NCBI RefSeq assembly: GCF_024692365.1 | Contig: NZ_JAILMR010000031.1 | Span: 1-33,009, forward strand | Direction: 5' to 3' | Source of the DNA: Ruminococcus sp. | GTDB lineage: Bacteria > Bacillota > Clostridia > Oscillospirales > Ruminococcaceae | DNA: 33,009 nucleotides | Part shown: positions 1 to 33,009 of the stretch, piece by piece | Numbering within the stretch: the first letter of the stretch is position 1 | How the letters are laid out: every line of letters starts with the position of its first letter | Position numbers and translations under genes: made by a program | Notes under the pieces: generated by a model | Database searches by the model: none | What the model saw: the letters and a program-made list of their open reading frames with translations, nothing else | What the model was told of the DNA's origin: nothing

Positions 1-456
1 ATAATGTACCACGTTATCGAGCAGGTTGAGCCTTATATGCCCAAGGACAAGCCCCGTTATCTTATGGGTGTTGGTACGCCCTCGAATCTTATCGAAGCTG
101 TTTACCGCGGCATAGATTTCTTCGACTGTGTAATGCCAAGCAGAAATGCCCGCCACGGTACTATGTTCACTTGGAACGGTATCATACATATCGAAAACAA
201 GCGCTTTGAAACAGATGACCGTCCTGTTGACCCACAGTGCGACTGTCCCTGCTGCCGTAATTTCAGCAGGGCTTATGTAAGACACCTGTTCAAGTCGGAA
301 GAACAGCTGGGCGGCAGACTGGCGGTAATGCACAACCTGTATTTCTACAATACCCTCACCGAGCGTATGCGTGAAGCCCTTGACGAGGGTCGCTTCGGTG
401 CGTTCAGGGCAGAGTACTCCGCTAAGCTGGCGCAGAGACTTCCTGACGGTGAGTGA
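1..456 (+). CDS. tgt: tRNA-guanine transglycosylase, C-terminal part (cut by window edge)
   Basis: This is the C-terminal part of queuine/preQ1 tRNA-ribosyltransferase, which exchanges guanine-34 of GUN-anticodon tRNAs for preQ1 in the cytoplasm. The frame is open to the left edge, so the true start lies outside the window. Visible Tgt signatures are the PRYLMGVGTP segment, the FDCVMPSRNARHG segment that carries the nucleophilic Asp, and the zinc site CDCPCC followed by a His in the VRHL context. The C-terminal helix ends normally at TGA. A bidirectional hairpin follows about 100 bp downstream. Family assignment is very secure; nothing can be said about the operon upstream. Confidence 0.96.
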   Translation: MMYHVIEQVEPYMPKDKPRYLMGVGTPSNLIEAVYRGIDFFDCVMPSRNARHGTMFTWNGIIHIENKRFETDDRPVDPQCDCPCCRNFSRAYVRHLFKSEEQLGGRLAVMHNLYFYNTLTERMREALDEGRFGAFRAEYSAKLAQRLPDGE

Positions 457-560
457 TATCGGATATCGTTTATATAATTCAGAACGTTTCGGCTGATGGG
501 TCGGGGCGTTTTGTGCTTTTGAGCGAAAAACAAGGATGAAACGGTAGATAAATGTAAAAA

Positions 561-580
561 GCAGTCTCAAACGAGACTGC
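561..580. terminator. Bidirectional intrinsic terminator
   Basis: An 8-bp perfect stem (GCAGTCTC/GAGACTGC) with an AAAC loop is preceded by AAAAA and followed by TTTAATT. It can end tgt from the left and the small minus-strand gene from the right. Confidence 0.8.
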
Positions 581-623
581 TTTAATTATAAAATATAAAG
601 CTTATACAACTGTTTTGGTTCAA

Positions 624-815
624 TTATTTATGTCTATGCTCGATTTTATCGGATATTGAACCATCTTTGTTTATTTTTCTTGTGGCTTTTACTACAGATC
701 CGTCATCCTGATTAAATATCTTAGTAACGCGTGCGGTTTCTTTTCCTGCCCAAGTTTCAATTTTATGGGGCTCATTTGATGGGATTGATGGTAAGTTCTT
801 ATTCTTATTGCTCAT
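624..815 (-). CDS. Small hydrophilic protein of unknown function (63 aa)
   Basis: I do not recognise this protein. It is 63 residues long, very polar and Lys/Asn-rich at the N terminus, with a central ETWAGKETARVTKIF segment and a basic DKIEHRHK C terminus. There is no signal peptide, membrane segment or cysteine. The ATG at 815 is chosen because a strong AAGGAGG lies 8 bp upstream; a longer TTG-started reading would overlap that ribosome binding site. The gene has its own well-formed promoter (868-896) and shares a hairpin terminator with tgt, so it is very likely expressed as a single-gene transcript. Function is open. Confidence 0.7.
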   Translation of the reverse strand: MSNKNKNLPSIPSNEPHKIETWAGKETARVTKIFNQDDGSVVKATRKINKDGSISDKIEHRHK

Positions 816-867
816 TGTAATATCCTCCTTCAAATAATATACTACAGTTAACTTGGTTCTTTTTTAT

Positions 868-896
868 ATTGTACCACATATCTTAAATATAGTCAA
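868..896 (-). promoter_or_regulatory. Sigma-A promoter of the small protein gene
   Basis: Read on the minus strand: -35 TTGACT (891-896), 17-bp spacer, -10 TACAAT (868-873). It lies about 50 bp upstream of the start codon. Confidence 0.75.
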
Positions 897-1045
897 TATG
901 AATTAGTTCAATTTTCCGTGAGTAAACGGTTTTAGATTTATTAACACTATTGTGCAATTGCAGATGTGATGTTTTGGAATGACTGCGATGAAGAGGTTTT
1001 AGATGTCAGGAAATGTAAATAAAAAATTAAATTTCCTGTTGCCTA

Positions 1046-1074
1046 TTGAAAAAAGAAAAGCAAGGTGCTATAAT
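1046..1074 (+). promoter_or_regulatory. Sigma-A promoter of the feo operon
   Basis: TTGAAA (1046-1051), 17-bp spacer, TATAAT (1069-1074). Transcription would start near 1081, giving a leader of about 105 nt. Confidence 0.8.
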
Positions 1075-1078
1075 AAAG

Positions 1079-1096
1079 TTAGTCAAGGTAAACTAA
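1079..1096. promoter_or_regulatory. Candidate DtxR/IdeR-type iron operator
   Basis: The sequence TTAGTCAAGGTAAACTAA has matching ends TTAGT/ACTAA in inverted orientation. It starts 5 bp after the -10 box, so a bound protein would block initiation. The DtxR/IdeR consensus TTAGGTTAGSCTAACCTAA has the same TTAG...CTAA ends, which fits control of a ferrous iron transporter. The name of the regulator is inferred. Confidence 0.55.
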
Positions 1097-1185
1097 GTTA
1101 GAGGATTATAACAACGCATACCGAACAGACTGCGGGCATATCTATATGGTTGGCAGGGAAGTTCGTTTAAGGAAGGTAATTAGGA

Positions 1186-3537
1186 ATGACACTCAAAGAA
1201 TTGCAGATAGGCAAGAAAGCGGTGATAACCGAGGTCGGCGGAGAGGGCGCGCTCAGGCAGCATTTTCTGGATATGGGCGTTATCCCCGGGGCAGAGGTCA
1301 AGGTCGTGAAGTACGCCCCGCTGGGAGACCCTATGGAACTTCAGCTGCACGGATATTCCCTTAGCCTGCGTCTGGCTGACGCGGCGGAGATAACGGTGGC
1401 GGAGCTTTCAAAAGAAGATACAGAAGCGCAGGAAAAGCCGCGGAAGAAAAAGCGCGAGCACCCGGGTCTGGGCGAGGGAGGACGTTTCCACGAGGCGCAT
1501 CCCGAAAAGCCCGAACCTCTGCCTGATAGCGTGAAGCTGACATTCGCACTGGTGGGCAACCAGAACAGCGGCAAGACCACGCTTTTCAACAGACTGACGG
1601 GTTCTAATCAGCACGTGGGAAATTTCCCCGGGGTAACGGTTGACCGCAAGGACGGACCTATCAAGGATCACCCGAACACCCGTGTTACCGACCTGCCGGG
1701 CATTTATTCCATGTCGCCGTATACTGCTGAGGAAGTAGTCAGCAGAAGCTTTGTGCTGGATGAAAAGCCCAGGGGCATAATAAATATCGTGGACGCTACC
1801 AACATCGAGCGAAACCTGTACCTTACGATGCAGCTTATCGAGATGGACGTGCCTATGGTTGTGGCGCTGAATATGATGGACGAGCTGACAGCCAACGGTG
1901 GAAGCGTTGATATCAACGAGATGGAAGCTATGCTGGGAGTGCCTGTGGTGCCAATATCGGCGGCGAAGAATTCGGGCGTTGACGAGCTTATCGACCATGC
2001 GGAGCATATAGCGCGTTATCAGGAAAGACCTGAGAGGCAGGATTTCTGCGATGAGAAGAACTGCGGCGGCGCGGTACACAGATGTCTGCACGGTATCGCC
2101 TGTCTTATTGAAGACCACGCTAAACGCGCGGGACTTCCTGTGAGGTTCGCGGCAAGCAAGGTGATAGAGGGTGACGAGCTGGTAATGAAGCAGCTCTGCC
2201 TTGAACAGAACGAGATAGATGCGGTTGACCATATCGTCGCACAGATGGAAAAGGAGAGAGGGCTTGACCGCAGTGCGGCTATCGCGGATATGAGGTTCGC
2301 TTTCATACACAAGGTCTGCACCGAAACTGTGAAGCGCCCCCATGAGAGCAAGGAGCATATCCGAAGCAGAAAGATAGACAAGGTGCTGACAGGTCGGTTC
2401 ACGGCCATACCTGCATTTATTGCAATAATGGCGTTGGTGTTCTGGCTGACTTTCGGCGTGATAGGCGCAGGACTTCAGGGACTGCTCGAAGCGGGCATCG
2501 ACAAGCTGATAGCCCTTGCGGATGGCGCTATGAAGAGGGCAGGGGTGAATGAAGTAATCCACAGCCTGTTAGTTAAGGGAATATTTGCGGGCGTTGGCAG
2601 TGTGCTGAGCTTTCTGCCCATAATAGTGACGCTGTTCTTCTTCCTTTCATTGCTGGAAGACAGCGGATATATAGCACGAGTGGCGTTCTTCATGGATAAG
2701 GCGCTGAGAAAGATTGGACTTTCGGGACGAAGCATAGTCCCTCTGCTGATAGGCTTCGGCTGTACGGTGCCTGCGGTGATGTCCACAAGGACACTGCCCA
2801 GTGAACGCGACAGAAAAATGACGATACTGCTGACGCCATTCATGAGCTGTACCGCTAAACTCCCGATATACGCATTCTTTGCGGCGGCATTCTTCCCGGG
2901 GAAAAGTGCTGTGATACTGATAGGGCTTTATCTGCTGGGCATACTTTCGGGAATATTTGTTGCCTGCGTATACAAGGCTACGGTGTTCAAGGGCGAGGCT
3001 GTGCCTTTCGTTATGGAACTCCCCAATTACCGAATGCCTGCGGCTAAGAACGTAGGTCAGCTGTTGTGGGACAAAGCCAAGGACTTCCTGCAAAGGGCGT
3101 TCTCGGTGATACTGATAGCTTCTGTTGTGATATGGTTCCTGCAAAGCTTTGATATGAACCTGCACATGGTAGATGATTCTGAAAAGAGCATACTTGCTGC
3201 TGCGGCAGGTCTGCTTTCACCGTTGCTTGCACCTATCGGTCTGGGTGACTGGAGGATAGTAACTTCGCTGATAAGCGGATTTATGGCTAAGGAGAGCGTA
3301 GTGTCCACGCTGGAGGTACTGTTCTCGGGAGATGTAGGCAGTGCACTGACTACTCTTGGTGCGGCTTGCCTGCTGGTGTTCTCGCTGTTGTATACCCCCT
3401 GTGTTGCGGCGATAGCGGCGGTCAAGAGAGAACTGGGCGAGAAATGGGCGCTGACCCTTGTGGTATGGCAGTGCGTGATAGCCTGGGGTGCGGCACTGGC
3501 AGTAAGGCTTATAGGCATGGCTTTTGGAGGTATGTGA
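1186..3537 (+). CDS. feoB: Ferrous iron transporter, FeoA-FeoB fusion
   Basis: Fe(II) uptake permease of the cytoplasmic membrane, 783 aa. Residues 1-75 form a FeoA/SH3-like domain that most bacteria encode separately. A charged linker (about 76-115) leads to the GTPase domain with G1 GNQNSGKTT (about 124-132), G3 DLPG (169-172) and G4 NMMD (229-232). A cysteine/histidine cluster lies at about 288-306 before the helical GDI-like domain. From about residue 400 there are the hydrophobic Gate segments and many membrane helices, including the GFGCTVPAVMSTRTL motif. The ATG follows an AAGGAAGG site. Length and order are normal for a clostridial FeoAB fusion. The next gene starts 1 bp after its stop codon. 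Iron control is suggested by the upstream operator. Confidence 0.96.
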   Translation: MTLKELQIGKKAVITEVGGEGALRQHFLDMGVIPGAEVKVVKYAPLGDPMELQLHGYSLSLRLADAAEITVAELSKEDTEAQEKPRKKKREHPGLGEGGRFHEAHPEKPEPLPDSVKLTFALVGNQNSGKTTLFNRLTGSNQHVGNFPGVTVDRKDGPIKDHPNTRVTDLPGIYSMSPYTAEEVVSRSFVLDEKPRGIINIVDATNIERNLYLTMQLIEMDVPMVVALNMMDELTANGGSVDINEMEAMLGVPVVPISAAKNSGVDELIDHAEHIARYQERPERQDFCDEKNCGGAVHRCLHGIACLIEDHAKRAGLPVRFAASKVIEGDELVMKQLCLEQNEIDAVDHIVAQMEKERGLDRSAAIADMRFAFIHKVCTETVKRPHESKEHIRSRKIDKVLTGRFTAIPAFIAIMALVFWLTFGVIGAGLQGLLEAGIDKLIALADGAMKRAGVNEVIHSLLVKGIFAGVGSVLSFLPIIVTLFFFLSLLEDSGYIARVAFFMDKALRKIGLSGRSIVPLLIGFGCTVPAVMSTRTLPSERDRKMTILLTPFMSCTAKLPIYAFFAAAFFPGKSAVILIGLYLLGILSGIFVACVYKATVFKGEAVPFVMELPNYRMPAAKNVGQLLWDKAKDFLQRAFSVILIASVVIWFLQSFDMNLHMVDDSEKSILAAAAGLLSPLLAPIGLGDWRIVTSLISGFMAKESVVSTLEVLFSGDVGSALTTLGAACLLVFSLLYTPCVAAIAAVKRELGEKWALTLVVWQCVIAWGAALAVRLIGMAFGGM

Positions 3538-3538
3538 T

Positions 3539-3679
3539 ATGACCATCGTGGATATAGTGCTTCTGGTGATGATAATATCGGCAGTCGCCGGTGCTGCGGT
3601 ACACTGTTTCAGAAACCGCGGCAAGTGCAGCTGCTCGGGGTGCTGCGGAGACTGTTCGCAGTGCCATGGGAAAATCTAG
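3539..3679 (+). CDS. FeoB-associated Cys-rich membrane protein (46 aa)
   Basis: A short gene starting 1 bp after the feoB stop codon. The 46-residue product has one membrane segment (about residues 4-21, IVDIVLLVMIISAVAGAA) and a short tail with seven cysteines (CSCSGCCGDCSQC). This matches the FeoB-associated Cys-rich membrane protein family found directly downstream of feoB in many Firmicutes. Its presumed role is to bind or hand over iron at the cytoplasmic or outer face of FeoB; this is not proven for the family. No separate ribosome binding site is needed because GGAGG lies just before the feoB stop (about 3526-3530). A terminator follows immediately. Confidence 0.88.
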   Translation: MTIVDIVLLVMIISAVAGAAVHCFRNRGKCSCSGCCGDCSQCHGKI

Positions 3680-3687
3680 AAATGCAA

Positions 3688-3719
3688 AGAGGATGACTGG
3701 CTTGGTTGTCCTCTTTTTT
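3688..3719 (+). terminator. Intrinsic terminator of the feo operon
   Basis: A 10-bp stem (AGAGGATGAC/GTTGTCCTCT, two G-U pairs) with a 7-nt loop followed by TTTTT. Confidence 0.88.
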
Positions 3720-3828
3720 GTACTTTTAATCATTTGAGAAATCGCGTGCGTTAACAGAAAGTCCAAAAATACTCAATTATGATAAACAATCGAGAAATGA
3801 CCAATAATGTAATTGTGAAGAATGGATA

Positions 3829-3858
3829 TTGACGATAACAGTGTAAAAGTGTTACAAT
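3829..3858 (+). promoter_or_regulatory. Promoter of the dlt-like operon
   Basis: TTGACG (3829-3834), 18-bp spacer, TACAAT (3853-3858), about 70 bp before the first start codon. No clear operator is visible. Confidence 0.7.
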
Positions 3859-3927
3859 GATAGAGTGGATAATGTTGCACATTTTTCACGACAGATATAA
3901 TAATTTAAAAAGCAGGAGAGAGCAAAA

Positions 3928-5433
3928 ATGGAACTGAATGTACTTCGTCTGCTGGAGAAAACAGCGGACAGATTCAACAACAAAACAGCCTACTCCGACA
4001 GTGATGAGAGCCTGAGTTTTTCTGAGGTCACGGAATGTGCAAAGCGCATAGGCAGCGCCCTTGCGGAGAAGATACCCGCGAGATGTCCCGTGGCAGTGAT
4101 GTCGGGCAGACGTGTACACACACCTGTGGTATTCTTAGGTATAGTGTATGCGGGCTGCTTCTACGCGCCTATGGACAGCACTCAGCCGAAGGCAAGACTT
4201 ATGGATATACTTTCGGTGCTTCAGCCGAAGATACTCATCGCGGACGAAGAAGGCATGAAGACAGCACGGGAACTCGGTTTTGAGGGTGAGATACTTTCAG
4301 CCGAGGAACTGGCGGGACATGAGATAGACCAGCCTGCCCTCGATGAAAGGGCAAGGTACGCCTGTGCAGATGATCCCCTTTATGTGATATTCACATCGGG
4401 TTCAACAGGCAAGCCTAAGGGCGTTATAACTTCCATGATGTCCCTGATGTGCTATATAAGCGCCTATCTTGAAGTGATGAAGATAGACGACAGCGATGTG
4501 CTGGGCAATCAGTCGCCGCTGGATTACATCGCGGCGGTAAGAGATATCTATGTGCCCATATTCACAGGTGCTTCCATGTTCATAATACCCAAGCAGTGCT
4601 TTATGATGCCTGCGGAGCTTTTCAGGGTGATGAACGAGAGGAAGATAACTGCTGTGGGATGGAGCGTTTCTGTGTTCACCATAGCGGTGAAGCTGAAAGC
4701 CTTTGAGGGCGAGAAACCTGAGTACCTGAAAAAGGTTTGCTTCTCGGGCTCGGTGATGCCCTGCAGTGCGCTGAGAGTATGGCAGAAGGAACTGCCCGAA
4801 TGTCGGTTCGTCAATCAGTACGGACCTACGGAGTGTACGGCATCATGTACCTATCATGAGGTCGATGGAGTTGTTGAGGAGGGTGACACTCTCCCCATCG
4901 GCAGACCTTACAGGAATTACAGGGTATTCCTGTTGGATGATGACAACAAGCCTGTCAAGACAGGCGAACAGGGCGAGATATGCGTCAGCGGACCTATACT
5001 CGCGCTGGGCTATTACAACAACAAGGAACTTACAGACAGTTCGTTCATTCAGCACCCGCTGAACGGTGCATACAATGAACTTATCTATAAAACAGGTGAT
5101 TACGGGGTTTTCGATGAAAGCGGAGTCCTCTGGTTCAAGGGACGCAAGGACAGACAGATAAAGCACCTTGGTCACAGGGTGGAGCTTTCAGAGATAGAGA
5201 ATGCCGCACTAAGGCTGGAAAGCATCAGGGAATGCTGTGCCATGTACCTTAAAGAAAAAGAATTGATATATCTTTTCTATACAGGTACAGCAACGGTCAA
5301 GGAGGCAGCGGTGCATTTCAGGGGCATACTCCCCGGATTTATGGTGCCCCGCAAGCTGATACAGCTTGAAGAACTCCCTCGTCTTGCAAACGGCAAGACA
5401 GATATGCGCACTCTTGCGGATATGATGAAGTAA
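3928..5433 (+). CDS. DltA-like amino acid adenylation enzyme (carrier protein ligase)
   Basis: An ANL-superfamily adenylation protein, 501 aa, close to the length of DltA (D-alanine:D-alanyl carrier protein ligase). It would activate an amino acid with ATP and load it on the carrier protein encoded next. Seen motifs: A3 TSGSTGKPKG (about residues 158-167), the YGPTE motif, KTGDYG, and the A10-type lysine in the PRLANGKTD segment near the C terminus. An AGGAGAG site lies 7 bp before the ATG. Odd point: the A4 region reads SPLDYIAAVRDIY. By eye, the Asp that binds the substrate amino group in DltA (FSFDLSVMDIY) aligns with Ile, and an Asp sits two residues earlier. The substrate may therefore not be D-alanine. 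It is first in a five-gene operon that contains a decarboxylase, so I call it DltA-like. Confidence 0.85.
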   Translation: MELNVLRLLEKTADRFNNKTAYSDSDESLSFSEVTECAKRIGSALAEKIPARCPVAVMSGRRVHTPVVFLGIVYAGCFYAPMDSTQPKARLMDILSVLQPKILIADEEGMKTARELGFEGEILSAEELAGHEIDQPALDERARYACADDPLYVIFTSGSTGKPKGVITSMMSLMCYISAYLEVMKIDDSDVLGNQSPLDYIAAVRDIYVPIFTGASMFIIPKQCFMMPAELFRVMNERKITAVGWSVSVFTIAVKLKAFEGEKPEYLKKVCFSGSVMPCSALRVWQKELPECRFVNQYGPTECTASCTYHEVDGVVEEGDTLPIGRPYRNYRVFLLDDDNKPVKTGEQGEICVSGPILALGYYNNKELTDSSFIQHPLNGAYNELIYKTGDYGVFDESGVLWFKGRKDRQIKHLGHRVELSEIENAALRLESIRECCAMYLKEKELIYLFYTGTATVKEAAVHFRGILPGFMVPRKLIQLEELPRLANGKTDMRTLADMMK

Positions 5434-5466
5434 GGATAACAAGGTAAAACTCAGGAGGAACAAACA

Positions 5467-5700
5467 ATGAAAGAACAGCTTTTAGAATTACTGGAAGAAA
5501 TAAGACCCGACGTGGATTTTGAGAATGAAAAGCAGCTCATAACTGACGGCGTACTGGATTCGTTCGATATCGTATCCATGGTAACAGCTATGAACGATGA
5601 GTTTGATATCGAGATAGAGGTGGGCAATCTTGTGCCCGATAACTTCAACAGCATCGAGGGCATGATGGCTCTCATCGAAAAGCTTCAGGACGAGGACTGA
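5467..5700 (+). CDS. DltC-like aminoacyl carrier protein (77 aa)
   Basis: A small acidic carrier protein that would hold the activated amino acid as a thioester on 4'-phosphopantetheine. The attachment motif is LDSFDIVSM, with the modified Ser at about residue 29. The rest is a typical four-helix carrier fold sequence ending in an acidic tail. The start has a strong AGGAGG site. It follows the adenylation gene by 33 bp and precedes the decarboxylase by 9 bp, so the three proteins are probably made together. The sequence around the Ser fits both DltC and general acyl carrier proteins; context decides for an aminoacyl carrier. Confidence 0.88.
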   Translation: MKEQLLELLEEIRPDVDFENEKQLITDGVLDSFDIVSMVTAMNDEFDIEIEVGNLVPDNFNSIEGMMALIEKLQDED

Positions 5701-5709
5701 TACCGCGGC

Positions 5710-6882
5710 ATGGAGAAAGATATATTAAAAAAGGCGGCTCTCACCCTTGGCACGCCCTGCTATGTGTTCGATACGGACGTTTTTGCAAAGCGCACAGCAG
5801 CAGTGAAAAATGCCTTCGGTGACAGGGTTGGGCTTTGCTATTCCATAAAGGCGAACCCTTTTCTGCTGGAGGCACTGCCTGAGGAGTTTTCGTATATCGA
5901 AGTATGCTCTCCCGGTGAGCTGAGCATTTGCGAAGAAGTTGGTGCGCCCCTTGATAAGATAATTTTTTCAGGCGTGAACAAGACAGAGGAGGATATCGCC
6001 CGTGCTTATGCTGACGGCGTTGCGATATTCACTGCCGAAAGCAAGCTGCACGCTGAACTTATAAACGAATGCGCAGTTAAAAACGGCGGTAAGGTTAAGA
6101 TGATACTCAGGCTGGCGCATGGCAGTCAGTTTGGTATGGATAAGTCCGATCTGCTTGAAATTATCGACCGCAGAGAGCAGTTCAAAGGCGTTGATATAAT
6201 AGGTCTGCACTACTTTACAGGTACGCAGAAGACAAAGGTGAAGACCATCGAAAAGGAGCTTTCGCTTTTAGATGAGCTTTGCGCGGAGCTTGAAAACGAG
6301 CATTGCTACAAGCCTGCGCATATCGAGTACGGAACAGGTCTGGCGGTGGAGTATTACAAGGACTTTACCGAAAGCACCGATTCAGCACTGCTTGAAGAAG
6401 CATCGGCGGCTGTGCGAGCATTTGCTGAGAAGTACCCTCTTACTGTTGAGATGGGAAGATTCTTTGCAGCGCAGAGCGGAAGCTATCTGACCAAAGTAAT
6501 GGACATAAAGACCACAAATGATATAAATTACGTGATATGCGACGGCGGTATAAACCATGTGAACTACTACGGTCAGAACATGGCTATGAAAGTTCCGCCC
6601 ATAGAGGTGCTTGATAAAAACGGTGAGGAAAGCGACTACTGCCTTTGTGGAAGCCTTTGCACCACCGCGGATATACTGGTTCGCAAGGCAACTCTGCCGA
6701 CCCTTGAAAGAGGGGATATCCTCGCATTTTCAAAGTGCGGTGCCTACTCGGTGGCTGAGGGCATAGCGGCGTTTCTTTCGAGAGATATGCCTGCAGTTGC
6801 ACTTTACAGCGAAAAAGACGGACTTACCGAACAGCGCGGTCACATCGCGACATATCCTTTGAATACACCGCATCGGAGGTAA
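5710..6882 (+). CDS. Fold-type III PLP-dependent decarboxylase (DapDC/ODC-like) in a dlt-like operon
   Basis: A 390-residue member of the alanine-racemase-fold decarboxylases (LysA, SpeC-type eukaryotic ODC, BtrK). The PLP lysine is in YSIKANP (about residue 48). The HYFTGTQ segment matches the HxxxGSQ/GTQ strand of this family, and CGSLCTTADIL near the C terminus carries the Cys/Asp pair that decarboxylases contribute to the partner's active site. Alanine racemase lacks that arrangement, so I favour decarboxylation. It sits between the carrier protein and the MBOAT gene, a position not found in standard dlt operons. BtrK of butirosin synthesis decarboxylates a glutamyl group while bound to a carrier protein; by analogy this enzyme may act on the aminoacyl carrier. 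The substrate is unknown. Automatic annotation may call it diaminopimelate decarboxylase or alanine racemase. Confidence 0.82.
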   Translation: MEKDILKKAALTLGTPCYVFDTDVFAKRTAAVKNAFGDRVGLCYSIKANPFLLEALPEEFSYIEVCSPGELSICEEVGAPLDKIIFSGVNKTEEDIARAYADGVAIFTAESKLHAELINECAVKNGGKVKMILRLAHGSQFGMDKSDLLEIIDRREQFKGVDIIGLHYFTGTQKTKVKTIEKELSLLDELCAELENEHCYKPAHIEYGTGLAVEYYKDFTESTDSALLEEASAAVRAFAEKYPLTVEMGRFFAAQSGSYLTKVMDIKTTNDINYVICDGGINHVNYYGQNMAMKVPPIEVLDKNGEESDYCLCGSLCTTADILVRKATLPTLERGDILAFSKCGAYSVAEGIAAFLSRDMPAVALYSEKDGLTEQRGHIATYPLNTPHRR

Positions 6883-6886
6883 GAAC

Positions 6887-8488
6887 TTGAGCTATACTTC
6901 GATCAATTACCTCTTGTATGTGGCAGTCTGTCTGCTGGTATACAGGATAATACCCAAGACAAAGAGATGGTGGGTGCTTCTTGCAGGAAGTATGGGATTC
7001 TACGGGATACTGTGCAGGGAACATCCGACACTGATACTTTTTATACTTATGACCGCTGCGACGACCTACGGCGGAGGACGGTGGCTGGAAAGCTACATAG
7101 AGAAGTCCGACGAATACATAAAGTCGCAGAAAGGCAAATGGAGCAAAGAAGAAAAGAGCGCTTACAAGGACAAGGTGACAGTTGGGAAAAAGCGGATATG
7201 CGCTTCCGTGCTGGTGCTGAACTTCGGTGTGCTGGCGTTTCTGAAATATTTCAACTTCTTTGCGGATACGATAAATTCCGTGACAGGGAAGGGAACAGTC
7301 CCTAATCTGGGGCTGCTGTTGCCCATCGGAATATCGTTCTACACATTCCAGTCGATGGGATACATCATCGACATCTACCGAAAGAAATACAAGGCAGAGC
7401 GGAATTACCTGAAATTCCTGCTGTTCGTGTCCTTCTTCCCGCAGATAGTGCAGGGACCGATAGCCTTTTACAGCGACCTGGCACATCAGCTATATGAGGG
7501 CGAGGATCTGAGATTTCAGAATATCAAGCAGGGAGTTCTGCTGATAACCTGGGGCTTTTTCAAAAAGCTGGTCATCGCTGACCGTCTTGTGGGCGCGGTG
7601 CAGACTGTTCCAAATGACTGCGACAGTTTTTCGGGCACGGCGGTACTGCTTACGGCGCTTATCTATGCGCTGCAGCTTTATGCTGATTTTTCGGGCGGTA
7701 TAGATATCTCACGCGGTGTGGCACAGCTCTTCGGCATAAATATGGCGGAGAACTTCAAACGCCCATATTTTTCAAAGGACATCTCGGAGTACTGGCACCG
7801 CTGGCACATCACCCTTGGTGCATGGCTCAGGGAATACCTTTTCTATCCCGTGGCAATGTCAAAGCCTTTCCAGAAAATGGGTAAGGCACTGAAAGCTAAG
7901 TTTGGCATGAAGATATCAAAGGTTCTGCCTGTCAGCATAGCTTCGCTGATAACCTTTCTGGTGGTGGGCATATGGCACGGCGCAAACTGGAAGTATGTTG
8001 CCTTCGGCGTGTGGAACGGCGGTATCATAATGGTATCGACACTGCTGGGGAGCAATTTTGAAAACTGGAAAAAGAAACTGCATATCGAGAACACCAACAA
8101 AATGTTCATAGCGTTCCAGCTGTTCAGGACATTCCTGATAGTGCTGGTGGGTTACTACTTCGATATTGCGCCTGATTTCTCAACTGCGATGCATATGATG
8201 TATATGTCGGTGACAGACCTGCACCCCGCAGAGCTTCTGAACAAGGAGTTCTTGGCATCGATGACACTGGGCAGGTCGGATATACTTGCAGCATTTGTTG
8301 CTATGGTGGTAGTGCTGATAGTATCGCTGAAACAGGAACGTTCGGAGACTACTCTGCGTGAGCAGATATGCAAAAAGCACTTCGTTTTCCAATCGCTGAT
8401 ATTCATACTACTGTTCTATGCAGTGGTGATATTCGGCTCATACGGACCGGGTTCTAATCCCGCGGATTTCTATTATATGCAGTTCTGA
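6887..8488 (+). CDS. AlgI/PatA-like MBOAT family O-acyltransferase
   Basis: A polytopic membrane acyltransferase of 533 aa. It would move the group carried on the carrier protein across the membrane to a surface polymer. MBOAT marks are GISFYTFQSMGYIIDIYR, SFFPQIVQGPI, YADFSGGIDISRGVA, FSKDISEYWHRWHITL and the catalytic His in GIWHGANW. At 533 aa with about 11-12 hydrophobic segments, it is closer to AlgI/PatA (alginate and peptidoglycan O-acetylation) than to DltB (about 400 aa). The start is a TTG preceded by CGGAGG, and this site overlaps the end of the decarboxylase gene, suggesting coupled translation. It is 19 bp before the SGNH gene. Confidence 0.9.
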   Translation: MSYTSINYLLYVAVCLLVYRIIPKTKRWWVLLAGSMGFYGILCREHPTLILFILMTAATTYGGGRWLESYIEKSDEYIKSQKGKWSKEEKSAYKDKVTVGKKRICASVLVLNFGVLAFLKYFNFFADTINSVTGKGTVPNLGLLLPIGISFYTFQSMGYIIDIYRKKYKAERNYLKFLLFVSFFPQIVQGPIAFYSDLAHQLYEGEDLRFQNIKQGVLLITWGFFKKLVIADRLVGAVQTVPNDCDSFSGTAVLLTALIYALQLYADFSGGIDISRGVAQLFGINMAENFKRPYFSKDISEYWHRWHITLGAWLREYLFYPVAMSKPFQKMGKALKAKFGMKISKVLPVSIASLITFLVVGIWHGANWKYVAFGVWNGGIIMVSTLLGSNFENWKKKLHIENTNKMFIAFQLFRTFLIVLVGYYFDIAPDFSTAMHMMYMSVTDLHPAELLNKEFLASMTLGRSDILAAFVAMVVVLIVSLKQERSETTLREQICKKHFVFQSLIFILLFYAVVIFGSYGPGSNPADFYYMQF

Positions 8489-8507
8489 TAAGGAGAGCAG
8501 GAGACAA

Positions 8508-9644
8508 ATGAAAAGCAATAAGATGAAACGTGCGGTGAAGCTTTCAGCTCTGGGTATCGTTATGCTGCTGTTATTCGTGCTTTTATCATGGGTGATGCAG
8601 TATACAGCTATCAGTTCAGAAACTCATGTACGAAACTTCTACCGCGAACCTGAAAATACACTTGATGTGGCAGTGATAGGATGCAGCGAGATGTATGCGG
8701 ATTATTCGCCGCCCATAGCCTATGACCATTACGGATTCACCAGCTACAATCTGGCTTTTGAGGGTGCACCGGGACATCTGTACAGCTCAATGCTGGATAC
8801 TTTCGTATCAAGGCAGAAGCCCCAGGTAGTTGTGTTCGAGGTCAACGGATTTTTCTACAACAACGATCACCCTTACAAAGAGGGCGTTAAGCGCAAGTGG
8901 CTGGACAGCATGAAAAAGGACAAACTCTGGGTAGAGGAGATAAAGAAAGAAGTACCCGAGGGAGAGCGTTCGCCTTACTATGTTGGTCTGCTGAAATACC
9001 ACGACAACTGGAAACACCCCATGATGCTGGCAAGCAGACAGTATCTGCTGTGGCAGAACAGCAAGGGCGATGTTTCGATGATGAAGAGTTTCGGCACAAG
9101 GACGACCACTGATTCGGCTAAAAAGAAGACCCCAAAGAGGGTACACAAGCTAAAAGAATACGGCATAACCAACATCACAGCGACGATGGAACACTGCCGT
9201 GAGCTTGGTCTGGAGAACGTGCTGTTTATACGCACGCCCCATAAGGACAAGCTTACTCCCGAAGTTGACGAAGAGCTGAAAAAGCTGATAACCGATGCGG
9301 GCTACGATTATGTGAATTTCGAGAACGATGAGAACATCGGCATTGATGAGAAGATGGATTACTACAACGGCGATCATCTGAATGTTTTCGGCAACGAGAA
9401 GAACACTATTTATCTGGGAAAATATCTGGTAGATCACTATGATATCAATACTACCCACGATGAAGCAGTGGATAAGCAGTGGCATGAATGTGCCGAGTAC
9501 ACCTACAAGGTATTTGATGAACTCAAAAAGAAGACACTTGAGGAAGAGGACGATCAGTACAATGAGTTCTCCGACCTTAGTGAGTTCACGGAAAAGTTAA
9601 AGAAAAAGTACGCAGAGTTTAAGAATTCGGACTCTGCCACTTAG
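8508..9644 (+). CDS. Membrane-anchored SGNH-type protein (DltD/AlgJ-like partner)
   Basis: A 378-residue protein with one N-terminal membrane anchor (about residues 13-31) and an outside domain. The VIGCSEMY segment fits the GxS block of SGNH hydrolases with the nucleophile Ser, and NGDHLNVFG near residue 300 fits the DxxH block. The C-terminal 60 residues are highly charged and probably coiled. DltD and AlgJ/AlgX are proteins of this kind that act with MBOAT enzymes in D-alanylation or O-acetylation. It is the last gene of the operon and is followed by a terminator. Overall similarity to DltD is weak by eye; the role as final transferase or accessory factor is inferred from fold motifs and position. 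Confidence 0.75.
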   Translation: MKSNKMKRAVKLSALGIVMLLLFVLLSWVMQYTAISSETHVRNFYREPENTLDVAVIGCSEMYADYSPPIAYDHYGFTSYNLAFEGAPGHLYSSMLDTFVSRQKPQVVVFEVNGFFYNNDHPYKEGVKRKWLDSMKKDKLWVEEIKKEVPEGERSPYYVGLLKYHDNWKHPMMLASRQYLLWQNSKGDVSMMKSFGTRTTTDSAKKKTPKRVHKLKEYGITNITATMEHCRELGLENVLFIRTPHKDKLTPEVDEELKKLITDAGYDYVNFENDENIGIDEKMDYYNGDHLNVFGNEKNTIYLGKYLVDHYDINTTHDEAVDKQWHECAEYTYKVFDELKKKTLEEEDDQYNEFSDLSEFTEKLKKKYAEFKNSDSAT

Positions 9645-9666
9645 CCCGCCCTCGCGCGGGCGCGCA

Positions 9667-9704
9667 TCTCCCTCGCCCGATACGTGGTGGGGGAGAATTT
9701 TTTT
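9667..9704 (+). terminator. Intrinsic terminator of the dlt-like operon
   Basis: An 11-position stem (TCTCCCTCGCC/GGTGGGGGAGA, one mismatch and one G-U pair) followed by TTTTTTT. A related sequence, CCCTCGC-GATAC-GG, recurs just after leuB (11308-11330). Confidence 0.75.
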
Positions 9705-9728
9705 AATTCATAATTCATAATTCATAAT
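9704..9728 (+). repeat. Short tandem repeat, unit TAATTCA
   Basis: Three exact tandem copies of TAATTCA followed by TAAT. It lies directly after the terminator, at the left edge of the structured non-coding region. Confidence 0.85.
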
Positions 9729-10149
9729 TGTTGGCAGGGCGATAACGTAGCTGTACTTAGGATAGAATGCCAAGGAAGAGAGCTTTGGGTCAAGCCTTTC
9801 GCGAAAGGATTGCGGGAGTTTGAGGGCGGAGTCCTCAATCACCAAGGCACGAAACCAAAATGCACAGCAAACTATAAGAGCGAAACAAAACTCAAATGCT
9901 AGAAAAAAGCGGGCGGTCACAAAAATCCGATGGAACACAAAACTATCGACCTGCACTGTCTAACTGGGCGTACAGACCGCCCGCGCCTGAAATCGGACAG
10001 CGATAGCGAATCCGATTTCTTGACCCACAAGGGGCGACACTGTCTACCGTACTCCCTTTGAAAAAAGTAGGATTTTATCGGTTCGCTGGTTTTAGAACGC
10101 TTTTGTATTAAACAAATATACTGCGAGTATATCGCCCCTCATTTAGATA
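9705..10149. other. Non-coding region rich in inverted repeats
   Basis: The space between the dlt-like operon and leuB is 578 bp. I find no credible gene in it. It holds several perfect inverted repeats: CCTTTCGCGAAAGG (9795-9808), TTGAGG/CCTCAA (9820-9838), GCGGGCGGTC/GACCGCCCGC (9909-9918 and 9975-9984) and GAAATCGGA/TCCGATTTC (9989-9997 and 10011-10019). The GC-rich middle differs from the AT-rich flanks. It may be a dispersed structured repeat or an RNA gene; neither is shown by sequence alone. Confidence 0.6.
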
Positions 10150-10178
10150 TTGACAAGTATAAACATAGATGATATACT
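10150..10178 (+). promoter_or_regulatory. leuB promoter
   Basis: TTGACA (10150-10155), 17-bp spacer, TATACT (10173-10178). The start codon is 45 bp downstream, so there is no room for a T-box or leader-peptide attenuator. The 10-mer ATCGCCCCTC lies 9 bp before the -35 box and recurs before the promoter at 12567. Confidence 0.82.
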
Positions 10179-10222
10179 ATAATTATAAATAAATCTGCCG
10201 AAAGGCTAAAGGAGTAATTGAC

Positions 10223-11305
10223 ATGGATAAGAAGATAACTGTTATCAAGGGCGACGGTATAGGTCCCGAGATAGTTACTGAGGCTATAAAGGTGCTTGAC
10301 GCTGTTGCTGCCAAGTTCGGTCACAGCTTTGAATATACCGATATACTTATGGGCGGCTGTTCCATAGATGCCTGCGGCGTTCCGCTGACAGACGAGGCTG
10401 TTGCTACCGCTAAGGCTGCCGATGCTGTTCTGCTGGGTGCGATAGGCGGTAATACCTCCACTTCTCCCTGGTATAAGCTTGCTCCGAATCTTCGTCCCGA
10501 GGCAGGTCTGCTGAAGATAAGAAAGGAACTGGGTCTGTTTGCTAACCTGCGTCCCGCTAATCTGTATGACGAGCTGAAATTCGCCTGCCCCCTGAGAAGC
10601 GATATCATCGAGGGCGGTTTCGATATGATGATAATGCGTGAGCTTACAGGCGGACTGTACTTCGGCGCAAGAAAGACCGAGGAAGTTGACGGCGTTGAGA
10701 CTGCTGTTGATACACTGACCTACAACGAGAACGAGATAAGACGTATAGCTATCAAGGGCTTCGATATCGCTATGAAGCGCCGCAAGAAGGTAACAAGCGT
10801 TGACAAGGCTAATGTTCTGGATTCTTCAAGACTCTGGAGAAAGATAGTGAACGAAGTTGCCAAGGATTACCCCGAGGTTGAGCTGGAGCATATGCTGGTG
10901 GATAACTGCGCTATGCAGCTGGTACGTGACCCCAAGCAGTTCGATGTTATACTCACCGAGAATATGTTCGGTGATATCCTTTCGGACGAGGCTGCTATGG
11001 TCAGCGGTTCTCTGGGTATGCTGGCTTCTGCTTCGCTGAACGATACAAAGTTCGGTCTGTACGAACCCAGCCACGGTTCTGCACCCGATATCGCGGGTCA
11101 GGATAAGGCTAATCCTCTGGCTACTATCCTTTCGGCTTCAATGATGCTGAGATATTCATTCGATATGGACAAGGAAGCTGACGCTATCGACAATGCTGTA
11201 AAGCAGGTGCTTGCTGAGGGCTACCGCACAGGCGATATCATGTCCGAGGGCATGAAGCAGGTCGGCTGTAAGGAAATGGGTACTCTGGTAGCAGAGAGAG
11301 TATAA
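10223..11305 (+). CDS. leuB: 3-isopropylmalate dehydrogenase
   Basis: NAD-dependent oxidative decarboxylation of 3-isopropylmalate in leucine synthesis, cytoplasmic. The 360-residue length is normal. The N terminus has [10 protein letters not shown], the middle ELTGGLYFG, and the C-terminal half has the [24 protein letters not shown] and [11 protein letters not shown] blocks that bind Mg2+ and substrate, plus HGSAPDIAG that binds NAD. LeuB differs from isocitrate dehydrogenase by its length and these blocks. An AAAGGAG site precedes the ATG. The gene stands alone, without leuA, leuC or leuD beside it, and has its own promoter and terminator. Its GCT-rich codon use suggests strong expression. 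Confidence 0.96.
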
Positions 11306-11376
11306 ACCCTCGCGCGATACACGGTCGGAGTGTAACAATTTGTTGTTATCACAAAATCAGATAGATATTTCTGATG

Positions 11377-11408
11377 GGGACTGTCATTATTTGGCAGTCC
11401 CTATTTTT
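11377..11408 (+). terminator. Intrinsic terminator of leuB
   Basis: A 9-bp stem (GGGACTGTC/GGCAGTCCC, one G-U pair) with a 7-nt loop, followed by TATTTTT. Confidence 0.85.
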
Positions 11409-11431
11409 ATAAAAAACTTTTTCAAAACCCC

Positions 11432-11460
11432 TTGACAAAATGAAAAATATCTGCTATAAT
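11432..11460 (+). promoter_or_regulatory. tRNA promoter, full consensus
   Basis: TTGACA (11432-11437), 17-bp spacer, TATAAT (11455-11460). Both boxes are perfect, as expected for stable RNA genes. The tRNA-Lys gene begins 35 bp later. Confidence 0.92.
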
Positions 11461-11495
11461 ATATGAGTTGTTATGAGAGATATCTCAGAGCAAAT

Positions 11496-11568
11496 GAGCC
11501 ATTAGCTCAGTTGGCAGAGCATTTGACTTTTAATCAAAGGGTCTGGAGTTCGAATCTCCAATGGCTCA
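11496..11568 (+). tRNA. tRNA-Lys (anticodon TTT)
   Basis: A full cloverleaf of 73 nt. The acceptor stem is GAGCCAT/ATGGCTC with discriminator A. The D arm is AGCTCAGTTGGCAGAGC, the anticodon stem TTTGA/TCAAA encloses the loop CTTTTAA with anticodon TTT, and the T arm GGAGTTCGAATCTCC carries TTCGAAT. CCA is not encoded. Confidence 0.97.
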
Positions 11569-11573
11569 TTTAT

Positions 11574-11603
11574 CGCCTTCGGTATTTATCGAGGGCGGTT
11601 TTT
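11574..11603 (+). terminator. Hairpin with T tract between the two tRNA genes
   Basis: An 8-bp stem (CGCCTTCG/CGAGGGCG, one G-U pair) with an 8-nt loop, then GTTTTT. It may end some transcripts after tRNA-Lys or act as a processing site; no second promoter is visible before tRNA-Leu. Confidence 0.6.
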
Positions 11604-11607
11604 ATAT

Positions 11608-11689
11608 GCGGGTGTGGTGAAATTGGCAGACACGTTAGATTTAGGTTCTAATGCCGAATGGTGTGCAGGTTCAAGTCCTGTCACCCGCA
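11608..11689 (+). tRNA. tRNA-Leu (anticodon TAG)
   Basis: An 82-nt class II tRNA. The acceptor stem is GCGGGTG/CACCCGC with discriminator A, the anticodon stem TTAGA/TCTAA encloses TTTAGGT (anticodon TAG), a long variable arm follows, and the T arm has GTTCAAGTC. CCA is not encoded. Confidence 0.96.
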
Positions 11690-11698
11690 CTAACTATG

Positions 11699-11727
11699 AA
11701 GGAGACTCATTTTGAGTCTCCTTTTTT
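11699..11727 (+). terminator. Strong terminator after the tRNA genes
   Basis: An 11-bp perfect stem (AAGGAGACTCA/TGAGTCTCCTT) runs directly into a T tract. A second hairpin (GCCGCAT/ATGCGGC, 11734-11751) followed by TGTTTTT backs it up. Confidence 0.92.
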
Positions 11728-11756
11728 ATGTATGCCGCATTTATATGCGGCTGTTT

Positions 11757-12248
11757 TTATTTTTCGCTGTTTATCTCAACAGTACGACTTGGTGAAAACG
11801 CCACGTTGAATACAAGCTTCACTTCAAGGGACTTATCTTCGTTCTGATGTACAAGTACTTTATCGACCAGCATACGCAGATCGGCATCAGTGAGCTTTGG
11901 CTCGGTAAGGATATCTTCCAGTATTTCAGCAGTGCTTTTCAGCTCGGAACTTTTGGTTTTGCTGTATTCATCGAACTTGCGGTTCTCTTCGATCTTAGCT
12001 TCAAGCTCTCTTACTTCAGCTTCACGCTTTGCGATCATATCGTTGTACATATCTGTATGTGCTTTATCGCTTATCCGTTCCATAAGGATATCCTGTATCT
12101 GCCCGTTCAGAAGTTTTATCCTGCTTTGGTATTGTCCGATTCGCCGTTCGTATTTCGGACGTTTCTTATGCCAGTCCTTTACTATCCTGTCATACTTTTG
12201 ACTTTCGGTTTTTATGTTGTCAAGCAGATAATAGAGTTCATCGCTCAC
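11757..12248 (-). pseudogene. C-terminal relic of a large serine recombinase
   Basis: A 163-residue reading frame resembling only the C-terminal end of large serine site-specific recombinases (resolvase/TndX type). The middle is a long charged coiled coil (about residues 20-110), then LTDADLRMLVDKVLVHQNED, which matches the final domain that follows the coiled coil in these enzymes. The catalytic resolvase domain and the zinc/recombinase domain are missing. The GTG at 12248 has no ribosome binding site, and the frame stays open upstream only to a stop at 12315. It lies directly after tRNA-Leu and its terminators. I read it as the end of a decayed mobile element. The family match is by eye. 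Confidence 0.6.
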
Positions 12249-12509
12249 TATCTTATCAAGCTGACTTTCATGTATTTTGAAGAATAAGCAGTTGAATTTT
12301 ATATAGGCAGATACTCAGCAAATGAAAACAAAATGTAAAATATCAATAATCAAAAAGTAAAGTGTTAGCCTTTGTGATATTTGAGATTTTATAAGAACAC
12401 AAGAAGAACCAGCAAAACACGACAACGATAGCTTGATATCTAACAAAGCATTATCAGCTGTTTATTTATAGTCCCGCTTTGTGCACACGGCAGAACGCCT
12501 CTGCTTTAT

Positions 12510-12521
12510 GATAACGTTATC
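12510..12521. promoter_or_regulatory. Palindrome GATAACGTTATC, candidate operator
   Basis: An exact 12-bp palindrome with central CG, as in LacI/CcpA-family operators. It is 45 bp upstream of the -35 box of the ligase gene. The same 12-mer occurs three more times at 28312-28543. Confidence 0.6.
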
Positions 12522-12566
12522 TGCACTTTACGCGATATACAGGTAAATCATCGCCCCTCTGAATTA

Positions 12567-12595
12567 TTGACATAGTAGGATTTATATGGTATAAT
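12567..12595 (+). promoter_or_regulatory. Promoter of the glutamate-cysteine ligase gene
   Basis: TTGACA (12567-12572), 17-bp spacer, TATAAT (12590-12595). Full consensus. Confidence 0.88.
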
Positions 12596-12655
12596 TTTGA
12601 TATCATACTAAATACATCGGAATTATTGAATTAAAAATCAGAGGTGATAAGTAAG

Positions 12656-14041
12656 ATGAAACAGGAAAAGCTGAATGAAGCGCTGTACAATAAATATATA
12701 GCTCCTACCGAAAAATCGAGGACATCAGCAGTCGGCATCGAGATAGAACTGCCCGTTGTTGAGCTTTCGGGAAAAGCTGTGGAGGAAGATGTTGTTATAG
12801 CGACTGCTGATAAGTTCCGTGAGCATTTCGGGTTCGTTGCAGAGGGCGCTGATGATAACGGCAATATTAACTCCATGACGGACAAGGCTACGGGTGACAA
12901 TCTCTCTTTCGATTGTTCCTATTCAAATCTTGAACTGTCCCTTGGCAAGAACGATGACCTCAACGAAATACACGATACATTCAAAAAGTATTACAGTTAT
13001 CTGCAAAGTCTGCTTTTGCCGCAGGGCTACACTCTTACGGGCATGGGCATAAATCCTCATTATGATATAAACAAAAATGCTCCCGTACCCAACGAGCGCT
13101 ACCGTATGCTGTATCACTATCTCCATTCCTATCACAGGTATGAGGACGATATCAATATGCGTTTTCACAACAGACCCGATTTCGGCACGTTCACAAGTGC
13201 GTCACAGGTTCAGCTTGACGTGAGCCGCGATGACCTTATAGATACGCTGAATGTTTTCAATATGCTGGAACCTTATAAAGCGGTGCTTTTCGCGAATTCA
13301 TATCTGCCCGAATATCCCGAGTATCTCTGCTCCCGAAATATGCTTTGGGAGAAAAGTATGCAGGGGTACAATCCACATAATATAGGTATGTTCTCGAATC
13401 GCCTTGCGAATATCGATGAGCTTATCGAGTATATAAAATCCCAGTCTGTGTACTGCACTATGCGTGACGGAAAATACATAGATTTCAAGCCAATGGCAGT
13501 GCGTGATTACTTTGCGTGTGAAAAAGTCAGCGGTGAATATTTTGACGGCAGTGCTTACAAAACAGCCGAGTTTTCCCCGGATAAGGGCGACCTGCAATAT
13601 CTGCGTACATTCAAGTTTGAAGACCTGACATTCAGGGGCACGGTGGAATACCGCAGTTCATGCACTCAGCCCATAAAGGACGTTATGACGGTAGCCGCAT
13701 TCCACACAGGGCTTGCAGGCAGGCTGGGCGAACTTGCCGAGCTTATCGGGAATGACAGCGTGATATATTCCCACGGATATTCAGCTACGGAATTGCAGGA
13801 TATACTCTCCAAGCGTGATATACCCGATTTCATTGTTCGCAAAGGACTGAGCGAACAGCTTATCCGTATACTGGATATCGCTTCCGACGGATTAAAGGAA
13901 CGCTGCAAAAACGAAGAACATTTCCTCACACCGCTTTATGAACGCGCAGAAAAGCTGACAAATCCCTCCCGCGATATGTTAGAGGGAATATCAAGCGGAA
14001 AAGACCTGCTGCACTATATCAAAAAGTATTCTGAGATATGA
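12656..14041 (+). CDS. Glutamate-cysteine ligase family protein (GCS2-type)
   Basis: A 461-residue carboxylate-amine ligase. It would join glutamate and cysteine to gamma-glutamylcysteine using ATP in the cytoplasm. Family marks are VGIEIELPVVE near residue 30, where acidic residues bind Mg2+; GMGINPHYD; RYRMLYHYL; FGTFTSASQVQLDVS; and the FRGTVEYRSSCTQP block. The ATG at 12656 is preferred over a GTG at 12644 because GAGGTG then sits at a usual distance. It is transcribed alone from a consensus promoter and ends at a bidirectional terminator shared with the desulfurase operon. No glutathione synthetase follows, so the product could be gamma-glutamylcysteine itself or another gamma-glutamyl compound. 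Confidence in the family is high, in the exact substrate moderate. Confidence 0.82.
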   Translation: MKQEKLNEALYNKYIAPTEKSRTSAVGIEIELPVVELSGKAVEEDVVIATADKFREHFGFVAEGADDNGNINSMTDKATGDNLSFDCSYSNLELSLGKNDDLNEIHDTFKKYYSYLQSLLLPQGYTLTGMGINPHYDINKNAPVPNERYRMLYHYLHSYHRYEDDINMRFHNRPDFGTFTSASQVQLDVSRDDLIDTLNVFNMLEPYKAVLFANSYLPEYPEYLCSRNMLWEKSMQGYNPHNIGMFSNRLANIDELIEYIKSQSVYCTMRDGKYIDFKPMAVRDYFACEKVSGEYFDGSAYKTAEFSPDKGDLQYLRTFKFEDLTFRGTVEYRSSCTQPIKDVMTVAAFHTGLAGRLGELAELIGNDSVIYSHGYSATELQDILSKRDIPDFIVRKGLSEQLIRILDIASDGLKERCKNEEHFLTPLYERAEKLTNPSRDMLEGISSGKDLLHYIKKYSEI

Positions 14042-14052
14042 TACATGAAAAA

Positions 14053-14082
14053 TCTCCCCGAAAGTGAATTCCTTCGGGGAGA
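14053..14082. terminator. Bidirectional terminator between convergent genes
   Basis: A 10-bp perfect stem (TCTCCCCGAA/TTCGGGGAGA) with a 10-nt loop. It is flanked by AAAAA on the left and AACTTTTA on the right, so it works best for the minus-strand operon. Confidence 0.88.
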
Positions 14083-14087
14083 AACTT

Positions 14088-15203
14088 TTATCCGATGATA
14101 TCGTCAAGTATATTTATGAATCGTTCAAGTTCGTCGTCAGTTGTCAGGTGCGAAAGGCTTATACGCCATGAGGAAAGAGCGTTCTTTCTGTCGTGGGATA
14201 TCGCCATAACAGCACGCGATGGAGTATTCGCCACTGAGCAGGCAGATTTTACCGATACGCACACGCCTTTCTCGTCGAGCATACGGCGCATATCCTCGCC
14301 CTTTATGCCTTTTACCGATATGTTGAGTATATGCGGTACTGCATCATCGGGGCTGTTTATGCGGATATTGGTGTTCTTTGCGAAGTGTTCCCTTAGCCTC
14401 GCATTAAGATTGCATACACGCTCATATCTCTCATCGAACTCATTCACAGCATATCCCAGAGCTGCTGAAAGTGCAGCTATTGCAGGTGCATCCGGAGTAC
14501 CGCTGCGGTAGATGGTCGTGCTTGCACCGCCGTGTATCAGCGGTTCGATGATGATGCCTTTTTTCTTGTAAAGCACTCCGCTGCCTTTCAGCCCGTAGAA
14601 TTTGTGGGGCGCAAAACTGGCAGTATCTGCACATGAAAGGTCGTTATGTGTTTTGCCTATCGCCTGCGTAGCATCAACATGAAAACGGCAGTTGGGGTAG
14701 TTTTTCAGGATATCAGCTATCTCGGCTATGGGCTGAACTGTACCCAGTTCGCTGTCAACAGCGCATACCGCGCAAAGTACAGTATCATCGCGCAGCAGAT
14801 TTTTCAGATGCGTAAGATCGATCTTGCCGTCGTGGAGTATATTCACAAGATCTATCTCCCAGCCCTGTTCCTGCAAAAATGTAAGAGTACCGCTGACGGA
14901 ACTATGTTCAAGAAATGTGGATATGATATGCTTTCCTCTGCGCCTGTTTGAGTGGGCAATGCCCTTTATTGCAAGGTTGTTAGCTTCGCTGGCGCCGCTT
15001 GTGAATATAATTTCCTCAGGGGAGATATCCAGCAGTTCGGCAGTTTCTGCAAGAGCTGCATCAACTATCCCCTTAGCCGAATGTCCCATGCTGTGGGCAG
15101 AATTCGGGTTTGCAAAATTCACCCTCGCTGTTTCAAGATATACCGAAAGCACACGTTCATCGGGTGGAGTATCAGCAGAATAATCAAGGTAGATGTTATC
15201 CAT
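14088..15203 (-). CDS. Cysteine desulfurase (NifS/IscS-like)
   Basis: A PLP enzyme that removes sulfur from cysteine as a protein persulfide, giving alanine. The 371-residue protein starts MDNIYLDYSA. The base-stacking His is in LEHSS (about 100), the PLP lysine in APHKFYGLKG (201), and the persulfide Cys in VKSACSV (322). The start at 15203 has a GGAGGG site; its first 8 bp overlap the end of the PP-loop gene, so the two are translationally coupled. It is the third gene of an operon with an E1-like enzyme and a TtcA-like enzyme, which suggests it feeds sulfur to tRNA thiolation or a sulfur carrier. It could also feed the cofactor of the nearby nitrogenase-like enzyme; that is inference. Confidence 0.93.
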   Translation of the reverse strand: MDNIYLDYSADTPPDERVLSVYLETARVNFANPNSAHSMGHSAKGIVDAALAETAELLDISPEEIIFTSGASEANNLAIKGIAHSNRRRGKHIISTFLEHSSVSGTLTFLQEQGWEIDLVNILHDGKIDLTHLKNLLRDDTVLCAVCAVDSELGTVQPIAEIADILKNYPNCRFHVDATQAIGKTHNDLSCADTASFAPHKFYGLKGSGVLYKKKGIIIEPLIHGGASTTIYRSGTPDAPAIAALSAALGYAVNEFDERYERVCNLNARLREHFAKNTNIRINSPDDAVPHILNISVKGIKGEDMRRMLDEKGVCVSVKSACSVANTPSRAVMAISHDRKNALSSWRISLSHLTTDDELERFINILDDIIG

Positions 15204-16080
15204 TTTCACCCTCCGCCTTTGTGCCGCGCACACTTCTGCCTTCGTCAAATCTGTCTAGGAAATGGTGGTATTCATCACCCATGTGATATGAGATTATGGT
15301 CTGCAAATTAACGTTCTCCACGCTTCGGAAAATATTCATATCCACCGCAGGATTTACAGCACGAAGCTGTTTCAGCAGGTTCTTAACCTCCTGACGTTTT
15401 GAACCGCCTCCGCCGTTATCACACATGGTACAGTTCTCGGTGAATCGACAGGCACACTGGATAAACTGAAGATCGTTGTACTGCTTCCAATGGATAATAT
15501 CAGCTTCCCTGACCATATACAAGGGGCGTATCAGCTGCATACCCTCGTAATTTTCACTGTGAATCTTTGGCATCATAGTCTGCACCTGTGAACCGTAAAG
15601 CATACCCATAAGGATAGTTTCGATAACGTCATCAAAATGATGACCCAGCGCTATCTTGTTGCAGCCCATTTCCTTAGCGGTCTTGTAGAGGTATCCTCTT
15701 CTCATTCTTGCACAGAGGTAGCAGGGGTGTTCGTCCACCTTTGCAACTGCATCGAATATGCCCGTTTCAAATACCTGTATCGGTATATCGAGAGTTTCGG
15801 CATTCTCGATTATCTTCTGATAATTTATCTCGTTATATCCGGGGTTCATTACGAGGAAGACTACTTCAAACGGCACCTTTGAATACCTTTGCAGACGCTT
15901 CATGCAAAGCGCCATAAGCATTGAATCCTTGCCGCCCGAAATACAGACAGCTATCTTGTCACCCTCCTGTATCAGTTCGTAGTCTTTTATGCCTTTTAAA
16001 AATCTCGACCATATCTCACGTCGGAATTTCTTCACCACCGAAAGCTCGATGTCGTTGGGTATCACTATTTTTTTGCTCAT
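15196..16080 (-). CDS. TtcA-like PP-loop ATPase (tRNA 2-thiolation family)
   Basis: A 294-residue adenylating enzyme of the TtcA/TtuA group, which thiolates tRNA bases using an Fe-S cluster. The PP-loop is CISGGKDSM (about residues 46-54). The cluster cysteines are the CYLC pair (120, 123) and a third Cys in FIQCACRF (209 or 211), matching the CxxC plus Cys layout of TtcA. LGHHFDDVIETI (about 145-156) is the second conserved block. A later pair, CTMC, is near 217-220. The start at 16080 is preferred because AAGGAG lies 6 bp upstream; an ATG one codon earlier is possible. It begins 4 bp after the E1-like gene ends. The target base (C32 or another) cannot be told from sequence. Confidence 0.87.
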   Translation of the reverse strand: MSKKIVIPNDIELSVVKKFRREIWSRFLKGIKDYELIQEGDKIAVCISGGKDSMLMALCMKRLQRYSKVPFEVVFLVMNPGYNEINYQKIIENAETLDIPIQVFETGIFDAVAKVDEHPCYLCARMRRGYLYKTAKEMGCNKIALGHHFDDVIETILMGMLYGSQVQTMMPKIHSENYEGMQLIRPLYMVREADIIHWKQYNDLQFIQCACRFTENCTMCDNGGGGSKRQEVKNLLKQLRAVNPAVDMNIFRSVENVNLQTIISYHMGDEYHHFLDRFDEGRSVRGTKAEGENG

Positions 16081-16084
16081 CATA

Positions 16085-16897
16085 TTACTCCTTGCAAAGC
16101 TCGCATTCTTTTTCTTCAAAGTCGGTGGGCACAGTTATTGTGGGGTGTTCACCGCAGACAGCGCAGTATTTCACTTTGTTGGGAAGTTTTATCTTACGCC
16201 ATTCGTTTGTCAGACCATCAAATGTCAGCAGATATCCTGTCAGCATTTCACCCTGCCCCGTGAGATATTTTATGGCTTCAAGTGCCTGCATCGTACCTAT
16301 TATACCTGCCATTGCACCGATAACACCTGCCTCGCGGCATGAAGGCACAGCATCTTTCGGAGGCGGGGCTTCAAATATACAGCGGTAACAAGGCGATATG
16401 TCCGGCACATATGTCATCAGTTGACCTGTGAAACGCAGTATTCCTGCATGGGAGAAAGGCTTCTTAGCCAGTACGCAGGCATCGTTGATCAGGAATTTTG
16501 CGGCAAAATTATCCGTACCGTCGATGATGAAATCATAGCCGTCAATCAATCCAAGGATATTTGTGCTGTCTACTTTTATTTCGTAAGTCTTTACATTAAC
16601 ATCGGGGTTGAGAGCGTTTATTGTCTCTTCAGCAGAAGTGACTTTTGCCTTGCCGATATCGGATGTGGTATGTATTATCTGCCTTTGCAGATTTGAAAGC
16701 TCGACCTTGTCGCTGTCGGCAATACCTATGGTTCCCACACCTGCCGCTGCAAGATACATAGCTGCAGGTGAACCGAGGCCTCCTGCACCTATTATAAGTA
16801 CGCTTGAAGACAGCAGTTTTTTCTGACCGCGCACGCCGATCTCCTTCAGCGTGATATGCCTTGAATATCGTCCGAGCTGTTCATCGGTGAGTGCCAT
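16085..16897 (-). CDS. ThiF/MoeB/HesA-type E1-like adenylyltransferase
   Basis: A 270-residue enzyme that adenylates the C-terminal Gly of a ubiquitin-like sulfur carrier (ThiS/MoaD type) so that it can accept sulfur. Seen: RYSRHITLKEIG start block, nucleotide loop GAGGLGS (37-43), the acidic DxDxVxLSNLQRQ block (61-73), GTDNFAAK, catalytic Cys187 in PSCREAGV, and zinc pairs CYRC (170, 173) and CAVC (245, 248). An extra CELC pair lies at the C terminus. An AAGGAG site precedes the ATG. It is first in a three-gene operon. No gene for a ubiquitin-like carrier is visible in the window, so its partner is unknown. MoeB versus ThiF cannot be separated here. Confidence 0.9.
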   Translation of the reverse strand: MALTDEQLGRYSRHITLKEIGVRGQKKLLSSSVLIIGAGGLGSPAAMYLAAAGVGTIGIADSDKVELSNLQRQIIHTTSDIGKAKVTSAEETINALNPDVNVKTYEIKVDSTNILGLIDGYDFIIDGTDNFAAKFLINDACVLAKKPFSHAGILRFTGQLMTYVPDISPCYRCIFEAPPPKDAVPSCREAGVIGAMAGIIGTMQALEAIKYLTGQGEMLTGYLLTFDGLTNEWRKIKLPNKVKYCAVCGEHPTITVPTDFEEKECELCKE

Positions 16898-16926
16898 TTT
16901 CTCATCTCCTTTGAAATATCTTATCT

Positions 16927-16955
16927 ATTATATCACCATAATCATACTAAGTCAA
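16927..16955 (-). promoter_or_regulatory. Promoter of the E1/TtcA/desulfurase operon
   Basis: Read on the minus strand: TTGACT (16950-16955), 17-bp spacer, TATAAT (16927-16932). It is about 30 bp upstream of the first start codon. Confidence 0.85.
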
Positions 16956-16995
16956 TAGTTTTAATATGTTATTTACATACATACCATAGAAAAAT

Positions 16996-17030
16996 TCACC
17001 TCGGTTCTGGTATTATAAGACCTGAGGTGA
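16996..17030 (+). promoter_or_regulatory. Inverted repeat overlapping the ribosome binding site of the rhodanese-TusA-DsrE gene
   Basis: Perfect arms TCACCTC (16996-17002) and GAGGTGA (17024-17030) extend as an imperfect stem inwards. The right arm is the ribosome binding site, 5 bp before the ATG at 17036. Between the arms is TGGTATTAT, which looks like an extended -10 box. The repeat could be an operator over that promoter, or a hairpin hiding the ribosome binding site if transcription begins further upstream. Confidence 0.5.
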
Positions 17031-17035
17031 AGCAT

Positions 17036-18061
17036 ATGGAAGATACTGTCATTAAAAATATCACCGCAGAGGACTTTCTTGCACTCGGAAAAAGCGGTGT
17101 AACGATACTTGATATACGTGAAAAGGACGATGTTCTTGTATCTCCGATAGATGGCGCTGTGAATATCCCGTTCTCTGAAATAACATCGGGATTATCGGCT
17201 CTTGACATAGCAAAGTCCGTGTATGTTATCTGCAAAACAGGTGAACTCAGCGAGGAAGTCACCGAGATACTGACTGACCGCGGGTATGATGCGTACAACG
17301 TCATCGGAGGATATGATGCATTAAACGAATGTGCAAAGAACGCTAAACCTGCTGAACTTGACCTGCACGGGATTTGCTGTCCCGGTCCTGTAGTCAGGAC
17401 GGCTGAATTGCTGAAAAGTATGCATGATGGCCAGCGCGTACATATACTGTCGGACGAAGCTGCATTTTCTTCCGATATAGCCGTGTGGTGCGAAAGAACG
17501 GGCAACACTCTCGTAAGCCTTGAAAACAATGGTGGAGAGATAAGTGCCGTGATCGAGAAATGCCATCCCGGGAAATCGTCTGCGGAACGTACTCATGGTA
17601 AGACCTTTGTGCTGTTCAGCGGTGATCTCGACAAGACAATAGCAGCATTCATCATGGCTAATGCGGCTGCATCAATGGGCAGACAGGTCACGCTGTTCTT
17701 TACTTTCTGGGGGTTGAATATCCTGCGCCGACCGGAAAAGGTGAAGGTCGGAAAAAAATTCATCGAGAAAATGTTTGGCATGATGATGCCAAGAGGGACA
17801 AAGCAGTTGGGACTCTCACGAATGAATATGGGCGGAATGGGCGCAAAAATGATACGCTTCATAATGAAAAGCAAGGGCGTAAGTTCCCTTGAAGAGCTGA
17901 TAAATTCAGCCCAAAAGCAAGGCGTGCGGCTGGTAGCCTGTCAGATGTCAATGGATATAATGGGTATCAGGCAGGAGGAACTTATCGACGGCGTTGAGCT
18001 TGGTGGTGCCGCAACATTTATTGGTTCCGGAGAACAGAGCGATATGAGCTTGTTTATCTGA
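17036..18061 (+). CDS. Rhodanese-TusA-DsrE three-domain sulfurtransferase
   Basis: A single 341-residue chain with three sulfur-transfer domains. Residues 1-100 are a rhodanese domain with Cys66 in YVICKTGE. Residues 105-180 are a TusA domain with the CPGP motif (Cys115, with an extra Cys114). Residues 188-341 are a DsrE2-like domain starting KTFVLFSGDLDK, with FFTFWGLNILRRP and Cys302 in VACQMSMDIMG. The same three domains occur at the C-terminal end of some CoA-disulfide reductases; here the flavin reductase part is absent. It would pass persulfide sulfur from one cysteine to the next in the cytoplasm. The ATG at 17036 fits the GAGGTGA site. It is divergent from the E1/TtcA/desulfurase operon and convergent with the nitrogenase-like operon. 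Confidence 0.88.
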   Translation: MEDTVIKNITAEDFLALGKSGVTILDIREKDDVLVSPIDGAVNIPFSEITSGLSALDIAKSVYVICKTGELSEEVTEILTDRGYDAYNVIGGYDALNECAKNAKPAELDLHGICCPGPVVRTAELLKSMHDGQRVHILSDEAAFSSDIAVWCERTGNTLVSLENNGGEISAVIEKCHPGKSSAERTHGKTFVLFSGDLDKTIAAFIMANAAASMGRQVTLFFTFWGLNILRRPEKVKVGKKFIEKMFGMMMPRGTKQLGLSRMNMGGMGAKMIRFIMKSKGVSSLEELINSAQKQGVRLVACQMSMDIMGIRQEELIDGVELGGAATFIGSGEQSDMSLFI

Positions 18062-18076
18062 TAACATAAGTATAAA

Positions 18077-18107
18077 CACCGCATCGGAATATTTCTCCGA
18101 TGCGGTG
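18077..18107. terminator. Hairpin between convergent operons
   Basis: A 12-bp perfect stem (CACCGCATCGGA/TCCGATGCGGTG) with a 7-nt loop. The following sequence is only partly T-rich on either side (TTTATACTT on the minus strand), so termination is likely but not certain. Confidence 0.7.
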
Positions 18108-18142
18108 CCAGTCATTTATTCAGCTTGTGTTTGAGTGTCAGA

Positions 18143-19111
18143 TCATACAGCCTTCCACTTTATAAGCTTTTTCTCCGCGATATCCAGCAGAACATTAAGC
18201 ACTGTTATTACTGTGCCTACAACGAATATTCCCGCAAGCACTCTGGAATAATCTGCGTAGTCGGAATACTTCTTGATGAAGAAGCCAAGTCCGCTGGTGG
18301 CACCTATCATTTCTGCCATTATGAGTATCATGAATATTGTTGATATCTGTATTTTAAGGCTGCCGACTATCGAGGGTATGCTGTATGGCAGTATCACCTT
18401 GAAAAGCATTGTTGGTGTGCTGACGTTCATTGCCTTTGCCGAATCTATAAGTCGGCTGTTCATGCTGTTCACCCTGTTTATCATTCCAAGGAATATAGGC
18501 CAGAACATTCCTATGCCTATGACTGCGATCGATGCTGATGTGAATGTGGGCATAAGTGCTATCAGGTAAGGTGTATACACCATAGGCGGTATCGGGCTGA
18601 GGACTTTCGCCACGGGAGTAAGATCGTCGTTCAGCCGCTTTACCCAGCCCACCAGCATTCCAAGTATATTTCCTGTGATGAGTGCTATCGAAAATCCGAC
18701 GACCAGTATCATCAGCGAATGTGCTATACCTTCGCCGATAAACTCAATGTCGTCCCTGAATACCGTGAAAACTCTTTCCATGGGCGGTGATAAAACAGGG
18801 TTGCCTTTTCCGAGTATCCTGAATACTATATCCCACAGCAGAAAAAGTGCATAGATGGTAACTGCGATATCGGGGTGGTACTCATTCTTTTTTATTACTG
18901 CTTTTGCTATATTGTATACCCAGATGATTCCCATTATCAGAACATAAACCTGATTATCTTTGATGCTTATCCTGCCTTCTACAAAGGACAGTCCTATCAC
19001 AGCAGCTGCGAATACTGTAACGGTCACTATGTTCAGTATTACTTTTACAAGCGGGATTTTGTTTTCGCTTATCTCTGTTTCAAATGTATTTAGTGCTTTT
19101 GTTTGTGTCAT
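18143..19111 (-). CDS. ABC transporter permease, nitrate/sulfonate/taurine type
   Basis: An inner membrane permease of the SsuC/TauC family, 322 aa. The C-terminal 200 residues hold the usual five to six helices and the coupling motif in DSAKAMNVSTPTMLFKVILPYSIPSI. The N-terminal 110 residues add about three more membrane segments beyond the usual 250-270 residues. The AGGAGA site is well placed. Its ATG overlaps the stop of the ATPase gene by 4 bp. It is the last gene of the seven-gene operon, so it probably imports the substrate of the nitrogenase-like enzyme encoded upstream. The compound is not evident from sequence. Confidence 0.9.
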   Translation of the reverse strand: MTQTKALNTFETEISENKIPLVKVILNIVTVTVFAAAVIGLSFVEGRISIKDNQVYVLIMGIIWVYNIAKAVIKKNEYHPDIAVTIYALFLLWDIVFRILGKGNPVLSPPMERVFTVFRDDIEFIGEGIAHSLMILVVGFSIALITGNILGMLVGWVKRLNDDLTPVAKVLSPIPPMVYTPYLIALMPTFTSASIAVIGIGMFWPIFLGMINRVNSMNSRLIDSAKAMNVSTPTMLFKVILPYSIPSIVGSLKIQISTIFMILIMAEMIGATSGLGFFIKKYSDYADYSRVLAGIFVVGTVITVLNVLLDIAEKKLIKWKAV

Positions 19112-19887
19112 GCAGATCTCCTCTTGACTTCTGTAAACAGATCAAGCAGCTCATGCCGCAGCTGATCGTATCTCTTGGTTCTTATAAGTTCCTCTCGTGT
19201 GGTATCCGATGGCAAACCAACATTTACCTGAGTTTTGATCTTATGGGGTTCCATGAAGTATACCTTGTCAGCCAGAACAAGTGCTTCATCAATATCGTGG
19301 GTGATGAATACCACAGTCTTTTTCTCACCGCGCTTTTTGCAAAGTTCGATGCTCAGCTCCTGCAATTCTATGCGCTTCTGCGGGTCGATAGCTCCGAAAG
19401 GTTCGTCCATGAGGAGTATATCCGTATCCATGGCGAAAGCTCTTGCAAGTGCAACACGCTGCTGCATTCCGCCTGAAAGTTCGTGAGGATATTTGTTTGC
19501 ACTGTCAGCAAGTCCCACCAGTTCAAGATATTCTTTAGCACGACTTGCTATGTCTTTTTTGTTTTTGAGTATCCCCGCTTCCCTGATACCGAACATGATG
19601 TTCTTTTTGGCTGTCAGCCACGGGAAAAGAGAATAGTGCTGGAATACCATTCCTCTGTTAACATCGGGACCTGTAATGGGCTTGTCATTTATAAGTATCT
19701 CGCCCTTTGTCGGAAACTGCAATCCCAGCAGCAGTGACACAAGCGTACTCTTGCCGCAGCCCGAGGGACCGATAAGGCAGGCGAACTCACCCTCCTCGAT
19801 CTTGAAGCTGAGATCCTCCAGTATGTTTACAGCTTTGTTATTATCCTTATAGCGGAATGTTACATTGCGGAATTCTATCTTACTCAT
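19108..19887 (-). CDS. ABC transporter ATPase, nitrate/sulfonate/taurine type
   Basis: The energy subunit of the importer, 259 aa, of the SsuB/TauB family. Walker A is GPSGCGKST (about 39-47), the Q-loop lies in MVFQHYSLFPW, the signature is LSGGMQQR, Walker B is ILLMDEPFGAID and the switch His is in FITHDIDEA. All catalytic parts are present. The start has AGGAGG 8 bp upstream. It sits between the substrate-binding lipoprotein and the permease in the same operon, with a 4-bp overlap with the permease. Confidence 0.94.
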   Translation of the reverse strand: MSKIEFRNVTFRYKDNNKAVNILEDLSFKIEEGEFACLIGPSGCGKSTLVSLLLGLQFPTKGEILINDKPITGPDVNRGMVFQHYSLFPWLTAKKNIMFGIREAGILKNKKDIASRAKEYLELVGLADSANKYPHELSGGMQQRVALARAFAMDTDILLMDEPFGAIDPQKRIELQELSIELCKKRGEKKTVVFITHDIDEALVLADKVYFMEPHKIKTQVNVGLPSDTTREELIRTKRYDQLRHELLDLFTEVKRRSA

Positions 19888-19945
19888 TATCGATTCCTCC
19901 TTATAAAATATCTTCTGTTATATTGTTCTTATACCGTCACGGATA

Positions 19946-21043
19946 TCAGACATCGTATTTATCCGAGAATTCTTTCAGCGCCAGATAATCGGGATCATCG
20001 GGATATTCTTCAAGTATCTGATCCAGTGCTTCGCGGAATATCTCGGTGTTGACATTTCCGCTTATATCAGCGTCCTTGATTATGCCCTCACCTATAAGGT
20101 AAGCCGCATAGTCTACAACTCTTGCCCTTGCGGGATCGGGGTTGTACCTTGAAGCGTAATCTCCGTAGAGTGCTTCGGTAACATATTCTTCTGTCTGACC
20201 TGTCTGCCTTACCATTATTTCTATGGCATCGTCGTGATTATTGAGTATCAGCTTGTATGCCCTTATCAGACCTCTCTGGTAAGCTACAAGTTCATCGTGC
20301 TTCTTTTCTATAACAGCTGTGCTTGTAGTCTGACGGCAGCAGGGATAGCAGGGGTCGATATCACCAACTTTTATTCCGCAGACGAGCCCGAAATTCTTTG
20401 CGGTCTGTACGCCGTCCGCTGTGATATAGCCTACATCTACCTGACCCTTTGATACCGCCTGAACGATGGAAGTATCATCATTCAGGTAGTCGATCTCGAT
20501 ATCCTGTTCGGGAACTATGCCTATCTCACGGAGTTTTGCGCGTATGATATTATCACCTGTGTAGCTTCTGGCTGATGCCCATTTCTTGCCTGCCCAGCCC
20601 GAAAGTTCAGCAAACTGATCGGCATTTTCGGGAGTTGTTATTATAGCTCCGCCCTCCTGTGCAGAACCGCCAAAGAATACAAGATCCTGTCCCTCAGCCA
20701 TGAACTGGAGCTGTAATGTGATACCAACAGGTACCACATCTACCTTACCCTCGGAAAGTGCAGTCAGGCTGTCAGCTGTTGAGAGCAGAACATCACAGTT
20801 AACTGTAACGCCCTCCTGTTCAAAATAGTCCTGGTCGTAAGCTATGGTGGTCAGCGCTGATTTTATTGATGACGGGAACCACGCAACTTCCAGTGTTCCG
20901 ATATTCTCTTTATATACGGCATTCTCATCTTTTTTGCCGCCTTTGTTTCCCTTTGAGGAGCTTCCGCATGATGTCAGCGTTCCAAAAAGCACAGCTGCTG
21001 AAATGAACGCGGCTACATATTTTTTCACAGTATTCTTTCTCAT
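19946..21043 (-). CDS. Substrate-binding lipoprotein, NMT1/SsuA/TauA-like (COG0715)
   Basis: A 365-residue extracytoplasmic solute receptor for the ABC importer. It has a basic N terminus, a hydrophobic stretch and a lipobox LTSC (Cys26), so it would be anchored as a lipoprotein. A short Gly/Lys linker leads to an NMT1-like domain starting LEVAWFPSSIKSALTT. An unusual PCYPCCRQTTS stretch puts three cysteines at 232-236; PCCR-like segments occur in some members of this family, but the role is unknown. It lies 21 bp after the NifD-like gene, which ties transport to that enzyme. Known ligands of the family include sulfonates, taurine, nitrate and thiamine precursors. An organosulfur compound is the best fit to the neighbours; this is inference. 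Confidence 0.87.
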   Translation of the reverse strand: MRKNTVKKYVAAFISAAVLFGTLTSCGSSSKGNKGGKKDENAVYKENIGTLEVAWFPSSIKSALTTIAYDQDYFEQEGVTVNCDVLLSTADSLTALSEGKVDVVPVGITLQLQFMAEGQDLVFFGGSAQEGGAIITTPENADQFAELSGWAGKKWASARSYTGDNIIRAKLREIGIVPEQDIEIDYLNDDTSIVQAVSKGQVDVGYITADGVQTAKNFGLVCGIKVGDIDPCYPCCRQTTSTAVIEKKHDELVAYQRGLIRAYKLILNNHDDAIEIMVRQTGQTEEYVTEALYGDYASRYNPDPARARVVDYAAYLIGEGIIKDADISGNVNTEIFREALDQILEEYPDDPDYLALKEFSDKYDV

Positions 21044-21064
21044 ATTATATATCTTCCTTTGCGT

Positions 21065-22618
21065 TTAAATGTTGGGATTATCGGTCTCGGGGAGTCCTGT
21101 TATGTAGTGATAAGGGCTCTTTCCGTACCACTGTTCCTGATACGGCAGCTTGGTATGCTGTGATAGATTTCTCGCATAAGCCGTATTTTTCAGCGTCCTC
21201 TCTATCCTCTTTGCAAGGGAGTATGCTCCCGTAAATCCGAAGTATGTAAATCTCTGGGCGAACAACGTCAGCGACGGCACACCTGCCTTCACAAGCCACA
21301 CGCCGACCGAGGGGTGAGATATGGCAATATCGGGTTTTAGCTTGTATACCATGTTTACAAGTTCGTTCGCCTGAGTTGATACCGCATTCTGCACATCGCC
21401 AATCTTTTCCTGAACTTCGCTGAACAGCTGGTCGCCGAATTCATCGTAATTGAAATTTCTGAATCCTATTACTTTGAGACCTATCTCATCAGCCAGCAGA
21501 CCTGTTGCACCGATACGCAGAAATCCGCCGCTTATCAGAACGCTCTTGCCTTCAACATTTTTCCTTATGGGTTCAAGTGCCTTTTTCAGCTTTTCAGTTT
21601 CCTTTTTCAGGAGAGCTTCCGCTTCCTTTTCAAGTCCGAAGAACTCAGCTATTGCTGTCACGAATTTCACTGTCTGCTCGGTTCCTATGGGTATAGTGGG
21701 AAATATGTATGGTATGCCGAACTCACGTTTCAGGAATTCAAGGAAATATACATCGTGTACATGACAGAAGCTTACGTTCAATGCGGCTTCGGTTATGAAT
21801 CTCCAGTCATCGGGTTCTTTGTATTCCACAAAAGTACGGACATTCAGCCCAATGGCTTCAAGCAGTCTTTTGATCTCTTTTTCATCTCCGGGTCCTATCG
21901 ACCAGGCGTTGTACAGGTGTACGGTACGGCTCTTTTTGAATTCGTAACGCTGCTTTTTTATCTCGTAATCGGGGTCGCTTTTGTCAAAGGGGGTATAGTC
22001 GATATATTTCTTGGGCTCGAACCCGAATCTGTGCATGATGCCATGGTAAACAACATCATATGCCGATGAGAATACCTTAGCACCAAAGCCGGGGCAGTGC
22101 AGCGGCACAACTGTTGCAGTCACCTGCTCCTGTGCACGGTTGACCACGTTTTCGATATCATCTCCGATAACGCCGGGGGCGCAGGTGTTGCAGACGAATA
22201 TCGCAGTCGGACGGAATCTTCTGTCAGCTTCCAGTATCGTATCATACAGCTTTTCGTTACCGCCGCGGATAACGTCTGTTTCGTTGAGGTTTGTGCTGAG
22301 CCATCTTGCGCCTTCCATTTTTACACCGCGGGCTGCACCATACTGCTTTATGCTGAAATCAATTCCGTGGGACTGTGAACCGCAGCCAACGGGTCCGTGC
22401 ATTATCACAACGGAATCCTTGGTCGAGAAAGATATCAGTGTCGATACGCCCATCTGGCAGAACATCGCCTGTGTAAAACTACGGTCGCATCTTCCGAGAC
22501 ATCCCGCACAGGAACCTTTTCTCAGATCGCTGGTACATCCGCCGAAAGCATATGCCGTAGCCCTCTGCCTTTCTCTGGGATTTGGAAACTGCACATCAAA
22601 GTTTACATCAAATTTCAT
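21065..22618 (-). CDS. Nitrogenase component 1-type protein, NifD-like (alpha) subunit
   Basis: A 517-residue homologue of the nitrogenase alpha subunit. Cys ligands for a P-cluster-like centre appear retained: an N-terminal cluster (Cys28, 37, 40, 44), Cys79 in HGPVGCG and Cys146 in CNTCAPGVIGDD. By eye, FCHVHDVYFLEFLKREFGIPY (Cys285) aligns with the NifD segment holding the FeMo-cofactor ligand Cys275. The segment around NifD His442 has no His here (LFAQRFTYFGFTG). That pattern fits nitrogenase-like reductases outside nitrogen fixation, such as methylthio-alkane reductase. Homologues work with an NifH-like ATPase, which is not in this window. Neighbours are CysK, NifX-like and a sulfonate-type importer, so reduction of a sulfur compound is the likely job. 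The ATG lies 6 bp after the NifK-like gene. Confidence 0.88.
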   Translation of the reverse strand: MKFDVNFDVQFPNPRERQRATAYAFGGCTSDLRKGSCAGCLGRCDRSFTQAMFCQMGVSTLISFSTKDSVVIMHGPVGCGSQSHGIDFSIKQYGAARGVKMEGARWLSTNLNETDVIRGGNEKLYDTILEADRRFRPTAIFVCNTCAPGVIGDDIENVVNRAQEQVTATVVPLHCPGFGAKVFSSAYDVVYHGIMHRFGFEPKKYIDYTPFDKSDPDYEIKKQRYEFKKSRTVHLYNAWSIGPGDEKEIKRLLEAIGLNVRTFVEYKEPDDWRFITEAALNVSFCHVHDVYFLEFLKREFGIPYIFPTIPIGTEQTVKFVTAIAEFFGLEKEAEALLKKETEKLKKALEPIRKNVEGKSVLISGGFLRIGATGLLADEIGLKVIGFRNFNYDEFGDQLFSEVQEKIGDVQNAVSTQANELVNMVYKLKPDIAISHPSVGVWLVKAGVPSLTLFAQRFTYFGFTGAYSLAKRIERTLKNTAYARNLSQHTKLPYQEQWYGKSPYHYITGLPETDNPNI

Positions 22619-22624
22619 ATCATA

Positions 22625-23959
22625 TTACCTCCCCGATACCTGTGCTGTTATAAGATCTTCCAGCAGTGCAAGTCCGCCGTTGAAGCCCGTGTAAGTGTGG
22701 TTTAGAATTATTCGGCTGCTCACGGGAAAGCTCGTGTTTAGCAGATTGCCGTTAAGAGTCTGTGCAAGTTTTCTGTCGATGGAACTGCCCAGCACAAAAG
22801 CAGGATCGAGTTTATCATAATATGTGTCGGATAAAAACTGCGGACGTTTTTGCAGGATATACTGCTGTATCTTGAAAGTATCAGTCTCAAATACCAACTC
22901 GGGACGGTTCTCAAATGGTATAGCTTCAAAACTTTCTCTGATGAGCTGCTTGGTCTTGTCCCTCAGTTCATCGGTTATGAAGATATACTCGGGCAGCCAG
23001 CCTATCTCATTATCGAGATATTTTGCATAAGGCAAAGCCTCAGTCACGTTGTTTATGACAACAGCATAGTTCTGGAAATCCGTATCAGCTATGACATCGG
23101 TCGCTCTGTCAATGTAGCTGTAATAGCGGTCTATCTCCTTTGCGAGAGCCTTTCTGACGTACTCTTCATCTATGCCCAGCTTTTCTGCCACTGCCAGCGC
23201 AAATTCAACAGATGCATTGCTGCCGATAGGAAGATCTGTAACTATATAATCGATACCGTGCTTTTCCTTTGCCGCCTTTGCAGCTCTTACTCCGTTAACA
23301 GGAGAAAGCACTACATTCAGCTCGGCTTTTCCTGCATTTTTTATATCCTCTATTGTCTGGTCGGGTGTTACGAATGTTGTCGCCTTTACACCGATAAGAG
23401 AAAGTATTCTTCTGAGTTCTTCAAGATCTCCTCTGAAAAATGGATCGTAAGCAGGTACAAGTCCCAGCAGATTAACGAGCCTGTCGTCCTTTTCTTCGGA
23501 TACAGGTATGAACTGTTCAAAAAGGCTTCTTATAACGATGTCATATCCATAGTAGGAATTTCCTTTGAATCCGCCTGTATCCACAAATATCAGAGGATAT
23601 TCCGGTCTTTCGACTTCGCTTATCACCGATTCCACATCATCGCCTATCAGGTCTGTCATACAGCTTGTTACAACTACGAAAAGATCGCCGTCCATTACTT
23701 CATAAGCAGAAAGAATTTCTTGTTTCAGACGTTCAGCACCGCCGAAGATTATCTCCTTTTCGCTTACGTTCGAGCTTGGCAGCGAAGCGCCGCCGCAGTA
23801 CCCTACTCCAAGATATCCGCCGTATGCAAACGAATTTGTCAGCTGACCGCCGCAGCCCTGTGCGCCGTGTATTATCGGTATCACTCTCGGCAGAGATGTC
23901 AGCGTTGCGAGGGCACCTCCCAGCATACATGAAAATCTTGGTCTTTCTATAAATGACAT
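22625..23959 (-). CDS. Nitrogenase component 1-type protein, NifK-like (beta) subunit
   Basis: A 444-residue partner of the NifD-like protein. Three cysteines match the beta-subunit P-cluster ligands: Cys11 in RFSCMLGG, Cys36 in HGAQGCGGQ and Cys100 in VTSCMTDLIGDD. Another Cys is at 55. The VLSPVNGVRAAKAAKEKHGI and YIVTDLPIGSNASVEF segments follow the usual order of the component 1 fold. The ATG at 23959 is chosen because AAGGAGG sits just upstream; a longer reading to 23983 would overlap cysK and contain that site. Lengths of both subunits are shorter or similar to NifD/NifK, and no NifE/NifN pair is seen. These could in principle be NifEN-type scaffolds, but the retained alpha Cys285 and the context favour an enzyme. 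Confidence 0.87.
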   Translation of the reverse strand: MSFIERPRFSCMLGGALATLTSLPRVIPIIHGAQGCGGQLTNSFAYGGYLGVGYCGGASLPSSNVSEKEIIFGGAERLKQEILSAYEVMDGDLFVVVTSCMTDLIGDDVESVISEVERPEYPLIFVDTGGFKGNSYYGYDIVIRSLFEQFIPVSEEKDDRLVNLLGLVPAYDPFFRGDLEELRRILSLIGVKATTFVTPDQTIEDIKNAGKAELNVVLSPVNGVRAAKAAKEKHGIDYIVTDLPIGSNASVEFALAVAEKLGIDEEYVRKALAKEIDRYYSYIDRATDVIADTDFQNYAVVINNVTEALPYAKYLDNEIGWLPEYIFITDELRDKTKQLIRESFEAIPFENRPELVFETDTFKIQQYILQKRPQFLSDTYYDKLDPAFVLGSSIDRKLAQTLNGNLLNTSFPVSSRIILNHTYTGFNGGLALLEDLITAQVSGR

Positions 23960-23975
23960 TTGCTTTTCCTCCTTA

Positions 23976-24923
23976 TCATGCAAGCTCCGCAGGCTGATCG
24001 AACAGTGCGGTACTCAGGTAACGTTCTCCTGTATCGGGCAGAAGAACAACTATCCTTTTGCCCTTGTTTTCCTTGCGCTTTGCAAGCTGTATCGCTGCAA
24101 AAAGTGCCGCTCCCGAAGATATGCCCACCAGCAGACCTTCTGTCCTTGCTGCTGTTCTTGCAGTTTCGAGTGCTTCCTTGTTCTTGACCCTGAATATCTC
24201 ATCGATCACATCTCTGTCAAGTATATTCGGCACGAATCCTGCACCTATTCCCTGTATAGCGTGAGCTCCCGGGGCTTCACCCGAAAGTACCGATGAATCA
24301 TAGGGCTCAACTGCTATCACTTTCGTGTTCGGGTCATTTTCCTTTAATGCTTTGCCTGTTCCCGTGACAGTTCCGCCCGTACCTACACCTGCGATGAAGT
24401 AATCTGCCTTTCCGTCGGTATCCCTGATTATCTCCTGCGCAGTCGTTCTGTTGTGTACTTCGGGATTTGCAGGGTTATCAAACTGCTGTGGTATAAATGA
24501 ATCTTCTATCAGTGCGTTCAGTTCCTCTGCCTTTCTAATTGCACCTTTCATGCCATCGGCAGCGGGCGTGAGAACAACTTTTGCACCCAGCTGAGTTACA
24601 AGCTTTCTGCGTTCCACCGACATACTTTCGGGTATAGTGAGTATCACGTTATAACCCTTTACCGCACCCACGAACGCAAGACCAATGCCCGTATTTCCGC
24701 TTGTGGGCTCGATTATGGTCGAACCGGGTTTAAGAAGTCCCTTTTGCTCTGCGTCCTCTATCATTGCAAGTGCTATCCTGTCCTTTACACTCCCCAGCGG
24801 ATTGAAAAACTCCACCTTTGCGAGTATCTCGCCGTAAAGTTCTTCTTCTCCCGCGATACGGTTCAGCTTTACAAGAGGCGTATTGCCTATCAGCTCCGTT
24901 AAGTTTTCTGCGATCTTTGACAT
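23976..24923 (-). CDS. cysK: Cysteine synthase A (O-acetylserine sulfhydrylase)
   Basis: A PLP enzyme that makes cysteine from O-acetylserine and sulfide in the cytoplasm, 315 aa, normal length. The N terminus has [13 protein letters not shown], the PLP lysine is in NPLGSVKDR (about 46), the substrate loop is [10 protein letters not shown], the phosphate loop [12 protein letters not shown], and GISSGAAL is near the C terminus. The start is 6 bp downstream of the NifX-like gene and 16 bp separate its end from the NifK-like start. Placement inside the nitrogenase-like operon suggests that it captures sulfide, or another thiol, released by the reductase. Cystathionine beta-synthase is less likely because there is no extra C-terminal domain. 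Confidence 0.95.
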
Positions 24924-24929
24924 ATTACT

Positions 24930-25280
24930 TCACCTTTCCTTACCTGTCCTTGATCTGTACTCTGCGATCTTGCTGATCACATATTGTGTATCATATCCGG
25001 ACATCTCAAAATATTTTTTCTTTTGAATTTCAAAGTATCTCTGTATCTTGCTGCCTATCCGAGCAGCGATAACATACTGACATTCTTCAACGATCGCCAA
25101 CCTTTCTTCTGCGCCGCTGTGATCTCCGCTGCAGCCTTCGGAACTTCCGAGATCCACGGTCTTTTCTATAACAGGTATGCCATCGTCTATCCTGTAAATA
25201 TCGAACCGTGAAGCCGACCCGAAATGCTGATCAACTTTCACGCCGTCCGCTGTTGCCACTGCGATACGATATTGACTCAT
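24930..25280 (-). CDS. NifX/NafY-like iron-molybdenum cofactor-binding domain protein (116 aa)
   Basis: A small single-domain protein of the dinitrogenase iron-molybdenum cofactor family (NifX, NafY, C-terminal part of NifB). The hallmark is VDQHFGSASRFDIYRID (about residues 17-33), and AERLAIVEECQYVIAARIG is the second conserved block. Such proteins bind Fe-S cofactor precursors or the cofactor and keep it for insertion. The ATG at 25280 follows AAGGAGAG; a longer reading would start inside that site. As first gene of the operon it supports the idea that the NifD/NifK-like proteins hold a complex metal cluster. Stand-alone members exist in many anaerobes without nitrogenase, so the link rests on the operon. 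Confidence 0.85.
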   Translation of the reverse strand: MSQYRIAVATADGVKVDQHFGSASRFDIYRIDDGIPVIEKTVDLGSSEGCSGDHSGAEERLAIVEECQYVIAARIGSKIQRYFEIQKKKYFEMSGYDTQYVISKIAEYRSRTGKER

Positions 25281-25313
25281 ATTTTTTACTCTCCTTATCA
25301 TATTTTTTTATAG

Positions 25314-25339
25314 CTATCGGTTTTACTTATAACCAATAG
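25314..25339. promoter_or_regulatory. Inverted repeat in the leader of the nitrogenase-like operon
   Basis: Arms CTATCGGTT (25314-25322) and AACCAATAG (25331-25339), 8 of 9 positions matching, 8-bp gap. It lies about 40 bp downstream of the -10 box and 34 bp before the start codon. It may be an operator or an RNA hairpin. It does not match a regulator site I can name. Confidence 0.45.
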
Positions 25340-25377
25340 ATTTGTTTTATAAGCTATGTTGTTCTTTATCGAAAATT

Positions 25378-25405
25378 ATTATATCATATAATTTGATTTC
25401 GTCAA
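25378..25405 (-). promoter_or_regulatory. Promoter of the seven-gene nitrogenase-like operon
   Basis: Read on the minus strand: TTGACG (25400-25405), 16-bp spacer, TATAAT (25378-25383). A degenerate copy of the GATAACGTTATC palindrome starts 11 bp upstream of the -35 box. Confidence 0.78.
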
Positions 25406-25416
25406 CGAAAATATAA

Positions 25417-25428
25417 GGAAACGTTATC
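25417..25428. promoter_or_regulatory. Degenerate GATAACGTTATC site
   Basis: GGAAACGTTATC, 10 of 12 positions. It is 11 bp from the -35 box, the same distance as the exact site before metN. Confidence 0.45.
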
Positions 25429-25561
25429 ATCGACATCTGTATATGAGAACTTGATCATCAAAATTAAAAGCATATTATTAGTAAATATTTGTAAAACTGT
25501 GAATTTTTACCATTTGACAAGCAGTACATTATCGCATCGGTATTTCCCGATTTGTTTTTAA

Positions 25562-25573
25562 GAGAACGTTATC
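25562..25573. promoter_or_regulatory. Near-exact GATAACGTTATC site
   Basis: GAGAACGTTATC, 11 of 12 positions, about 156 bp upstream of the -35 box of the nitrogenase-like operon. Confidence 0.45.
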
Positions 25574-25756
25574 CGGATGATTATCGCGGATATCAGTGTG
25601 TTTCAGATACTTTTCAATTCAAAAAAATATCGCGGCAAGGCTGTTAAAATGCTTTATCGCGATAATTCGTGTCATACTATCAGATTTGGATTGATTTTTA
25701 ATATATCTTGCAGAACTTTTTTAAAGAAAGTGTGCCGTTATATTTGTTCCGAAAAT

Positions 25757-25793
25757 AAAAAAAACACCGCAATGGGATATCCCAAATGCGGTG
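25757..25793 (-). terminator. Intrinsic terminator of the acetyltransferase-HD-tcdA operon
   Basis: On the minus strand, outer stem CACCGCA/TGCGGTG and inner stem TGGG/CCCA, followed by eight T. It begins 7 bp after the tcdA stop codon. Confidence 0.88.
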
Positions 25794-25800
25794 CATAATA

Positions 25801-26556
25801 TTATCCTTTGCAAATATCCTTTACTACCTCGCCCGCAATGATAAGCCCCACAACAGACGGCACAAAGGCTGTGCTCCCGGGGATATCGCGACGTTCGGTG
25901 CATTTGTGCTTTGCACCGGGCGGGCATATGCAGTGTGTTCTGCATGATATGGACATATCTTCAATGGGGCGAGTTGGCTTTTCTTCCGAGTAGACCACTT
26001 TCAGCTTTTTGACTTTACGCTTGCGGCACTCGATGCGCATGACTTTAGCCAGCGGGCAGACCTTAGTATCATAAATATCCGCCACCCGAAAGCCTGTAGG
26101 GGCGAGCTTGTTGCCTGCACCCATACTGCATATTATCGGGATATTCATGCTCTGCGCTTTCATCACAAGGGTCAGCTTTGCCGTCACCGTGTCCACTGCA
26201 TCGACTATGTAATCATACTCATCAAAAGGAAATTCATCTTCGTTCTCGGGCAGGAAAAAGCACTTGTGTATGCGCACATCTATATCGGGATTTATCTCCC
26301 TCATGCGCTCCTCCATGACTTCCGCTTTGTATTTGCCAACGGTCTTTCGGGTGGCTATAATCTGACGGTTGAGATTCGTCAGGCAAACCTTGTCATCATC
26401 GATAAGGTCGAACTTTCGCACACCGCTTCTTACCAGTGCCTCACAGACATATCCGCCCACACCGCCTATACCGAATACAGCTACCCTTGCATCGGCAAGC
26501 TTATCCATGCCGTCTCTGCCAAGAAGCAGCTGCGTCCTTGAAAACTGATCCAGCAT
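25801..26556 (-). CDS. tcdA: tRNA threonylcarbamoyladenosine dehydratase
   Basis: An E1-like enzyme that cyclises t6A-37 in tRNA to ct6A with ATP, 251 aa. The N terminus has FSRTQLLLGRDGM, the nucleotide loop is GIGGVGGYV (about 30-38), then IDDDKVCLTNLNRQI, YIVDAVDTVTAKL and SMGAGNKLAPTGF. FRVADIYDT and the C-terminal GSTAFVPSVVGLIIAGEVV are typical of TcdA/CsdL and distinguish it from MoeB/ThiF, as does the lack of two zinc CxxC pairs. The ribosome binding site overlaps the end of the HD gene (1-bp gap). It is the last gene of a four-gene housekeeping operon. Confidence 0.93.
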   Translation of the reverse strand: MLDQFSRTQLLLGRDGMDKLADARVAVFGIGGVGGYVCEALVRSGVRKFDLIDDDKVCLTNLNRQIIATRKTVGKYKAEVMEERMREINPDIDVRIHKCFFLPENEDEFPFDEYDYIVDAVDTVTAKLTLVMKAQSMNIPIICSMGAGNKLAPTGFRVADIYDTKVCPLAKVMRIECRKRKVKKLKVVYSEEKPTRPIEDMSISCRTHCICPPGAKHKCTERRDIPGSTAFVPSVVGLIIAGEVVKDICKG

Positions 26557-26557
26557 A

Positions 26558-27151
26558 TCAAAGCTCCTCTACCTGTTGATTTATCTCATCTTCAGTATCA
26601 GCCATAGCCTGCAAAGTCAGTGTCAGCAGTTTGTCAAGCTCCCAGCCCAGCTGATCTGCACCTCGCTCGATGACCTCTCTAGAACATCCTGCCGCAAAGC
26701 CCTTGCTCTTGTATTTCTTTTTCAGAGATTTCAGCTCCATATCCTTTGTGCTTTTTGAGGGGCGCATAAGTGCAGCCGCACCGATAAGACCTGTCAGCTC
26801 ATCAGCTGCAAAGAGAACTTTCTCCATTTCGTGTATCGGCTCCACATAGATAGTTACACCGCATCCCACGGTTATTCCGTATCCGTGAGAACATACCGCG
26901 TGTATGATATCATCGCTAACTCCGCCCTCACGCAGAAGTTCGGGGGCTTTTATGCAGTGCTCCTCGGGATATATTTCAAAATCGATATCATGCAGAAGCC
27001 CCACGATGCCCCAGTATTCGGCATCATCGCCGTAACCAAGCTCCTTAGCGTACCATTTCATAACAGCTTCAACAGTTATCGCGTGCTGCAAATGAAAGTG
27101 GTCTTTGTTGTATTCTCTCAGAAGTTCAAATGCTTCATCTCTTGTTATCAT
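26558..27151 (-). CDS. HD-domain hydrolase family protein
   Basis: A 197-residue protein of the HD superfamily, likely a metal-dependent phosphohydrolase. Metal ligand candidates are His in FHLQHAITVEAVMK (near 22), the HDID motif (about 54-57), His in CSHGYG, and Asp in FAADELTGLI. The C-terminal helices contain a Lys-rich SLKKKYKSKGFA stretch. Proteins like this are common beside tRNA or nucleotide genes in Clostridia, but the substrate is not known. It starts 20 bp after the GNAT gene and ends 1 bp before tcdA, so it is within the same operon. The ribosome binding site is weak (GGCAGG). Confidence 0.82.
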   Translation of the reverse strand: MITRDEAFELLREYNKDHFHLQHAITVEAVMKWYAKELGYGDDAEYWGIVGLLHDIDFEIYPEEHCIKAPELLREGGVSDDIIHAVCSHGYGITVGCGVTIYVEPIHEMEKVLFAADELTGLIGAAALMRPSKSTKDMELKSLKKKYKSKGFAAGCSREVIERGADQLGWELDKLLTLTLQAMADTEDEINQQVEEL

Positions 27152-27171
27152 AGTATTTACCTGCCTTTACA

Positions 27172-27747
27172 TTATATTTGTATCTCCTGATATTTTGTGA
27201 TCACGGGCAAATCCTCACCATGCTCCGATATTATCTTTTCAAGCCAGACCATATCATACCATCGCCCGAATTTATACCCGCATTTGTGAAATCTTCCCGC
27301 AAGTCTGTAACTCATATGCATATGAAAATCCATGCTGTTATTGTCGAGATATTCGTCCGCTTCATCGGCGGGAACACCTATGCAGGCATAAAGATTTGTT
27401 ATGCCCATGCTTTTGAGTACCCTTTCGAGTTCGGTATATAGAACTCTGCCAATACCCTGCTTATGATACGATCTATCTGTATATACAGTGACCTCCACCG
27501 AATAGTCATAAGCCGCCCTGTCCTTGAATACGCCTGCATAAGCATACCCAAGTATAGCTCCGTCTTTCTCGGCAGCTATATAGGGATATCTCAGAAGTGT
27601 TCTGTGTATCCGCTCTCTGAATTCTTCCAAAGATGGTACATCGTATTCAAAGGTTATGGCGGTGTTTTCCACATAATGCGAATATATATCCAGAAGCTGT
27701 GCTGCATCATCGGGGGTGACAGTACGAACAGTTATATCACCTTTCAT
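27172..27747 (-). CDS. GNAT acetyltransferase, phosphinothricin N-acetyltransferase-like
   Basis: A 191-residue acetyl-CoA-dependent N-acetyltransferase. The N terminus VRTVTPDDAAQLLDIYSHYV and the TAITFEYDVPSLEEF segment match the Pat/Bar subgroup. The acetyl-CoA loop is HKQGIGRVLY (Q/RxxGxG/A type). DMVWLEK near the C terminus is also typical of the subgroup. The natural substrate is unknown; members of the group acetylate amino acid analogues such as methionine sulfoximine, but resistance cannot be claimed here. The ATG at 27747 overlaps the end of the upstream GNAT gene by 11 bp, so translation is probably coupled. Confidence 0.85.
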   Translation of the reverse strand: MKGDITVRTVTPDDAAQLLDIYSHYVENTAITFEYDVPSLEEFRERIHRTLLRYPYIAAEKDGAILGYAYAGVFKDRAAYDYSVEVTVYTDRSYHKQGIGRVLYTELERVLKSMGITNLYACIGVPADEADEYLDNNSMDFHMHMSYRLAGRFHKCGYKFGRWYDMVWLEKIISEHGEDLPVITKYQEIQI

Positions 27748-28240
27748 CAAGATACATCTCCATATCGTAGTTTGTGATATTGCCCTTTACCGACTCAGAA
27801 ACGCCGCGGTTAGTGTACCCCAGACTTTCATAAAATCCTGTCAGCGCTTCCTTGCAGGTTAGGGATATATGCTTCTTGCCTGCTTTCTTGGCTGATGCTA
27901 CAAAGGTTTCCATAAGCTTATGTGCAACACCTGTATGTCTGAATTCGGGGTGTACCGCAAGCCCGTAGATAAGCAGATTCTCACCGCTTTCGTCAAAGCC
28001 GCCGCCCTGTTCGTAAAGGTCATCGGTGATATACGGCTTTTTTGAACAGCTTCCGTTTATCAGACCTATTATCCTGCCGTCAGCTTCTGCCTTGAAAAAC
28101 CACTGCGGAAATTCTCTTAGCCTGTATTCAAAAGCTTCTAATGATGCAGCCTTTTCGGGTGGAAATGAAATGACCTCTATCTCATGCAGCTGACTGACAT
28201 CTTCCGCACTAGCCTGCAATATCCTGATACTATCCGACAT
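27737..28240 (-). CDS. GNAT acetyltransferase
   Basis: A 167-residue N-acetyltransferase. It has the typical start IRILQASAEDVSQLHEIEVISFPPEKAAS cut here to its pattern, a middle GRIIGLING strand, LLIYGLAVHPEFRHTGVAHKLM with the acetyl-CoA loop (RHTGVA), and GFYESLGY near the end. This layout resembles the arylalkylamine/AANAT-like group. The ATG at 28240 follows GGGGAGG; a longer reading to 28306 would run through the promoter. It is the first gene of a four-gene operon with a second GNAT, an HD protein and TcdA. The substrate is unknown. Confidence 0.85.
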   Translation of the reverse strand: MSDSIRILQASAEDVSQLHEIEVISFPPEKAASLEAFEYRLREFPQWFFKAEADGRIIGLINGSCSKKPYITDDLYEQGGGFDESGENLLIYGLAVHPEFRHTGVAHKLMETFVASAKKAGKKHISLTCKEALTGFYESLGYTNRGVSESVKGNITNYDMEMYLDER

Positions 28241-28277
28241 ATGTGATACCTCCCCGAAGAAAAAATAATTTATATAT

Positions 28278-28306
28278 AATGTATCATCATTCTGTTGGTA
28301 TGTCAA
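28278..28306 (-). promoter_or_regulatory. Promoter of the acetyltransferase-HD-tcdA operon
   Basis: Read on the minus strand: TTGACA (28301-28306), 17-bp spacer, TACATT (28278-28283). An exact GATAACGTTATC lies 5 bp upstream of the -35 box. Confidence 0.8.
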
Positions 28307-28311
28307 GCCAC

Positions 28312-28323
28312 GATAACGTTATC
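28312..28323. promoter_or_regulatory. Palindrome GATAACGTTATC, copy 1
   Basis: Exact 12-bp palindrome, 5 bp from the minus-strand -35 box and 231 bp from the metN -35 box. Confidence 0.65.
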
Positions 28324-28397
28324 ACTCTTCAGCTGGTAAAAGTCCCGAAAATCTCCGATAAAACAATTGAAATACCTATATATCACGGTTTCACCAG

Positions 28398-28409
28398 GAT
28401 AACGTTATC
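28398..28409. promoter_or_regulatory. Palindrome GATAACGTTATC, copy 2
   Basis: Exact 12-bp palindrome in the middle of the divergent region. Confidence 0.65.
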
Positions 28410-28531
28410 ATACTTGAAATAGTATTTATATTACGGTAAAAAAAGCGGCAGATCAATGCCTTCGTTTTAACTTTTGTGTGAGGAATATTTAACAGTTTGT
28501 CAGCAAATTCGGCTTGCTCCTGTGTTTGGGT

Positions 28532-28543
28532 GATAACGTTATC
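28532..28543. promoter_or_regulatory. Palindrome GATAACGTTATC, copy 3
   Basis: Exact 12-bp palindrome, 11 bp upstream of the metN -35 box. Confidence 0.68.
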
Positions 28544-28554
28544 TCATTTAATGA

Positions 28555-28583
28555 TTGATAAAAGTACGAATATGTGTTATAAA
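28555..28583 (+). promoter_or_regulatory. Promoter of metNIQ
   Basis: TTGATA (28555-28560), 17-bp spacer, TATAAA (28578-28583), about 80 bp before the metN start. Confidence 0.7.
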
Positions 28584-28661
28584 TATATCCAATGAAACGA
28601 GTGAAAAGTTATAAAAACATTCTATAAGATGTTATAAGAAAAGGGGATAAGAAAAAGTATC

Positions 28662-29450
28662 ATGAGTTCATATATAAAAATAGAAGGACTATATAAGACT
28701 TTCAAAAATAAAAAGGAAGAAAACCAAGTCCTGAAGGGTATCGACCTTGATATCGAAAAAGGTGATATCTTCGGTATAGTCGGTTTTTCGGGAGCAGGAA
28801 AATCTACTCTCGTGAGATGCATAAACCGTCTTGAAGAACCCGACGGAGGAAAGATATTCATCGGTGATACCGAGATAACTTCACTGAATAAAAAGCAGCT
28901 CACCGAGCGCCGCAAAAAGATAGGCATGATATTTCAGCAGTTCAATCTTTTTGATTCGATGACGGTATTCCAGAATATAGCATATCCGCTGAAACTGCTG
29001 GGCACTTCAAAAAAGGACATCGAGATAAAAGTCGATAAGCTGTTGAAACTTGTTGGACTTTCGGATAAGAAAAATGCCTATCCCGGTTCACTCTCCGGCG
29101 GACAGAAACAGCGTGTGGGTATAGCAAGGGCACTCGCGAATGACCCCGATGTGCTTTTATCGGACGAAGCTACAAGCGCTCTCGACCCGGTATCAACTCT
29201 CTCAATACTAGACCTGCTGGAGCAAATAAACAAGGAACTGGGAGTCACAATAATAATGATAACCCACGAACTTGAAGCCGCAAAGCGGATATGCAACAGG
29301 GTGGCTGTTCTGGAAAGCGGCGTGATAACCGAAACAGGCAGTACAAAGGATATCTTCCTTGACCCGCAAAGCAACACAGGAAAGATATTCCTTGAAGTAT
29401 ACAAAGAGTTCAGACATGATAATTCATTTACAGGAGGTGAGGGAATTTGA
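28662..29450 (+). CDS. metN: Methionine-type ABC transporter ATPase, short form
   Basis: The ATPase of a MetNIQ importer for methionine or a related sulfur amino acid, 262 aa. Walker A is GFSGAGKST (about 41-49), then IGMIFQQFNLFDSMTVFQNIAYPL, signature LSGGQKQR, Walker B VLLSDEATSALDP and the switch His in MITHELEAA. These segments are typical of MetN. Most MetN proteins have about 340 residues with a C-terminal NIL/ACT domain that binds methionine and inhibits transport; that domain is absent here. The nearest ribosome binding site (AGGGG) is far from the ATG, so translation start strength may be low. The last 4 bp overlap metI. Confidence 0.9.
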   Translation: MSSYIKIEGLYKTFKNKKEENQVLKGIDLDIEKGDIFGIVGFSGAGKSTLVRCINRLEEPDGGKIFIGDTEITSLNKKQLTERRKKIGMIFQQFNLFDSMTVFQNIAYPLKLLGTSKKDIEIKVDKLLKLVGLSDKKNAYPGSLSGGQKQRVGIARALANDPDVLLSDEATSALDPVSTLSILDLLEQINKELGVTIIMITHELEAAKRICNRVAVLESGVITETGSTKDIFLDPQSNTGKIFLEVYKEFRHDNSFTGGEGI

Positions 29451-30157
29451 GTTTTTTGAAATTTCCTTTCTGGGACGTAGTAAAGCACGCATTCAGCAAA
29501 GAGGTCTGGGATGTTCTTCTCCCCGCGGTATGGGATACATTGTACATGGTAGCGTTTAGCGCAGTTATAACCCTTGTTTTAGGCGTACTGCTGGGGATAG
29601 CTCTTTCGGTCATAGCGAAAGACGGCGTAAGACCCGTACCTGTACTGAATGAAACAGCAGGCACGATAGTCAACTGTTTAAGATCACTGCCGCAGATGAT
29701 AATGATAATCATAACACTGCCGATCGCACGAATGTTACTGGGACAAAGCTACGGCGTAAATGCTTGTATAATCGCACTGGCGGCAAGCTGTATACCGATG
29801 TACGCAAGACTGGTACAGGGTGCATTTGTTGAGATACCAAAGGGCAAGATCGAAGCTGCAAAGGCAATGGGCAGCAGCTCGGCGGCGATAGTTTTCAAGG
29901 TCATGCTCCCCGAAGCGATACCCTCTATAATAAGAGGTTTCACGGTAGCACTGATAGGAATAATCTCCATGACTGCACTAGCAGGCAGTTTCGGTGCGGG
30001 CGGTATCGGAGATATCGCGGTGAGATTCGGATTCAACAGATTCTACCATGATATGCTGATAGCATCTGTGCTGGTACTTATTGTAATGGTGGAGATAGCC
30101 CAGATCTTCGGCGACCTTATATCAAACCTGATACTCAAAAAAAGACATCTTATTTAA
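29447..30157 (+). CDS. metI: Methionine-type ABC transporter permease
   Basis: A 236-residue permease with about five membrane segments. The coupling motif is in EAAKAMGSSSAAIVFKVMLPEAIPSI, quoted here in part, and SMTALAGSFGAGGIGDIA is typical of MetI. The start is TTG at 29447, overlapping the metN stop, with AGGAGGTGAG just upstream. Length is normal for the family (about 220). It works with MetN and MetQ in the cytoplasmic membrane. Confidence 0.93.
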   Translation: MSFLKFPFWDVVKHAFSKEVWDVLLPAVWDTLYMVAFSAVITLVLGVLLGIALSVIAKDGVRPVPVLNETAGTIVNCLRSLPQMIMIIITLPIARMLLGQSYGVNACIIALAASCIPMYARLVQGAFVEIPKGKIEAAKAMGSSSAAIVFKVMLPEAIPSIIRGFTVALIGIISMTALAGSFGAGGIGDIAVRFGFNRFYHDMLIASVLVLIVMVEIAQIFGDLISNLILKKRHLI

Positions 30158-30224
30158 ACAGTTACAGGCAAAAGCCTAACATAAAACAAAGGAAAAGTAA
30201 AATGAATTTTAGGAGGAAATTATT

Positions 30225-31082
30225 ATGAAAAACAACAGACTTTACACAGCAGCGATAGCAGCAGCAATTCTTTCGGCGGTTCTTACAGGCTGCGGCGGAA
30301 ATGCAAAGGCAGATTCACCCGAGAAAAAGACAAAAACAGTTGATGGCAAGGAACTCATTACGATAACAGCCCTTGCAGACCTTACTCCTCACAGCGAGAT
30401 TCTTGAATATGTTGAACCCAAGCTCAACGAAAAGGGCTACACTATCGATATAGTCAGCACAGCTTCCGATGCAACATGGAATGAGAAGACCCAGAACGGC
30501 GAAGTGGATTTCAACTTCAACCAGCACGAGCCCTATCTTAAAGAATGGAACGAGATAAACAACGGAACACTTGTAAATATCGGCGGTGTACACGTTGAGC
30601 CTATCGGTGCATATTCCGAGAAGTATTCTTCCGCCGATGAAGTTCCCGATGGTGCAACAGTTGTTCTGCCCGATGATGCCACAAACGAGTACAGAGCGCT
30701 TCGCATACTTGAACAGCAGGGCTGGATAAAGCTTGGCAATACCGAGAACGCCCGTGCAAGCGTTGCTGATATAGAAGAATACATCAAACCAATCGAGATA
30801 ACCGAGCTTGACAGCTATCAGATAAACGCACATATCAACGAATTCGATGTGTATATCAACAACACCAACAAGGTCATCGAAGCGGGTCTTGATGCAACAA
30901 AGTACCTGTTCCGCGAAGGCGAGGATTCACCTTATGCCAACATAATCGTCACAACCCCCGACAAGGCAGACGACCCCGGTCTGAAAGCACTGGTTGAGGT
31001 ACTCCAGTCCGAGGATACAGCGAAGTTCATTCTCGACAAGTATAACGGCGCGGTGATACCTGTTACTAAGGTTTCGGAGTAA
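30225..31082 (+). CDS. metQ: Methionine-binding lipoprotein (NlpA/MetQ family)
   Basis: A 285-residue solute receptor anchored by lipidation. The signal peptide ends in the lipobox LTGC (Cys about 23). The NlpA domain follows: ITALADLTPHSEILEYV, NFNQHEPYLKEWNE and GVHVEPIGAYSEKYSS are the classic MetQ blocks. An AGGAGG site precedes the ATG. The spacing to metI is 67 bp within the same operon. Ligand could be L- or D-methionine, or a methionine derivative; the family does not settle it. Confidence 0.94.
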   Translation: MKNNRLYTAAIAAAILSAVLTGCGGNAKADSPEKKTKTVDGKELITITALADLTPHSEILEYVEPKLNEKGYTIDIVSTASDATWNEKTQNGEVDFNFNQHEPYLKEWNEINNGTLVNIGGVHVEPIGAYSEKYSSADEVPDGATVVLPDDATNEYRALRILEQQGWIKLGNTENARASVADIEEYIKPIEITELDSYQINAHINEFDVYINNTNKVIEAGLDATKYLFREGEDSPYANIIVTTPDKADDPGLKALVEVLQSEDTAKFILDKYNGAVIPVTKVSE

Positions 31083-31501
31083 AATATCTGTAAAATACTT
31101 CGGAGCATTGCTATATCTGTATTTGTTTTGGGGACAGGTTTTATTGGCTTGCAATTTTCACCAATAGATCTCACTTGTGATAGTTTTTGAATGTGAAAAC
31201 AGAGTTGTTTCCTGTTCTTTTATCACCGAACCGGTGACCGTTTTCAGACGCTGCTGTTGCAGAAAGTGAAAATGTAGTTCTGCGGACATGAAAAACGCTG
31301 TGTGTATCTTTTCTTTTCCATGATAAGTTCCCGTGATCATCGCTTTGAAGTTTGATATAACTTTATGCATTACGCAAAAACAGCCACAGGAATAAACCGA
31401 TCCTGTGACTGTTTTTTGAATATCAGCAAACGCCAACCATTACTCGGTCCTTGCACAGGATCAGCTGATACGGAGGTTGCCATCATGCTTTGCAACTGAG
31501 A
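31083..31501. other. Intergenic region between metQ and the M23 gene
   Basis: About 420 bp between convergent genes. A weak hairpin (TCACCG/CGGTGA, 31223-31237, followed by CCGTTTT) may end metNIQ. A strong hairpin lies at 31380-31417. I see no credible gene; a 92-codon minus-strand frame at 31158-31436 runs through the strong hairpin. Confidence 0.6.
31380..31417. terminator. Bidirectional intrinsic terminator
   Basis: A 12-position stem (ACAGCCACAGGA/TCCTGTGACTGT, one mismatch) with A5 on the left and T5 on the right. It can serve both the metNIQ side and the M23 side. Confidence 0.85.
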
Positions 31502-32215
31502 TCAATAATTTGAATGTTTGTGTGCGGATAAAGCATATACATTATTCTTGTAAGTGTTGATCTCATTTACGTAATTCGCACAGTTTGTGCAGTTGTACAG
31601 ACCTGAAGGAATAGTGGTGTAGTAGCCGGGATCAAGTCTTGTACCGGAGTAACTGCCTTCACGGATAGAGAAATCAAGGTGAGGATCGGAGCTATTGCCT
31701 GTGCTGCCGACTTTTCCGATCTCTGTTCCGACTGAAACGGTTGCGCCGTTTGCAATAGTGATCTGGCTCAGGTGCGTATAAACAGTCAGGTAGGTTTTAC
31801 CTTCGATCTTATGAGTGATTACAACGTAATTACCCGCACCACCGTTCCAGCTGCCGGGATAGGTCTGTACAGTTCCTGCAGCTGCTGCTCTGACAGATGT
31901 ACCGGTAGGTGCTGCGATATCTATCGCACCATGATTTCTGCCGTCAACGAATGCAGAGGAAATTGCCGCAACACCGGGAACAGGCCAGCTGAACTGTCTC
32001 TTTGTGGGTTTAACTATTGGTGCAGAACGAAGTACTGACTTCATCTTTGAACGGGAAGCAGGACCAAAATAACCATCTACTGCTAAACCATACTTTCTCT
32101 GGAATGCTAAAACTGCTGTCTTTGTTGCATTGCCAAAAGCACCATCAACATCTAATTTAGAAGTAGAAAGACGAGAACCGTTTCTATCGCCATTAACAAT
32201 AACCTGAATCCGCAA
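31502..32215 (-). pseudogene. M23 family peptidase with peptidoglycan-binding domain, 5' end lost
   Basis: The remaining 237 codons encode a PG-binding type 1 domain (about residues 15-65, VDGAFGNATKTAVLAFQ and VDGYFGPAS) and an M23/LytM domain. The zinc motif HxxxD is present as NHGAIDIA, and VYTHLSQI and GSTGNSSDPHLDFS follow. The usual HxH near the end reads HLD, so one expected zinc ligand or catalytic His is Asp. The C-terminal tail has a CTNC pair. There is no signal peptide, and the only start is a TTG without ribosome binding site at the border with an IS1380-type element. I therefore read it as truncated by that insertion. It would have cut cell-wall peptides outside the cell. Confidence 0.75.
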
Positions 32216-33009
32216 AACTGAACCCGCGAAGTACTATACAAAACAGCGTAAATATGGTAAAATAGAGATACAAGAAACGCTGTGAAAACAGCACCCGGAG
32301 GGTGAAAACAAAAATGCGGAAAATTGAGTATGTTGTAAGCGAAGAAAGACTGATCACGCCGAGCGGATTGTCACTCGTAGGACAAGTGCTCGGCAAGTCA
32401 AATCTGATCAAAAATGCCAACCGTATGCGGACGGAAAAGCGCTCTCAACCACAGATCAAAAACGGCGACATTCTCCTGACCATGATCGGTCTGCTAGCAC
32501 TCGGGAAATCGGACTTTGAGAATGTCAATGAGTTTCATAAGGACGAGGAATTTTACAAGATCGCACTCGGTATCGCTTATGGCATACCATCGGAATTCTC
32601 CCTGCGAAATCGGCTCGACATCATCGGTACAACGATGAATCAGCAGATCCTTGACGGCAATGTCGATATGTTACTGTCCTGCGGCTATGAACCGTCATCG
32701 CTTGCAAACGGCTATGTTCCGGTAGATATTGATGTTTCGCCGTTCGACAATTCCGGCAGTCATAAAGCAGGCTTTTCCCGCACCTACAAGAATTTTGACG
32801 GCTATGCGCCGATCTTTGCATACATCGGAACCGAGGGATATCTCTGCAATGCAGAACTCCGTGAGGGAAAGCAGCATTGTCAGAGCGGCACGCCGGAATT
32901 TCTCTCCGAAGCCATCACAGCAGCGAAGCAGATGACGAGAAAGCCGCTGTTGTTCCGTATGGATTCCGGCAATGATGCACTTGAAAATATGCTGCTTCTG
33001 CATTGGCAG
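32216..33009 (+). mobile_element. IS1380-family insertion sequence, left part
   Basis: The left part of an insertion sequence that continues beyond the window. Its left end is near 32203-32216, but I cannot fix the exact terminal repeat or target duplication because the other end is not visible. A 7-bp inverted repeat (ACAGCGT 32243-32249, ACGCTGT 32277-32283) flanks a promoter-like TAAAAT before the transposase gene. It interrupts the M23 gene. Confidence 0.75.
32314..33009 (+). CDS. IS1380-family transposase, N-terminal part (cut by window edge)
   Basis: An open frame of 232 codons that runs to the right edge with no stop. It begins MRKIEYVVSEERLITPSG after GGAGGGTG. The IS1380 DDE pattern is visible: VDIDVSPFDNSGSHKAGFS holds the first Asp, followed by YKNFDGYAPIFAYIG, GYLCNAELREGKQHCQSGT and LLFRMDSGNDALEN with the second Asp. 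The C-terminal third acidic residue lies outside the window. Base composition is richer in GC-ending codons than its neighbours, fitting a recent arrival. The frame is intact as far as it is visible. Confidence 0.88.
   Translation, partial: MRKIEYVVSEERLITPSGLSLVGQVLGKSNLIKNANRMRTEKRSQPQIKNGDILLTMIGLLALGKSDFENVNEFHKDEEFYKIALGIAYGIPSEFSLRNRLDIIGTTMNQQILDGNVDMLLSCGYEPSSLANGYVPVDIDVSPFDNSGSHKAGFSRTYKNFDGYAPIFAYIGTEGYLCNAELREGKQHCQSGTPEFLSEAITAAKQMTRKPLLFRMDSGNDALENMLLLHWQ

Follow-up and report, generated by a model that had tools for sequence, protein, structure and literature searches.

We propose that a seven-gene operon in the Ruminococcus albus-like genome of a rumen bacterium is an anaerobic organosulfur-scavenging system, in which a substrate would be imported, its C-S bond cleaved by reduction and the sulfur passed into cysteine via CysK; we put the probability of this reading at about 55%. 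At its centre is a NifDK-like pair which is neither a nitrogenase, nor NifEN, nor the solved methylthio-alkane reductase (Mar). The split of its clade from the Mar-like proteins, the active site of that clade, and the recurring set of CysK and importer genes are new in this analysis.

Gene layout and recurrence

The window, i.e. the whole stretch of 33,009 nucleotides that was analysed, contains the seven ORFs of the operon on its minus strand. In the direction of transcription the features are:

25378..25405, minus strand, sigma-70-type promoter, TTGACG-16-TATAAT (sequence)
25314..25339, minus strand, 26-bp dyad CTATTGGTT-N8-AACCGATAG in the gap between promoter and first gene (pattern match)
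24930..25301, minus strand, NifX-like FeMo-co-binding protein (PF02579, Pfam 51.1 bits, cut-off 26.3)
23976..24923, minus strand, CysK, cysteine synthase A (TIGR01139, 446.8 bits, above the cut-off of 350.95)
22625..23983, minus strand, NifK-like subunit (PF00148, 223.6 bits)
21065..22618, minus strand, NifD-like catalytic subunit (PF00148, 237.6 bits)
19946..21043, minus strand, solute-binding lipoprotein, SsuA/NMT1-like (PF09084, 46.0 bits, cut-off 20.5)
19108..19887, minus strand, ABC transporter ATPase, nitrate/sulfonate type (PF00005, above cut-off)
18143..19111, minus strand, ABC transporter permease, nitrate/taurine/sulfonate type (PF00528, above cut-off)
18068..18107, minus strand, hairpin and T-rich tract between the permease and a convergent gene ending at 18061 (eye reading)

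Every ORF reported in an earlier note on this DNA was found, its broad family assignments hold by profile search, and its promoter reads TTGACG-16 bp-TATAAT. The spacing, which it gave as 6 to about 60 bp with some overlaps, measures 6, -8, 6, 21, 58 and -4 bp. Judging from internal start sites read by eye, translation of the NifX-like and NifK-like genes probably begins at 25280 and 23959, respectively; several gene names were likewise read by eye from ORF starts. The NifX-like ORF scored 36.5 bits against TIGR02663 (nifX), below the cut-off of 112.

By eye, the promoter is also recognizable 5' of NifX in loci L013, L014 and L015 and was not seen in L016 or L019. The dyad is a weak candidate for an operator: it is perfect in the window, carries three mismatches at the equivalent place in L014 and occurs in L013 and L015 only in a looser form, and at three mismatches the pattern also matches unrelated sites (window 31141, L014 4206, L015 1220). 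After the permease, a perfect 12-bp hairpin at about 18077-18107 followed by TTTATACTT, again read by eye, is likely to be the terminator. An Rfam search of the window returned two tRNAs only, and no known riboswitch family at gathering score. The operon is flanked by sulfur-relay genes and a MetNIQ-like importer.

A largely similar gene set occurs in other Ruminococcus genomes and in three more distant Bacillota. The operon structure, whose absence from related genomes the earlier note would have counted against its reading, is kept in relatives. CysK and the permease lie within 6 kb of the D-K pair, on the same strand, at all nine window-clade loci, with a solute-binding protein above threshold in 8/9 and an ATPase in 7/9 (our own profile thresholds, on stretches cut by contig ends); the operons of L016 and L019 have no ATPase. 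Since six of the nine loci are from Ruminococcus, the support comes from about four lineages. The association of these genes is more than chance. None of the titles and abstract openings listed by the literature searches describes the R. albus operon.

Phylogeny and active site of the NifDK-like pair

The NifD-like protein found its best PDB matches in 9fmg_A (190 bits) and 9d9u_A (189 bits), followed by 9p1x_A at 127 bits, and the NifK-like protein in 9d9u_C, whose sequence is identical in 9FMG (262 bits; next 108). 9FMG is the Mar complex MarDKH (PMC12552129). The nearest structural relatives are therefore MarD and MarK, in agreement with the earlier view that the pair belongs outside nitrogen fixation. 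Neither window protein reached any nitrogenase model cut-off; the D and K of a second cluster, encoded on contig C46 of this genome, likewise stayed below all of them. The pair also missed the cut-offs for the tetrapyrrole reductases BchNB, BchYZ and CfbD, and its PDB scores for such reductases were far below those for Mar; the trees held no Bch or Cfb sequence.

Concatenated D+K sequences of 57 taxa were analysed with FastTree, and a hand-picked subset of 35 with IQ-TREE. In the IQ-TREE tree the window and Mar-like clades are sisters, with UFBoot values of 100 for each, and the window clade reappears in trees of D alone (local support 0.999) and of K alone (1.0). In none of the three did the window pair group with MarDK. 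Pairs L024_2 and L090_2, with cut-off K sequences, and the near-identical L014 and L015 were left out of the concatenated trees and included in the residue counts and single-subunit trees. Judged by their residues, the further pairs L024_1 and L101_3 fit neither clade; the IQ-TREE tree attaches them to the Mar-like one (UFBoot 93). Sampling left out several second pairs or partial matches in G687, G888, G487, G541 and G253 and many others, and in part of the homologue search no more than three candidates were scored in each genome, which makes its counts lower bounds. K precedes D in 25/32 pairs of the window clade versus 2/22 Mar-like pairs.

In these trees the pair lies outside the R. etli NifEN, NifDK and Nostoc Vnf reference branches ("VnfEN" is our own label for the pair adjoining Nostoc vnfDK, annotated only as nitrogenase component 1), and so does not fall among the NifEN scaffolds, a placement that the earlier note had named as fatal to its reading. 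A NifEN-like scaffold maturing the cofactor of the C46 enzyme would suit an operon that has a NifX-like gene and neither NifH nor NifB of its own, as a maturase might. Besides the tree, the importer and CysK in the same operon speak against it, as do two genomes of the same genus (L110, L115) which keep a C46-type cluster and have no close match to window D, the best being 32% for G158 and, for G065, a partial-length match of 37%. We regard a scaffold as very unlikely.

The P-cluster positions are kept throughout the window clade: Cys54, Cys79 and Cys146 of the NifD-like protein in 32/32 rows, and Cys44 and Cys108 of the NifK-like protein in 32/32, with Cys19 in 31 and one gap. By alignment alone, both MarD cofactor ligands (Cys270, His429) are matched by Cys285 and His435 in all 32 rows. 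The clade has its own set of invariant residues, Tyr187, His288, Asp289 and Arg368. The alignment column of Arg368 also holds an Arg in R. etli NifD, where it is known as Arg359, and in Nostoc VnfD. This Arg and the kept P-cluster and cofactor Cys positions are what a nitrogenase or alternative nitrogenase would have. Against that, no window-clade row (0/32) has His at the NifD His442 column, and with the model scores and a tree position outside Nif/Vnf we find such an enzyme scarcely credible.

An ordinary methylthio-alkane reductase deserves more attention. Thioethers such as 2-(methylthio)ethanol would yield methanethiol, to be captured by CysK or another PLP enzyme, and the closeness of the pair to MarDK and the two kept ligand positions fit this. 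The clade is, however, sister to the Mar-like clade and not within it, and Arg428, the proposed Mar hallmark adjoining His429, is a gap in 32/32 window-clade rows and Arg in 23/23 Mar-like ones. The same gap is seen in NifDK and NifEN of R. etli and in Nostoc VnfDK, so that Arg428 may have been gained in the Mar-like clade. The column of MarD Phe199 is Tyr in 32/32 rows, and Trp195 and His375, kept in 23/23 Mar-like rows, are Phe and Asn in window D. In addition, the genome already holds a Mar-type set on C46, which bears the Arg-His of the hallmark. Pocket positions 73, 74 and 194 vary within the Mar-like clade too, so pocket change alone is no proof of another substrate. On balance we consider a Mar enzyme unlikely here.

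The earlier suggestion of a substrate different from that of known systems thus draws backing from the changed pocket. It draws none from the link of CysK with the importer alone, because the Mar-like clade also has such genes (CysK or MetY near 14/22 pairs, ATPase and permease near 7/22) and such links were in print in 2012. An AlphaFold2 model of the D subunit (mean pLDDT 40.7, from a five-row alignment) was unusable for support of the pocket and was set aside.

Partner proteins and the proposed fate of the sulfur

The operon is not self-sufficient, a point absent from the earlier note: NifH and NifB genes are missing from it. Both are carried by the Mar-type cluster on C46, whose NifH scored 462.9 bits (nifH cut-off 394.35) and whose NifB scored 263 bits against TIGR01290, below the cut-off of 343.65. 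Elsewhere H and B are tied to the pair, since they adjoin it in L090 (B-X-H-CysK-K-D-SBP-ATPase-permease, where SBP is the solute-binding protein) and in L091, where they come after D, and H alone does so in L018 (H-CysK-K-D-SBP-ATPase-permease). All 11 genomes tested, nine from the window clade, have a NifB homologue. Contig C97, with H, D-like and K-like genes, was at first taken for a possible Isr set, a reading that was abandoned: by alignment its D has two P-cluster positions and its K one, a pattern that fits another clade described in PMC3464626. This D, the one scanned of three other PF00148 matches in the genome, gave no match at 1e-15.

The operon holds both CysK and an importer of the nitrate/sulfonate/taurine type, and the link between them noted earlier is sustained by profile search. 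More exact assignment of the importer stayed below the model cut-offs: the solute-binding protein scored 61.9 bits against TIGR01728 (SsuA family, cut-off 163.5) and found no PDB relative at E 0.01, the ATPase scored 222.5 (SaoA) and 214.5 bits (ntrCD), and the permease 90.5 (ntrB), 78.6 (SaoP) and 77.8 bits (TauC). The L091 importer is divergent, its permease having 29% identity to that of the window, and the substrate may therefore differ even within the clade.

CysK uses sulfide. The operon copies of L018, L090 and L091 share 69-72% identity with window CysK, and the non-operon copies of L018 and L090 61-65%. Because the genome holds four further strong CysK homologues, the window enzyme need not be dedicated. 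After the operon of L019 come a cystathionine-lyase-type enzyme (below cut-offs) and a PatB-family C-S lyase (450.5, cut-off 340).

The sulfite reductase domain PF01077 was unmatched in the host genome, with the control positive in 11/14; at 93.8% completeness this is not proof of absence. It was also unmatched in 7/8 other window-clade genomes (1/9 positive overall), of which six (L013-L016, L018, L019) have no stated completeness. PF01507 (PAPS reductase-type) gave a marginal match in the host genome (25.7, cut-off 22.5). Within the family, PF01077 occurs in 1/11 genomes with such pairs versus 83/186 others (Fisher p 0.026, kinship ignored), the 11 having been hand-picked at a best E of 3e-29 or lower and including G027, which is absent from the trees. 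A general rule that carriers have no sulfite reductase was dropped, as it fails outside the family, where 15/19 genomes with such pairs have the domain; sulfite could thus be a product in the wider clade. For the present genome, the undetected domain makes sulfide or a thiol a likelier product than sulfite.

This bears on a sulfonate reductase like Isr, which would take up a sulfonate and release sulfite. In its favour is an importer of the sulfonate/taurine/nitrate type, comparable with SsuCAB, which serves Isr in R. capsulatus (PMC11423573). Besides the undetected sulfite reductase, window D has the Cys275 equivalent and three P-cluster Cys, unlike IsrD, and C46 NifB matches TIGR01290, if below cut-off, whereas IsrB is nearest BciD according to the same paper. 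A sulfite-releasing enzyme is thus also improbable.

For the organosulfur-scavenging operon that we favour, the solute-binding protein, permease and ATPase would bring in an organosulfur compound that is small and probably anionic. Besides a P-cluster, the NifDK-like complex would, we infer, bear an Fe-only cofactor of the [Fe8S9C] type with Cys285 and His435 as its ligands; NifH would pass electrons to the complex, the C-S bond would be broken reductively and the sulfur released as sulfide (or thiol), and CysK would couple sulfide with O-acetylserine to form cysteine. NifH and the cofactor-building NifB would be supplied by the C46 Mar-type cluster, and the NifX-like protein may carry a cofactor precursor. 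More tentatively, and with odds clearly against it, the pair could represent a second class of [Fe8S9C]-cluster reductase, apart from Mar and nitrogenase, converting an imported organosulfur anion to sulfide, neither thiol nor sulfite, for a dedicated CysK. In this reading the pocket has the invariant His288 and Asp289, near Cys285 in the sequence, and a conserved Arg/Lys at 387 that could hold the anion. In the boldest form, a sulfonate may be reduced fully to sulfide. If this is true, anaerobes without sulfite reductase could build cysteine from organic sulfur. The window clade also suggests a possible, hitherto unrecognized way for Ruminococcus and its relatives to obtain the sulfur of cysteine, and a sharing of NifH and NifB by two nitrogenase-like enzymes in one cell.

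Comparison with known systems

That proteins of this kind are linked with cysteine synthase, O-acetylhomoserine sulfhydrylase or ABC transporters was already pointed out in 2012. Dos Santos et al. (PMC3464626), who name S. glycolicus, described NifE/N-like proteins with Cys275 and without His442, often encoded beside O-acetylhomoserine sulfhydrylase or cysteine synthase; ABC transporters adjoin other nitrogenase-like genes. The window clade belongs to the same broad set. In the sections of that paper examined here, however, the clade is unsplit from Mar, the loop His ligand unrecognized and the function unassigned. In Group IV-A (Nfa), as described in PMC10418091, nitrogenase-like genes are likewise found with sulfur genes, lying beside mlp clusters with CysK/MetY.

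Isr (IsrBHDK with SsuCAB, R. capsulatus), an isethionate-cleaving nitrogenase relative published in 2024, is a precedent for a nitrogenase-like system with an SsuABC-type importer, unmentioned in the earlier note. It shares with the window operon a proposed C-S cleavage and role in sulfur assimilation; the window importer is of the same broad class, but its solute-binding protein is below the SsuA-family cut-off. IsrD, as described in PMC11423573, has a single P-cluster Cys and no counterpart of Cys275 or His442, whereas window D has Cys285, Cys54, Cys79 and Cys146; in addition IsrB is BciD-like, and Isr releases sulfite, the reductase for which was undetected in this genome.

Mar (MarBHDK, R. 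rubrum) is the nearest solved structure and also has a sulfur role; PMC12552129 singles it out as the one nitrogenase-like enzyme that has large nitrogenase cofactors, there used for C-S cleavage. In common with the window pair it has the six P-cluster Cys and, as cofactor ligand positions, the Cys and the loop His. The window operon differs in its sister clade, the missing Arg428, the replacement of Trp195, Phe199 and His375, the absence of H and B, the presence of CysK and an importer, and K preceding D. Since the clade keeps the ligand positions and alters much of the pocket, it offers a natural test of how a protein steers the reaction of one cofactor.

The operon and its host genome

The window corresponds to contig C112; the genome to which it belongs measures 3.68 Mb and is 93.8% complete. 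A single promoter, also recognisable at the compared loci L013, L014 and L015, precedes seven minus-strand ORFs specifying a NifX-like protein, CysK, the NifK-like (K) and NifD-like (D) subunits, a solute-binding lipoprotein (SBP), an ATPase and a permease, with intergenic gaps of 6, -8, 6, 21, 58 and -4 bp. The importer is of the nitrate/sulfonate/taurine type, and it reached no equivalog cut-off in the profile scan. By the NifD-like gene the closest named relatives are R. albus 8 (96%) and R. albus AR67 (95%), followed by three Ruminococcus MAGs (94, 89 and 89%), R. flavefaciens UBA2946 (85%) and a Bacillota MAG (69%), in a scan which picks up close relatives only. The features in the window, and the other nitrogenase-like sets of the same genome, are as follows.

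Window 18143-25405, minus strand: the operon
Window 14088-18061: sulfur-relay genes adjoining the operon, namely cysteine-desulfurase-like (read from the ORF), TtcA-like, ThiF/MoeB and a rhodanese-TusA-DsrE2 fusion
Window 28662-31082: MetNIQ-like importer on the other flank of the operon (MetN 307, MetI 148 and MetQ/NlpA family 126 bits, all below cut-off; PF03180 above cut-off)
Window 3928-8488: consecutive genes for an AMP-binding enzyme, a PLP decarboxylase-type protein and an MBOAT acyltransferase
L020 (G000:C46:48000-66500) 11811-18499: second nitrogenase-like cluster, with a MetY/MetB-type fragment at the stretch edge, CysK-like, NifX, NifB, NifH, D, K and NifX
L021 (G000:C97) 6815-11562: H/D/K-like set with few P-cluster Cys
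L022 (G000:C131) 12553-13907: K-like gene beside HypF-like and HypD-like genes (neighbours by reading of ORFs)

The genes at 3928-8488 form a small biosynthetic or cell-envelope cluster. In L014, too, the operon has relatives of the TtcA-like, ThiF/MoeB and rhodanese-TusA-DsrE2 genes in its vicinity.

Phylogeny and active site of the D-K pair

In the profile scan neither D nor K reached a cut-off of the nitrogenase, NifEN or Bch models. Among PDB chains, D matched 9fmg and 9d9u best (190 and 189 bits; next entry 127 bits), as did K (262 bits; next 108 bits); 9FMG is the MarDKH complex of methylthio-alkane reductase (Mar; PMC12552129). For phylogeny, 56 D-K pairs were taken from the window, its named relatives, two plasmids and other genomes; MarDK was added, as were four references of Nif/Vnf/EN type. 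An IQ-TREE of 35 taxa, built on concatenated D+K, separated a Mar-like clade (8/35) from a second, sister clade which includes the window (21/35), each with UFBoot 100; within the latter, the window clade (Ruminococcus, L018, L090 and L091) also received UFBoot 100. A 57-taxon FastTree agrees with this split, and both clades were recovered from D alone and from K alone.

The three P-cluster cysteines of D and the cofactor cysteine (window Cys285) are kept in all 32 second-clade rows, as is the histidine of the MarD His429 column (window His435). Of the K P-cluster cysteines, Cys44 and Cys108 occur in 32/32 and Cys19 in 31/32, with one gap. Judged by these ligand positions, the D-K enzyme should possess a Mar-type Fe-only cofactor in addition to a P-cluster. 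Arg428, a proposed Mar hallmark (PMC12552129), is found in 23/23 Mar-like rows versus 0/32 in the second clade. Since this column is a gap in three of the four Nif/Vnf/EN references, Arg428 may have been acquired by the Mar-like clade.

The pocket differs further. The MarD Phe199 position is Tyr throughout the second clade (32/32), Trp195 is present in 23/23 Mar-like but 7/32 second-clade rows, and His375 in 23/23 versus 19/32, with Asn in 12/32, the window among them; MarD positions 73, 74 and 194 are variable in both clades. Conversely, His288, Asp289 and Arg368 (window D) are invariant across the second clade and occur in none of the Mar-like rows, and position 387 is basic in 31/32 versus 0/23. 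Because pocket residues differ, the substrate is probably other than that of Mar. Two clade-specific extra cysteines, D Cys40 (30/32) and K Cys63 (29/32; both together in 27/32 pairs), encoded within window 21065-23983, are not P-cluster positions; an extra cluster or a redox switch is possible.

Gene neighbourhood, probable cofactor supply and sulfur metabolism

Neighbours were counted if they shared the strand of the D-K pair and lay no more than 6 kb from it. The nine window-clade loci carry CysK (9/9), permease (9/9), SBP (8/9), ATPase (7/9), NifX (7/9), NifH (3/9) and NifB (2/9). CysK or MetY occurs at 14/23 loci in the remaining second clade and at 14/22 in the Mar-like clade, and ATPase plus permease at 11/23 and 7/22, respectively. 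Thus sulfur genes are widespread neighbours of such pairs, and the combination of CysK with the importer typifies the window clade. At L016 (9569-11660) and L019 (9608-11801) the operon has no ABC ATPase and the permease directly follows the SBP, so the ATPase must be supplied from elsewhere.

The window operon contains neither NifH nor NifB. Both are on C46 of the same genome, with a D/K whose D carries the MarD-like Arg-His and is 42% identical to MarD, and which is therefore a Mar-type enzyme; within the L020 stretch, no SBP or permease of the window importer type scored. NifB homologues were found in 11/11 genomes tested, nine of these from the window clade. The gene orders of L090 (B-X-H-CysK-K-D-SBP-ATPase-permease in one direction, then a second H-CysK-D-K), L018 (H-CysK-K-D-SBP-ATPase-permease-CysK) and L091 (D, then H and B, with an importer divergent in sequence) tie NifH and NifB to the D-K pair. 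NifH and NifB are likely common to the window pair and the C46 enzyme.

Sulfide is what CysK uses. No match to PF01077 (sulfite/nitrite reductase domain) was found in the 93.8% complete window genome, using a search which gave matches in 11/14 control genomes. The domain occurs in one of nine window-clade genomes (G221) and in 84/197 of the host family; outside that family it is present in 15/19 genomes with such D-K pairs, which counts against generalising its absence. A PAPS-reductase-type match on C73 barely exceeds its cut-off (25.7 versus 22.5 bits). As no known reductase was found, the window host would gain little from sulfite. We propose that the ABC importer would take up the substrate, that C46-cluster NifH would deliver electrons to D-K in an ATP-driven manner, that the C-S bond would be cleaved reductively on an Fe-S-C cofactor made by C46 NifB, and that CysK would capture the sulfide.

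Treponema saccharophilum plasmid pTS2 (L025, 4800-23796) carries an island of MetY, CysK, NifB, NifX, NifH and two Mar-like DK pairs, together with an importer related to that of the window. Its location on a plasmid suggests that such systems can move.

Comparison with known systems

In the literature searched for the operon, the following appear to be unreported: the two-clade split; an active site that keeps the His but lacks the Arg and has invariant residues of its own; the repeated occurrence, within one subclade, of CysK together with the importer; and the likely use of one NifH and one NifB by two enzymes. Related arrangements have been described. Cys275-bearing nitrogenase-like proteins were noted in 2012 to lie commonly near O-acetylhomoserine sulfhydrylase or cysteine synthase, with ABC transporters associated with other nitrogenase-like sequences (PMC3464626); the C131 K-like gene resembles the hydrogenase-maturation-linked clade of that paper. 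Clusters of mlp genes are linked with group IV-A genes, MetY and CysK (PMC10418091), a heliobacterium has several unassigned NflDK pairs (PMC9147875), and a termite-gut spirochete nifK/nifD operon with cysteine synthase was mentioned in 2026 (PMC13067680). In growth tests reported in 2024, isethionate use was served by isethionate reductase IsrBHDK together with SsuCAB (PMC11423573).
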